DNA from: a virus | DNA length: 47,011 nt | Direction: 5' to 3' (one strand) | IMG/VR virus record: IMGVR_UViG_3300034093_001163 | Span: 1 to 47,011 of that record | In this document: positions 1-47,011 of the stretch, piece after piece | How positions within the stretch are numbered: the stretch's first letter is position 1 | How the letters are laid out: every line of letters begins with the position of its first letter | Translations under genes and position numbers: made by a program | The notes under the pieces: model-generated | Databases searched by the model: none | Seen by the model: the letters and a program-made list of their open reading frames with translations, nothing else | What the model was told of the DNA's origin: nothing

Positions 1-70
1 TAGCGATAGCAGTTTCACGTACAGCTTTAGCATCAGCAATTGCTTCTTTCAACAATTTTGAACTTGCCAT
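1..70 (-). CDS. Partial CDS (N-terminus), probable prohead core scaffold or capsid protein
   Basis: Only the first 23 codons lie in the window. They run from an ATG at 68-70 off the left edge and begin MASSKLLKEAIADAKAVRET. The stretch is alanine-rich, charged and helical, which fits a prohead core (gp22-like) protein. By T4 gene order (20-21-22-23) the gene after the protease cluster should be the scaffold or the major capsid protein. An AAGGA-type ribosome site lies just upstream of the ATG. Assignment is by position and composition only; the rest of the gene is outside the window. Confidence 0.5.
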   Translation of the reverse strand, partial: MASSKLLKEAIADAKAVRETAIA

Positions 71-182
71 TTGTTTTCCTTATTTATCGGATTTCTTAAG
101 CTATTGTATTGTGAGCTTAAATAGAATTTGTTTGATTGGTGTTTTCACTGCTCATAGAACGAGAGTATTCATTTACCAATAG

Positions 183-204
183 AAAAACCTATATAAAATA
201 GGTT
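183..204 (-). terminator. Intrinsic terminator after the DUF3008-type gene
   Basis: Read on the minus strand this is a 6-bp stem (AACCTA/TAGGTT) with a 7-nt AT-rich loop, followed by a T-run. It lies between the stop of the gene ending at 268 and the start of the next gene at 70. It should reduce readthrough into the scaffold/capsid gene, so that gene probably has its own promoter within 71-180. The stem is short and AT-rich, so efficiency may be partial. Confidence 0.6.
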
Positions 205-213
205 ATTGTTAAG

Positions 214-223
214 AATAAATATA
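214..223 (-). promoter_or_regulatory. Possible phage late-promoter element upstream of a terminator
   Basis: On the minus strand the sequence reads TATATTTATTC, matching the recurrent ATA[T/C]TTAT element seen upstream of other operons here. It is unusual because the terminator-like hairpin at 183-204 lies between it and the gene it would serve (start at 70), which would make the hairpin an attenuator. In such AT-rich sequence a chance match is quite possible. Confidence 0.3.
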
Positions 224-267
224 TAAAATTTTACAAAACGTAAAAAATCTATACTTTTCTTTAGAAT

Positions 268-783
268 TTATTTATTATTAGAAGTTCTATCTTTAGATAA
301 TGTTTTCATTGCATTTCTTAAAGTAGATTGTATTTTAGCTCTTTTAACAGGATCTTTTTGTGCACCTATTTGAGCTCTTAGTACTTTAATTCTATTATTT
401 GTATTTTGTGCTTTTTCGGCAGGAGAAACTTTTTTTGTAGGAATATCTTCGGTTACTACCGATTCGTTGGGTACGCAATTTGGAACTTGTCTGCCACCCT
501 TATTTTTCATACCAACTTGCTTATATCCTTTCCAGCAAGCTTCACATTGTAATTGTTCATTCATAAAAGATTCTCTTAAAGTTTCTCTTATAATTTCTTT
601 AATATATGATTCAACTTTATTTGGTAATCCTTTGTGTTTTGTTGATGCGAAATCTTTAGCATCTTTATCAGTCATACTATCAGCTGCTTTTTCAACTTCT
701 TTAGATGGTGCTTCCATGTCTCCTTTTTGTACTGCATGAACCATACCCATAAATCGTTGTTGTGCTTTAGATACTGCTGGCAT
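268..783 (-). CDS. DUF3008-type head-cluster protein with CWKGY...VPNC peptide
   Basis: This 171-residue protein begins MPAVSKAQQRFMGMVHAVQK and carries the DFASTKHKGLP signature near residue 45-55, both typical of DUF3008 proteins found in phages and plasmids. A second short element, CWKGYKQVGMKNKGGR followed by VPNCVP (about residues 83-105), is one I recall recurring in unrelated head-region proteins of marine T4-like phages. The tail is basic and helical. It is the last gene of the protease cluster, 1 nt after the preceding gene, and is followed by a terminator. The function of DUF3008 is unknown; a structural or head-assembly role is inferred from position. Confidence 0.65.
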   Translation of the reverse strand: MPAVSKAQQRFMGMVHAVQKGDMEAPSKEVEKAADSMTDKDAKDFASTKHKGLPNKVESYIKEIIRETLRESFMNEQLQCEACWKGYKQVGMKNKGGRQVPNCVPNESVVTEDIPTKKVSPAEKAQNTNNRIKVLRAQIGAQKDPVKRAKIQSTLRNAMKTLSKDRTSNNK

Positions 784-784
784 A

Positions 785-1291
785 TTAATTAGAATAAGTT
801 TCGTAATCTTTTAACCATTTTTTGTAATAGTTAATTAAATCTAAGTTTACCGCTATTGATTTTTTAATATTTTCTTTTTTATTGTTTGGTAAACTTTTAT
901 TATCTTTAAGTTGTTGTACTAATAGTTTATTAGTTTCTTCCAAATTTTTAATCAACATTTCCAATCTCTTTGTTTCGGAATCTTCGTTTATAGTACCTTC
1001 GTTTGTTCCATATTCGTGATAATTAGATGATGCTTGAGAAATAAAGTTTTCTGCATTAGTAATATGGTCTTGAATCCAAGCTGGAATATCTTTTTCAGCT
1101 TCTCCCATTTTAGCTTTCAATTCCGTTGCCATCTTAATAATAGTATCTAATGAATTGTTTGCCATAGATACTTCATGGTCTTCACCTTCCCCTTCTTTAA
1201 TAAAAGCGGTTGCGAATGGATTAGAAATTACTTTACCCATTTCAAATTTACCAAATGCTTTTTGAGATATCAATCCACCTAAACGAATCAT
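785..1291 (-). CDS. Head-cluster protein with the IPAWIQDHITNAENFISQA module
   Basis: This 168-residue protein has three visible parts. A short N-terminus is followed by a module from EVSMANNSLD to about ISQASSNYHEY (residues about 39-93), which I recall as a recurrent helical cassette in proteins of marine T4-like and jumbo phages. A basic helical or coiled-coil C-terminus (about 105-168) follows. It lies between the protease cluster and the scaffold/capsid gene, 2 nt after its upstream neighbour. No catalytic motif is visible; a small virion or head-assembly protein is the likeliest reading. Confidence 0.55.
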   Translation of the reverse strand: MIRLGGLISQKAFGKFEMGKVISNPFATAFIKEGEGEDHEVSMANNSLDTIIKMATELKAKMGEAEKDIPAWIQDHITNAENFISQASSNYHEYGTNEGTINEDSETKRLEMLIKNLEETNKLLVQQLKDNKSLPNNKKENIKKSIAVNLDLINYYKKWLKDYETYSN

Positions 1292-1293
1292 AA

Positions 1294-1842
1294 TTATTTC
1301 TTTTTATTTCCTAATCTTTCATGCATTGTATCAGTAGAGATATCTGCAATCTCATAGTAACGATTTAAGATGTGACCCATATCTTCATATAAAGAATGCA
1401 ATCTTTCATCCATTGCTTTTGCTTCAACAGCAAATTTATCAAATGATTTACCCATCTTATCCAATTCCTGCATATTTCTTTTTACAGTAACTGCATCAAA
1501 CCAATCACCACTTTCTCTTAATGTCATTTCCTTTGCAGCCTCAACGATAGCACCTAAAGTATTTGCAACCTCAGTCATATCTGATTGTCTTTTCATTTGG
1601 TCTTGGAAAGTGTTGTAAGTAGAAATTATTTCTAAGAAGTGTTTTTTAACTTCAGTAGATAATTTTCTATCTTCTAAGTTTTCAGCTAAACTGAATTTAC
1701 CATTAACTATCTTTACTTCTTTCAAGTTAGTTTTACGGATATCATTGTATGCTTTAGCTACAGTTGTTCCTTTATTGCCATCAACTTTTAAGGTTATCTT
1801 ATTGTTGTGTACGAAATCGTATATATCAAAGTTCTTTGCCAT
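1294..1842 (-). CDS. Head-assembly protein of unknown function
   Basis: This 182-residue protein has a small beta-rich N-terminus (about 1-55) and a long charged helical region (about 60-175). It starts 2 nt after the stop of the prohead protease gene and was clearly co-transcribed with it. In T4 the gene after 21 is 22, the prohead core scaffold, and the helical, charge-rich composition is compatible with a core component, but I see no family-specific signature. There are no cysteines, transmembrane segments or enzymatic motifs. Confidence 0.5.
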   Translation of the reverse strand: MAKNFDIYDFVHNNKITLKVDGNKGTTVAKAYNDIRKTNLKEVKIVNGKFSLAENLEDRKLSTEVKKHFLEIISTYNTFQDQMKRQSDMTEVANTLGAIVEAAKEMTLRESGDWFDAVTVKRNMQELDKMGKSFDKFAVEAKAMDERLHSLYEDMGHILNRYYEIADISTDTMHERLGNKKK

Positions 1843-1844
1843 TA

Positions 1845-2441
1845 TTATGCTATTTCAGTTATTATTTCTCTCATTAAGTCTTGTGCTTTACAGAAATCTC
1901 CGCAAACATCAGTTCCGATTTGTTGTAAACCTCTATTAACCGATTCGTTTACAGGTACCATAAATGCACCATGTGTAGATGGGTTAGAAACAAAATCCCA
2001 ACCAATCAATTCAAAATCTTCTTGTACCTCTACTTTGTTTCCAGATAAGTTACGAGTAGAACCCATACCTCTTGATGAGATACCTAATAGAATACCAGCC
2101 TTCAATAATTCTTTTAAGATATTACCAGATGGAGTAGATAGAACTTCAACAGTTCCAACTAAATCATCACCGTCCCAATGAATCTCTCTAATATTATGAG
2201 AAACATTCTTTAAGTTGATTACAGTAGAATCCGGATGGTCTAATTCACCTAATGCTCTACGCTCTTTGATGAATTGTTCATACTTCTTAGCTTCTCTCAT
2301 TAAGATTTCTTTCGGATAAATTCTTCCGTTTTGATTCTCAGCACCAGCTCTTTGTAGAATACCTTTAACAATGGTTCTTCCACCTTCATCTTCTTGTACC
2401 TTTCCCTCAAATAATTTTGTTTCTATTAAAAGTCCTTTCAT
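1845..2441 (-). CDS. 21: Prohead maturation protease (T4 gp21-like, S78/U9 family)
   Basis: This serine protease cleaves scaffold and capsid proteins inside the prohead during head maturation. In 198 residues it shows the expected fold signatures: NQNGRIYPKEIL (about 37-47), the catalytic-histidine motif ELDHP with His69, the serine motif GISSRGMGS with Ser122 or Ser123, and a following acidic motif near WDFVSNP (Asp149). The length fits the T4 gp21 family (about 200 residues). It sits downstream of terminase and portal, as in T4, but three extra small genes separate it from the portal. The short C-terminal helix after residue 165 may be an autoprocessing segment. Confidence 0.92.
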   Translation of the reverse strand: MKGLLIETKLFEGKVQEDEGGRTIVKGILQRAGAENQNGRIYPKEILMREAKKYEQFIKERRALGELDHPDSTVINLKNVSHNIREIHWDGDDLVGTVEVLSTPSGNILKELLKAGILLGISSRGMGSTRNLSGNKVEVQEDFELIGWDFVSNPSTHGAFMVPVNESVNRGLQQIGTDVCGDFCKAQDLMREIITEIA

Positions 2442-2450
2442 TATATATTC

Positions 2451-2948
2451 TTAGTGTTTAAGTAAATCATTTATTACTTTATCGTATAATCTCATACTAT
2501 TTGTATTACCGGCGCCATCAAATCTTTTTTCTTTTTGTAAATATGAAACAACTTTATTTTTTAAAAGTTTTTCAACATCATTATTTTGAATCATTTTTTT
2601 GATAGCTGCTTTAAAATCATCTAGTTCAGGAAATTCATTACCATCAGCATCTCTTGCTTCATTTTTACTAGCTCTTAAATCTGCTAAATCATCTCCCTCA
2701 ATATCACCATCCTTATCAGCATCTAATTTTTTCTGCCCACCAACTAATGCTTCATTCTTATCACCCTTACCATTCCAAGCAGTATCTACTTTATTAAAAA
2801 ATGCTTTCTTTTCTTCATCACTCATAGATGGGATAGATTTTCCAGCTTTTTCTAATGCTTTAGCAAAGAATGCTTGATATTCGTTTTCTTCTACCATTAC
2901 TTCTTTAACTAATTCTTTTAGTCTTGATTTTGTAATTGATGTGTTCAT
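2451..2948 (-). CDS. Head-cluster protein with EF-hand-like calcium loop
   Basis: This 165-residue acidic protein is built from short elements. After an N-terminal helix (KELVKEVMVEENEY) comes FFAKALEKAGKSIPSM...FFNKVDTAW (about 26-55), a cassette I recall in many marine phage head proteins. Next is an EF-hand-type loop, DADKDGDIEGDD (about 76-87), with the canonical D-x-D-x-D-G-x-I spacing. A helical C-terminus ends the protein. The gene lies 9 nt upstream of the prohead protease and 1 nt after its own upstream neighbour. It may be a calcium-binding prohead core protein removed by the protease, but this is inferred from position. Confidence 0.55.
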   Translation of the reverse strand: MNTSITKSRLKELVKEVMVEENEYQAFFAKALEKAGKSIPSMSDEEKKAFFNKVDTAWNGKGDKNEALVGGQKKLDADKDGDIEGDDLADLRASKNEARDADGNEFPELDDFKAAIKKMIQNNDVEKLLKNKVVSYLQKEKRFDGAGNTNSMRLYDKVINDLLKH

Positions 2949-2949
2949 A

Positions 2950-3537
2950 TTATAATGTTCTAATTTTTTCTGAAAGATTCATTAGCCTTTCTTTTATCTT
3001 ATGTAAACTCTTATTTGTTCTTTTATAGTAATCTCCTCTCTTAACTCCATTCTCATTCTTTATTTTAGAATACCAGTTAACAAATTTCTCTACCTCACCT
3101 AATTGTTGTTTGATAGATGTTACACCTCTACTCATTTTAGCTTTAGGTGAACCATCTCCGTTTTTAATTTCTAACCAACGATTTTCATTTAAACTAGCTT
3201 CCTCATCATCCTTTGCTAATATCATACCACTCTTATCAGCAATACCACCAGCATCTGCTGAACTAATTGCTGTTGGTTTCATTGTTAATGGTTTTTTAGA
3301 ATTAGCAGGAACATCGTTTTTCAACCAATCCTTACCTTCTTCTAAATCATCAACAACTTCACCACCAGTTACGTTAGCTAATCTTTTGTTTTTCTTTGCA
3401 GTTTGACCTGGTTTAGAAAATGCCGCCGGAGTATCATACCCAGCAACTGCACCAGTTCCAGTCATTTCTTCCAATTCCTTTTCGTCTTGGATTTCTTTAA
3501 CTATACCTCTGATTATTTCTTTTAGTCTATTTGACAT
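2950..3537 (-). CDS. Head-cluster protein with TGAVAGYDTPAAF peptide
   Basis: This 195-residue hydrophilic protein starts with a basic amphipathic helix (MSNRLKEIIRGIVKEIQDEK), followed by the peptide TGTGAVAGYDTPAAF (about 26-40), which I recall from other head-region proteins of marine T4-like phages. The middle is low-complexity and probably disordered; the last 65 residues are helical and basic. Its start overlaps the end of the upstream gene by 11 nt, which suggests translational coupling. The short N-terminal KEIIR...E helix is shared in style with neighbouring proteins and may be a common prohead-targeting segment. No enzymatic motif is present. Confidence 0.5.
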   Translation of the reverse strand: MSNRLKEIIRGIVKEIQDEKELEEMTGTGAVAGYDTPAAFSKPGQTAKKNKRLANVTGGEVVDDLEEGKDWLKNDVPANSKKPLTMKPTAISSADAGGIADKSGMILAKDDEEASLNENRWLEIKNGDGSPKAKMSRGVTSIKQQLGEVEKFVNWYSKIKNENGVKRGDYYKRTNKSLHKIKERLMNLSEKIRTL

Positions 3538-4408
3538 TTACCTTTGATTTTAATTCTTTGATTAACTCATAAGAAAGCATGATAGATGAAACATTATTAT
3601 CAGTTACAGTTTTACCAATTTTCATTTTTTCTAAAATAGAAATTGTTTCTGCTAATTTAATAGTAGTAACTTTATCTGATATTTTAGATTTAATTTCTTT
3701 TAGTTCTTTCACAATTTGTGGAAGTTCTACTGCTAAATAATCTTTAAATTTAGATGTATTAGACATGTTATTAATATACTCTTTTAACAAGCCTTTTTGT
3801 TTTTCATCTAAATTTGTGTATTTTTTATTAAAAGTTTCAACAAGAATCTTATAGGTTAGTAATCGTAGGTCTTTATCTTGTTTTTTGTAAGTTTCTATTA
3901 ATTTTGTACTATCAGAAACAGGTTCAACTTTGTTTGAAGTTTGTCTTGAGATAATATTCTCAATTAACGTTATTTTTGAATTGAATACATCCTTAATATC
4001 GTAGTTTTCGGACTTCTTAGATTCAAATACTTTATATATTGAAGCTAATACTTTATAGTTAGTTATAGGAGATGTTAAAAATTGCTCTAATTCAAATTTT
4101 GAATTAATCTCTTTAATAAGATTGTATTTTTCTTTAGATAACTTAGCTACATTCAATTTAGAATGAGCTTGAGATACAGTTTCAACAAACATTTCAGCTT
4201 TTGATTCTGAATTGTATTTTTCTTTTAATAGTAAATCATAAAGACGTAACTCCTTATTTAATTCAGTACCAGATGCAAAGAATTCCTTTACTATATGTTT
4301 TGCGTTCTCCGTTTTGTCTCCATTAAGAACTTCTAATGTTATTTGTCTTACTAATAATTCAAATAACACTCCAGTGTTCTTAACTTTGGAATGTTTTATT
4401 TTTTTCAT
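3527..4408 (-). CDS. Portal-adjacent helical head-cluster protein
   Basis: This 293-residue, almost entirely helical, lysine- and glutamate-rich protein follows the portal gene. The N-terminus KHSKVKNTGVLFELLVRQIT (about residues 5-24) is a motif I remember from conserved hypothetical proteins next to gp20 in marine T4-like phages. The rest looks like helical bundles or coiled coil without catalytic residues. It has its own upstream late-type promoter element at 4451-4460 and heads the run of genes down to the DUF3008-type gene. A structural or head-assembly role is inferred from synteny. Confidence 0.55.
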   Translation of the reverse strand: MKKIKHSKVKNTGVLFELLVRQITLEVLNGDKTENAKHIVKEFFASGTELNKELRLYDLLLKEKYNSESKAEMFVETVSQAHSKLNVAKLSKEKYNLIKEINSKFELEQFLTSPITNYKVLASIYKVFESKKSENYDIKDVFNSKITLIENIISRQTSNKVEPVSDSTKLIETYKKQDKDLRLLTYKILVETFNKKYTNLDEKQKGLLKEYINNMSNTSKFKDYLAVELPQIVKELKEIKSKISDKVTTIKLAETISILEKMKIGKTVTDNNVSSIMLSYELIKELKSKVNVK

Positions 4409-4450
4409 TTATTTACCCTATAATTTAACCTACGTCCATAAACTAACACA

Positions 4451-4460
4451 TATAAATATA
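4451..4460 (-). promoter_or_regulatory. Putative phage late promoter (ATATTTAT class)
   Basis: The minus strand reads TTATATTTATATG, 42 nt upstream of the ATG at 4408, in the gap after the portal gene. It matches the recurrent ATA[T/C]TTAT core found upstream of most virion operons in this window. Confidence 0.5.
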
Positions 4461-4476
4461 AACTTTTTAATGTTTA

Positions 4477-6252
4477 TTAAAATTTACTGTCATCTAATAG
4501 GTTTTTTTCGTCTAAAAGGTCTGATTTTTCTGATTTTTCACTTAAAATCTTCTTTTTTGCCGAAATACCATTGAGATATTGTTGTGCTATTTTTTTATTT
4601 GATTCGTTAGTTCTAGTTTCTCTCTTTCTCTCTTTCTCATTTTCTTTATTTCCCAATGGGTCTCTACCTAATGGATGTTTATCTTTTCCATAAGTATTTC
4701 CCTCTCTTGGTCTACCACCTTTATCCACAATCTCCTGCTTCATTTTTTCAATTTCCTCCTCAACATTTTGTTGTTGTGGTGGGTTAGCCGGGTCTTGTCC
4801 TTGCTGTTCAATTGAATTATAACGGAAACGGTCTTTAAGGTCTAATACTAATTTAGCTCTTTCCATATCCATTTCATCTTCACTCATTCCAAATACATTA
4901 TGGTAAACCCAATCAGTAGATAACATATTTAATCCCTTCATATCGCTTGCTAATCTAACTTTCTCACTCCAAAGATTTACTTTCTCTTGCTCATATATTG
5001 TAGAAGCGTTAGTTAAAGTAAGTTGGAAGTTTGTCATTTCTGAATCATCAATACCTTGTCCAGCCAAATGAACGATTGCAATCTTATATAATTCACTAAC
5101 GATTGTTCTTTGAATTCTTTCGATTGTTCTAGCAAAACGAACATCTTGTGCTGCAAGAGTTGCTTTACCATTCACATCTTCTTCATATCCTAAAAAAGCT
5201 TTAGGTATCTTAAGTGCTGCAAATAATTTAGCCTTTAAGTAATCAATATCCTCTACTGCTGAATACTCTAATCCAGATAAGTTATCAATTGATGTTCCAC
5301 TATCTCCACCTCTAACAGGTAAGAAAAAATCTTCCGTAAGGTTTTGAATATTGTATTTTAAATTGTAATCACCAGTATTCTTATCAACAAATGGAGTTTT
5401 CTTCATTTTGTTGATAATCTTTTGCATGTAGTTATCTACTTCATTAGGATTAATATTACCAATATCAATTTTGAATATTCTTTTTTCAGGAGCTCTCATA
5501 ATACGATGGATTAGCATCGCATCTTCCATTAATTGTAATTGTTTCCAAACTCTACGGCCGTTCTCAATCATAGCCTTACCATATGGAAGAAAGTTTGTAT
5601 CTGAAAGTAAACGGAAGTGGGCAATTTCATAGTTCTCATATTCCTTTTTACCAAATCTATCTAATTCAACCTTAAACTTAACGTAGTTTTGATTCATTGG
5701 GTCAGTACCTTCTAATCTTTCCGTATTATATACAGAATATGGAGTTACATTAATAATACCCTTTCCTTCTGCCATTTCTAATGCTAAAAAGAAATCTCCG
5801 TATTTTACAAGGTTTCTAGTCCAAGGCCAAAGGTTAAATTCTATGTTTATAATATCATAGAATAAGTTATGTAGTATTGCACTTACATTTTCGTTTGATG
5901 ATTTGATTGTTAATATATCACCATACTCATTCTTTGTTGTTGATTCATCCGAATATATATCTAATGCTGATGCTATAATCGGGTCATTATCCATAGCATC
6001 ATAATCTCTAAATAATTCTCTACGAACCTGATGATATGCCATTGATTGTGCACCCTGATTGGTTTCATAGTATGACCTTTGTAACTTTGTATATCTATCT
6101 CTTAGATTTACGAAGTTTGTATTCATTTGTTTTTCATCCGTATCAACAACTCTACGCTTACCATCTTTATCAACGGTAACAATAGCATTTGTTGAGAATA
6201 ATTTCTTTAGTCTACCAAAAAAACTCCTATCATCTATTTCTTGTTCTGCCAT
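4477..6252 (-). CDS. 20: Portal protein (T4 gp20-like)
   Basis: The portal forms the dodecameric ring at the head vertex through which DNA enters, and it nucleates prohead assembly. The 591-residue length is close to T4 gp20 (524). Family hallmarks are visible: YDAMDNDPIIASALDIYSDE (about 84-103), the region ending KRIFKIDIGNINPNEVDNY (about 256-276), and LKIPKAFLGYEEDVNGKATL followed by AQDVRFARTIERIQ (about 345-380). The C-terminal 100 residues are hydrophilic and rich in Glu, Lys and Gln, with a DLLDEKNLLDDSKF acidic end. It follows the large terminase by 71 nt, with its own late-type promoter in the gap. Confidence 0.93.
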   Translation of the reverse strand: MAEQEIDDRSFFGRLKKLFSTNAIVTVDKDGKRRVVDTDEKQMNTNFVNLRDRYTKLQRSYYETNQGAQSMAYHQVRRELFRDYDAMDNDPIIASALDIYSDESTTKNEYGDILTIKSSNENVSAILHNLFYDIINIEFNLWPWTRNLVKYGDFFLALEMAEGKGIINVTPYSVYNTERLEGTDPMNQNYVKFKVELDRFGKKEYENYEIAHFRLLSDTNFLPYGKAMIENGRRVWKQLQLMEDAMLIHRIMRAPEKRIFKIDIGNINPNEVDNYMQKIINKMKKTPFVDKNTGDYNLKYNIQNLTEDFFLPVRGGDSGTSIDNLSGLEYSAVEDIDYLKAKLFAALKIPKAFLGYEEDVNGKATLAAQDVRFARTIERIQRTIVSELYKIAIVHLAGQGIDDSEMTNFQLTLTNASTIYEQEKVNLWSEKVRLASDMKGLNMLSTDWVYHNVFGMSEDEMDMERAKLVLDLKDRFRYNSIEQQGQDPANPPQQQNVEEEIEKMKQEIVDKGGRPREGNTYGKDKHPLGRDPLGNKENEKERKRETRTNESNKKIAQQYLNGISAKKKILSEKSEKSDLLDEKNLLDDSKF

Positions 6253-6296
6253 AATTTATTATTAATTTCTACAAAATCCTATTTTGACATTATATG

Positions 6297-6306
6297 ATAT
6301 AAATAT
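6297..6306 (-). promoter_or_regulatory. Putative phage late promoter upstream of portal
   Basis: The minus strand reads GATATTTATATC, 44 nt before the portal ATG at 6252. It carries the recurrent ATATTTAT core; here the flanks also form a short imperfect dyad. Confidence 0.5.
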
Positions 6307-6323
6307 CGTAATTTATCAAAACA

Positions 6324-7919
6324 CTACAACCATTGGGATAAATCTTCAAATCCATCGCCAACTCTCATTTTCCAAGGGTTATCATCTCTAAAATCACCGC
6401 CACCATATATTCCTTGAGATGCGTTTGATGTTATACCACTTACTGCTTGCTTTGTTAAATCAATACCTTCTTGTCTTAAACGAAGTGCAGTATCTCTTAC
6501 CCAAAGTCCAATTGAAAATGCCATTACTAAGTCATCATTATAACCCTTCATAGCTTCAGCTCTACCATTCATATAGATAAATGTAAATAATTCATCTATC
6601 AAACGAGAAGAACGAACAACTACAGCTTTTTCTCTAAAGTAATCAGTTAATTTAGATATGATTAACGGACGGGTTTTAGAAGTGGTTGAAAAACCAGCTA
6701 CCAATCCCTTATCTTCTGCTCTATACCTATTTGACATTTGATTCTCAACATCAATATATTTCAAATCCTTACTCATATAGAATAAGTTTTTATATCCTCT
6801 ATCAATTACTTGCTGAATTGTTGCCCAACCAATATTTGCGTTCTCTACTACAAGCAATGCATCATTGTATTCAGTTGAAAGTGCTACTAAGAAGTTTCCA
6901 AAATCTTTTGTATCAACTTTACCTTTATATTCTGCTACTTGACTTGAATTAATTATATCAATTACATGACAAGTTGAATAGTCACCACCATCACCTCTAG
7001 CCACATCGGCCACAACCATATATGATTTAGAATAATCAGCATGCTCCCATTTCCAAAGATTTCCATCAAATCCACCCTTCTCAATTGGTTCTTGAATATA
7101 TGTTTCTTTATAAAACATTAATAATTCAGGTTCAATTACAGTTTCACCAGAAGATACAAAATCGCAATCACATTCTTGTGCTGCTTTCTTTACACCTAAT
7201 AATTTCTCTTGTTCATCTCTCCATTTTTGGTCCCTTTCAGGATGTACTGTCCAATGTAATCTGATTGTATTAAATGGATTTCTACTTTCTTCTGCACCAA
7301 TCCAAGTTTGGTGAAACCAATTACCCACACCATTCGGAGTAGATAGTGCAATACAGCTACCACCCGTTGATAGGGTAGATTGCGCTGATACCCAAATCTC
7401 ATCGATATCATCAATGAAGGCGGCCTCATCGAATATAAGAAGTGATAAGGCTTCCGAACGTCCTGCATCAGGAGAGGAAGCAATAGCCTTAATTTGAGAA
7501 CCATTTTGTAAACGAAGGGAAAGTTTGTTATCTTCCATAGACCCACCCTTAAGCCATGTTGGGAGCAAATCATGCATTACTCTAACCTTTGTTACTAAGT
7601 TTTTTGCAACCTCTTGCTTTGTTGCAATTACCAACACATTAAAATCGGAATTGAATATCATTTTCCAAAGTGAAAACCCAGCACAAAGTGTTGAGATACC
7701 AGTTTGACGTGATTTCAATACTACATTAAATCTATTATCTTTAAATTGAGTTAGGGTTTTTTCCTGAAATGGAAATAATTGAAAAGGTATCTTACCTCTA
7801 ACAGGGTGCTGAATCATACAATACTTCTTCATAAAATGTATCGGGTCTACCGCACATTTTTTATATTCTTCTGCAATAATCTCTTTTAGAGATTTCTTTT
7901 GTGTTATACCAGTACTCAT
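6324..7919 (-). CDS. 17: Terminase large subunit (T4 gp17-like)
   Basis: This is the DNA packaging motor ATPase and headful nuclease. In 531 residues the ATPase domain shows KSRQTGIST (69-77) as the deviant Walker A, LLIFDEAAF (160-168) as Walker B with Asp164/Glu165, and the coupling motif ALSTPNG (191-197). The RNase H-like nuclease domain shows VVADVARGDGGDYS with Asp305, LLVVENANIG with Glu359, and YNDDLVMAFS with Asp462/463, giving a full acidic triad. The usual P-loop Lys is replaced by Ile75, as I recall for many marine T4-like terminases. It starts 1 nt after the upstream zinc-binding protein gene. Confidence 0.95.
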   Translation of the reverse strand: MSTGITQKKSLKEIIAEEYKKCAVDPIHFMKKYCMIQHPVRGKIPFQLFPFQEKTLTQFKDNRFNVVLKSRQTGISTLCAGFSLWKMIFNSDFNVLVIATKQEVAKNLVTKVRVMHDLLPTWLKGGSMEDNKLSLRLQNGSQIKAIASSPDAGRSEALSLLIFDEAAFIDDIDEIWVSAQSTLSTGGSCIALSTPNGVGNWFHQTWIGAEESRNPFNTIRLHWTVHPERDQKWRDEQEKLLGVKKAAQECDCDFVSSGETVIEPELLMFYKETYIQEPIEKGGFDGNLWKWEHADYSKSYMVVADVARGDGGDYSTCHVIDIINSSQVAEYKGKVDTKDFGNFLVALSTEYNDALLVVENANIGWATIQQVIDRGYKNLFYMSKDLKYIDVENQMSNRYRAEDKGLVAGFSTTSKTRPLIISKLTDYFREKAVVVRSSRLIDELFTFIYMNGRAEAMKGYNDDLVMAFSIGLWVRDTALRLRQEGIDLTKQAVSGITSNASQGIYGGGDFRDDNPWKMRVGDGFEDLSQWL

Positions 7920-7920
7920 A

Positions 7921-8604
7921 CTAATCTTTAAGAGGCCTTACTAAATCGTAATTTTTAGGTTTCAATTTTTCATACGCCTCATTTCTTAACTTTGTAACTT
8001 CTTCTATTTCCCTTTCAAAATTAATAATATCAGTCATTATTTCCGCTTTCAATTCAGTAACATCCCTTTCCATACTCCAAGTTTCAATTGTACCATCTTC
8101 TTGAACTACTTCATATGTTTGCTTTGTATCATTATATGCTTGTTGGAATTGTGCAATTACATCTTTACCATGTGCAATCATATTAGAATACATTTTATAG
8201 TCTTCGTATTCTTTCCACAATCCATCGTATTTAATTTCAGCCTCTTTCAAAGTAAGACAATGTAAACAATACCCAGTTTTAGATATCATCTTTTTATCTA
8301 CTCTAGTTATTTTTATTGTTTTACAATTATCTGATTTACAGCTATTCAACTTATCTAAATAAGCTCTTACTTCAGCCATAGTATCACCCAATTCTGATGT
8401 TTCTACCTTACCAGCTTCTAATTGCTGCCAAGACCTACCATCGGAATCAGTCCATTTTTCACCAACTTCTCTTTTTACCTTTTCTTTATCTGCTCCAGAA
8501 AATGAAATAAATGATTCCTTTTCATATTCAGCACCATGCATTACCATATCCACCAACTTTCTACGAGTTGGATGCATAAACTTTTTATTGAATTCCTTTG
8601 CCAT
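7921..8604 (-). CDS. Zinc-ribbon-like protein upstream of terminase, candidate small terminase
   Basis: This 227-residue protein precedes the large terminase gene by 1 nt, the place of gene 16 (small terminase) in T4. The N-terminus is basic (MAKEFNKKFMHPTRRKLVDM). The middle has four cysteines as CKSDNC and YCLHC (about 88-118), suggesting a zinc knuckle. The C-terminal half (about 125-215) is long helix or coiled coil. A DNA-binding, oligomerising helical protein at this position would suit a packaging initiation subunit, but no known TerS signature is recognised and a zinc site is not typical of gp16. The role is inferred from synteny. Confidence 0.5.
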   Translation of the reverse strand: MAKEFNKKFMHPTRRKLVDMVMHGAEYEKESFISFSGADKEKVKREVGEKWTDSDGRSWQQLEAGKVETSELGDTMAEVRAYLDKLNSCKSDNCKTIKITRVDKKMISKTGYCLHCLTLKEAEIKYDGLWKEYEDYKMYSNMIAHGKDVIAQFQQAYNDTKQTYEVVQEDGTIETWSMERDVTELKAEIMTDIINFEREIEEVTKLRNEAYEKLKPKNYDLVRPLKD

Positions 8605-8625
8605 ACTATATACGATATATTTGTA

Positions 8626-8638
8626 TATATAAGTATAT
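8626..8638 (-). promoter_or_regulatory. Putative phage promoter, ATACTTATATATA variant
   Basis: The minus strand reads ATATACTTATATATAC, 21-23 nt before the ATG at 8604. This C-containing variant of the ATA[T/C]TTAT element is nearly identical to those at 11725-11736 and 15423-15434. Confidence 0.5.
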
Positions 8639-8655
8639 CAAAATTAAGAAAACGA

Positions 8656-11301
8656 TTATTTTGCGAAGAAAATACCTAAAATTTGATTTAGGGGTGCAAA
8701 TGCACCTGTTAATTTATAAGTGTTACCACCATATACGAATACTAACCCCTCATTTGGTACAATTTTATCAAATCCACCCAAAGCTTGCATTCTACTTAAT
8801 TCTAATTTAAGTTTTGCAATCTTTTTAGGGTCACCACTTGCTTTAACATCAGCTATTGTACTTTCCAAACGAGCTAACATTTGTTTAGTAGCTTGTTTTG
8901 GATTTGCTGTTAGTACCGAATCCATAAATGATAAAACGTCTGCACCAACTCCTAAAAATATCTCCTCAAATCTCATTAGATTTTGTTTTGATATTTTAGC
9001 TTGGTCATTCTTATCAGTTGAATCTGCCCATTTTTGTATTTTAGGGTCTTTTATATCTGCTATACGGAAACTCTTGTCACCAAAAGCCCATCTCTTTACT
9101 AATCCTATTTTTTGTTGTGCATCCAATCCCTTTGCATTCTTATTTACAAAGTTTGTCCACCAAGCTTGATGATAATCAGCTACTCCCGATTTATCATTTA
9201 ATGCAAATTCAGATTGTAATTTAGTTATCATTGCTAAATATTTTCCTTGTAATTTAGAAAGGTTTTCTGATTTAGGCAATTTTTGCATTGGGGGTCCCTG
9301 AATTGTGTACTTAGATTGAACGTGTGCATTTACTTGCTTAATCATACCACCTAATACTTTTGCAGCTTCTTGATTTTCCCCAACTATAACACCTTCTTTA
9401 TCATATTCGAATGTACCATGAAATACTAATAGGGGTTGATTGTATGGAATTACGTTTACAGAGGTTGGATATATTACTTCTAAGTTCATAAAACAAGCGC
9501 CATCTTTAAATACCTTTTTTCTTTGTGGTTCAGATAACGCAGATATTGCTGCTGATAAATCTTTCATTGCGAAATTATATGCGTCTGTCAATCCACCCCT
9601 ACCACCAAACTTTTCAGCTACTTGTCCTATTGTCATAGCACCCTCACCTTTGTTCTTTAGATGCGATTTATTACGAGCTGCAACTAATCTTCCATTTACC
9701 CAACTAATTGCTAATGCTTGTCCATCAGTTTTTTCTCTTACAGTTTCCAAATCACCATTTAGTGCTTTAGTTACAATATTTTTTAAATCTGCAAAAGTAA
9801 GATTCATTTCAATATCAAATGGATGGTTCATATGCCCATAAGCACCACCTTCCATTATTAGAGATTCTTTTATAAAATCATTAGGAGCTTTTAAATCATG
9901 CTTTAATATACGATTGTACTTATCGGTTGTATCTTTGTGATTATCTATTGGTAATTTTTGGTCTACTGCTTTTTTCTTTTCTCTCTCAGATGGTATTTTA
10001 TCAAAGAAATCCCAACCTTCTAAGTTATCTAAATAGTATCCTTCATTATCATAATCATCCCAATTTGCATTCCATTGAGTACCGGTTGTTGAATTACCAT
10101 CATTGTAGAAGGCTCCATTACCACTTGCTTCAGCTATACTATCACCTTCAATACTTGATAACTTTTCATAATAGTTAATATCTTCCCATAAATGGTCCAT
10201 AGCGATTTCAGTTGCAATACGAACATCAGTTGTATGTTCCATTTCAACTTTAATACCCTTCATTAATTTAGGTTTGATATATTCTGCTGCAAATTGTTTT
10301 GGTTCATAGTATCCTTTCTCATCATACTTCTTAGCCAAATCAATTAGCGTTTTACCTTTTGCTAAACCACCAGGAATTTTATCTTCATCAATCTCCTCAT
10401 ATCCACTCATTCCTTTGTTGTTAAGTTTCTTACTATTCTTCTTAACATCTTTACTATCAGGTGCTCCATTAATATATCCACCCGGCAAACTTAAACCTAC
10501 ACCGGCACCGCCAGGCAATCCCATTTCTTTTAATGTATCTTTTTTAGGAATTCTGAATGTTACTGCTTTTTTACCATTGATTGTTGGCATTCCCCACTCA
10601 TCTTCACCAATATTTTTAACAACTACTTTTTTATTTTTGAATTTACCCATTAATAGAGTATCACCAACTTTTACGTTTAGTTTAATTTCTTCATTAATAC
10701 ATTCTTTTAAGCTCTTTAACTTAAGAGTAATTAATTTGAATATTTGGTCATCAAACTTTGGATATGCTTTTGTAAAGTTTTTCTTTCTATCAGCTGCACT
10801 TCCTGCACTTAACCAATAACGAACATCCGTACCACTAATAGGATTTGATGTAGCGGGTGCTGCATACACATATCCTCTATCTAAATAGGGTTCAGTTATT
10901 TTTCCTTTATATGGAGTAAAATACTTACCACTTAAACGATTTTCATCTTTCTCACCAACTACAACTATTAAACCAGTTGTATCCTCATCATATTTATTTA
11001 GAATTTCTTCAGGTGCATAAGGATTTTTAATATTAACAATTTTGTTTGATGGAATACCAAACATAGTTGTCATTATTGCTTTCTTTTCCTTAAAATTAAA
11101 TGGAGATTTTTTTGAATCGGTAACATTAGAAGTTCCGATATATACGCTATCCTTTCCGAATTTGCGTACTAAATTATCATAAGTTGCGTAATGGCCCTTA
11201 TGAAAAGGTTGAAAGCGGCCCGAATAAACAACAACTACTTTGTTTATGGAATCCGCTTCCAACAATATTGATTCTACTAAAAACTTTGCTAATCCTTTCA
11301 T
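8656..11301 (-). CDS. NMN adenylyltransferase-like / DUF5661 / ATP-dependent ligase-like fusion
   Basis: This 881-residue protein has three parts. Residues about 20-190 are a HxGH nucleotidyltransferase: SGRFQPFHKGHYAT (27-40, His34/His37) and ISGTDVR (155-161), as in NadM/NadR-type NMN adenylyltransferases. Residues about 335-385 match DUF5661 (EHTTDVRIATEIAMDHLWED). Residues about 490-881 form a covalent nucleotidyltransferase (ligase) domain: motif I KTDG with Lys524, FMNLEVIYP as motif III, and EGLVF (851-855) and KLTG (863-866) as motifs IV and V. Either NAD metabolism or nucleic-acid end repair is plausible; the joint function is unknown. The ATG abuts a promoter-like element. Confidence 0.75.
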   Translation of the reverse strand: MKGLAKFLVESILLEADSINKVVVVYSGRFQPFHKGHYATYDNLVRKFGKDSVYIGTSNVTDSKKSPFNFKEKKAIMTTMFGIPSNKIVNIKNPYAPEEILNKYDEDTTGLIVVVGEKDENRLSGKYFTPYKGKITEPYLDRGYVYAAPATSNPISGTDVRYWLSAGSAADRKKNFTKAYPKFDDQIFKLITLKLKSLKECINEEIKLNVKVGDTLLMGKFKNKKVVVKNIGEDEWGMPTINGKKAVTFRIPKKDTLKEMGLPGGAGVGLSLPGGYINGAPDSKDVKKNSKKLNNKGMSGYEEIDEDKIPGGLAKGKTLIDLAKKYDEKGYYEPKQFAAEYIKPKLMKGIKVEMEHTTDVRIATEIAMDHLWEDINYYEKLSSIEGDSIAEASGNGAFYNDGNSTTGTQWNANWDDYDNEGYYLDNLEGWDFFDKIPSEREKKKAVDQKLPIDNHKDTTDKYNRILKHDLKAPNDFIKESLIMEGGAYGHMNHPFDIEMNLTFADLKNIVTKALNGDLETVREKTDGQALAISWVNGRLVAARNKSHLKNKGEGAMTIGQVAEKFGGRGGLTDAYNFAMKDLSAAISALSEPQRKKVFKDGACFMNLEVIYPTSVNVIPYNQPLLVFHGTFEYDKEGVIVGENQEAAKVLGGMIKQVNAHVQSKYTIQGPPMQKLPKSENLSKLQGKYLAMITKLQSEFALNDKSGVADYHQAWWTNFVNKNAKGLDAQQKIGLVKRWAFGDKSFRIADIKDPKIQKWADSTDKNDQAKISKQNLMRFEEIFLGVGADVLSFMDSVLTANPKQATKQMLARLESTIADVKASGDPKKIAKLKLELSRMQALGGFDKIVPNEGLVFVYGGNTYKLTGAFAPLNQILGIFFAK

Positions 11302-11304
11302 ATC

Positions 11305-11314
11305 ATATAAATAT
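11305..11314 (-). promoter_or_regulatory. Promoter-like ATATTTAT element abutting a start codon
   Basis: The minus strand reads AATATTTATATGATATG, where the final ATG is the start of the 881-residue gene. The element is only 3-4 nt from the start codon. Either it gives a leaderless mRNA, or it is non-functional and the gene is read from the promoter at 11725-11736. Confidence 0.35.
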
Positions 11315-11335
11315 TGAGGATTAATGTTTTACAAA

Positions 11336-11701
11336 TTATTTAGCTTGTTGAGCTTGTTGTTCAGCCAATTGCTTTCTAGTTGGTGCACCCGGTTGATATT
11401 GAACCGTACCATCTTGTAAATTAAGTCTTCCAGCTGGGTATTTATCATCTAATGATTCTAAAACTTCTTTTAACTCAATGCTTGTGTTTTTAAATTCAGC
11501 TTCTCCTTTCTCAAGTAAAGAATCTAATCTAATCAATTCATCTGCTATTTCCTGTTTTCTAACATAAATTTGTCCAAACTCAAGTAATAATTGATTTGAT
11601 TTATCATTTAATGAGTTTATTGTAGCTAAAATAGATTCATCTACTTTAGCAATTTCAATCTCAATAGATTGTTTTTGTGGAATGTTATCTAATCCTGCCA
11701 T
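11336..11701 (-). CDS. Small coiled-coil protein, paralogue of the 94-residue protein at 15125-15409
   Basis: This 121-residue acidic protein is helical from about 15 to 85 and then has KYPAGRLNLQDGTVQY (about 88-103) and a low-complexity Gln/Ala tail. The protein at 15125-15409 has the same plan: N-terminal acidic coiled coil with LGQIHLRIRE (here FGQIYVRKQE), then TYPKGEIDLKEGVVIF. The two are clearly duplicates that flank the glycosyltransferase genes, and both have the same C-variant promoter. No known family is recognised. A fibre- or tail-associated role, or a chaperone for the nearby fibre, can only be guessed. Confidence 0.6.
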   Translation of the reverse strand: MAGLDNIPQKQSIEIEIAKVDESILATINSLNDKSNQLLLEFGQIYVRKQEIADELIRLDSLLEKGEAEFKNTSIELKEVLESLDDKYPAGRLNLQDGTVQYQPGAPTRKQLAEQQAQQAK

Positions 11702-11724
11702 AATTTTGTTTTTTATTGTTTATA

Positions 11725-11736
11725 TATATAAGTATA
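11725..11736 (-). promoter_or_regulatory. Putative phage promoter, ATACTTATATATA variant
   Basis: The minus strand reads ATATACTTATATATATAAA, 23-25 nt before the ATG at 11701. It shares at least 13 consecutive bases with the elements at 8626 and 15423. Confidence 0.55.
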
Positions 11737-11750
11737 TTGTTTTTTTATTT

Positions 11751-12908
11751 TTATAAGAATTTTTTCAATTCATTTATAACCATTTCGGAAGTTATTGATT
11801 TGGTACATTCAAATTGACGTTCCGTACCCTTATGGTCAGGACACCAATTCCAATCACCAGCATCCAATCTAATTCTGTTAAAGCAACCCTCACATTTTCC
11901 TTTAGGTGCCGCAACTCTATAACAATCTTGCATTTCTGCCCAATCATAGGAAAATCCACTAATTAAAACAGTTGGTACATTTAAAGACCAACTCAACCAA
12001 CTCAACCCACTTCCAATACCAATAAATGCTTTTGATTTTAACATTTCATCCATTACCAATTCTAATGGGCCATTTGGGTGCTTAATTATTCCTTTTGGTA
12101 ATTTATTTCCCATATAATCATCACCCTCTTTGGATACTAATTTAACTGTATATCCTCTTTCCTTTAACCAATCTACTACATCTTGCCATCCCGTTGGGTT
12201 ATTCCAAAATTTAGATTGTGCAGTTCCAAATACACCAATACAAACTTGTTTAAGGCTTGGGTCTATTTTAACATTTCTTTTTTTAATTAAAGTTTTTACT
12301 TCTTTAAAATCTAAACCTAATATATCAGAACACATTTTTTGCATTGTTTGTGTTTTTGGGTCTATTGGATTTTTAAAGAAATTTATAGAACTATCATCAT
12401 TATAAAACAACCCAACACAATACATTGCGTATAAATTTTCAACAGCTTTGCCAGGCTCTACAAATTTTACATTAGGATATCTTTCTTCAAACATATGATT
12501 CATAAATGTAGAAGTTATAACTTCACACTCATGTTGTTTTCTAAACTCCTCAACATATGAAACCCAAGCTAATGAATCTCCTAAAGCCTTTGAATCCATT
12601 GCGATATAAACACGCTTACCTTTTGCATTATAAACATATTCGTACCATATTTTATCATTTTGATAAATAACAATTTTCCATTCTACAAAATATTCTATAC
12701 TACATTTACACCAACAATTATTTTTTATATTTGTAGAATAATGTACCTTTCCAGTTTTATTATCTATAAATTTAACTGTATATTCAGAATCTATATTTCC
12801 TTTAATTTCAACATATGGTCCTTTAACAAAATGAATTATCACTTTATTTTTTACCTCAACTATATTATTTTTATTTTTCTTTAAATTATCGTATATCATT
12901 AACTCCAA
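11751..12908 (-). CDS. BAHT/TibC-like O-heptosyltransferase (GT9-related)
   Basis: This 385-residue protein resembles the bacterial autotransporter heptosyltransferase family (Aah/TibC), which add heptoses to Ser residues of strand-loop-strand adhesins. Residues about 24-98 fit the family's N-terminal beta domain (FVKGPYVEIKG...KIVIY). The catalytic region has SKALGDSLAWVSYVEEFRK (106-124) with Asp111 in the GD motif. FWNNPTGWQDVVDWLKERGY (234-253) and FIGIGSGLSWLSW (295-307) fit the GT-B sugar-nucleotide region. The C-terminus has the metal finger C339-x2-C342-x13-C356-x11-C368. Its start overlaps the upstream GT gene by 10 nt, suggesting coupling. Acceptor and sugar donor are unknown. Confidence 0.82.
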   Translation of the reverse strand: MELMIYDNLKKNKNNIVEVKNKVIIHFVKGPYVEIKGNIDSEYTVKFIDNKTGKVHYSTNIKNNCWCKCSIEYFVEWKIVIYQNDKIWYEYVYNAKGKRVYIAMDSKALGDSLAWVSYVEEFRKQHECEVITSTFMNHMFEERYPNVKFVEPGKAVENLYAMYCVGLFYNDDSSINFFKNPIDPKTQTMQKMCSDILGLDFKEVKTLIKKRNVKIDPSLKQVCIGVFGTAQSKFWNNPTGWQDVVDWLKERGYTVKLVSKEGDDYMGNKLPKGIIKHPNGPLELVMDEMLKSKAFIGIGSGLSWLSWSLNVPTVLISGFSYDWAEMQDCYRVAAPKGKCEGCFNRIRLDAGDWNWCPDHKGTERQFECTKSITSEMVINELKKFL

Positions 12909-15070
12909 GTTTTAACTGTTAAATCTAATAAAGAGAATCCCTCTGCTTGCTTACTATATACTTTGTTTGTTGTATATCTTAGTCTTGGGTGATTTATAAA
13001 TACATGATTATACCAAAGGTCACCAACATCCCAGCCACAATCTACCAACCTATCCATCCACCATTGTTTCTCTCTATTAGGAATTAAATAACAATGTGCA
13101 AGGTCTTGATTTGCTGCTGTCTTTGAAAACAACTCATCTATTTTTTCTTTTTCTCTTGATGGATTATCTGCAAATGATATGAATGGTACATTATCTCTCT
13201 CTGATAAGAAACATGCTCTATGTACTATTTCAACAAATTCTTCCAAACCAGTATAGATAAATGCATCGGCTTCAAATACCAAAGTGTAATCAAAGTTTCC
13301 AGTATCCATCGTTTCCAATGCCATTCTATGTGCCAAATAACAGCCATAGTGTCTACCAGTCATCCAACCTAAACCAGCACCAGGGTATAATTCTCCCGGC
13401 TTATTATCTTTACTTATATGTTCAGGTCTTCTACAATTTTCAGCAGGTGCAAATCCTTCATATGGTTCATTTACAATTGGTTCGTAATACATACCATATT
13501 TTTCTAATTGTTTGATAGATTGAATAGATACTCTTTCTCTCATATCATCCGGCCTAGTCAACATATGTTTTATTTGAATACGAGGCTTTTTACGAATGAA
13601 TGAACGAAATCCTTTATCAAACTGCTCATAGAAAAATTCATTTGCAGCTTGTGTTACTCCGTGAAATACTGTATAATCATCTCCACTAATAATTCCACCT
13701 GGCTTTACTTTGTTGTACCAAACTTTTACATCTTCCATTAAAGAATCGTAAGAATGTCCAGCATCTAACATAATAAAATCTATACTACCATTTTGAAATT
13801 GATTAGCTGCATTATGTGAAGTATCTTTAATTGTATCAAATGTACCATAGTTATCTGATAAGACTGTATTATCTATGAATTCATAAAATATATCTCCATT
13901 AAATGTGCCAACAATATTTTGATGCAATTCTTCATCATCAGTTCCTTTCCAAGTATCTACGCTTGTGAATTTAATATCTTTACCAGACTCTTTAATTTTT
14001 GTTGCTAAATGATTTGTTGATTTACCAAACCATGCACCCACTTCTACAAATGTTTCACCACCTTTAGCGGATTCAACCATTTCATTATATAAATCAGTAT
14101 ATGCAAACCAACCAGGTATTTCATTAAATTCAGGTTGTAGTGTTTCTAATATAACTCTCTTAGTTAATTTTAAATCATCGTTAATATAAGTTACTAATGA
14201 ATTATTATCGTATGTATCTAAATAGGTGTGTAATTTTCTAAATATAGAAGGTAGTTTATATGATAGAGCTTCTTTAACTGATAATGGATTTAATTCTATT
14301 TTAGATGCAAAATAAAACATATCACTTGCTGCATAGAATGTATCAACATCAGTCCTCTCACCCCATATGACACAATTTTCAGGTTTATAATCCATTAAAG
14401 GTCTCCAATAGTGTTCAAAGTTTCCAGCCTGATTTCCTACAAAATGAAATTTAATTTTATATTTTTCTAATTGTCTTGCTATTGAAAATATTTCACCTTG
14501 ATTTTTACCTGGTGCAAATAAACCAACATTAAGTACATGCTTCCAAGTTGGGTCTAATCCCAATTCTTTTTGGGCCTCCTCCTTATTAAATTCATATTCT
14601 TCAATTGGATATTCCCATATATCAGTTTCAACGCCGGTTTCAATAAATCGTTGTCTACTCCATTCAGATACTAAAATGTACCTATCAGGATGATAAGCTA
14701 TTTCAGATGGATTTGTTAATGAACCATGTGTAGATGCTACAATAAAATAAGGTCTATCTTTTCTAAAAATAACGTCTAATGCAAATAATGGTAAATCAAA
14801 TTGTGGTATTTCCTGAAAATGAATTATATCAGGTTTAAAATCCTCAATAATTTGTAATATTCTAGATTTATCTTCTGCTAATGTATGTACTGGTACTAAC
14901 GACTTTATTCTATTTTTTTGAACCACAAAAGCATTTCCACCACTATTGTTTATTTCAACAACTTCAATTTCAAAATCTTTTATGAATTCTTTTACCTGCT
15001 TATATAGGTATTGCGGTTGACCCCCAGTAGAAAGATGCGGAGCAACATAAAGTAACTTCTTTTTAGACAT
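12899..15070 (-). CDS. Three-domain GT4 glycosyltransferase / class I methyltransferase / GT25-like protein
   Basis: This 723-residue protein has three enzymatic regions. Residues about 5-315 are a GT-B, GT4-type glycosyltransferase: YVAPHLSTGGQPQYLYKQ (8-25), VGLFAPGKNQGE (182-193), and KIELNPLSVKEALSYKLPSI (257-276) as the E-x7-E sugar-nucleotide motif. Residues about 325-490 are a SAM-dependent methyltransferase: TFVEVGAWFGKST (340-352), FTSVDTW (368-374) and FIMLDAGHSYDSLMEDV (432-448). Residues about 500-723 resemble GT25: RERVSIQSIKQLEKYG (511-526), GCYLAHRMAL (576-585) and FEADAF (599-604). A host-type promoter lies directly upstream, and the BAHT-like gene overlaps its end. Confidence 0.82.
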   Translation of the reverse strand: MSKKKLLYVAPHLSTGGQPQYLYKQVKEFIKDFEIEVVEINNSGGNAFVVQKNRIKSLVPVHTLAEDKSRILQIIEDFKPDIIHFQEIPQFDLPLFALDVIFRKDRPYFIVASTHGSLTNPSEIAYHPDRYILVSEWSRQRFIETGVETDIWEYPIEEYEFNKEEAQKELGLDPTWKHVLNVGLFAPGKNQGEIFSIARQLEKYKIKFHFVGNQAGNFEHYWRPLMDYKPENCVIWGERTDVDTFYAASDMFYFASKIELNPLSVKEALSYKLPSIFRKLHTYLDTYDNNSLVTYINDDLKLTKRVILETLQPEFNEIPGWFAYTDLYNEMVESAKGGETFVEVGAWFGKSTNHLATKIKESGKDIKFTSVDTWKGTDDEELHQNIVGTFNGDIFYEFIDNTVLSDNYGTFDTIKDTSHNAANQFQNGSIDFIMLDAGHSYDSLMEDVKVWYNKVKPGGIISGDDYTVFHGVTQAANEFFYEQFDKGFRSFIRKKPRIQIKHMLTRPDDMRERVSIQSIKQLEKYGMYYEPIVNEPYEGFAPAENCRRPEHISKDNKPGELYPGAGLGWMTGRHYGCYLAHRMALETMDTGNFDYTLVFEADAFIYTGLEEFVEIVHRACFLSERDNVPFISFADNPSREKEKIDELFSKTAANQDLAHCYLIPNREKQWWMDRLVDCGWDVGDLWYNHVFINHPRLRYTTNKVYSKQAEGFSLLDLTVKTWS

Positions 15071-15087
15071 ATTCTTATTAATTGTAA

Positions 15088-15119
15088 CAAAGATACAAAA
15101 TTATATTGAAACCACCAAA
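15088..15119 (-). promoter_or_regulatory. Bacteroidota-type promoter (TTTG-N20-TATCTTTG) for the glycosyltransferase operon
   Basis: On the minus strand TTTG (15116-15119) and TATCTTTG (15088-15095) are separated by 20 nt. This matches the Bacteroidota housekeeping-sigma consensus (-33 TTTG, -7 TAnnTTTG). The -7 element ends 17 nt before the ATG at 15070. It implies recognition by unmodified host polymerase, so probably early expression. Confidence 0.72.
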
Positions 15120-15124
15120 TTTAT

Positions 15125-15409
15125 TTATTCAACGGATTCAAATATAACAACACCTTCTTTTAAATCTATTTCACCCTTTGGATATGTTTTTTCCAAATCT
15201 TTGATAACTTGATTAAATTCTAAACCAATTTTATCAGATTCAGTTTCTACACCTTCTTTAACAGATTCCAATCTTTTAATTTCCAATTGCAATTCTCTAA
15301 TTCTCAAATGAATTTGTCCTAAATTCAGTATCAATTCATTTGCTTGAGTTTGATATGATACCAATTTGTCTAATGTTTCCTTTGGTAATTGTTCAGTCTT
15401 TTGTGCCAT
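15125..15409 (-). CDS. Small acidic coiled-coil protein, paralogue of the protein at 11336-11701
   Basis: This 94-residue protein is helical and acidic through about residue 75, with LGQIHLRIRELQLEIKRLES (about 30-50) as probable coiled coil. It ends in a short beta-like segment, TYPKGEIDLKEGVVIFES. It is a shorter version of the 121-residue protein near 11.5 kb, lacking that protein's Gln/Ala tail. The gene sits between the giant fibre gene (32 nt before it) and the glycosyltransferase operon. No known family is recognised; a small virion or fibre-assembly protein is possible. Confidence 0.6.
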   Translation of the reverse strand: MAQKTEQLPKETLDKLVSYQTQANELILNLGQIHLRIRELQLEIKRLESVKEGVETESDKIGLEFNQVIKDLEKTYPKGEIDLKEGVVIFESVE

Positions 15410-15422
15410 AATATATTATTTA

Positions 15423-15434
15423 TATATAAGTATA
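15423..15434 (-). promoter_or_regulatory. Putative phage promoter, ATACTTATATATA variant
   Basis: The minus strand reads ATATACTTATATATAAATA, about 15 nt before the ATG at 15409. The downstream flank also contains TATAAATA, the T4 late-promoter core, on the coding strand. It sits in the 31-nt gap after the fibre gene. Confidence 0.5.
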
Positions 15435-15440
15435 TATTTT

Positions 15441-18400
15441 TTAAGAATTAAGTTTAGATTCTAAATCCCTAACTTTTAAGGTTAATTCTTGAACTGCTTT
15501 CCATAGAACAAATACTAATCCTTGCTTATCAATACCAGATGTCATCCATTTTTTATCTCCAGTTGGATTTTCCTCATCCTCATAATGCCAATCAAAATCA
15601 ACCCAATCTTCAAAGCCAGCAGCAACTACTTCTTCCGCAATTACACCGGTTTGAATAGGAGGATTTTCTAAATCCTTATCAGCTTTCCAATAGTAATTTA
15701 CAATTGGAACACTTAATATTTTATCTAATAAATTATCAGGTTCCCAACTTGTGATATCATATTTATGCCTTATACACGAAGTATCTCTACCAATAGTCCA
15801 GTTACTAAGTGATATTTCCAATCCTCTACGAGTTCCACCACCAGGACTATATAAACCAAATAAATAAACCGTAGGAAATGTTTCCCCACCCTGAGTTGTA
15901 TATGTTAATTGTCCGGCTTTTCCATTACTTGCTTGCCAGTTAGTAAAACCAGTTCCCAATGTTATATTATTACCATTAGTATTAATGTGTCCAGCAGATG
16001 CTTCTATATTAATTGCATTTCCACCACTTGTACCTTTTATCTGAACAGTTGAGTTTGTACCATCTCCAGTTAATTCGTACCATCCCTTTGATTTTAATAT
16101 TGGGTATGCCGTTGATGTATTTTTTTCTGCTTTAAAATATTTGTTTGTACCAGATGCAATTTGTATTCCTGAACTTGTCAACTCAACTATTTCAGTAAGT
16201 TTATCCAATTGTATTCCTGGGAATGTTTGTGCAAAGAAAATATCAACATTACCACTAATAACAGTTCCCCATTGGATATGCCAAGGGTATGCATAATATG
16301 TTACACCTGCTTCTAAAGTAAGTGTTTGATTACTTGTTGCTGTTCCTGTAACTGATGCACCAGAACCACCACTAAAAGTTGAAACATAAAAGTAACCTGC
16401 TGTTAGTGATGTGATTTTGGTGCCAGCGGGATCATCTGTAGAGAATATATCAAATCCAAACTCTCCATTAATTTCACCAGACCAAGGTGTATTTGGAGTG
16501 ACTCCTACGTTATTAGCAGAAAAATCAATATCACCATCTGAAAATGTACCAACAAATCCATTTAAATTAATTGCTGTACCATTACCAGCCGTAAGTGTGT
16601 AAGTTTTAGTGTAACCATTACTCAAATATGTACTGGAATTAGCCGAACTAATTGAAGGTAAGGCATCATTTATTGTAGCTACAGTAAAAGTGACAGGACT
16701 TCCTCCAACTTCTGATAAAGAACCTTTTTTTAATATTAAATCAGGATTGCCACTTGCGGTTGTTTTTATGTAAATACTATTATTAGCTGCATCTAAAAAT
16801 AAAGTATTTAAATTATTTTTAATTAAACCAGAATCAATTATCCATCCATCAATACCTCCTAAATAACCACTATCAGCGGTAACTGAACCTGCAATAGTCA
16901 AATTAGTACCATCAAAAAATAATCTATTACCTAATGAAAATTTATTAGTAGTATCTACATAGAATGGTGTATTTAAATTATTATAAGTACCAGTTCCTAT
17001 GTATATTTTACGATTAGATGTTTGAGCATCCAATACTATTTGAGGATATACATCTGAGCCTACTGCAAATTTGTTAGAAAAATAACCTTGAACACCAGCA
17101 ACCACAGGTGCATATACAAAATTAGATGATATAAACGTGCCAGTAAATGCACCATCTGCTAATTGTTGAGTTTTAGCCACTGCATTAATAAATGCTGCAC
17201 TAGCGGTTAAATTAGCTATATTTGCTGCTGACGTAAGAGCAATTGCTGCTGAACTTGATGCTGAATTATTTGCGTATGCTTGCGTTGATGCATTACCACT
17301 ACCTCCAGCTACTATATTCAAATCACCAGATAATTCCAAACCAGTTCCGGTCCATCTAAGATAGTTAGTACCTGCTGCGTTTTTTAAAGAAAATCTTGGT
17401 TTGTATGTAGTTGGCCCAGTTCCATCATTATAGATACCCAACCATATACCAACTTGGTCATATCCAATTGTACCATATTGACCTATTGCCATATAAGGGT
17501 CTTCTCTACCACCAGCCAATACAATGTTTGCAAATGCACTACCACTATTGTTACCAACGTTAATTGTGTTTTTTACAAATGATTCTTCAAATATTGCAAT
17601 CTTAGCTGCCACAAAGAATTCTTCTTCTCCTAAAAATTGCCACCAAGCATTATCACCACCAGCAGTTGGTGCATGATAATTAACTAAAGTACCTTGCTTA
17701 TTATAAGTTGTAGGTCCACTTCCACTTATTGCTGCGTAATAAGTTACCGGAGATGTTCCATAGATAACGGCATCTCTTCTTGTATTTTTAGTCTCAACTG
17801 AACCACTATAATCAGTTGCATTGTTCCACTCACCTCTCATTACAATACCAGGTCCAGTTGACCCTTCTATTTGTATTGATAATGATTGTGTTTTATATAG
17901 GGTTTGTCTACCTTCACATTCAATTTGATATACAATTTCAGCAATACTATTTGTTTGTGGGTCTGCCCAATTTGTTATTGGTGGCATTTCAGCAGGTACT
18001 CCAGTTACATAGCTTCCCACTAACCAACTATTTGGTAAAGTTAGCCAAGATGATTTAGTATATATAGAAACCCTACATTGATTTGGGTATCCAGTTTTAC
18101 CATATGCATCTACTGCAGTTATAGGACTCCATCCGGCCGGCTGATTTGTTAATTCTTGATTACCTCTATATACTCTAACTAATGTACCCGTTCCAGATGT
18201 TCTAAATTCTCCAGATACTCTATAAACTGCTGATGAATTTTCATTTGTTAATTTAACATCATATGGAGCTGGTGGTTCAAATTGTACAGAAATAGATTGT
18301 GTTACAAATTGAACTTGTCTTCCACCATATACTCTATCATTTTCAAAATCTACCTTATATACAATTGTACCCGATGAACTAACAGCTGGTGCGTACCAAC

Positions 18401-21400
18401 CAATTATATCTCCAATTGAAGCTGGACTTCCAGCTGGGAATTTATTAGCTGCTGTTGTAATCCAAGACGATGTTGTAAATATTGATGCAGATGAATATCC
18501 TAATATACCAATAACATTATCTTGGAAATCATAATCATCAGGATATGTTGGTGCCGGATACGATGTTACGTTTGTTAATTGTTGTGTTCCTTTAAATGTG
18601 GTTATCTTCATTCCAGTTGCTTTGAATGAACTTGTCCACAAATTAGCTGTCATAGCACAATTATCATTTGATGATACTATTTTATAAGCATCTGCTCCAG
18701 CCTTTATACCAGATATTGTTAATTGTCCTTCTGCTCTAATATCAGATTGTTGTAATGAAGTATATACAGGAGCTTTACCATCCGTAAGTTTAACTTTCCA
18801 AGTTTTATTTTCTCCAGGCCCAGCTGCATCAGCCCCATCAATTGGTCCAAATGTATATGATGGTGGTGTACCTTCTAATGGTTGAGGTCCATCATAAAAA
18901 GTTTCACTACCATCCAATTCAACATAATATAAATAAGCGTTTGGACCTGCTGTTACTCCAGCTGAATACGAACCTGTTGTATTAAATGCACTTACTATTA
19001 AATCAATACCACTTTCAGGTGTAGTTTTTCTACCATCTCTATTATAGTTTACAGTATATGAAGATGCTTTAAAATCTACTTTACGAGCTTTTGCAGCATC
19101 TATGTTTTTTGTAAATGTTTGAGTTCTAGTATAAATTGATGAAGTATATGAATGCCCAGCTCCTAATGCAAATGGATATACTTGAATTGTATAAAGTGCA
19201 CTTGCCGAAACGTATGGATGGTCAAATCTATTATAATTTATAGTTGCTGTACTTAATGATGAAGATGATAATGAACCTGTTCTGATATTCCATATAGAAC
19301 CTCCTCTAGTTTCAATTGAGTTTATTCTCCAAGTACCAGGAGCTATTGAACGTGTTGTGAATGTAAGAAAATCATCTCCTTCTTTAACTTGTATTGTTGT
19401 ATTTGCTGGAGAATATCCAACTGGAGTTACATAACCAACTTCATCAGCTGCTAATGTTACTACCGATGGAGTCATTAATATTTGTATAGGTGGTGCTCCT
19501 TCTAATACTTTTGTATAATTTACAATCACACTAGCAGTATAGATAGATGATGTATAATATGGATGTATTATAAGTGGATATTCAACACTACCACTTAATT
19601 GTGTAAAATTAGATGATGCACTTACTATTAACGATGCCGTATATGGTACTCCAAATGATGAAGTAAATTGTATATTACCTGATTTAATATTTTTTTCTAT
19701 TATTGAACCAGTTGCTATATAGAATGTACCATGTGTACTTAAATTATTTAAAGTATATGCGCTTGAACTAAATGCAAGATATCTAGAACCTTGTTTTAAT
19801 TTAATATCGGTAATTGAAGGTCTAAAATCATTTATAACACCTCTTGAATTAGCTCCCAATGTTACGGCGATTGGATTTACTTCAAATACAATACTCTCAT
19901 CTCCTTGCTTACCTTCGGGTACAATTGTAAATGTTTTATCTAAACTAACCGATGCAGATGTCCAAGGTTCAGTATATGTAAATGTTAGTGTTAAATTTTT
20001 AGTTTGATTTAAAGGACTTCTTACATAATTTAAACCAGATGGAGCTTGTGATGGGATTATATTTTTATTATCATCAGTTGCAACAACAGTTAGTGTTGGG
20101 TGTAAACTTTGAGTATGATAATACATCCAATATTCAGGAACCCAATCTTTATTAATTGACATTGATGGATAAATCTGAAACGAAGATGTTACTGCTTCTA
20201 ATGTACTTGTAGTTCCTCTTTTTGCAAAAGAAGCGGTAGCAAATCCAAATGAAGGTCTAAATTCAATTTCCGTTCTAGGATTTATTGTAAATGAATCAGC
20301 ATTATAAGTTACAGTACCACTATCCAATCCATCTTGCAAATCTTCCAATATAATTGATGCTAACACAGAAGATGATACAGCGTAAGCTGGACCAGATGCT
20401 GCAGATGATGATGGCATTAAGTAAACTATTCTTCTGAAATCAATTGAATCTCTATTGAATACTGCATTATAATCTATTTGGCTAGTACCTAATGAACCTG
20501 TTGATAATCCCACAATCATATTACTTGCAGTAACATAAGATAAGTTTACAAACTTTTCATTTCCTTCTTTAGAGCGAGAAATAATATGAAGTTGAATATT
20601 TGAAAAGTTTTTATAAGATTGTTTACTTAATAAAATATCATTAATACCATCAATTCTTACCGCTTGAATTTCCAAAGATGATGTACTACTATTTCTAATT
20701 TGAGTTCCTCTATAAGGTCTAATAATATGATTCACACCACCAAATCCATCTAATATTTTATATATGTTAATGGTATCGGTAAATCCCTCACACTCTCCTG
20801 TCAATTTTACTAATTGAACATTTATATCACTTCTAGAACCTGTGAAATCCTGAACTCTCATAAAAACATTACTAGTTCCAATTCCTTGTAATAATCCAGG
20901 ATATTGGCCGCTTCCTGAATACAATGGGTCTGGCCCAGCGTAAACTGATGCGGTATATTGAGATGAAGATAATGCGTTTCCAAAGAAATCAAAAGATTGA
21001 GACGTATAATGTACCGAACCTGTTAATAAAGTTTTTTGTTCTTCTATTGTTATAATCGTAGGTGGTACTGGATTTGAACCAGAATCAAACTGAAATCCTG
21101 TACTTGATGCTACTAATCTTAATTGCTTTCGTATTGTTTGTAAGTTACCACCATCAAAAGTTTTGGTTTCTTCAACCAATACAGGTATATAATTATTATT
21201 TATATCATAAAATTCAAAACGATATATAAACGTTTCTGCAGGTAAATTTCTTGGTACTGATTGTATAAATGTAATTTCATCAGGAGAGAATGCCGTTTCT
21301 TGCGATGCCTTTAAACTAACATCAGCTATGTACCAATCAGTTCCCCTCACATCAAAATATAATTTAGCATTATCAATTTTTTCTGCTTTTATATTTTCAC

Positions 21401-22814
21401 TAATATTTTGTTTTTGAAGTAAAGCGTTTTGAGTTTTTAATGTTAATATACTTTGCTTTACTTGTAGAGTAATTGGTGAACCATTTATTGTTGTTTGTCT
21501 AGAACCACTTAGGTATGCTTCAATATAATTACTAGCATTTCCAACTGCTTCTTTTTTAACATTAAAATTTAAACTATATTCAATACCCTCATTTATATTA
21601 AAAGATTTTGATGTAAAGAATTTTTCAACACCAATAGTACTATTTAATTTAACTGAATTGTATAAAAATGTTTGATTAAATGTGGTTACTAAATTATTTG
21701 AAGATGTTATCCAATATCCAAATGGATACTGTGATTTAAAATTTAAATTATCAAATAAACCATAGTTTTCTTGATTTTTTGTAGTAGATTCCAAATCAAC
21801 TAAAAGTTCATTTGATTCTAATTGTATTTCTTGAACAAATTGGAAATCAGATAAATCTGCAGTTGATTTTCTAAATATTTTAACTCTAGCACAATCACCA
21901 ACAAACGTAGTTAAATCTGCTAATGTTATTTTTGCAAAAGAACCAGTTAGTGCCGTTTTTAAATTATCAACCCCCTCCGTATAATTAAATGTTGCAGTAA
22001 ATGCTTCATTTGTAAAATTTTCAATTTGTGCAGCTGAACCCAATGCCGTATTAGTATATGGTGGTTGTACTATTATTTCTCTTGAATTAATTACTTCTGT
22101 AACTAATGGTGAATATTCTATACCAGGAATATCCAAATATGTTCCTACAACAGATGCTGTCCAAAACGTGTTTCCAACGGTTGTTAGTAAATATTCTGTG
22201 GCTTGTGTGAAATTTTTTAGTTGCTGTCCTACGTTTGGAGTTAATGCCTGCCCATTTACAATTCCAGTTTGAATTTTTGAAGTAACTACATTTGAAAATA
22301 TTGGTTTAACTATTTCAGTAATACTAACTTGAGGTCTTACATAAAATCTTACGTTATCTTCATTTGATAATAATCTATTAACTTTAAATTCTCTTTCCCA
22401 TTTAAGATTATAAATACCAGCCCATTCATCAGGAATTGGTTGAGTGATACCATCCGCATCTATATAAGTTTTCAGTTCACCCAATACAGTAATTTTTGCA
22501 TTACCAATTGGAGTATCCTCATATATGTAAACTGCGACTAATTTTGATAATCCTTCATAATATTCAGGAACACCACTACCAGGTTCAAAATAAATTGGAT
22601 TACCATCAACATCTAAAATTTCTATTTTAATTTCAGTACTCTCCTTTAAATGCTGGGAGCCTTCAACTAAAAACCCATTTTTACCTCCTGTAAATGTTTC
22701 TTTAAATTCAGTTATTCTAAAATAATCAGAATTTGGATTTGTATCTGTTACAAATGTTTGAAAATAAGTTAAATTTTGCGTTAAATTATCCGCATATTTT
22801 TTGATTCTTGCCAT
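15441..22814 (-). CDS. Giant tail fibre with C-terminal S74 intramolecular chaperone
   Basis: This 2457-residue protein is by far the largest here and is rich in Ser, Thr, Asn and Gly. About residues 970-1240 hold two tandem Ig-like units (EVNPIAVTLGANSRGV and LMTPSVVTLAADEVGY mark their starts), and about 1380-1640 hold a second pair (near IVSSNDNCAM and VKLTNENSSAVYR). A GPGIVMRGEW element near 1655 precedes a repetitive distal shaft. The C-terminus (about 2335-2457) is a Peptidase_S74 domain: DTSCIRHKYDITSWEPD, then TGVIAEEVVAAGF, ending in a coiled coil. S74 domains trimerise fibres and then usually self-cleave at the Ser. It most likely mediates host adsorption, and glycosyltransferase genes follow. 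Confidence 0.88.
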   Translation of the reverse strand: MARIKKYADNLTQNLTYFQTFVTDTNPNSDYFRITEFKETFTGGKNGFLVEGSQHLKESTEIKIEILDVDGNPIYFEPGSGVPEYYEGLSKLVAVYIYEDTPIGNAKITVLGELKTYIDADGITQPIPDEWAGIYNLKWEREFKVNRLLSNEDNVRFYVRPQVSITEIVKPIFSNVVTSKIQTGIVNGQALTPNVGQQLKNFTQATEYLLTTVGNTFWTASVVGTYLDIPGIEYSPLVTEVINSREIIVQPPYTNTALGSAAQIENFTNEAFTATFNYTEGVDNLKTALTGSFAKITLADLTTFVGDCARVKIFRKSTADLSDFQFVQEIQLESNELLVDLESTTKNQENYGLFDNLNFKSQYPFGYWITSSNNLVTTFNQTFLYNSVKLNSTIGVEKFFTSKSFNINEGIEYSLNFNVKKEAVGNASNYIEAYLSGSRQTTINGSPITLQVKQSILTLKTQNALLQKQNISENIKAEKIDNAKLYFDVRGTDWYIADVSLKASQETAFSPDEITFIQSVPRNLPAETFIYRFEFYDINNNYIPVLVEETKTFDGGNLQTIRKQLRLVASSTGFQFDSGSNPVPPTIITIEEQKTLLTGSVHYTSQSFDFFGNALSSSQYTASVYAGPDPLYSGSGQYPGLLQGIGTSNVFMRVQDFTGSRSDINVQLVKLTGECEGFTDTINIYKILDGFGGVNHIIRPYRGTQIRNSSTSSLEIQAVRIDGINDILLSKQSYKNFSNIQLHIISRSKEGNEKFVNLSYVTASNMIVGLSTGSLGTSQIDYNAVFNRDSIDFRRIVYLMPSSSAASGPAYAVSSSVLASIILEDLQDGLDSGTVTYNADSFTINPRTEIEFRPSFGFATASFAKRGTTSTLEAVTSSFQIYPSMSINKDWVPEYWMYYHTQSLHPTLTVVATDDNKNIIPSQAPSGLNYVRSPLNQTKNLTLTFTYTEPWTSASVSLDKTFTIVPEGKQGDESIVFEVNPIAVTLGANSRGVINDFRPSITDIKLKQGSRYLAFSSSAYTLNNLSTHGTFYIATGSIIEKNIKSGNIQFTSSFGVPYTASLIVSASSNFTQLSGSVEYPLIIHPYYTSSIYTASVIVNYTKVLEGAPPIQILMTPSVVTLAADEVGYVTPVGYSPANTTIQVKEGDDFLTFTTRSIAPGTWRINSIETRGGSIWNIRTGSLSSSSLSTATINYNRFDHPYVSASALYTIQVYPFALGAGHSYTSSIYTRTQTFTKNIDAAKARKVDFKASSYTVNYNRDGRKTTPESGIDLIVSAFNTTGSYSAGVTAGPNAYLYYVELDGSETFYDGPQPLEGTPPSYTFGPIDGADAAGPGENKTWKVKLTDGKAPVYTSLQQSDIRAEGQLTISGIKAGADAYKIVSSNDNCAMTANLWTSSFKATGMKITTFKGTQQLTNVTSYPAPTYPDDYDFQDNVIGILGYSSASIFTTSSWITTAANKFPAGSPASIGDIIGWYAPAVSSSGTIVYKVDFENDRVYGGRQVQFVTQSISVQFEPPAPYDVKLTNENSSAVYRVSGEFRTSGTGTLVRVYRGNQELTNQPAGWSPITAVDAYGKTGYPNQCRVSIYTKSSWLTLPNSWLVGSYVTGVPAEMPPITNWADPQTNSIAEIVYQIECEGRQTLYKTQSLSIQIEGSTGPGIVMRGEWNNATDYSGSVETKNTRRDAVIYGTSPVTYYAAISGSGPTTYNKQGTLVNYHAPTAGGDNAWWQFLGEEEFFVAAKIAIFEESFVKNTINVGNNSGSAFANIVLAGGREDPYMAIGQYGTIGYDQVGIWLGIYNDGTGPTTYKPRFSLKNAAGTNYLRWTGTGLELSGDLNIVAGGSGNASTQAYANNSASSSAAIALTSAANIANLTASAAFINAVAKTQQLADGAFTGTFISSNFVYAPVVAGVQGYFSNKFAVGSDVYPQIVLDAQTSNRKIYIGTGTYNNLNTPFYVDTTNKFSLGNRLFFDGTNLTIAGSVTADSGYLGGIDGWIIDSGLIKNNLNTLFLDAANNSIYIKTTASGNPDLILKKGSLSEVGGSPVTFTVATINDALPSISSANSSTYLSNGYTKTYTLTAGNGTAINLNGFVGTFSDGDIDFSANNVGVTPNTPWSGEINGEFGFDIFSTDDPAGTKITSLTAGYFYVSTFSGGSGASVTGTATSNQTLTLEAGVTYYAYPWHIQWGTVISGNVDIFFAQTFPGIQLDKLTEIVELTSSGIQIASGTNKYFKAEKNTSTAYPILKSKGWYELTGDGTNSTVQIKGTSGGNAINIEASAGHINTNGNNITLGTGFTNWQASNGKAGQLTYTTQGGETFPTVYLFGLYSPGGGTRRGLEISLSNWTIGRDTSCIRHKYDITSWEPDNLLDKILSVPIVNYYWKADKDLENPPIQTGVIAEEVVAAGFEDWVDFDWHYEDEENPTGDKKWMTSGIDKQGLVFVLWKAVQELTLKVRDLESKLNS

Positions 22815-22833
22815 GTATGTTCCTATTAATTAC

Positions 22834-22843
22834 TAATAAATAT
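22834..22843 (-). promoter_or_regulatory. Putative phage late promoter for the fibre gene
   Basis: The minus strand reads AATATTTATTAG about 20 nt before the fibre ATG at 22814. It keeps the ATATTTAT core but not the usual TATA extension. It lies in the divergent gap with the plus-strand gene. Confidence 0.45.
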
Positions 22844-22850
22844 TATGTTT

Positions 22851-22860
22851 AATATTTATA
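22851..22860 (+). promoter_or_regulatory. Putative phage promoter on the plus strand for the RHH-like gene
   Basis: The plus strand reads AATATTTATAATT, ending 44 nt before the ATG at 22905. This is the same core and the same distance seen on the minus strand before the portal gene, but correctly oriented for the only plus-strand gene, which supports its being a directional promoter. Confidence 0.5.
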
Positions 22861-22867
22861 ATTATTA

Positions 22868-22899
22868 AAATCTAAAGAATAATAAAGAAATCTAAAGAA
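22868..22899 (+). repeat. Tandem 12-bp direct repeat, candidate operator
   Basis: The 12-mer AAATCTAAAGAA occurs at 22868-22879 and again at 22888-22899, an exact 20-bp period (two helical turns). It lies between the plus-strand promoter-like element and the start of the RHH-like gene. Ribbon-helix-helix proteins often bind tandem operators in their own promoter, so this may be an autoregulatory site. Confidence 0.55.
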
Positions 22900-22904
22900 A
22901 CGTT

Positions 22905-23078
22905 ATGAAGAAGTACGCAATGATACAAATAGATGCTGAAATACATCAGGCATTAAAGGAATTTTGTAAAGAGAAAGGATATAAGATAAATGGGTTAGTA
23001 GAAACCCTTATAAAAGAAAAGGTGCAGTCTTTAAACAAGACCACACCTAAAAATGTATTACCAGTTACTAGAAATTAA
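22905..23078 (+). CDS. Small ribbon-helix-helix-like DNA-binding protein
   Basis: This 57-residue plus-strand gene begins MKKYAMIQIDAEIHQALKEF. The pattern is a short strand (YAMIQID), a helix (AEIHQALKEFCKEKG), a turn and a second helix (KINGLVETLIKEKV, about 27-40), as in Arc/CopG/MetJ-type ribbon-helix-helix repressors. The basic tail is probably flexible. It is the only plus-strand gene in the window and converges with the SbcD-SbcC gene, overlapping its end by 11 nt (23068-23078). A tandem 12-bp repeat lies directly upstream. A phage transcription regulator is the likeliest role; the target could be its own promoter and the divergent fibre gene. Confidence 0.75.
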   Translation: MKKYAMIQIDAEIHQALKEFCKEKGYKINGLVETLIKEKVQSLNKTTPKNVLPVTRN

Positions 23079-26000
23079 TCTTACTAAAACCATCTACTTT
23101 CTTAATTTCAATAAGTCCATCTACTATATCTCTCATTTGTTCTAAGTGAGAAATAACCCAAATGAAATCAAATTGAGTTTTAAGATACTGCATCATCATA
23201 AATAAGGATGATAGATTATCCGCATCTAATGTTCCAAACCCTTCATCTATTACTAAGAAGTTTGGTCTAGGTAGGTTGCATATGTTAATTAGAGCCACTC
23301 TAATCGCTAATCCCGATATGAACTTCTCCATACCACTACACATCTCTAAAGCCCATTCCTGGTCTTCGTAAACGATTCTAGCGTTAATGTTCTTTCCATC
23401 AGTATCCATTGATATTGAGAAGTCTACCACTTGTCCTAATATGTTGTTCACTTCGTTTTCAATTGCTGGAAGTGCTTTGGATATTAACTCATATGGTACA
23501 CCATCTTTCTTAACTGCATCTAAGTAGAATGTATATAATTGATTTTTACTTTCCAATTCTTTTACTTCCTCCATCTTAGCTACCATATTGTCAATGTAGG
23601 TTTTTGTTGCACCTACCTCTGACATTAATTTTAACATCTTTTTATTGACATTAGATATTTGAGTTTCAATACCTTGCTTTTCCTCTTTAATATTTTCAAT
23701 TTGATTTACTAAAGAAGTATTGTTTGTAATTGTTTCTACATTATCATTATATCTTTTAATATCAGCCTTTGCTGTTTCTAATTGATGTTGTAGTAATTCA
23801 ATTCTTGATTCTGCGGTTTTACCATCGGCTTCTAATCTTTCTCTTAATGTAATTAATCTACTATGCTCATCAGTCCATTGTTTCCATTGACGGAATTGGT
23901 CTTCAACTCCAGCCAATTCACCTAATTGAGTTATAAGAGCACCATGTAATATGTTTAGTATTTCTAATTGATTACCTTGCTCTCCTAATTTCTTTTCAGT
24001 TTCATTTGCATCCTTTACGAATACATTGTTCATACAAAAGTTACAATTAGGGTCATACTCATGCTCTGCTAAATGTGATAACTTCTCTTTGTTGGTTTCA
24101 ATTGTTTGTTCTAATAATTCAATCTGATGTAATGTATCTTTGATTTGCCCTTTAACTAAATTCAATTGTATTTGAGCATCACCAATATCAGTTCCGTTTA
24201 TAGTAACTTTAGAATCAACCATTTCTTTGGCTTCTCTAACCAATTCTTTAGCCTCCGTATGCTTTTCAACTAATTTGTATTTAGTACCACCCCAAGTTGT
24301 TAAATCACCCTCAATTGTTTTAAGTTTTGAATTTAGAGTATCAATGTTTAAATTACCTTGTATTGGAATGATTTGTTGGGATAGATTTATTATTTGTTCA
24401 TCCAACTCACCCTTTCTAATTTCCAATTCTAACTTCTCAGCATCTAAATTATCATACTCCTCTCTCTTTGAATTCAAGTCGTTTTCTTTTTGGGCTAATT
24501 CCGAAGTGAAGTCGGTCTTTCTGAAATTTCTGATAAGTGCATTTACATCTTTGATATCGTTAGTAGCAGTATCATACAGCTTATCAAATATATCCAAGCC
24601 CATAAACTGAGCCATCAAATCTTTCCTTTCCGATTGTGATTTATCAATGAATAGGGCGTTGTTAGCTTGTAGTGAAAGGGCCGTCATAATGAAATCCTCA
24701 TATCTTCCTACATAGGTTTCAATAACTTGGTTGGTATCCCTACGTTCCGTTCCGTTAAGTGATTCTCTACCACTATCTCCCTCTCTCCAAAAGTCCACAT
24801 CCACTTTAACGTTCTTTCCCTTATTGATTGTTCTTCCCTCTCTACGAATACCATAGACAACTCCATCTACGGAGAATTCTAATTGGCAATGGAAATCGGC
24901 TTTACGATTGTTCATAATAGCAGATGCTTTGTAAGCCCTACTACACTTATCGAATAAACAAAATGAGATTGCATCAAATAGGGATGATTTACCTTGTGCA
25001 TTTGGTGCGAATAATCCCATCAGTCCGTTTATCTTATCGAAGTTGATTACATTCCTCTCTCCGTATGAGAACATATTACTGAAATCAAACTTAATTGGTT
25101 TCCAGCTTATGTTTCTTTGTAGTTCTGATGGTTGTATTCTACTATTAATGTCACGATTTATTTTCTCTATTCCAGCTAAGTCCTCCTTTGTCACAAATGG
25201 CATCATACGTTCAATATACTCACCGATTAAAGAGTTTTGATGGTTTATATCAGCTATGCTGTCTACTTCCAACCTTGCTTCTCTATCGTTGGTTTTCTTC
25301 TTATTAAATGTATCCGTTCTAATGATTGTAAAGTCCTCCACACCATACTTTGCCGTAATGTCCGCCATCATTCTCTTTGTATCTGCGGTATCCGTATTAG
25401 TTATCCTCACTCTTAAACGAGGATACAACGGCATATCAGTTACATCCGGCACAACGCCACCATCAACATCTAAAGTATAGTATCCATAATCGTTTTGGAT
25501 ATCAACTTCCTCATAGGTCATTGTATCTAAATCCCAAACTAAGAATCCGTGCTTATCTAATGTCTCACCGAAGTTTTGTTGTACCAAAGAACCAGCATAT
25601 ACCACCTTACATCCGCTTGGTGATATCATCTCTTGTCTTTTATGAATATCTCCTAATAAGGCTAAATGGTATCCATCAAATATTTCAGTTGTGAAGTGTC
25701 TACTACTAACTACATATCCTACATCGGTTGTAGAGTTATCAACAGGTCCGTGAAATAGTGCAATCTTCTTATTACCAAATAGAGTATCAGCTTTAGGCCA
25801 ATTGTCTTTGTTGTCAAATATACTGAATACTGCAAAATCAACTCCACCAATACCATAAACCTGCGTATCTCTTAAGTAAGTTAAGTTTGGTAGTTTTAAT
25901 GCATCTACAATTGGAGTAAGTACATCCATTCTGTCCGAATTGTTCATATTACAATCGTGATTACCAGCGATTACAATAGTAGGACATAATTTGTTACATT

Positions 26001-26211
26001 CAGTAAACAACCAGCTAATCTCACTTACCAATTCAGGACTCATTTCCAATTTAGCATGAGCGATATCACCAGCTAAGTAGATAATGGAATCTTCCGTTCC
26101 TCTCTTTTTGATTTCTTCGAACATTGAGTAGAATACTTCTCTAAACTCTTTGTGTCTTTTTATGTTACGGATGTGTATATCCGCAATGTGATAAATTCTC
26201 TTTAACCTCAT
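23068..26211 (-). CDS. SbcD-SbcC (gp47-gp46/Mre11-Rad50-like) single-chain fusion nuclease-ATPase
   Basis: This 1047-residue protein joins nuclease and ATPase in one chain. The N-terminal calcineurin-like phosphoesterase (about 1-340) has ADIH (10-13), GD (48-49), GNHD (83-86), FHGPV (His154), LLGDIHKRQ (Asp188/His190). The Rad50/SbcC half has a Walker A (APNAQGKSS, 402-410), long coiled coils around a CNFC zinc hook (723-726), the signature CSGMEKFISGLAIRVAL, and Walker B VIDEGFGTLDADN (from about 987). In T4 these are separate gp47 and gp46, which process DNA ends for recombination-dependent replication and host DNA degradation. It is co-transcribed with the primase, 3 nt after a small unknown gene. 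Confidence 0.93.
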   Translation of the reverse strand: MRLKRIYHIADIHIRNIKRHKEFREVFYSMFEEIKKRGTEDSIIYLAGDIAHAKLEMSPELVSEISWLFTECNKLCPTIVIAGNHDCNMNNSDRMDVLTPIVDALKLPNLTYLRDTQVYGIGGVDFAVFSIFDNKDNWPKADTLFGNKKIALFHGPVDNSTTDVGYVVSSRHFTTEIFDGYHLALLGDIHKRQEMISPSGCKVVYAGSLVQQNFGETLDKHGFLVWDLDTMTYEEVDIQNDYGYYTLDVDGGVVPDVTDMPLYPRLRVRITNTDTADTKRMMADITAKYGVEDFTIIRTDTFNKKKTNDREARLEVDSIADINHQNSLIGEYIERMMPFVTKEDLAGIEKINRDINSRIQPSELQRNISWKPIKFDFSNMFSYGERNVINFDKINGLMGLFAPNAQGKSSLFDAISFCLFDKCSRAYKASAIMNNRKADFHCQLEFSVDGVVYGIRREGRTINKGKNVKVDVDFWREGDSGRESLNGTERRDTNQVIETYVGRYEDFIMTALSLQANNALFIDKSQSERKDLMAQFMGLDIFDKLYDTATNDIKDVNALIRNFRKTDFTSELAQKENDLNSKREEYDNLDAEKLELEIRKGELDEQIINLSQQIIPIQGNLNIDTLNSKLKTIEGDLTTWGGTKYKLVEKHTEAKELVREAKEMVDSKVTINGTDIGDAQIQLNLVKGQIKDTLHQIELLEQTIETNKEKLSHLAEHEYDPNCNFCMNNVFVKDANETEKKLGEQGNQLEILNILHGALITQLGELAGVEDQFRQWKQWTDEHSRLITLRERLEADGKTAESRIELLQHQLETAKADIKRYNDNVETITNNTSLVNQIENIKEEKQGIETQISNVNKKMLKLMSEVGATKTYIDNMVAKMEEVKELESKNQLYTFYLDAVKKDGVPYELISKALPAIENEVNNILGQVVDFSISMDTDGKNINARIVYEDQEWALEMCSGMEKFISGLAIRVALINICNLPRPNFLVIDEGFGTLDADNLSSLFMMMQYLKTQFDFIWVISHLEQMRDIVDGLIEIKKVDGFSKINF

Positions 26212-26214
26212 ATA

Positions 26215-26490
26215 TTATTTTCGTTTAACTACATCATATCCCTTATCGTTTAGAATAGATGTAACCAATTCCATTTTATTATTTATTAATCTTCGTATTT
26301 CGTTTGCTTCTTTTTTATTTAACTTTGTCAAACCTTTTAATCTTAATTTTTCACCCATACTCATAGGTGGCTTGACATTTTTTTCATTTTCAATTGATTT
26401 CAATGGTAATGCAATTTTTAATTTGCTCATTAAACCAGCATCTACACCATCCTTATATCTATTATCTTTTATATTTGGATTGTTTTTCAT
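26215..26490 (-). CDS. Small basic protein of unknown function
   Basis: This 91-residue, lysine- and asparagine-rich protein lies between primase and the SbcD-SbcC fusion. Its start overlaps the primase stop in an ATGA arrangement (4 nt), and it ends 3 nt before the next ATG, so it is firmly within the operon. The C-terminal half (about 48-91) is helical (KLRLKGLTKLNKKEANEIRR), and the charge suggests nucleic-acid binding. I recognise no family; a replication accessory factor is a guess from context. Confidence 0.5.
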   Translation of the reverse strand: MKNNPNIKDNRYKDGVDAGLMSKLKIALPLKSIENEKNVKPPMSMGEKLRLKGLTKLNKKEANEIRRLINNKMELVTSILNDKGYDVVKRK

Positions 26491-27425
26491 ATATTGTTTA
26501 ATTTAGATAGAACTAAGTCATCCCATCCAGTTTGTTTTGCTCCCTTTAGGAGTTCGTTTACTTTTTTAAATCCCATTTCACCAGCATCCTTATCAGTTGG
26601 TATAATGTTACGAACTTTAATTCCGTTCTTTAAAAAGTAATCAGTATGTTTAGTTGAATCTGCAATAGCATCTGAATCTAACATAATAGTTACTTCTTTA
26701 ACACCTTTATCTATAATCTTATTCTTTAATTTGCTCAATAAGAACTTTCCAAGCAAAGGAATACAATTTCTTTTAATTGAGAATGAATCGAATACACCCT
26801 CACATAAAGTAATGGGTTCGTTCCAATTGATTTGATTATCAAACACAATTACATCTCTATTAACTGGTGGATTCTTATACTTCATTCGTTCTTCTTTGTA
26901 ATATGAACGAGCTACGAAGTAATTTAAGTCACCATTCTCATCATACGAAGGTACAATGATTCTGCCAAAGTATAATCCATCAGAACAATATCCGATGTTA
27001 TATTTAACGATATCAGCTTGGGTAATTCCTCTTTCTTTAAGGTAGTTAATAGCTTGATTGTATTCAGGTTGGAATCCATTTGGTTTGAAGTGTAATTGTT
27101 TGAATTCTGATGGTAATTGTAACTTAGCTACATACTCATCTTTCTCAACTAATGTATAATCATCCTCACCATAGATATCTTTCAATCTATTAAGGTCCCT
27201 CACATCCACATTGAGTTTGCGAAGAAGGGATTGGATACTTCTACCTTTAGAATCGCATACCCAGCAGTGCCATCTTTGAGTATCTAAGTTTACTTGGAGT
27301 TTTTTCTTATGGTGATTACAAAATGGACAATGGTGAGCCTGCTCATTTCCCTTTAAGGATGAACCTACACCCAATGTGGTGTCTAAAATGTTAATGACCG
27401 TTAGTTTATTCTTCCCAAATAGCAT
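26487..27425 (-). CDS. 61: DNA primase, DnaG/T4 gp61-type
   Basis: This enzyme makes RNA primers for lagging-strand synthesis. The 312-residue protein has an N-terminal zinc ribbon with C33-x2-C36 and C54-x2-C57 (CPFCNHHKKK...HCWVC). The TOPRIM-type catalytic region has LCEGVFDSFS with Glu209 and TIMLDSDA with Asp250/Asp252. There is no fused helicase domain, so it matches T4 gp61 rather than gp4-type primase-helicases; a separate helicase is expected outside the window. A host-type promoter lies 17 nt upstream of the ATG. The end overlaps the next gene by 4 nt. Confidence 0.9.
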   Translation of the reverse strand: MLFGKNKLTVINILDTTLGVGSSLKGNEQAHHCPFCNHHKKKLQVNLDTQRWHCWVCDSKGRSIQSLLRKLNVDVRDLNRLKDIYGEDDYTLVEKDEYVAKLQLPSEFKQLHFKPNGFQPEYNQAINYLKERGITQADIVKYNIGYCSDGLYFGRIIVPSYDENGDLNYFVARSYYKEERMKYKNPPVNRDVIVFDNQINWNEPITLCEGVFDSFSIKRNCIPLLGKFLLSKLKNKIIDKGVKEVTIMLDSDAIADSTKHTDYFLKNGIKVRNIIPTDKDAGEMGFKKVNELLKGAKQTGWDDLVLSKLNNI

Positions 27426-27442
27426 ATTATGTATATTCTATA

Positions 27443-27474
27443 CAAATATACAACTTTTTTGGGAATTATCCAAA
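27443..27474 (-). promoter_or_regulatory. Bacteroidota-type promoter (TTTG-N20-TATATTTG) for the primase operon
   Basis: On the minus strand TTTG (27471-27474) and TATATTTG (27443-27450) are 20 nt apart, the same geometry as at 15088-15119. It sits directly after the stop of the preceding gene and 17 nt before the primase ATG. It probably gives early, host-polymerase expression of primase and SbcDC. Confidence 0.7.
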
Positions 27475-27675
27475 TTAATGATTGGAATTCTTTACATCGT
27501 AAAGGAAATCAGCTAAAAACTGCATTTTTGCTGCAATTGGAGCTTTTGGTTGGTTTGCTTCCAACATTCCTTTAAGGTCTACTAAAGATGCAGCTGCTAT
27601 TTGAAGTGCATCATCTTTTGCGTTTAAATAAGCTTCGGAGATTCCGTACTTATGTGCGATTTCAGGTATTGTCAT
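27475..27675 (-). CDS. Small hypothetical protein with helix-turn-helix-like start
   Basis: This 66-residue protein starts MTIPEIAHKYGISEAYLNAK, which has the look of the first two helices of a helix-turn-helix, followed by an alanine- and leucine-rich helix (DALQIAAASLVDLKGML) and a short C-terminal helix. It lies 4 nt after the GIY-YIG gene and directly before the primase promoter. A small DNA-binding or adaptor protein is possible; no family is recognised. Confidence 0.5.
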   Translation of the reverse strand: MTIPEIAHKYGISEAYLNAKDDALQIAAASLVDLKGMLEANQPKAPIAAKMQFLADFLYDVKNSNH

Positions 27676-27679
27676 AACT

Positions 27680-28090
27680 TTAGTTTATAATATCCCTACG
27701 GAAGAATTTTCCCATAAGGTTTTCGTTTATTGCTTGTTCGTTGGCAAGTACATCGTAATGAAACTGCCATTTAATTTCGTAATATGATAAGGATTTCTTT
27801 GAAAAGCAAAACTGAATGATTTCTCTTTCAAAATATTCAGCGTTTCCAGCTTTTACTTCCGATTTAATCCATTCGTTTGATGAATAGTATTTTTCCCAAT
27901 CAGATGCTTTCTTTACAACCCTTTTACGAGTCTTTCCCTTAAGGGGTTTCAATCTACGGGTTTGAGATAGAGATTTTTTTCCTATATAGAATCTACCAGT
28001 TCTGTTATCAATTATTTTATAGACAAATCCAACCGCACCTTCTGGTGTGGTTTCTTCTGTAACAATATTTCCATTAAATTTCCAACTCAT
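27680..28090 (-). CDS. GIY-YIG endonuclease-like protein
   Basis: This 136-residue protein shows the GIY-YIG nuclease signature: GFVYKIIDNR (21-30) and FYIGKKS (34-40), the conserved Arg (Arg46) after the YIG element, a Glu-bearing helix (SYYEIKWQF, Glu105) and an Asn in INENLMGKFF near residue 122. It is the size of a lone catalytic domain, so it is not an obviously complete homing endonuclease with a DNA-binding tail. It could act like T4 endonuclease II on host DNA, or as a resolvase-like or free-standing homing nuclease. It sits 3 nt after a small basic protein gene, upstream of the primase operon. Confidence 0.75.
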   Translation of the reverse strand: MSWKFNGNIVTEETTPEGAVGFVYKIIDNRTGRFYIGKKSLSQTRRLKPLKGKTRKRVVKKASDWEKYYSSNEWIKSEVKAGNAEYFEREIIQFCFSKKSLSYYEIKWQFHYDVLANEQAINENLMGKFFRRDIIN

Positions 28091-28093
28091 TAA

Positions 28094-28297
28094 TTACTTT
28101 TTTACCATATCCGAATACTTCTTTGTAGTATTCAAATCCCCACCTCTTGCTTTTTTAAGCTTTACTTCATCTTTAGATAAATCTTTGGATGGTTTATATG
28201 CATTATCAGCGCCTATTGGCTCAACATCTCCGCCTTTACTGTTAATTTTACTTGTTGTAGGTGGTTTTTTTTCAAATGTTTCTAAAATTTTAGACAT
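28094..28297 (-). CDS. Small basic low-complexity protein of unknown function
   Basis: This 67-residue, lysine-rich hydrophilic protein is probably mostly disordered (KPPTTSKINSKGGD near the start and KKARGGDLNTTKKYSDM near the end). It lies downstream of the tail gene ending at 28332, with a late-type promoter in the gap, and is followed after 3 nt by the GIY-YIG gene. The intergenic promoter and low complexity suggest a small virion or DNA-associated protein, but no family is recognised. Confidence 0.45.
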   Translation of the reverse strand: MSKILETFEKKPPTTSKINSKGGDVEPIGADNAYKPSKDLSKDEVKLKKARGGDLNTTKKYSDMVKK

Positions 28298-28318
28298 ATC
28301 TTTTGTTTGTTTTCTTTA

Positions 28319-28328
28319 TATAAATATA
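28319..28328 (-). promoter_or_regulatory. Putative phage late promoter
   Basis: The minus strand reads TTATATTTATATAAAG, 21 nt before the ATG at 28297. It matches the recurrent ATATTTAT core with the TATA extension. Confidence 0.5.
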
Positions 28329-28331
28329 ACA

Positions 28332-29228
28332 TTATGTGTCAAAACGAATAATAAAGTTTACCGGATAATCAGGTAAAGATTTAATTGGTTGTGGTAATTT
28401 TGCCACAGCTACCATATTTAATTCATTATCATACAATGCAATTGTAGTAATATATGGTGCTAAAAATGAACCAGTTTGGTCTAAAGAACTACTTGCTTCG
28501 TATTGAAGAAATGCGGATTTTACCCATTTAATTCCAGCATCATAAAACGATGATGTAACCAAATCTCCAATTTTTGTAGAACCCGGCCTTTGCATTATAT
28601 GAGTGTAAAGTCTACCACCATCTTCATATACAGCTGATGGATTTTGTGAATAATTAAACTCACTTTCTAATACCGGTATGAATACTTCATTTTCAAATAT
28701 TGTTTTTGTTGAACGAAAATTTAAAGTAAATTGAGATAATACAGAACCACTAACTATATCTTTAGATATTACAACCAATCCTCTATCATAAAATATGTTT
28801 CCTTTAATATTACTACCAGAATCAATAAGGTTTGAATATCCATCATCTGTATAAATTCTACTTAATTGTTCATCTTCCAATACGACAGTTCCAACTTTTA
28901 TTCCCTCACCATAATATATTTGTGGGATAGAAAATACAGCTATATCATCTTCTAAAATTCTTTCATCGGTTGATGCATATGATTTTCGTAATCCAACTTC
29001 TGTTAAAATAGATGCTGTTGATGGGTTTGTGTAAAATTGGGATTTTATTGATGCATGAATTACTTTTTGATTATAACCATGACTTGTATCATCATTATCA
29101 ATATCAATTAATGTATTGGCACCCCTTGTACCGAAAATTGGATATATATCATTCTCATCCAATGTCCATTCTTTATAGACCTTCATAGGTCTAATTATAA
29201 TATCAGATTTTGGAATTTCTTTAATCAT
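28332..29228 (-). CDS. Tail/virion protein, paralogue of the 411-residue protein upstream
   Basis: This 298-residue beta-rich protein is a virion component by context. Its C-terminus has SEFNYSQNPSAVY, then YITTIALYDNELNMVAVAKL and PQPIKSLPDYPVNF, which align with EFNYSNNPTYL, YITTVGLLNDSNELVAIAKT and SQPIVKSFDKEVLI in the neighbouring 411-residue protein, so the two are duplicates with divergent N-termini. It is the last gene of the tail block and is separated from its paralogue by a terminator and its own late-type promoter. A fibre-like or baseplate-decorating role is plausible, but no family is recognised. Confidence 0.65.
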   Translation of the reverse strand: MIKEIPKSDIIIRPMKVYKEWTLDENDIYPIFGTRGANTLIDIDNDDTSHGYNQKVIHASIKSQFYTNPSTASILTEVGLRKSYASTDERILEDDIAVFSIPQIYYGEGIKVGTVVLEDEQLSRIYTDDGYSNLIDSGSNIKGNIFYDRGLVVISKDIVSGSVLSQFTLNFRSTKTIFENEVFIPVLESEFNYSQNPSAVYEDGGRLYTHIMQRPGSTKIGDLVTSSFYDAGIKWVKSAFLQYEASSSLDQTGSFLAPYITTIALYDNELNMVAVAKLPQPIKSLPDYPVNFIIRFDT

Positions 29229-29246
29229 GTAGTCTTCCGATTTGTA

Positions 29247-29256
29247 TATAAATATT
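29247..29256 (-). promoter_or_regulatory. Putative phage late promoter
   Basis: The minus strand reads CAATATTTATATAC, 18 nt before the ATG at 29228 and downstream of the terminator at 29265-29288, so it restarts transcription after termination. Confidence 0.55.
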
Positions 29257-29264
29257 GATTAAAT

Positions 29265-29288
29265 GAAAAACCCCCAATGAAGGGGGTT
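29265..29288 (-). terminator. Strong intrinsic terminator after the 411-residue virion gene
   Basis: On the minus strand a perfect stem AACCCCC/GGGGGTT with 6-nt loop TTCATT is followed by a T-run. It lies 24 nt after the stop of the gene ending at 29313. It is the most GC-rich hairpin seen in this AT-rich window, and it isolates a probably highly expressed structural gene. Confidence 0.88.
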
Positions 29289-29312
29289 CTCTTTATTATG
29301 TTTCTAATTAAA

Positions 29313-30548
29313 TTAGAATGATAATTTAACTTTAATTAAAACTTCTTTATCAAAAGATTTAACAATTGGTTGAGAAGTCTTAGCTATTGCAACTAATTCA
29401 TTTGAATCGTTTAATAAACCTACAGTTGTAATGTAAGTTTGTGGGTCAGTATTAAATGAAGTTTCAGTAAATGTACCATCTGCTGCTAAGTAAGTAGGGT
29501 TATTAGAATAGTTAAATTCTCTATTTGTTGCTCTTACAAAGAAGTGTTGTGTTGATACGTTTTCAGTTCTTCTAGCTTGGAAATCACCTTGTCCAGCTGC
29601 TGGATTATACGATGCGCTAATTGCGTGATATAATAATTTGTGGTTACTTTGGTCAGCCAATATTGATAGGTTACCAGTTACACTTCCCAAACTAGCACCA
29701 CCACCATCTCTAACAGTTCCAACTAATCCACCTATTGCTGCTGCGTTAAGTACTATAATACCTCTATCAGGATAAAATGCTCCGTATCCTTGTCCAGTTG
29801 AAGTTTCAGTTGTATTTTTAATTGTTGCTTCACTTTGAGTACCTAATTCCAATGAACCAGAAACTACTTTAAATACGTTACCACTTAATCCTAAAGTATC
29901 ACCAAATTTCTTACCACTATTATCAATTAATGTAAAATATCCGTTAGAACCAGATACCGTTAATGACCAGTTACCAGCGTCCATTTTTTCTCTATATCTA
30001 TTTCTAGAGAAGTTAATTATATAGATACCATTTGCATCAGTTGCAATTCCTGAACTATTATCAAATTGGAATTTAGAAAGAGTTGGGTCTAATAACATCG
30101 ATTTATACTGAGCGTAGGTTGCTTTAGATGGTAACAATGCTTCATCACTATTTTGTAAAGAAACAGAACCACTTCCATCAACATGTCCATATGCAATTGC
30201 AAATTGAATATCTTCTACTTCACTTAATCTAGGGTCTAAATTATAAACATTCCAATAGTATTTACCACTTGTAGATGCTACTTGATTTGATGATGTAAAG
30301 AATTGTGTTAATGAACCAGAATCATTACTCCATAATCCAGTTGTTACTACTTCTATTTTTGCGTTTACTTTATCAAATTCACCAAATCTTTTATAAAGAC
30401 CTGTACCAGTAGTTCCAGTAGTTGCAATTTGCTGAGTAGCTGGAAGTGCTGAATTTAATAATTGTACTATCGCATTTGAATCAATTGTACCAGTGTTAGC
30501 CAATGCTGCAATCTGCGAAGTTATATTTGGGTTTGTTATTTGTGCCAT
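29313..30548 (-). CDS. Abundant virion/tail protein (beta-rich), with C-terminal duplicate in the next gene
   Basis: This 411-residue protein is rich in Ser, Thr, Asn and Gly. An Asn/Gln- and Ala-rich start (MAQITNPNITSQIAALANTG) precedes a beta-rich body with repeated short GSGS-like turns. The C-terminal motif (EFNYSNNPTYL, then YITTVGLLNDSNELVAIAKT) is shared with the 298-residue protein downstream. It ends at a strong intrinsic terminator, which suggests high expression, as for a major structural component. It lies 20 nt after the 208-residue virion protein. I do not recognise a T4 counterpart; sheath and tube genes are not otherwise seen in the window. Confidence 0.65.
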   Translation of the reverse strand: MAQITNPNITSQIAALANTGTIDSNAIVQLLNSALPATQQIATTGTTGTGLYKRFGEFDKVNAKIEVVTTGLWSNDSGSLTQFFTSSNQVASTSGKYYWNVYNLDPRLSEVEDIQFAIAYGHVDGSGSVSLQNSDEALLPSKATYAQYKSMLLDPTLSKFQFDNSSGIATDANGIYIINFSRNRYREKMDAGNWSLTVSGSNGYFTLIDNSGKKFGDTLGLSGNVFKVVSGSLELGTQSEATIKNTTETSTGQGYGAFYPDRGIIVLNAAAIGGLVGTVRDGGGASLGSVTGNLSILADQSNHKLLYHAISASYNPAAGQGDFQARRTENVSTQHFFVRATNREFNYSNNPTYLAADGTFTETSFNTDPQTYITTVGLLNDSNELVAIAKTSQPIVKSFDKEVLIKVKLSF

Positions 30549-30568
30549 TTTCTTATTTCTATTTTATT

Positions 30569-31195
30569 TTATACAGATTGTTTGTATGTTATAATGACAG
30601 GTATAGTTTGAGAGCCACCAGTTTCATTACCAAATACAGTTATTGTTGTTGATACATCAATTGTTAAGTTTGGATTTGGAGTAAATCTAAATTCCTTTCC
30701 AGTAACTACCTGTGCAGTTGTTGTAATTTCATCACCCAAAAATATATTTGTAGTACCAGAACCAGCAGCTACAGTTACAGTCAATGTACCAGCTCTTTGG
30801 TCTGCTAATACCATTGTGTATCCAGCATTTTGATTTCCATTAGGAGATGTTGTTGGAGTTAATCCCACACCACCTTCTAATTGAGTTGCATTAATTTGAG
30901 GTACACCCAATTTAACAGTTGGGATTTGAGTAGTTCCTTTTGGTAAGGTAACTAATTTGTATCTTAATACTTGAGTTTCATCAGGAGATGCTTCCGTCAC
31001 AGGAATAGCTCTGATTGCTGAATCATAGTATGCAGAACCTTTTGGATGCGCTGGTTCGTAAAGCGTATAATCAATCTCATCATCACCCAAAGCAAACTTT
31101 GTAATGTTTAAAGATTGACCTGATGCCAATTTTTGTCTTCCTTTTTTGGTAAGAATTGCATCTACTGTAATTTCTGTGTTATCTAAATATGCCAT
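30569..31195 (-). CDS. Virion structural protein with TKKGRQKLASG...ALGDDEIDY signature
   Basis: This 208-residue protein begins MAYLDNTEITVDAILTKKGR and continues with KFALGDDEIDYTLYEPAHPK (about residues 33-52), a signature I recall at the N-termini of tail and baseplate proteins in large myophages. The rest is beta-rich with Thr-rich strands. It follows the 1717-residue protein gene, with a late-type promoter in the 54-nt gap, and leads into the 411-residue protein gene. A tail or fibre attachment role is likely, though not proven by sequence. Confidence 0.6.
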   Translation of the reverse strand: MAYLDNTEITVDAILTKKGRQKLASGQSLNITKFALGDDEIDYTLYEPAHPKGSAYYDSAIRAIPVTEASPDETQVLRYKLVTLPKGTTQIPTVKLGVPQINATQLEGGVGLTPTTSPNGNQNAGYTMVLADQRAGTLTVTVAAGSGTTNIFLGDEITTTAQVVTGKEFRFTPNPNLTIDVSTTITVFGNETGGSQTIPVIITYKQSV

Positions 31196-31220
31196 TTGAT
31201 ATTGTTTTTTATCTATATTC

Positions 31221-31230
31221 TATAAATATA
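31221..31230 (-). promoter_or_regulatory. Putative phage late promoter
   Basis: The minus strand reads GTTATATTTATAGAATATAG, 25 nt before the ATG at 31195. It carries the recurrent ATATTTAT core. Confidence 0.5.
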
Positions 31231-31249
31231 ACTAATTTTTATTTTCCAA

Positions 31250-34200
31250 TTAATCTACCTCAAGTATTGGTTCACCACTACCTCTACCAGTCTTAGCCAC
31301 TTTAAGAATATTAGGATTAGTAGTAAATGTTTCAACTGGGTCTAAACCATCAGGTGTAGTTGCTATTGTTTGCGTAGAACCTTTCCAAAATGAACGAATC
31401 ATACCTTCACCCAAGTTATTTTTATATTTGTAATGCGTTGGAAAATATCCGTTTAATGCTTCTACCGAAACTACTTCATTACCAATAGATATACTTCCAC
31501 TCCAATTAAGTGTAGAAACTTTATATTTGTATTTGGTAACTGCTACTTTCTCATATTTCTGAGCTTCTCCTAAAAGAGCTCCATTAGTTGGCCATCCTTT
31601 TACTAACGTATTTACATTTTGACTATATTGCTCCTTTACTAAGAAAATACTTTTTCTACTTCCGGAAGTTGGATGATAATTTCCAAATAATGGTTCATAG
31701 TTACTAACTATACCAGTACCATGTTTGGCATATAATCCAAATCCTCTATTTGCTAAAGAATCTTTATCCATACCAATTTCAGTAAATGTAAATGAATCAG
31801 CTTCTCCAGTCAAAGTTGCTCCATTAGGACATTGAATGAATGTATCATAGAATGGAGCGCTTGATTCAAATGTAATTATTTCAGTTGAATCAATTGTAGT
31901 ATCATAATTAGGATTACTTCCTTCAAATGTTATTACATCGTTTGCATCAATTGTAGTTTCTTCACTGCTAACATCACTTATAAGTGTTACCACATCAGTT
32001 GCATCTAATAACGCATCCTTTGGAATTGATTCACTTTCTAATATATAATTTTTATTAGTATCTATTGAAGTTTCAAAATCATTTCTTAATGATTCTGGTT
32101 TATCCCAACGAGTTTTACTTCTTTCTAAATAGTGTGGTTCTATTAATAAACCTTTAACTATATTTGTTCTAGCAGGTGCTAAATCGGAAAGTACTTCAAA
32201 TAAAGATTTATCAATGTATTTAATTAATCTTATATATTCATAGATATCTCTATTATCAAGTCTTTCAAAATAATAATGTCTCAAAGTATCTAATTGAGAA
32301 TATGTATCTTTATACTCATCACCAGGATCGCCAATATAGTTATCAATATTAAAATCACCAAATGCTTTTAAGATATCCATATTCAACTCCTTAATTGGAG
32401 AGAAAAATAATCCTAAGCGATTTGTATCAATTGGAGCTCTATCAAATGCTTTTTTAGTTGCTCTTGTTTTATAAGATAAATCACCAACTAATGATGCTGA
32501 TTCAAATCTTATTTTATTAGAATAGTTAAATCCTAAAGATGGTACAGTAGCTGTTACAGTTCTATCATATGGTGCGTATTGATATGGATATGTTGAAGCC
32601 GAATACATATTACTTGCTGATGCAAATGGTTCACCATATGTATCACTTATAGCAACATTCTTAATTCCTATATTTTGAGTTACAGTTCTATCTTTTGGAT
32701 ATTCAAAGTCCAAACGGAACATTAAATCTTTTGTAGATGAATCAAAATCATTTCCATTGATTGCATCGGGGAATAAAGTATGATTTTCAAATTTACTTCT
32801 TTGTAACGGAACTTTCCAAAAACGGAATTCATCAAATTCACCAGCATATCCCTTACCACCAATAAGTAAATTAGGCGTAGACCCTGTCCATTGAGAATCA
32901 TTATACATCATAGACATACTAACCGAAGTTATAATTCTATTGCCATCTGATGTACCTAACCAAACTTCATACCAAGAAGATGAATCTGGATTGTTATGTC
33001 TATTGATTACTACATTTGAATAGTGTTCATTTGATAATGGAAAATCCAAACTTCCTGTTTTTAAATCCGGCCCATATGCATATTCTCCATTTAATTCAGG
33101 TGCAACATATACTGAACCTGTTTCAAAGTATGTACTATTTGAATCATTTCCACCAAAATTTAATTCTAATTTATAAAAAGAACCTGTTGTATTAACTAAA
33201 TCTAAAGTAAATTCACTTCCAGATATTAATGTTGCTACATTATCTATACTACCAGAAGGTCTTATTCTAAACTCAATACAATTTGGATATTCTAATGTAG
33301 AAGGTATTGCGTGCCAAGGTACTATTACACTGGATTCTTCTCTTAATAATATTGCTGCCGTTCTATCATCAAATGTAAATTGCGAACTACCACCTTTTGT
33401 TGGGTCTTGAGGTCCACCAAATTCCATTATTGTCAACATAGATTGCGGAACACCATAACAAGCCATAATAGCTTTCATAGCTCTAGCAGTACCTTTATGC
33501 TTTAATAGATATGGTAAATTATTTAAAATTCTTCTCCATACTTCATCATTAGCATCTGCCAATGGCATACTATATTTTTGAAAACCATCTTTATTAGTAC
33601 CAAATGCATATTCCCATATTAATTCTGAATTAAATGCTCTTTTAGCGTTCCAACCAAATGATTCTAATAAAGAATGAACCAAATTGTTTGAAAATCCATT
33701 TACTTGCTTATGCTCTAATACTTTAGTCTTTGATAAATTGTTTATATACACCCAAAGAATATCAAAGTGTTGACCTATCATATCCAAAAATACCAAAAAA
33801 TCAGTATTGTCAGAATCTTCTTTTATAAATTCAGGTATATTATTTACTAAATAATTTGAATTATATTTATCATATTCTGATGATAAATCTACTAAATTAT
33901 AATACCAGTCTTTTGCTTGAGAACTAGTAGTTGCTCTTAATTTATAGTATGGCAATCCAGTTATAGGATTAGCTTCAGCTGTTTTTGGATATGCTAAATT
34001 ATTTGTAGATGAATATAAAAATCTTTCAAATCCGTCAAATCCTTTTATTAAAGAATTTATAGCATTTAATACTTTTTTAGCTTCGCCAGCTTGCGATACA
34101 CCAGCAAATTGTGCAATTTCCCATTGAATGTCAAACAATCCATCTTCGGTAATTGTTTGATAACCATCTTGTGTTAATAATCCACCATCAAATGCGCCGT

Positions 34201-36403
34201 ATGGTGGAATAAATGTTGGTGATATTAAACCTTCATATTTTTCTTTGTAAGTTTCTATCAATTCTACTTTATAGAAAAAGTTATTTACTCTCTCTTCAGC
34301 TGAGCTAAAGTTTGTAAAATTAGAAAATGTGTAATTAGACCCACTTACATATTGTATATTTAATTTAGTGGTATCTATACCACTACTTTCTAAAAATCTA
34401 GTTACTAAATCATTTGATGTAGTAGAACCACTTGCTATTAAATCATCGTAAACTTGATAAGCAATTCCATTACTTTGCTCTAATGTGAAATTAGGTCCTT
34501 TTAATGGATGACAATATATTTCATCAATACCATTAATAGTTATCGTTTCAACTATTGGTTGAGATTGTAATTTAGAAATCCAAACTTGTTGATTTGTTTG
34601 TACCGATGTTGCTAATGGTTCATATAATTTTAATATTAAAGAGCCTTCACTACCAACCCAAGTTGTAATTACTTTATTATCACCATTACCAATATGTAAT
34701 AAATGAGTTAAATACTTCGATGTTTCGTTTTCAAATATTGTAGAATCAAATTGAGAAATAAATCCATCAGCAATTCTACTAATAGCAACATCTCTAGGAA
34801 TAGTTAAATCACCCTTATCAAAACTAATATTAATAAATTCTTCTTTACCAACTACAACTTGATATCCACTCTCATTATAAGGTACTAATTTTAAAGTAAT
34901 ATTTATTAAATCATCAGTTTCGGAAACTTGAGTACCATCTAATTTTAATAATTCTTGAAAATTTAAATTTACTAATCCCGCTGCAGTTGCTCTAATAAAT
35001 CTATCGCTACCAACTTTATATATTTTTACATAATCCGTATTTACAGATTCATAACTTATTGCAAAATTTACATCAGTTCCAACAAAATCAGGTCCTTTTA
35101 ATAAAGATGGATATTTTATATTTCTAATATCAGGAACACCAACATATTGTTCACTATTGACATTTATTGTTAATTCAAGCTTATCACCATCACCATCTAT
35201 ATCGGATGGTACTAATATCAATTTATAGTTTCCAATTGTAGAAAATGCTTTAGCAGGTATAATAATTACCGCGGTTTTGGATGCATCTGATTCTTTCCTT
35301 TTAAATAAGGATGGTTGTGATGTATCTAAATTTGAAAATACAAATGTTTGATTATTTATATAAGCAGTAATCTTATATGTGTCAGTACTTTTAGATAATC
35401 CTATTGGATAATCTGCTTTTGAATTTAAATTGTATTTTCTATTTGGTTCAGAATTATTTAATGCTATTGTTGGCTTAGTTACTATTTTTGTTACAAACAT
35501 TTCAGAAATAACACTAATATTATAATTTGCATTATTTAAATCAAACGTAACTGATACGCTTTCTTCGTTTGTTTTTGCATCTACAGTTTTTGGCTTATAT
35601 GTATCGGATTCTACATTTATAGTTTTAACTCTATAATTTTTTAAATCAGCAGATTGTATAACTGCTTTACTTCCTTCTGGTATTGCTATTTTATTATTTC
35701 CACTTTTTAATACTATTTTTTCACCAGCAGTTAATACACCATCGGAATTTTCTATATTTGGTATTACAACAACAGACCCCTCAGGACCATCTAAATTAAT
35801 TGTAGTAAACTTTAATAGTGGTTCGTCTGGTATTATTTGTTTTTCTAATTTAAATAAAATATTATTTGAATATTGACCATCACTAAAAGTTTTATATGAT
35901 TGTTTAAAATCATTTATATAATGCTTTATATCTATGGTATATAATGATTCTTTTGAATATTCTAAACTAGCTATTGGAGAGTTTGGTAAAGAAGCATAAA
36001 GATTTTCAGCATCCATACCACTATTATTTCCCAATACCTGAGCTGCTGTATTATAATTTGGATTTCTATTATAATCTGGATTTGCTACTAGTGATACTAC
36101 ATATCTTTCATTCGAAACATATCCATCTTTTTTTAATATAATTTCAGTATCACCATTTAATAATAAATCACTAATTGCTATTGTAATCGAATTGTTTGTT
36201 TTTTTAGATACAGATTCACCATTTACAATAATATCCGCATCGTTTACATTTGAATTTACATTTATAATATATGATTGATTAGATAATACAGTATTTGGTG
36301 TGTTTGTTAATATTACATTTCCACTACCAGCAGACGTTATACTACCACCACCACCTCCGGTTACAATTTCGTCATCAATTATTATATCGTCTACTGCTCT
36401 CAT
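31250..36403 (-). CDS. Very large virion protein with PEGA-like and LamG-like regions
   Basis: This 1717-residue protein probably belongs to the baseplate or tail tip. Near residues 35-105 a PEGA-like beta unit is suggested by VNSNVNDADIIVNGESVSKK and ILKKDGYVS. A mid region near 860-1000 has FLVFLDMIGQHFDILWVYI and NNLPYLLKHKGTARAMKAIM, which recall tail proteins of T4-like marine phages. About 1015-1215 look like a LamG/concanavalin fold, with NVVINRHNNPDSSSWYEVWL and GGKGYAGEFDEFRFWKVPL. Near 1500 there are two short repeats, DATDVVTLISD and DANDVITFEGS. It follows the gp6-like wedge series and may replace T4 gp7-gp10. Confidence 0.75.
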   Translation of the reverse strand: MRAVDDIIIDDEIVTGGGGGSITSAGSGNVILTNTPNTVLSNQSYIINVNSNVNDADIIVNGESVSKKTNNSITIAISDLLLNGDTEIILKKDGYVSNERYVVSLVANPDYNRNPNYNTAAQVLGNNSGMDAENLYASLPNSPIASLEYSKESLYTIDIKHYINDFKQSYKTFSDGQYSNNILFKLEKQIIPDEPLLKFTTINLDGPEGSVVVIPNIENSDGVLTAGEKIVLKSGNNKIAIPEGSKAVIQSADLKNYRVKTINVESDTYKPKTVDAKTNEESVSVTFDLNNANYNISVISEMFVTKIVTKPTIALNNSEPNRKYNLNSKADYPIGLSKSTDTYKITAYINNQTFVFSNLDTSQPSLFKRKESDASKTAVIIIPAKAFSTIGNYKLILVPSDIDGDGDKLELTINVNSEQYVGVPDIRNIKYPSLLKGPDFVGTDVNFAISYESVNTDYVKIYKVGSDRFIRATAAGLVNLNFQELLKLDGTQVSETDDLINITLKLVPYNESGYQVVVGKEEFINISFDKGDLTIPRDVAISRIADGFISQFDSTIFENETSKYLTHLLHIGNGDNKVITTWVGSEGSLILKLYEPLATSVQTNQQVWISKLQSQPIVETITINGIDEIYCHPLKGPNFTLEQSNGIAYQVYDDLIASGSTTSNDLVTRFLESSGIDTTKLNIQYVSGSNYTFSNFTNFSSAEERVNNFFYKVELIETYKEKYEGLISPTFIPPYGAFDGGLLTQDGYQTITEDGLFDIQWEIAQFAGVSQAGEAKKVLNAINSLIKGFDGFERFLYSSTNNLAYPKTAEANPITGLPYYKLRATTSSQAKDWYYNLVDLSSEYDKYNSNYLVNNIPEFIKEDSDNTDFLVFLDMIGQHFDILWVYINNLSKTKVLEHKQVNGFSNNLVHSLLESFGWNAKRAFNSELIWEYAFGTNKDGFQKYSMPLADANDEVWRRILNNLPYLLKHKGTARAMKAIMACYGVPQSMLTIMEFGGPQDPTKGGSSQFTFDDRTAAILLREESSVIVPWHAIPSTLEYPNCIEFRIRPSGSIDNVATLISGSEFTLDLVNTTGSFYKLELNFGGNDSNSTYFETGSVYVAPELNGEYAYGPDLKTGSLDFPLSNEHYSNVVINRHNNPDSSSWYEVWLGTSDGNRIITSVSMSMMYNDSQWTGSTPNLLIGGKGYAGEFDEFRFWKVPLQRSKFENHTLFPDAINGNDFDSSTKDLMFRLDFEYPKDRTVTQNIGIKNVAISDTYGEPFASASNMYSASTYPYQYAPYDRTVTATVPSLGFNYSNKIRFESASLVGDLSYKTRATKKAFDRAPIDTNRLGLFFSPIKELNMDILKAFGDFNIDNYIGDPGDEYKDTYSQLDTLRHYYFERLDNRDIYEYIRLIKYIDKSLFEVLSDLAPARTNIVKGLLIEPHYLERSKTRWDKPESLRNDFETSIDTNKNYILESESIPKDALLDATDVVTLISDVSSEETTIDANDVITFEGSNPNYDTTIDSTEIITFESSAPFYDTFIQCPNGATLTGEADSFTFTEIGMDKDSLANRGFGLYAKHGTGIVSNYEPLFGNYHPTSGSRKSIFLVKEQYSQNVNTLVKGWPTNGALLGEAQKYEKVAVTKYKYKVSTLNWSGSISIGNEVVSVEALNGYFPTHYKYKNNLGEGMIRSFWKGSTQTIATTPDGLDPVETFTTNPNILKVAKTGRGSGEPILEVD

Positions 36404-36407
36404 TTTT

Positions 36408-37631
36408 TTATTTTAATGCTTTAGCCTGCCCATCATCTGACCTAATTCTACCGTCATTTCCATCATAACCATCATCTAAGAAACCGCCACCCCCACCACC
36501 CCCAGTTCCACCACTCCCACCACCAGCTGGTGGTATATAATCTGGTTCACCATCAGGTGTTACTATTTCAATATCTTTTTCTTCCTCTGGCAATTCTTTT
36601 TTAATTTGTTTTTCCAATTCTAATTCAATATCTGTTTGTGTTAGTTGCTTAGATACTCCCTCATTTATAACAGGAGATGAAGTATCTATTGTTGTATTTG
36701 ATTCTAATGATTGCAATACTTTTCCAACTTCATCCATAGATTCGTTTATACCAGAATCAAATGTTGTAGCAGATTTAATATCTTGTTTTGATAAATAATA
36801 TTCTATTGTACTAACTAAAATCTTTTTACAAATTTCTATAATTTCACTTTTTGATAATTCAATTTTTGTTTTTTTATTATTTGGTTTACCATAATTTATG
36901 TTTTTTAAATCAGATATCCTATTTGTAAATTCATACGTTGAAGCTTCTAAAAATTTATTATGTATTGTTGTTATAAATGTATCAAAATTTTTTATTTTAA
37001 ATTCACCAATCATTTTATTCAACCACTTTTCAGAATACTTTCTTTTCATAAATGAACTTATTGTAGTTGGTGTAATTGCTTCTACAAAAGAAAAAGAAGA
37101 ATTTATAGTATCATCTCTAAATTCACCTCCCATCATAAATAAAGAAAATCTATCTTCCAATTCTTTATTTATATTATTTACATCTCTTATAGGAAATAAT
37201 CTAACTTCAGTTCTAGATGGTGATATTTCGGATATCCAAAGTTTATCATTATTTAATTCACTACCAACTCTTTTATTAATAAGAGATATTTGTGTTTTAA
37301 AATTACCATTATTATATCCAGCTTCTCTTAAAAGTCTTTCAACATCTATAAAATATTCATTTGGTAATTGATACTTTTGAAATATAGTACCTTCTGCTAT
37401 TAAAAAATAATCTTTAATATTATCTGTTGTTAATGGTATGTATCTAACCAAATTTCCATCTTTTTGTGGAAGTTGATTATCGTTTATATCATATATAATT
37501 ACTTCAATAGAATCATTTTGCCCTAATCCAAAAAATGACTGAATATCTCCATTTTCAAATATCTTTCTATCATTTGAATCAATTCGATATCCTTTGTTAT
37601 CTAATATTTCTTTGAATGTTTTTATGGCCAT
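36408..37631 (-). CDS. Tail/baseplate protein with Gly-rich C-terminus
   Basis: This 407-residue protein starts MAIKTFKEILDNKGYRIDSN. It has a mixed alpha/beta body and an acidic, then extremely Gly-rich, C-terminus (PAGGGSGGTGGGGGGGFLDD, about 367-386). The DNA encoding that run is a conspicuous G-tract in an otherwise AT-rich gene. It lies 4 nt before the 1717-residue protein gene and 10 nt after the coiled-coil protein gene. No recognisable domain; part of the baseplate-to-fibre block by position. Confidence 0.6.
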   Translation of the reverse strand: MAIKTFKEILDNKGYRIDSNDRKIFENGDIQSFFGLGQNDSIEVIIYDINDNQLPQKDGNLVRYIPLTTDNIKDYFLIAEGTIFQKYQLPNEYFIDVERLLREAGYNNGNFKTQISLINKRVGSELNNDKLWISEISPSRTEVRLFPIRDVNNINKELEDRFSLFMMGGEFRDDTINSSFSFVEAITPTTISSFMKRKYSEKWLNKMIGEFKIKNFDTFITTIHNKFLEASTYEFTNRISDLKNINYGKPNNKKTKIELSKSEIIEICKKILVSTIEYYLSKQDIKSATTFDSGINESMDEVGKVLQSLESNTTIDTSSPVINEGVSKQLTQTDIELELEKQIKKELPEEEKDIEIVTPDGEPDYIPPAGGGSGGTGGGGGGGFLDDGYDGNDGRIRSDDGQAKALK

Positions 37632-37641
37632 TTTTTATTTA

Positions 37642-38736
37642 TTAATCATATTTGTATATATGTACAGTGAAATCTTTATTTTCAGTTTTAGTACCATCAG
37701 ATACTATTATACTAAATGTAAAATCATATTGTGATGGTTTTGATGCAGAGAATGTACTAGCACCATAAGAACCTCTCAACCCCTTAAAATATGCTGAAGG
37801 CGTTTTCATTTCAAATCTTTTAGTTTCCCCAGCTTTTAGTTTAACAGGCAATGCGAATCCAAAATCCCAAATAGATTGACTAACACCTCCTGTGAATTTA
37901 ATATCAACACTTATTTCCTTTTTTCCAGTTAAATCAGATGATGCTATTACTTCAAAATATGTTCTAAATGTATTTGAATAATCATTACCAGGAGCTGCAA
38001 ATGTTCCAGCTGTTGCAGCTGATACTCCACGTGCGCCAGCACCATAATCCATACCAATCATTTTTGCTGTGGTTGCTTTGGTTGGGTCACCTTTATCAAA
38101 TAATATACTTGCCAATTGTCCAGTTGAAACTGCTCCAGCTGCTAACGCCTGCTCTTTTGCTGATACCGCTAATCTTAACGCACTCAACTCTTGCTCCAAT
38201 GATTGATTCCTTGCAAATAAAGAAACTCTTTGAATCGCTTCAGCAGTTCCTTTTTGTATAGAGTTTTGTAATTCGGTTATTGTACTTGATATTTTTGTTG
38301 TTAGTTGTCCAGTTTGGTTTTGTGCAGCTGCTAAATTTAAATCTTTTAAATCCAATTGTACTTTTAAACTTTCAGAAACTATTTCTACATCTTGCACTTT
38401 TGCTCTTAAATCCAAAACTGTCTTATTTAAAACAACTACTTGTGCAGTTAAATCAATTACCGATTGAGTTGCTTCATTATATATTGGTCTTGGAACTCTA
38501 TCATCAAATGGTGGTGGTTCTGGTGGCAATAGTTCAAAAATTCTAGTATCAATAGACTTAACTAATTCTACTTCATTATATTTTGGCTTTATTAATTTTC
38601 CAGAAATAACACCTTCATCATTATTAGTTTGTTCAAAAGTATGGACACCAAAAGGATTTTTAGTAGTGATTGCCATTGAACCACTAACTAAAAGTTCACT
38701 TATTAATTGCTCATTTTGTAATCCAGTTTTTGCCAT
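37642..38736 (-). CDS. Coiled-coil virion protein with proline-rich segment
   Basis: This 364-residue protein has a short N-terminal region containing VELVKSIDTRIFELLPPEPP (about 56-75), a long coiled coil (about 85-205, with VVVLNKTVLDLRAKVQDVEI) and a C-terminal beta domain (about 245-364). It resembles an oligomeric fibre-like or connector protein built as N-anchor, coiled coil, head. It is 2 nt after the DNRLRE-like gene. No family is recognised; the arrangement suits a baseplate or short tail fibre component. Confidence 0.6.
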   Translation of the reverse strand: MAKTGLQNEQLISELLVSGSMAITTKNPFGVHTFEQTNNDEGVISGKLIKPKYNEVELVKSIDTRIFELLPPEPPPFDDRVPRPIYNEATQSVIDLTAQVVVLNKTVLDLRAKVQDVEIVSESLKVQLDLKDLNLAAAQNQTGQLTTKISSTITELQNSIQKGTAEAIQRVSLFARNQSLEQELSALRLAVSAKEQALAAGAVSTGQLASILFDKGDPTKATTAKMIGMDYGAGARGVSAATAGTFAAPGNDYSNTFRTYFEVIASSDLTGKKEISVDIKFTGGVSQSIWDFGFALPVKLKAGETKRFEMKTPSAYFKGLRGSYGASTFSASKPSQYDFTFSIIVSDGTKTENKDFTVHIYKYD

Positions 38737-38738
38737 TA

Positions 38739-39809
38739 TTAATTTTTAACTAAACTAAATGTAGTATCATTATCAAAGTATTCAATACTACTACCACTAT
38801 CTACTTTAAATTCTATTTTATAAACTCTATTAGCTTCCCAATTTGAAAAATTAACTTTTATATAATTTCCATTAGAATCACAACTAACTTTAGAATAATC
38901 ACTAAATGGAATTATAATATCATTCGATGCGTAATCTCTTATTTGATAATAAGTTGTAGCTGGTAAATATTTTGAAGTTGAATAATTAAATGTATCTGAG
39001 AATGTTTTTGGTGGATACAACTCTCTACCAAATAGTTGTATCTTTGCAATAGTACCTACTTTATATTCCTTTTTCAAATTAGTTACACCAACTTTAATAT
39101 CATTTGCAGTTAATGGAGTTAATGAACCAGTAGAAAATATTGAATCATTCCATCCAATTCTTATTTTTGGTTGATATATAGTGTGAGTTTCTTTACTAAA
39201 GAATTTTAATATACCATAATCTGCAGTATCGCTTTCATTTGCTGTTGAGTATTTTAAAATAATACCATCATTTATCACAGACCCACTTATGAAAGCTCTT
39301 AGTATTGATATTACATTCATATTAATATCTGCCGTTTGATAACTAAATGTTTGAGATGCTGCATAGTTTGTGTACCAAGTACCACCAACACCATTATTAG
39401 TACTTGCTTCTGTTCCCGATTGGAAGTTATTTTGTAACCACTCCAACGAAGAATCCCCCTCTCTATAATTCCAAGTTACACCTTGAGTTGATATATTATC
39501 AAATCTAGTACCAGTACCCATTTCCCAACTTCCAGAAATTGCATTTGCAAATATAGTATAATCTAATGGAATTTCTTCACTTTTAGTTTCTTTTAGTATC
39601 AATTCTGCAGAACTCATTGAAATACTATTGTTAGAAATTGATGCAGATACATATCCTAAATCAAATTTAAGTAACGCATGTGATACATCTTTAATGTTTC
39701 CGTAATATACTTTACTTATTTCCAATATTTCATCCAAACCAGTATTCTGATTTGGTTGTTGTAAATAAACCGATGCATCTTTTGATGCTGTTAAAAAATA
39801 GTATGCCAT
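38739..39809 (-). CDS. DNRLRE-like beta-sandwich virion protein
   Basis: This 356-residue protein starts MAYYFLTASKDASVYLQQPN, with NTGLDEILEISK and ALLKFDLGYVSASI (about residues 19-60), which looks like a DNRLRE (carbohydrate-binding-module-type) beta-sandwich: the D-A-x-V/I start, N-x-G and ALLKFDL strand are typical. Later Thr/Ser-rich beta regions may form a second domain (about 230-356). Its start overlaps the gp6-like stop (TAATG), so it is translated with the wedge proteins. It could bind glycan or act as a baseplate fibre connector. Carbohydrate binding is inferred only from fold resemblance. Confidence 0.6.
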   Translation of the reverse strand: MAYYFLTASKDASVYLQQPNQNTGLDEILEISKVYYGNIKDVSHALLKFDLGYVSASISNNSISMSSAELILKETKSEEIPLDYTIFANAISGSWEMGTGTRFDNISTQGVTWNYREGDSSLEWLQNNFQSGTEASTNNGVGGTWYTNYAASQTFSYQTADINMNVISILRAFISGSVINDGIILKYSTANESDTADYGILKFFSKETHTIYQPKIRIGWNDSIFSTGSLTPLTANDIKVGVTNLKKEYKVGTIAKIQLFGRELYPPKTFSDTFNYSTSKYLPATTYYQIRDYASNDIIIPFSDYSKVSCDSNGNYIKVNFSNWEANRVYKIEFKVDSGSSIEYFDNDTTFSLVKN

Positions 39810-41842
39810 TATTTTACTCTGCCTTTTATGTCTGCATCAGGAAACTTAATTTCAAAAACCGAAGGGTCTAACGATGGATATACAATCTTATCTTTAGTTG
39901 CCGCTTCTATATTATATGAATTTGAAGAATATTTACCAGAACACTTATTTGTTATTTTAACCATAGGAACTGATGAAACTCCTTCAACATTTGCTATTAG
40001 TAATTCGATTTCACTTAAATTAATTGTTTGATTAAATGACCAATTATCAATACTAAAATAATCCTTTAACTGAACTATACAGTTTGTTAATACTTCACTC
40101 TTATTGTAGTTTCCAAAAACAACTATTTCAAAATCAACACCAATATTAATAACAAACCCATCATTAATATTAATACCATCAGTTAATAATCTATATTCAT
40201 TTAAATATGTTTTAAGATTTTCTTTAACTGCTCTATTGAGATTAGTAATATTACCATTAACATCATACCCTAACAAATATAAATTAATTGCAAATGGATT
40301 ATTTTTTTCGTTTTCATTTGCAGTTTTACCAATTAAAAATTTAGTAATATCTTCTTTTATACTTCCTTCTGTTGGTTCTTCTGAATCTGGCTTATTAACA
40401 AAACTCATAACCAAATCAGTAAATTCTTGCAAATGATTTGGAGATGCTAATATAGACGCTGGTGAATTATTATCTAACGTACCATCAGCAACAGCGTATG
40501 CTTTTGCTATTCCTCCATATTTTGAAGGTAATGATAATACTCTAATTTGATAATCTTTTGCAGTTACTGCTCTATTTTGTGCACCAAAGTTTGCTAATGC
40601 ATTTTGTCTAATTTCTTCTAATGTTTCACCATCTCTACCACCAGTAGCTGGAATTTCATTATCAACAGCTACAGAGTTTTTTATAGTATTATATGTTATT
40701 CTATCAGCATCATTAAATGCCGATATATCATCATCAAATTCAATTCCAGATATTTTTGTTAATTGTCCTTGTGATACATTTGATGCAACACCTCCGCCAA
40801 CGTAATACTTTACAGTTATTGTTGTATTTGATGGAGATGTTCCGTATGTTTTTGTTTTTAAGAAATTAGTTGGGTCAAATGATTCTTCCAATCTACTTAT
40901 AGAATTTGGTAAACCCAATCCAACATTTTTAAGATTTGGAATCAATTGTTCATCACTTGCCGTTGGGTCACCTGCTCCAAACTGAATTGTTGTTGTACTA
41001 TTTTGATTTATTCTTGTAGTAAATCTTTTTGCAGTTTTAATTGTTTTTAAAATATATGGTACAGTTGATTTGAATTGATATAATTCTTGGTCATTTGCTT
41101 CTGTGTTTGGGTAATCAATAAATACCATTTCCTGTGCTAAGTAAGGTACTTCATAGTATTTGTTTCCATTAGAATCCCTAACATCATATATAGAGATTAT
41201 ATTAGTATCTTCCAAATCAATAGTTTGAAAAGATTGATAATTACCAAAAGATGCTTCTTTTTCATTTACAACTGCCGAAATTACTTGTACATATTTTTTA
41301 GCTAAATAAAATACAGGTTCACCAGTATTTGCATCTCTTTCATATACAGTTATTTCTCTATCAGCTGCATCTTCAAAATCAACAAGATTCGTTGTTCTAA
41401 ATTCTATACCATTAGGTGATTGTACCGCCATACCTTCTTTGATTCTCAAATAAAACTTTGAATCAGGCCTATTATTAAATCCACTTCCTATTGATGGTAC
41501 TAATTGATATACAGATAATGTAGATATTGCAGGAGATGTTACTTTTGGCTTATACCCTAAAAATTGTGCTAATGCTAACATACTCGTTTCATCCTCAGCA
41601 AACGGCATTAATGATTCTTTTAAAGTATCATCTATATAGTATCCCAATACATCACCAATATAAGATGCCATTTCAATAAACATCATACCAGGTGATGTTT
41701 CATTAAAATCAGAATAAGTTTTTGGAAAATACGTTTTAGCAAACTCAATTAAGTTAGCTCTAAATGTAGAGAAATCTTTATTAAGGTATTTAATATCTTT
41801 ACCTTTGTTTTTAAAATTTTTATTTATTGTATTGATTGCCAT
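39809..41842 (-). CDS. 6: Baseplate wedge protein gp6-like (Baseplate_J family)
   Basis: This wedge component forms the inner ring of the baseplate. The 677-residue length is close to T4 gp6 (660). Family features include YLNKDFSTFRANLIEFAKTY (about 19-38), SPGMMFIEMASYIGDVLGYY (about 49-68), and a Baseplate_J core around ATGGRDGETLEEIRQNALAN followed by AVTAKDYQIRVLSLP (about 395-435). It follows the gp25-like gene by 5 nt, as in T4, and overlaps the next gene by 1 nt in a TAATG junction. A functional baseplate pair is implied. Confidence 0.93.
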   Translation of the reverse strand: MAINTINKNFKNKGKDIKYLNKDFSTFRANLIEFAKTYFPKTYSDFNETSPGMMFIEMASYIGDVLGYYIDDTLKESLMPFAEDETSMLALAQFLGYKPKVTSPAISTLSVYQLVPSIGSGFNNRPDSKFYLRIKEGMAVQSPNGIEFRTTNLVDFEDAADREITVYERDANTGEPVFYLAKKYVQVISAVVNEKEASFGNYQSFQTIDLEDTNIISIYDVRDSNGNKYYEVPYLAQEMVFIDYPNTEANDQELYQFKSTVPYILKTIKTAKRFTTRINQNSTTTIQFGAGDPTASDEQLIPNLKNVGLGLPNSISRLEESFDPTNFLKTKTYGTSPSNTTITVKYYVGGGVASNVSQGQLTKISGIEFDDDISAFNDADRITYNTIKNSVAVDNEIPATGGRDGETLEEIRQNALANFGAQNRAVTAKDYQIRVLSLPSKYGGIAKAYAVADGTLDNNSPASILASPNHLQEFTDLVMSFVNKPDSEEPTEGSIKEDITKFLIGKTANENEKNNPFAINLYLLGYDVNGNITNLNRAVKENLKTYLNEYRLLTDGININDGFVINIGVDFEIVVFGNYNKSEVLTNCIVQLKDYFSIDNWSFNQTINLSEIELLIANVEGVSSVPMVKITNKCSGKYSSNSYNIEAATKDKIVYPSLDPSVFEIKFPDADIKGRVK

Positions 41843-41847
41843 GTTTG

Positions 41848-42276
41848 TTATGCTTGAACGTTAAATGATAGTGTTTCCAAATTAACACTGTTATCTATTC
41901 TAAATTTTAAAGAAACATTTACTTGATTAGCATCTTTCAATTCATTTGTTTGCTCTACTGATATATCTTCGATAGTTACAAATGGTAACCAAGTTTCCAT
42001 TGAATTGTTTATTGCATTTTCTATTTTTTCTTCTAAACTGTCATCATTCATTTCAAACAATACTTTTTGCAAATCACTTCCCAAATTTGGTTGCATTAAT
42101 CTTTCATATTTCTTAGTAAGTAATAAATTTTTTATATTTGATTTTGTTTGTACAGCAGTTGTATATGATTGATTAAATCCAGTATTACCTATTTGTATAG
42201 GCAATACAACACCAATGGCCCAATCATTATACTTTTCTGTATCTTTTACCAATTTACTACCTAATACTATTGCCAT
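41848..42276 (-). CDS. 25: Baseplate wedge protein gp25-like
   Basis: This 142-residue protein is a gp25/GPW family wedge initiator. It has the classic block TKSNIKNLLLTKKYERLMQP (about 43-62) followed by NLGSDLQKVLFE, then an acidic helix (DDSLEEKIENAINNSM) and a terminal strand pair. It sits immediately before the gp6-like gene, the same order as T4. Its start overlaps the stop of the upstream 166-residue gene (TAATG, 1 nt). Gp25 normally contacts sheath and the gp6 ring and triggers contraction assembly. Confidence 0.93.
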   Translation of the reverse strand: MAIVLGSKLVKDTEKYNDWAIGVVLPIQIGNTGFNQSYTTAVQTKSNIKNLLLTKKYERLMQPNLGSDLQKVLFEMNDDSLEEKIENAINNSMETWLPFVTIEDISVEQTNELKDANQVNVSLKFRIDNSVNLETLSFNVQA

Positions 42277-42776
42277 TATTTCTTTTTAAATCTTTTTACA
42301 AGTTCAGAATAATCTCTATTCAATGCTTTATCAATTTCAGCTACTCCAGTATTTACCCCCAATCCAGTTGGAGAAGGTCCTTTAGTCATTTCACCATATC
42401 CCATTTTTTCAGCTATTGCAGTTTTACCTACAATTGAACCCATATCACCTTGTCCAAAATTCATTGTTCTAAATCCACCATCACCTTGTGGTATTCCACC
42501 TCTGGTTTCATTTAGTATTTGGTTAATCATTGGGTTTTTGCTGTATTGTTTTGTTGGTGCTGTTTTGGTTTGAACTGATTCTTGTATTGGTTCTTCTTCC
42601 AAAATAGCCTTAGCCATTGAAATACCCTTTGATTGTGGTTTTGGTGCTACTTTTGTTTCAGATAGCATTTTTTTCATTTCAGCCTTCACACCTTCCTTAA
42701 TTAAAGCAGGTAATTGCTCTTTGAGCTCCTCTTTAACAAGAATTTGAATGGCTTCTAATAGTTTATCCATGTCCAT
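42276..42776 (-). CDS. Baseplate-cluster protein of unknown function
   Basis: This 166-residue protein begins with an acidic amphipathic helix (MDMDKLLEAIQILVKEELKE) that continues into ALIKEGVKAEMKKMLSET, followed by a flexible, Gln/Pro-rich middle and a Gly/Met-rich segment (FRTMNFGQGDMGSIVGKTAI). The helical N-terminus with disordered remainder resembles assembly or scaffold-like factors. It is translationally coupled to the gp25-like gene (1-nt overlap) and has a late-type promoter 28 nt upstream. No T4 counterpart recognised. Confidence 0.55.
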   Translation of the reverse strand: MDMDKLLEAIQILVKEELKEQLPALIKEGVKAEMKKMLSETKVAPKPQSKGISMAKAILEEEPIQESVQTKTAPTKQYSKNPMINQILNETRGGIPQGDGGFRTMNFGQGDMGSIVGKTAIAEKMGYGEMTKGPSPTGLGVNTGVAEIDKALNRDYSELVKRFKKK

Positions 42777-42804
42777 AATATTCTATTCTTTGTTTTGTTA
42801 TGTT

Positions 42805-42814
42805 TATAAATATT
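42805..42814 (-). promoter_or_regulatory. Putative phage late promoter for the baseplate operon
   Basis: The minus strand reads AAATATTTATAAAC, 28 nt before the ATG at 42776. It matches the recurrent ATATTTAT core. Confidence 0.5.
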
Positions 42815-42839
42815 TGAATTAAGTATTTTTGGGATTATA

Positions 42840-43859
42840 TTACAAAAATGTTCCTTTACCATCCAATAACATATAATCTTTAAAACTAGTACCATCTATA
42901 AATCCTATATGTAAATGGTCAGCACTACTATCCGGAAAGTCCATTACTTCGCCTACAAATGTTCCTTTTAAAATAGGTTTACCACCACCCGTTAATATAT
43001 TCTTTGGCATATTTTTTAAATGTGTCATATAAATTTTTCTACCATCTTCACTTCGTATTACAATTCCCGCTCCGAATAATTTTTTACCATCTTTAACAAT
43101 TACAGTAGGACCATAATCTGATGTTACTTCTATTATGCCACCAATTGGTGTATAACATGGTGTACCAATCTTTGTAAAAATATCAACTGCATTGCCACTA
43201 TGCCAACCTGGGAAACCTTTGTGTGATAATGTGTTTCCATCATAGACTACGGTTGCACCACCAAATAACATAGTTGAAGTGGGTGCACCTAGTCTAGCAG
43301 TAACATTGGGAACTTTATATCCAGTCCAATTTATTACACCAGGAGCAGGTGTGGAAAGTGGAGGATATAATGAATTTGTAATAATTAATCCAGTTACTGT
43401 TGCTAAATGTTGTTGTGCCCAAAATACAAAAATATCAACTAATGTTTTTGGTGTAGTTGTAGGTGGGATTATAAATGCAGGCTTCCATATGCCGGGACTA
43501 ATTACCATATTATAATAAACTCCAATATTTCCAACAGTACCAGGTGCTGGTATTATTGGTATTGGAAATTCATTTAAAACTGCCGAGCTCCAATATGCAA
43601 TCACACCACTACCCATAGCACCAACCAAATCATATGGTAGTGGTGATACTTGTCCTTGTTGTAATGCAAATTTAAATAAGGTTTTCATCATTTCCACATT
43701 ACCCTGCTTTACACTTGCCATACTAATAGTATCAGTTCCCCTCTTTATACAAGCATCATATTCTTGCGCATATGTCTTAGCTACCAAATCTATATCACCA
43801 ATTGCATTTGGATTTTCACTTAATCTAATTATATTTTGTTTAAATGTTACCCAAGACAT
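42840..43859 (-). CDS. M23 metallopeptidase domain protein, probable tail lysin
   Basis: This 339-residue protein joins an N-terminal baseplate-like region (about 1-150) to an M23/LytM zinc peptidase (about 215-320). Zinc-ligand and catalytic residues are visible: His220 and Asp226 in GWHSGNAVDIF, His280 in YMTHLKN, and His315/His317 in DHLHIGF. M23 enzymes cut peptidoglycan cross-links. Next to a gp5-like spike that has no visible lysozyme domain, this is a good candidate for the tail-associated lysin that locally opens the cell wall. It follows that spike gene by 1 nt. The N-terminal half has no recognised family. Confidence 0.85.
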   Translation of the reverse strand: MSWVTFKQNIIRLSENPNAIGDIDLVAKTYAQEYDACIKRGTDTISMASVKQGNVEMMKTLFKFALQQGQVSPLPYDLVGAMGSGVIAYWSSAVLNEFPIPIIPAPGTVGNIGVYYNMVISPGIWKPAFIIPPTTTPKTLVDIFVFWAQQHLATVTGLIITNSLYPPLSTPAPGVINWTGYKVPNVTARLGAPTSTMLFGGATVVYDGNTLSHKGFPGWHSGNAVDIFTKIGTPCYTPIGGIIEVTSDYGPTVIVKDGKKLFGAGIVIRSEDGRKIYMTHLKNMPKNILTGGGKPILKGTFVGEVMDFPDSSADHLHIGFIDGTSFKDYMLLDGKGTFL

Positions 43860-43860
43860 C

Positions 43861-45090
43861 TTATGATAATTGATTTCGTTGACTTAAAATACTATTCAAT
43901 TTTGATTTAATCATACCAAAATCAGGTGCGTTTATTGGGCCTGGTGCAGATGGACCGGCTGGTGTTAAATATTGCTGTTGCCCTATTGCGTCAATCAACT
44001 CACCTAATAAAGCTACTAAAGTTTCACCTTTAACCATAGCTTCTAAATCCACACTGCCAAAAAACATTGTACCATTTCCAGTTACAAAGTTTATATCCCT
44101 ATCATTTGTTATAATATTAATATTATCACCAACACTTATATCAATACCACCTTTGTTATCAATTGACATTGAACCATCTGATATAAATCCATAATTCTTT
44201 TTTGAATAAAATAACATTTCTGCATTTTTTGCTGAAAGTATTATTCTACCTGAGCTAAGAAGCAGTTGGTCACCAATTAATTTTGTTGGATAATCTTCAA
44301 ATGATTCCGGTTTGGTTTGAAAATCACCCTTACCCTTTTCATCTACTATTCCCGGTATGAATCCTAATTGATATTCTCCAGATGTTAAAGCTATTATTGA
44401 ACCATCTTTATTAATATCTTCTTCAACATTTGAATTTTCTTCTTTTTTTCTATTATCAGCAGATTCACCATTTCTAATTATTATATTTGGTGCAAATCTA
44501 TTTTTTGGATTATTAAACCCAGAAAATCTTATTGATTGACCAAATCTAGATTGTATTAAAGAATCACCTTCATATAATTTTAATTTGTGAAGTTTTTCTT
44601 GAGGATTGTAGTATTTACCAAATCCACTATATAAATCAGAATCTCCTTTATTTGATTTTGGAATTCCCGTAATAGCTACGCTTTTATAATTTTTTGCTGT
44701 ATTTTGTGCTTGTGGTTTTTCGGGAAATTTATTTTTTATTAAATTTGAATTTGCAGATATTGATGGATTTGCTTCGTTACCAATTCTACTATAAGTGTAT
44801 TGCCCAGTATCACTTTCATGTATTTTTACTATTTCATTCTTTAGAGGAATGTTTATAAAATTTTTATCAGCTGGGTGCGCTATTGATAATTGAGATGAAT
44901 CTGCTGATAAATTATTCGGGTTTCTAAATCTAATAGACCCTATAAATGCTCCACCACCTTTAGTTTGCTTAGCTATTTCATGTGAATCATCTAAACAAAT
45001 ATCATATACTACACCCGTATTTTTGGGTATTAGATTTATATTAGTTTTTGCAGATGCGTTACTATGTAATATTCTATCGTTAAATCCCAT
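43861..45090 (-). CDS. gp5-like baseplate spike (OB-fold and beta-helix), without lysozyme domain
   Basis: This 409-residue protein has an N-terminal OB-like domain (about 20-105): TGVVYDICLDDSHEIA, then GSIRFRNPNNLS and NIPLKNEIVKIHE. The middle is Asn/Lys-rich, and the C-terminus is built of short strands (KNAEMLFYSKKNYGFISDGS, then SIDNKGGIDISVGDNINIIT), fitting a beta-helix spike. Unlike T4 gp5 there is no lysozyme domain between them; the peptidase next door may take over that role. It ends in a helical, Pro-rich tail. The function as a membrane-puncturing spike is inferred from fold and gene order. Confidence 0.72.
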   Translation of the reverse strand: MGFNDRILHSNASAKTNINLIPKNTGVVYDICLDDSHEIAKQTKGGGAFIGSIRFRNPNNLSADSSQLSIAHPADKNFINIPLKNEIVKIHESDTGQYTYSRIGNEANPSISANSNLIKNKFPEKPQAQNTAKNYKSVAITGIPKSNKGDSDLYSGFGKYYNPQEKLHKLKLYEGDSLIQSRFGQSIRFSGFNNPKNRFAPNIIIRNGESADNRKKEENSNVEEDINKDGSIIALTSGEYQLGFIPGIVDEKGKGDFQTKPESFEDYPTKLIGDQLLLSSGRIILSAKNAEMLFYSKKNYGFISDGSMSIDNKGGIDISVGDNINIITNDRDINFVTGNGTMFFGSVDLEAMVKGETLVALLGELIDAIGQQQYLTPAGPSAPGPINAPDFGMIKSKLNSILSQRNQLS

Positions 45091-45091
45091 A

Positions 45092-45484
45092 TTATTTCAT
45101 TTTCTTTTTTAATTCATCTAACTCAAATTCCAAATCATCAACTCTTTCAACTTCCTGCTTAGTATCTTCCAAATCTCTAAGTAATTGTTCTTTCTCAAAT
45201 GCTGATAAGAATCCTTCCTGTCCTTCGGTTTTCTTTTCAGACGCTATAATCTTAGTTGCTATTGTTGCTAATTTAACTAATTGGTCATCATTCCTAACTG
45301 AACTATCAATTAGTCCACCAATAACAGGACCCAAAGTTCCCATGTCTCCTGCGTGTCTAACCATTTTCTTTAGTTCCTCTATTAGAGCACTAATCTTTGT
45401 TTTTTTAGAAACTTGGTTGTTATAGATATCCTCAAAAAGACCACTTAATGATTTACCTTTGAATAATTCGAATTCTGTTGACAT
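45092..45484 (-). CDS. Small baseplate-cluster protein of unknown function
   Basis: This 130-residue helical protein has FKGKSLSGLFEDIYNNQVSK (about 8-27) and IDSSVRNDDQLVKLATIATK (about 64-83), patterns I recall in conserved hypothetical proteins next to the baseplate spike of marine T4-like phages. The C-terminus (about 98-130) is acidic coiled coil. It precedes the spike gene by 1 nt and has its own late-type promoter 26 nt upstream. A spike or hub assembly factor is a reasonable guess. Confidence 0.55.
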   Translation of the reverse strand: MSTEFELFKGKSLSGLFEDIYNNQVSKKTKISALIEELKKMVRHAGDMGTLGPVIGGLIDSSVRNDDQLVKLATIATKIIASEKKTEGQEGFLSAFEKEQLLRDLEDTKQEVERVDDLEFELDELKKKMK

Positions 45485-45510
45485 ATTAATATATTTACAT
45501 TTTGTATGTA

Positions 45511-45520
45511 TATAAATATG
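45511..45520 (-). promoter_or_regulatory. Putative phage late promoter
   Basis: The minus strand reads CCATATTTATATACATAC, 26 nt before the ATG at 45484. It carries the recurrent ATATTTAT core with TATA extension. Confidence 0.5.
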
Positions 45521-45540
45521 GTTCTATTAAAATGTTGAAA

Positions 45541-46356
45541 TTAAATTGGGATTACTTCGATTGTAATCTTTGGTTGATATCCTTCAGGCAATTGTCTATT
45601 AATACCTTTGAATTCATCCACCTTACCTTTAAAGTAAGTTATTTGTAATATACGGTCTGTCAGATTCATTACCGTTTGCGAAGAAGTAGACATTTCTTCC
45701 GTATCTCTTTTCATATTCAATTGAGGTTTCTTTGGAAAGTATTCCTTTCTCATAGCTTGTGCTATTGCTTTCCAATCTTCTACCTTATCAACTGATTTCT
45801 CAGCTGATATCTTTCTCAATTTTGAACTTAGATATTTTTCACCATTTGTATATCCAGCATCGGTGAACATGTGTCCGTGATTTGTACGAACAACAGGTGA
45901 TTCAGAATTTTGAAGTTTAACATCAGGCTTATGCTTTGATGTAGTTTCAATACTAACCATATGTTTTGTAGATGATACAAATGTATGACCTTTCAAAGAC
46001 AATCCACTCTTACCCTTATATGATAGTGCAGCTCGTACTGCATCAATTAAAGTAGGTTGCTTAATGATGTTTCTCATCTTATCACCATCAGGTCCAGGTT
46101 TACCAGCTTTCTTTACAAGCTTAGCTTCAGCTTCATCGTGTCCAACTAATAGTGCTGAGTTTACAACACCAATTCCATTTTCGTTTAAACCCTCACTCCA
46201 ATCAGTTATTAAATCGTGCAGATATGCAACTTCCACACCATCAATGATAGTATGTACAATTTCTAAAGAAGGATTATAAGCCCTATCTCTATTTTTAGCT
46301 AGGATAAACTTATCTTTAATTTCTTTAGATACGATTATGCACTCTGAAAGTTTCAT
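45541..46356 (-). CDS. NTN-hydrolase, peptidase C45 / acyltransferase-like
   Basis: This 271-residue protein looks like an N-terminal-nucleophile amidohydrolase of the C45/choloylglycine-hydrolase group. The candidate nucleophile Cys6 starts a strand (SECIIVSKEI) and is followed by ILAKNRDRAY with the typical NRD at 22-24. DWSEGLNENGIGVVNSALL (52-70) fits the G-x-N-E-x-G motif, VVRTNHGHMF (155-164) the T-N-H motif, and SSQTVMNLTDRILQITYF the C-terminal strand pair. Cys is preceded by five residues, so maturation would need cleavage after Glu5. The substrate is unknown: a cell-wall amide, an acyl-homoserine lactone or a virion peptide are possibilities. It is unusual next to baseplate genes. 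Confidence 0.7.
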   Translation of the reverse strand: MKLSECIIVSKEIKDKFILAKNRDRAYNPSLEIVHTIIDGVEVAYLHDLITDWSEGLNENGIGVVNSALLVGHDEAEAKLVKKAGKPGPDGDKMRNIIKQPTLIDAVRAALSYKGKSGLSLKGHTFVSSTKHMVSIETTSKHKPDVKLQNSESPVVRTNHGHMFTDAGYTNGEKYLSSKLRKISAEKSVDKVEDWKAIAQAMRKEYFPKKPQLNMKRDTEEMSTSSQTVMNLTDRILQITYFKGKVDEFKGINRQLPEGYQPKITIEVIPI

Positions 46357-46629
46357 TTAGAATCCTATTGAAATTACATCACCATCTGCTTCAACCCAAC
46401 GAATTTTTAATGCTAATAATTTTTTAAGAGTATCAGCTCCAAAACGATAACCAGTTCCAAAATTGCCTCTTGCTGGAATATCTACAACCATTCCGTGAAT
46501 ACCAGCAAAAATTTGAGAATGGTCTGCACCAATTACTTTTTGAAATGCCACAACCTGTTTTTGTTGAATAGGTTTTAATTCTTTGAATTTTATTTCCGAT
46601 GCTTCGTTTAATTGAGTAAGTTTTATCAT
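46357..46629 (-). CDS. Small protein of unknown function
   Basis: This 90-residue protein begins MIKLTQLNEASEIKFKELKP and continues with a helix and then a beta-rich C-terminus (GMVVDIPARGNFGTGYRFGA, then IRWVEADGDVISIGF). It directly abuts the NTN-hydrolase gene (ends at 46357, the neighbour starts at 46356) and follows another small gene by 11 nt. The MIKL start is shared in style with the next gene upstream. No family recognised. Confidence 0.5.
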   Translation of the reverse strand: MIKLTQLNEASEIKFKELKPIQQKQVVAFQKVIGADHSQIFAGIHGMVVDIPARGNFGTGYRFGADTLKKLLALKIRWVEADGDVISIGF

Positions 46630-46640
46630 ATTATTTATTA

Positions 46641-46955
46641 TTAAAATGCTCCATTTACTTCTTTAGCTGCATCAGAACCATACTTTGATTTAACTTTGCT
46701 AACTAAATCTTTTAGGATACTACTTCTATATTTGATAAGTTCATTTGGCATTGAACCTTCTATTGTATGTATTGTTTGAATTGCCTGTAATAACTTAACA
46801 GACTTTGTATCGTTTAAAAATGTTGCTAATTCTAATACAGAACCAGTATGGTCATTTCTATCAGTTAGTTTAGCTATCTTAGCTACTATTTGTTTAGTAT
46901 CTAAAGATTCAGTTACTTTAGGTTTTCCAGTTACAATACCCATTAATTTTATCAT
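46641..46955 (-). CDS. Small helical protein of unknown function
   Basis: This 104-residue protein is mostly helical with a MIKLMGIVTGKPKVTESLDT start, a helical bundle-like middle (ELATFLNDTKSVKLLQAIQT) and a charged C-terminus. Its ATG is 1 nt after the stop of the gene cut by the right edge, so it is part of the same transcript. No known family or motif. Confidence 0.5.
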   Translation of the reverse strand: MIKLMGIVTGKPKVTESLDTKQIVAKIAKLTDRNDHTGSVLELATFLNDTKSVKLLQAIQTIHTIEGSMPNELIKYRSSILKDLVSKVKSKYGSDAAKEVNGAF

Positions 46956-46956
46956 C

Positions 46957-47011
46957 TTATTTCTTTAATTTAAGTTTCCAATAAACACCACCTCTAACGT
47001 ATGGAGTAAAT
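46957..47011 (-). CDS. Partial CDS (C-terminus) cut by the right edge
   Basis: The minus strand encodes the last 17 residues, FTPYVRGGVYWKLKLKK, ending with a TAA at 46957-46959. The sequence is open to the right edge and lies 1 nt upstream of the next gene, so it is a real gene rather than noise. Too little is present to name it; the strand-like end would suit a structural protein. Confidence 0.5.
   Translation of the reverse strand, partial: FTPYVRGGVYWKLKLKK

Follow-up and report, generated by a model that had tools for sequence, protein, structure and literature searches.

An incomplete 47-kb virus fragment from IMG/VR (the window, that is, the whole 47,011-nt stretch analyzed), which encodes a T4-like terminase, portal and baseplate, carries the gene for a BAHT-type O-heptosyltransferase that falls in a clade (B) separate from that of TibC. 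We put the probability at roughly 60% that this clade-B enzyme uses ADP-heptose to put heptose on Ser (or Thr) residues of a virion fiber, likely within Gly-Ser/Thr-Ser stretches. With slightly less assurance, we favor a broader reading in which clade-B BAHT enzymes constitute an undescribed O-glycosylation system common to bacteria and phages that would place heptose on Ser of (Gly-Ser/Thr-Ser)n collagen-like stretches, with phages coating their fibers and part of the lineages bringing their own ADP-heptose-activating enzymes.

The heptosyltransferase ORF encodes 385 aa if read from the listed TTG, or 382 aa if translation begins at the ATG at 12899. The ATG is the likelier start to judge from its context, since it overlaps the stop codon of the upstream glycosyltransferase gene (TAATG) and is preceded by GGAG. 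The gene has been under purifying selection, with dN/dS values of 0.08-0.19 relative to its relatives. A DNA-level comparison of the 23-kb flank with GenBank phages returned no relatives. Among isolated phages, the terminases nearest to that of the window belong to the immuto phages of Flavobacterium (57%) and to Mel-JY01, a Microcystis phage (56%); our guess is a Bacteroidota-like host.

Table 1. Features in and around the glycosylation genes of the window.
Feature	Position	Strand	Basis
881-aa protein with N-terminal CTP_transf_like domain	8656..11301	-	PF01467, 32.4 bits
Small coiled-coil protein, 121 aa	11336..11701	-	Same cluster as 15125-15409
BAHT-type O-heptosyltransferase, clade B	11751..12908	-	TIGR04414, TibC match, AF2 model
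723-aa fused enzyme: GT4, Methyltransf_24 and weak GT25-like C-terminal domain	12899..15070	-	Pfam
Small coiled-coil protein, 94 aa	15125..15409	-	BLAST cluster; at the same place in 87 loci
Tail fiber, 2457 aa, with C-terminal Peptidase_S74 (intramolecular chaperone)	15441..22814	-	Peptidase_S74, 38.8 bits
GST-GPG vestige of Gly-X-Y insert, fiber residues 1651-1656	17847..17864	-	Comparison with related fibers

An earlier note on this DNA had placed the protein in the BAHT/TibC family on the basis of an N-terminal beta domain, Asp111 and four C-terminal cysteines, and had proposed a profile comparison with plain LPS heptosyltransferases as a check. The named features were borne out. The NCBIfam model TIGR04414 matched the window protein with 281.1 bits (E = 1.3e-83; curated equivalog cut-off 200) and also matched 37 of 37 diverse relatives, and the LPS heptosyltransferase I model TIGR02193 gave only 22.5 bits against a cut-off of 185.3. 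A phmmer search matched TibC (4RAP; E 1e-50) at ~30% identity. The AF2 model of the protein (pLDDT 91.9) superimposed on TibC with a Z score of 41.8 and an rmsd of 2.2 over 355 residues (range 20-385), covering both domains with the barrel included, and on WaaC and WaaF with Z scores of 18-19 over the core alone. The N-terminal beta domain appears in the model as strands at residues 22-92.

Comparison with TibC also located the probable active site. Window D111 aligns with the catalytic Asp110; T229, K233 and W304 correspond to TibC Thr226, Lys230 and Trp305, which bind phosphate and heptose (PMC4358343); and C339, C342, C356 and C368, a predicted metal finger, align with TibC C339, C342, C358 and C370. 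Among 108 phage members, the Asp, Lys, Trp and all four Cys are found in 108 and the Thr in 107. The thumb position reads Y265-M266 versus F265-V266 in TibC, with Y in 104 and M in 105 of the same 108 members. The catalytic, binding and finger residues are kept, but the active site deviates at TibC Arg286, which contacts adenine N1 and whose replacement in the R286A mutant removes most activity (PMC4358343). This residue is Val in the window protein; V, L, I, A or T occupies the position in 107/108 phage members, compared with Arg in 73/85 bacterial relatives. Additionally, the residue that sets D,D/L,D selectivity, Pro300 in TibC and Ser294 in AAH (PMC4358343), is Gly in the window protein.

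By profile and predicted structure, then, the window protein is a BAHT-fold protein heptosyltransferase in the wide sense, and the same data support the view that it is not a plain LPS heptosyltransferase. Strictly defined, the AAH/TibC group of autotransporter heptosyltransferases does not include it, because it departs from them in Arg286, in clade and in acceptor repeat. With TibC and AAH (TIGR04414; PDB 4RAP, 4RB4; PMC4358343) it shares the two domains, the catalytic Asp, the Thr/Lys/Trp set, the four-Cys finger and a hydrophobic pair at the predicted position of the beta-hairpin thumb, and with WaaC and WaaF (GT9), which are without its N-terminal barrel and Cys finger, it shares the GT-B core. 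Unlike TibC and AAH, and in addition to the differences in identity, clade and residues 286 and 300, it is phage-borne, has no strand-loop-strand acceptor and adjoins a GT4/methyltransferase/GT25-like gene, and its relatives adjoin heptose-activation genes or are fused to GT4 domains.

A tree of the relatives resolved two clades, A with TibC and B with the window protein, with a branch of 0.83 between them (SH-aLRT 100). The TIGR04415 profile, which describes the strand-loop-strand acceptor repeat, was found in 9/10 tested clade-A genomes, in 0/10 tested clade-B bacterial genomes and in 0/20 phage records (the window and 19 others). The profile thus gave no sign of acceptor repeats of the autotransporter kind in these 20 records, in agreement with the earlier failure to see 19-residue repeats in the fiber. 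We regard clade B as a second branch, so far overlooked, of a bacterial family whose only known role is the decoration of adhesins. Four nominally bacterial clade-B contigs, taken from MAG bins assigned to Rickettsiaceae, Bacteroidetes, Flavobacteriales and Pacearchaeota (L086, L092, L093 and L099), have phage-like BAHT fusions or fibers and may well be of phage origin.

Viral relatives of the window enzyme numbered 137 in a first scan and at least 542 in a second, and the phages with such an enzyme form a widespread freshwater group. All 25 terminase-anchored loci of the lineage with at least 5 kb upstream carry the gene, making it a core gene, so presence or absence within the close lineage was uninformative as evidence. 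The order in the close lineage is fiber, small coiled coil, GT4/methyltransferase/GT25-like protein of ~725 aa and BAHT, followed by optional HldC-like and HldA-like genes, a coiled coil, a nucleotidyltransferase protein, a 227-aa protein and the terminase. In 115/131 phage loci the gene immediately preceding BAHT belongs to the cluster of the 723-aa protein, and in 76/108 loci whose upstream sequence is long enough a fiber of the S74 cluster lies at most six genes upstream. Phage loci are not independent, though, and such adjacency statistics, built on a simple gene caller, are inflated by shared descent and the clustering of fiber genes. Fusions of BAHT to a GT4-type domain (ORFs of 700-1230 aa), located amid other fiber genes, are frequent in distant phages. 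For example, in the isolated phage Mel-JY01 BAHT forms the C-terminal part of a 1226-aa protein (L082:4747-8430; PP395634.1) that is annotated only as "methyltransferase FkbM" and lies near a Gly-X-Y fiber with 149 consecutive triplets. One phage contig of 274 kb also encodes, within its glycosylation cassette, a 665-aa protein whose C-terminal part is of the radical SAM/SPASM type (L201:5477-7474), a candidate peptide- or sugar-modifying enzyme.

Several neighbors of the heptosyltransferase gene could be characterized further. Pfam matches in the 723-aa protein were Glycos_transf_1 (33.6 bits), Methyltransf_24 (65.4 bits) and, below its cut-off, Glyco_transf_25 (15.9 bits); the GT25-like domain is weakly assigned because the matches listed by Foldseek were GT4-type enzymes alone. 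The two coiled-coil paralogues, which flank the glycosylation genes and whose family turns up again in distant phages close to fiber and tail genes (L200, L203 and L204), are possibly fiber or assembly chaperones. The 881-aa protein also has a DUF5661 match, with cluster members of up to 1490 aa, and the Flavobacterium phage immuto has a similar gene, with an N-terminal nucleotidyltransferase domain and annotated NadR, in the same genome region; this conserved neighbor is not evidently part of heptose synthesis.

The acceptor class with the best support for clade B, and the most likely one by genomic association, is the collagen-like Gly-Ser/Thr-Ser repeat. Half of the clade-B loci (11/22) have a Gly-X-Y gene within 3 kb of BAHT, compared with 0/56 loci of clade A (Fisher 9e-8). 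The evidence from bacteria is stronger than that from phages, although the bacterial set includes related Gammaproteobacteria and Methylococcaceae: of 13 clade-B bacterial genomes, 10 have a Pfam collagen match no more than 6 kb from BAHT (binomial ~2e-18 under a loose null, with distances entered by hand), and in seven of them it is the sole such place. Methylobacter luteus, for instance, has one collagen-like place in 5.0 Mb, and it is less than 1 kb from BAHT, the neighbor being a (GTSG)n protein of 287 aa. The bacterial partners are small GTSG/GSSG-rich proteins with apparent export signals and occur upstream or downstream of BAHT and in both orientations, so that a single inherited arrangement cannot account for all of them. 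In distant phages, collagen-like fibers lie ~2.5-10 kb from the BAHT gene, and collagen-like proteins are encoded by 12/13 BAHT phages of at least 100 kb compared with 1/12 terminase-related phages without BAHT, the latter being a phylogenetically uneven control set. GSS and GTS triplets predominate in both groups (158/214 in bacteria and 1968/3312 in distant phages). In the window's own lineage, collagen-like fibers are tens of kb from the heptosyltransferase; four very large fiber ORFs (L307-L310) contain uninterrupted Gly-X-Y runs of as many as 271 triplets, for the most part GSS/GTS.

Which protein the window enzyme modifies is a question on which the readings diverge. The earlier note had pointed to the 2457-residue, Ser/Thr-rich fiber upstream of a short cassette, and both the fiber, by far the largest protein nearby with 20% Ser+Thr, and the cassette, whose order is conserved across the lineage, are as described. 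These properties, along with the 47-kb fragment having neither a Pfam collagen match nor a Gly-X-Y run of more than five triplets, would fit an enzyme that acts on ordinary Ser/Thr sites of this adjacent S74 fiber, with the clade-B collagen link inapplicable to the lineage. We consider this possible but doubtful, given that 16/77 members of the fiber family have a Gly-X-Y insert of 6-11 triplets at one conserved place, mostly preceding a GPGVVYRG-like motif, and that larger lineage relatives (G002, G003, G004 and G010) encode very large collagen-like fibers elsewhere in the genome. G[ST][ST]G motifs were not significantly enriched in the window fiber (2 observed versus 0.7 expected). Since the window fiber retains just a vestige of the insert and relatives have collagen-like fibers elsewhere, the acceptor would be either a fiber beyond the fragment or other sites in the adjacent fiber, which is thus a candidate acceptor. 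The proposal of virion-fiber O-glycosylation therefore keeps the conserved fiber-enzyme order, but with the collagen-like repeat, rather than the giant fiber, as the best-supported acceptor class. Host-surface modification by phage glycosyltransferases is a familiar phenomenon and, with the fold kinship to WaaC and WaaF, lends some weight to a role on a host surface glycan such as the LPS core, which might be altered in infected cells to keep out, for instance, superinfecting phages. We judge such a role improbable, as the BAHT N-terminal barrel and Cys finger missing from LPS enzymes are present, the TIGR02193 score is far below its cut-off, and relatives sit amid virion fiber genes in distant phages. 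Even less credible is glycosylation of a host autotransporter adhesin, the activity of AAH and TibC: the autotransporter heptosyltransferase model is matched above its cut-off, but the clade is different and the acceptor repeats are missing from all 20 phage records and 10 clade-B genomes. The analogy with adhesin glycosylation implied by the earlier note found no support, given these differences, the collagen-like genomic partner and the changed Arg286.

The readings also differ in the sugar donor. Given that TibC Arg286 is Val in the window enzyme, the donor could differ, and a protein O-glycosyltransferase that uses something other than ADP-heptose, with the loss of Arg286 reflecting a nucleotide or sugar switch, would agree with the near absence of this Arg from phage members and with the crippling effect of R286A on TibC (PMC4358343). 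We find this unlikely, however, in view of the neighboring genes and the retained phosphate- and heptose-binding Lys, Thr and Trp. An HldC-like gene adjoins BAHT in 61/137 phage loci, usually with a gap of 0 to -3 nt, and in 51/137 an HldC-like and then an HldA-like gene are directly downstream, by wide margins resembling both HldE activities. The best match of the HldC-like protein (129 aa) was heptose-1-phosphate adenylyltransferase (rfaE domain II; 100-111 bits for two members) compared with 67 bits for the glycerol-3-phosphate cytidylyltransferase model, and PHROG 7878, which matches this protein, bears the same heptose name. Likewise, the HldA-like protein, a 250-aa PfkB kinase, best matched heptose-7-phosphate kinase (rfaE domain I; 93-117 bits) compared with 32-44 bits for ribokinase. 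We call both proteins "like" because their scores are below the NCBI equivalog cut-offs. As judged by these matches, the two genes favor ADP-heptose as the donor, and the adenylyltransferase-like neighbor with its kinase weakens a switch to CDP-sugars, an option raised by the loss of Arg286 and by the nucleotidyltransferase next to BAHT. A complete heptose pathway in the phages was rejected, as GmhB had no match in 20 phage records and GmhA was found in just one. Neither HldC nor HldA was found in the window, which together with the lack of GmhB in the 20 records means that at least some of the pathway has to come from the host. Far from BAHT, two huge BAHT phages encode a GmhA above cut-off (251 bits; LR756504.1:430182-430640, L220) and an HldA-like kinase of 306 bits (cut-off 345; LR756501.1:209213-210175), respectively.

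For the favored reading, heptose transfer to a virion fiber, we infer the sugar, the acceptor and the following order of steps. Host enzymes would make ADP-heptose, with phage HldC- and HldA-like enzymes, as gene order suggests, boosting the supply in about two fifths of related loci. The BAHT enzyme, whose computed fold and catalytic residues are compatible with such an activity, would then, in the cytoplasm, transfer heptose to Ser (or Thr) of the not yet assembled fiber. The translationally coupled GT4-methyltransferase-GT25-like protein, adjacent in the window's lineage and with counterparts in the fusions, probably extends and methylates the glycan. Stiffening, shielding from proteases or receptors, and host range are candidate benefits of the fiber glycan.

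Phage virion glycosylation as such is already known, for instance in the mycobacteriophages Che8, Corndog and Myrna (Freeman et al. 2023, cited in PMC12363180 and PMC12619734), where, as proposed here, phage glycosyltransferases modify virion proteins. In contrast to the present case, the glycans there are on the capsid and tail tube, and the relevant passages of the two citing papers state no link to BAHT, heptose or collagen-like acceptors. Collagen-like phage tail proteins with Gly-X-Y stretches have also been described, for example in E. coli prophages (PMC3368898), but our literature search, which covered few subscription journals, found no linked heptosyltransferase reported for them and no report of a phage BAHT, of heptosylated collagen-like proteins or of a BAHT phage enzyme tied to collagen-like repeats and heptose activation.

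If the favored reading is true, BAHT-type enzymes are not just modifiers of bacterial adhesins, and a large branch of the family, abundant in environmental phages, is tied to collagen-like repeats, with Gly-Ser/Thr-Ser as the acceptor rule and with phage-encoded heptose activation. Glycan-stiffened or shielded shafts would then be a possible reason for the Ser/Thr repeats in many phage fibers, and a glycosylated fiber would matter for host recognition by, and structural studies of, these phages.

Follow-up and report, generated by a model that had tools for sequence, protein, structure and literature searches.

The sigma-A factor of the Bacteroidota (sigma-ABfr) reads promoters for which the F. 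johnsoniae consensus is TTTG at -33 and TAHHTTTG at -7, and in that species the -7 element lies 4-5 nt ahead of the transcription start (PMC6847099). In phage T4, gp55 recognises the late promoters (PMC2988020), and in bacteria TibC adds heptose to autotransporter adhesins (PMC4358343). Here these systems are compared with IMG/VR virus record IMGVR_UViG_3300034093_001163, a 47-kb sequence (47,011 nt; "the window" denotes this whole stretch) that is about 31% GC and 97% coding and has all of its main genes on the minus strand. Its terminase and portal are T4-like in Pfam and PHROG searches. Its nearest annotated relatives are two phages: Flavobacterium phage immuto, the top terminase match, at 57% for the terminase and 48% for the portal, and Microcystis phage Mel-JY01, at 56% and 51%. 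We found no published description of the promoters of these phages in the open-access literature.

The candidate host-type promoter

The features that bear on this site, and on a similar one ahead of the primase operon, are as follows.

15088..15119, minus strand: predicted host-type promoter of the glycosyltransferase (GT) operon (exact consensus match, conservation in relatives)
12899..15070, minus strand: 723-aa fusion of a family 1 GT and a SAM methyltransferase (Methyltransf_24/TylF-like; Pfam, PHROG)
11751..12908, minus strand: TibC/Aah-type protein O-heptosyltransferase (TIGR04414, PDB 4rap)
15441..22814, minus strand: 2457-aa fibre-like protein with a C-terminal endosialidase-type chaperone (PF13884; synteny with the GT cassette)
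27443..27474, minus strand: predicted host-type promoter of the primase operon, TTTG-N20-TATATTTG, twin of the GT site
26487..27425, minus strand: DnaG-like primase (phrog_47, E 4e-48)
26215..26490, minus strand: 91-aa ORF between the primase and SbcCD-like genes (ORF list)
23068..26211, minus strand: SbcCD-like fused nuclease of T4 gp46/47 type (phrog_77 and phrog_100)
23020..23048, minus strand: terminator-like hairpin ending the primase operon, 12 pairs and then TTTCTTTTAT (terminator scan), the strongest of its kind in the stretch scanned

Read on the minus strand, positions 15119-15088 are TTTGGTGGTTTCAATATAATTTTGTATCTTTG. The -33 TTTG lies at 15119-15116 and is followed by a 20-nt spacer and the -7 element TATCTTTG at 15095-15088. 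The first-pass annotation had recognised the Bacteroidota sigma consensus in TTTG-N20-TATCTTTG, and this was borne out, with the -33 TTTG, the N20 spacing and the -7 TAHHTTTG all present. The site sits in a 54-base gap between the stop codon of gene 15125-15409 (at 15125) and the ATG of the GT fusion (at 15070). If transcription starts 4-5 nt past the -7 box, it would begin at about 15083/15082 and leave a leader of 12-13 nt. The primase site starts directly after the upstream stop and has a predicted leader of the same 12-13 nt. Both sites carry the -33 TTTG at N20, within the accepted 19-21 nt, and both fit the Flavobacterium refinement TAHHTTTG, its HH rule included.

By count alone the motif is near chance. 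The N20 form occurs twice in the whole window against 0.43 expected, a number reached by 9 of 100 shuffles, and the N19-21 form five times against 1.61 expected from shuffles; the three additional matches (19481+, 38265+ and 32820-) all lie within coding sequence. Its significance therefore rests on placement. We scored the 15 intergenic gaps of at least 30 nt, together 1007 bases, and found the motif in two of them, against 0.0065 expected and never more than one across 4000 simulations. The earlier claim that it stands only before the GT and primase operons thus holds for intergenic sites: 11 of the 15 gaps carry another box, described below, and two carry neither. A scan for sigma70-type promoters gave fewer matches than shuffled sequence and was uninformative.

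Conservation settles the matter. The motif is kept in all 22 GT orthologues with upstream sequence (14/14 distinct), and in the 12 distinct N20 sequences all 10 fixed motif positions are invariant, compared with 9 of 20 spacer positions. Among 51 distinct primase upstream sequences, 39 have the motif, 8 more have the -7 box only and 4 have neither by the pattern used; some carry TTAGG or TATATTTA. In relatives it stands before no other window gene family that could be compared. More distant contigs repeat the motif before GT and primase, and in two contigs a third host-type site precedes an N6/N4 DNA methyltransferase gene. The methyltransferase sites (L284-L285, L294; G004:57422 and G001:49323) have a predicted near-leaderless mRNA. 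In several relatives the ATG follows the -7 box so closely that the GT mRNA, too, is predicted to be leaderless or nearly so. A relaxed version of the motif gave forward/reverse counts of 3/0, 3/0 and 4/0 in the window clade and immuto; in T4, RM378 and P-SSM4 it was no commoner than its reversed control. We conclude that a Bacteroidota sigma-A-type promoter at 15119-15088 is supported by its sequence and conservation.

The GT sites also keep bases beyond the sigma consensus, namely AAATAAATTTGGT and GTAT[AC]TTTGTTACAAT, and immuto has variants with a distinct GTTGC at -33 and a conserved tail, GGTATC. These features favour a middle-class promoter, used by host polymerase with a phage co-activator, in which case the GT and primase operons would be expressed after true early genes lying outside the fragment. 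However, both host consensus elements are fully matched, which makes an activator unnecessary, and no activator is known here. We regard a middle-class assignment as unlikely, though not negligible.

A second box and a candidate gp55-like sigma

A second motif, ATAYTTATA, occurs in 12 copies on both strands of the window.

45511..45519, minus strand: phage-type box before 45092-45484 (motif scan)
42805..42813, minus strand: phage-type box before 42276-42776 (motif scan)
31221..31229, minus strand: phage-type box before 30569-31195 (motif scan)
29247..29255, minus strand: phage-type box before 28332-29228 (motif scan and orthologue comparison)
28319..28327, minus strand: phage-type box before 28094-28297 (motif scan and orthologue comparison)
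22852..22860, plus strand: phage-type box before candidate ORF 22905-23078 (motif scan)
15425..15433, minus strand: phage-type box before 15125-15409, which is the next gene upstream of the GT promoter (motif scan and orthologue comparison)
11727..11735, minus strand: phage-type box before 11336-11701, the gene just past the GT operon (motif scan and orthologue comparison)
11306..11314, minus strand: phage-type box before 8656-11301 (motif scan and orthologue comparison)
8628..8636, minus strand: phage-type box before 7921-8604 and the terminase gene (motif scan and orthologue comparison)
6298..6306, minus strand: phage-type box before portal gene 4477-6252 (motif scan)
4451..4459, minus strand: phage-type box before 3527-4408 (motif scan)

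Since the count is modest (12 against 6.5 expected), it is again the placement that is striking. All 12 copies are intergenic and oriented towards a gene, and the minus-strand orientation is found in 11 of the 15 gaps against 0.34 expected. The gaps with neither class are one at the contig edge and the 253-nt gap before the fibre gene, which holds a near-match, ATATTTATT. The only plus-strand copy precedes the only candidate plus-strand ORF (22905-23078), which encodes 57 aa (MKKYAMIQIDAEIHQALKEFCKEKGYKINGLVETLIKEK) and appears ribbon-helix-helix-like by eye, with sub-threshold Pfam matches only. A terminator-like hairpin at 29271-29285 (minus strand) lies just before the box of 28332-29228.

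Orthologues of six genes keep the box (39/41, 22/22, 13/13, 13/16, 15/15 and 14/14 distinct sequences), and at those of 30569 and 4477 the pattern is found in few upstream sequences (10/35 and 2/12). Of the 120 gaps of immuto, 24 have it, among them the ones ahead of the terminase, portal, tail sheath, tail tube and tape measure genes. Neither the window set nor the immuto set shows strong conservation upstream of the box, so that a strong -35 partner is lacking. The T4 late box TATAAATA, tried in gene orientation as a late promoter, was rejected, since only 2 of the 15 gaps have it and 0.71 would be expected.

A box at 4-45 nt from the start codons of genes that have no Shine-Dalgarno sequence could instead be an mRNA element for processing or translation, which would leave a single promoter class. 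We consider this improbable: the box is missing from within-operon starts and from both host-promoter gaps, its distance to the ATG is variable and in one case just 4 nt, and a gp55-like sigma in sister phages would match it.

The candidate for that sigma is immuto gp118. Its family, which shares a conserved segment similar to sigma region 2, has hundreds of IMG/VR relatives and includes a Mel-JY01 protein (E 5e-46). The gp55 profile matched gp118 weakly (phrog_234, E 0.008 in one genome and 0.5 by hmmscan), and hhalign of the family against the single T4 gp55 sequence was not significant (probability 1%). An AlphaFold2 model of gp118 (pLDDT 79) found T4 gp55 (7d7c_F) as its best VIA-align match (Z 10.4, aligned over 120 residues); each of the 50 structural matches listed was a sigma factor or a sigma-RNAP entry. 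Foldseek of the model alone was weak (E 0.23), and chance can give helical models high scores; the modelled evidence that the gp118 family is a gp55-like sigma with a sigma domain-2 fold is strong but not conclusive. Family members, unannotated as such, lie at L108:28174-28872 (immuto gp118) and at 158764-159534 of PP395634.1. Beyond domain 2 the family has a helical C-terminal extension; this may be a sigma-4-like part, in which case it would unite what T4 splits between gp55 and gp33. Neither the window nor the fragments of its clade, all of them incomplete genomes, yielded the sigma gene; we infer that the window's own phage has one.

Expression of the operon and its possible substrate

These results point to two promoter classes, a host-type (probably early) and a phage-type (probably late) one. 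The host-type class precedes enzymes, not virion parts: primase and SbcCD, the GT operon and, in relatives, the DNA methyltransferase. Our preferred reading, to which we give a probability of about 0.78, is that 15119-15088 is a genuine host primary-sigma promoter within such a two-class programme. Host sigma-A would recognise the site and start at about 15083, and the transcript, its 12-13-nt leader lacking a Shine-Dalgarno sequence, would cover the GT-methyltransferase and TibC-type genes. Soon after DNA entry, unmodified host polymerase would transcribe a few enzyme operons lying among virion genes, that is, primase-SbcCD, the glycosylation cassette and, in relatives, the DNA methyltransferase. 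Most other window genes, virion genes included, would start later from the solitary ATAYTTATA, which a gp55-like sigma of the phage would recognise. The least probable alternative is a chance or fossil motif, in which case transcripts started at the late box (15425-15433) would run on into the GT operon; near-chance counts and a 54-base gap without a terminator by scan would suit it, but gap placement, ten invariant bases across diverged relatives and the same layout at the primase argue firmly against it.

The claim that the glycan enzymes are made early, before virion proteins, stood in part. Early expression is probable, given the class that the GT operon shares with primase-SbcCD and, in relatives, with the DNA methyltransferase, and given the separate late-type box. 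Exclusivity did not stand: the scan detected no terminator within the 54 bases that separate the GT operon from the preceding gene with its late box, and some late transcription is therefore expected to read through. Going by this arrangement, the GT operon is probably expressed both early and late rather than early only. Nor was timing supported as a guide to whether host or virion is the substrate, since enzymes made early can modify either.

The TibC-type enzyme is more informative. Its gene probably starts with the ATG at 12899, which shares bases with the stop of the GT gene (TAATG), and encodes a protein that scores 281 bits against TIGR04414 (curated cutoff 200) and matches PDB 4rap with E 1e-50; D110 and the iron-finger cysteines Cys339/342/358/370 are all aligned to TibC. 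The AF2 model of the 723-aa GT fusion (pLDDT 55) was too poor to assign its C-terminal domain. Two relatives (L025:560-2197 and L286:6833-8473) have a GT fusion that lacks the methyltransferase domain, residues ~318-487, so the protein is modular. In Mel-JY01 the GT1 and TibC-like parts are fused in one gene, placed after a structural gene. The annotated phage records in which a TibC-type cassette was found are Mel-JY01 and three others, all large metagenomic phages; no further ones were found.

In relatives extending that far, the cassette adjoins the fibre gene and lies between two small genes. The flanking genes of the window, 15125-15409 and 11336-11701, look like weak paralogues of each other (~25-38% by tblastn in relatives), and by its position the cassette looks as if it had been set between duplicated genes. 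The presence of a TibC-type enzyme in the operon favours a protein acceptor, which is the likelier kind on sequence grounds; most simply, the candidate would be the adjacent fibre, 15441..22814. Autotransporter, AIDA-type or beta-helical acceptor repeats gave no match in the virion proteins scanned. Tentatively, then, the host-type promoter might pre-load the TibC-type enzyme and the GT-methyltransferase before virion genes are expressed, the adjacent fibre being O-glycosylated during its synthesis and the late genes being driven by a gp55-like sigma from an inverted T4 box. If true, this would be O-glycosylation of a virion protein by an autotransporter-type enzyme.

Host phylum and comparison with known systems

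The first-pass annotation had also named Bacteroidota as the host phylum, and this is well supported by the promoter, by immuto as the closest terminase and by a missing Shine-Dalgarno signal (5% of window starts against 4% in shuffles; 6% in immuto). From these sequence features, the window phage very probably infects Bacteroidota. A search for the host by homology, in two scans of bacterial genome contigs, found no relative.

Mel-JY01 (PP395634.1), deposited as a Microcystis phage, has some twelve promoters of Bacteroidota type ahead of its early-type genes (for example at 53694, 66115, 83371 and 143673). These sites, CTTG/TTTG-N20-GTATATTTG, precede replication, GT and primase genes, and the idea that the late box crosses host phyla via Mel-JY01 was dropped for this reason. 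Unlike the window and immuto, Mel-JY01 shows Shine-Dalgarno signals. There are two ways to read this: the phage may in truth infect a Bacteroidota bacterium that accompanies the culture, or the motif may be a poorer diagnostic than it looks. The host assignment deserves a check.

For abundant uncultured T4-like phages, of which hundreds of relatives were met in IMG/VR, these results would provide a readable two-class promoter code, from which host phylum and early-type genes could be read in fragments. They predict a specific pair of late sigma and box, testable in the isolated phage immuto, and place a TibC-type protein-glycosylation cassette in the early-type class, beside a tail fibre.

Compared with immuto, the window is likewise T4-like, with the same late box, no Shine-Dalgarno signal and the same primase-exonuclease and terminase-portal clusters. 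The immuto GT cluster differs, and no TibC-type gene was detected there. Unlike those of the window, its early-looking sites end TATATTTA; this variant only was found, canonical TAHHTTTG being present in 0 of 120 gaps. The variant -7 box is CGTATATTTA, followed by GGTAT in several cases and with GTTGC at -33 in some (L107-L110; NC_055915.1, gaps before 22125, 63189, 71038 and 76244).

With Bacteroidota sigma-A promoters (PMC6847099) the window shares the -33 TTTG, the -7 TAHHTTTG and a leader without a Shine-Dalgarno sequence. The phage-borne sites differ in their strong -33, fixed 20-nt spacing and conserved G before the -7 box, whereas the host genomic promoter set shows little -33 conservation. 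Like bacterial TibC/Aah heptosyltransferases (PMC4358343), the window enzyme has the family model, D110 and the iron-finger cysteines; unlike them, it is phage-encoded and lies beside a tail-fibre gene. T4 (PMC2988020) and the window have in common host-sigma promoters for replication enzymes and a solitary -10-like box, without a -35, for virion genes. In gene orientation, however, the T4 late box is the reverse complement of ATAYTTATA, and the gp55-like sigma of the sister phages, in contrast to T4 gp55, carries a helical C-terminal extension.
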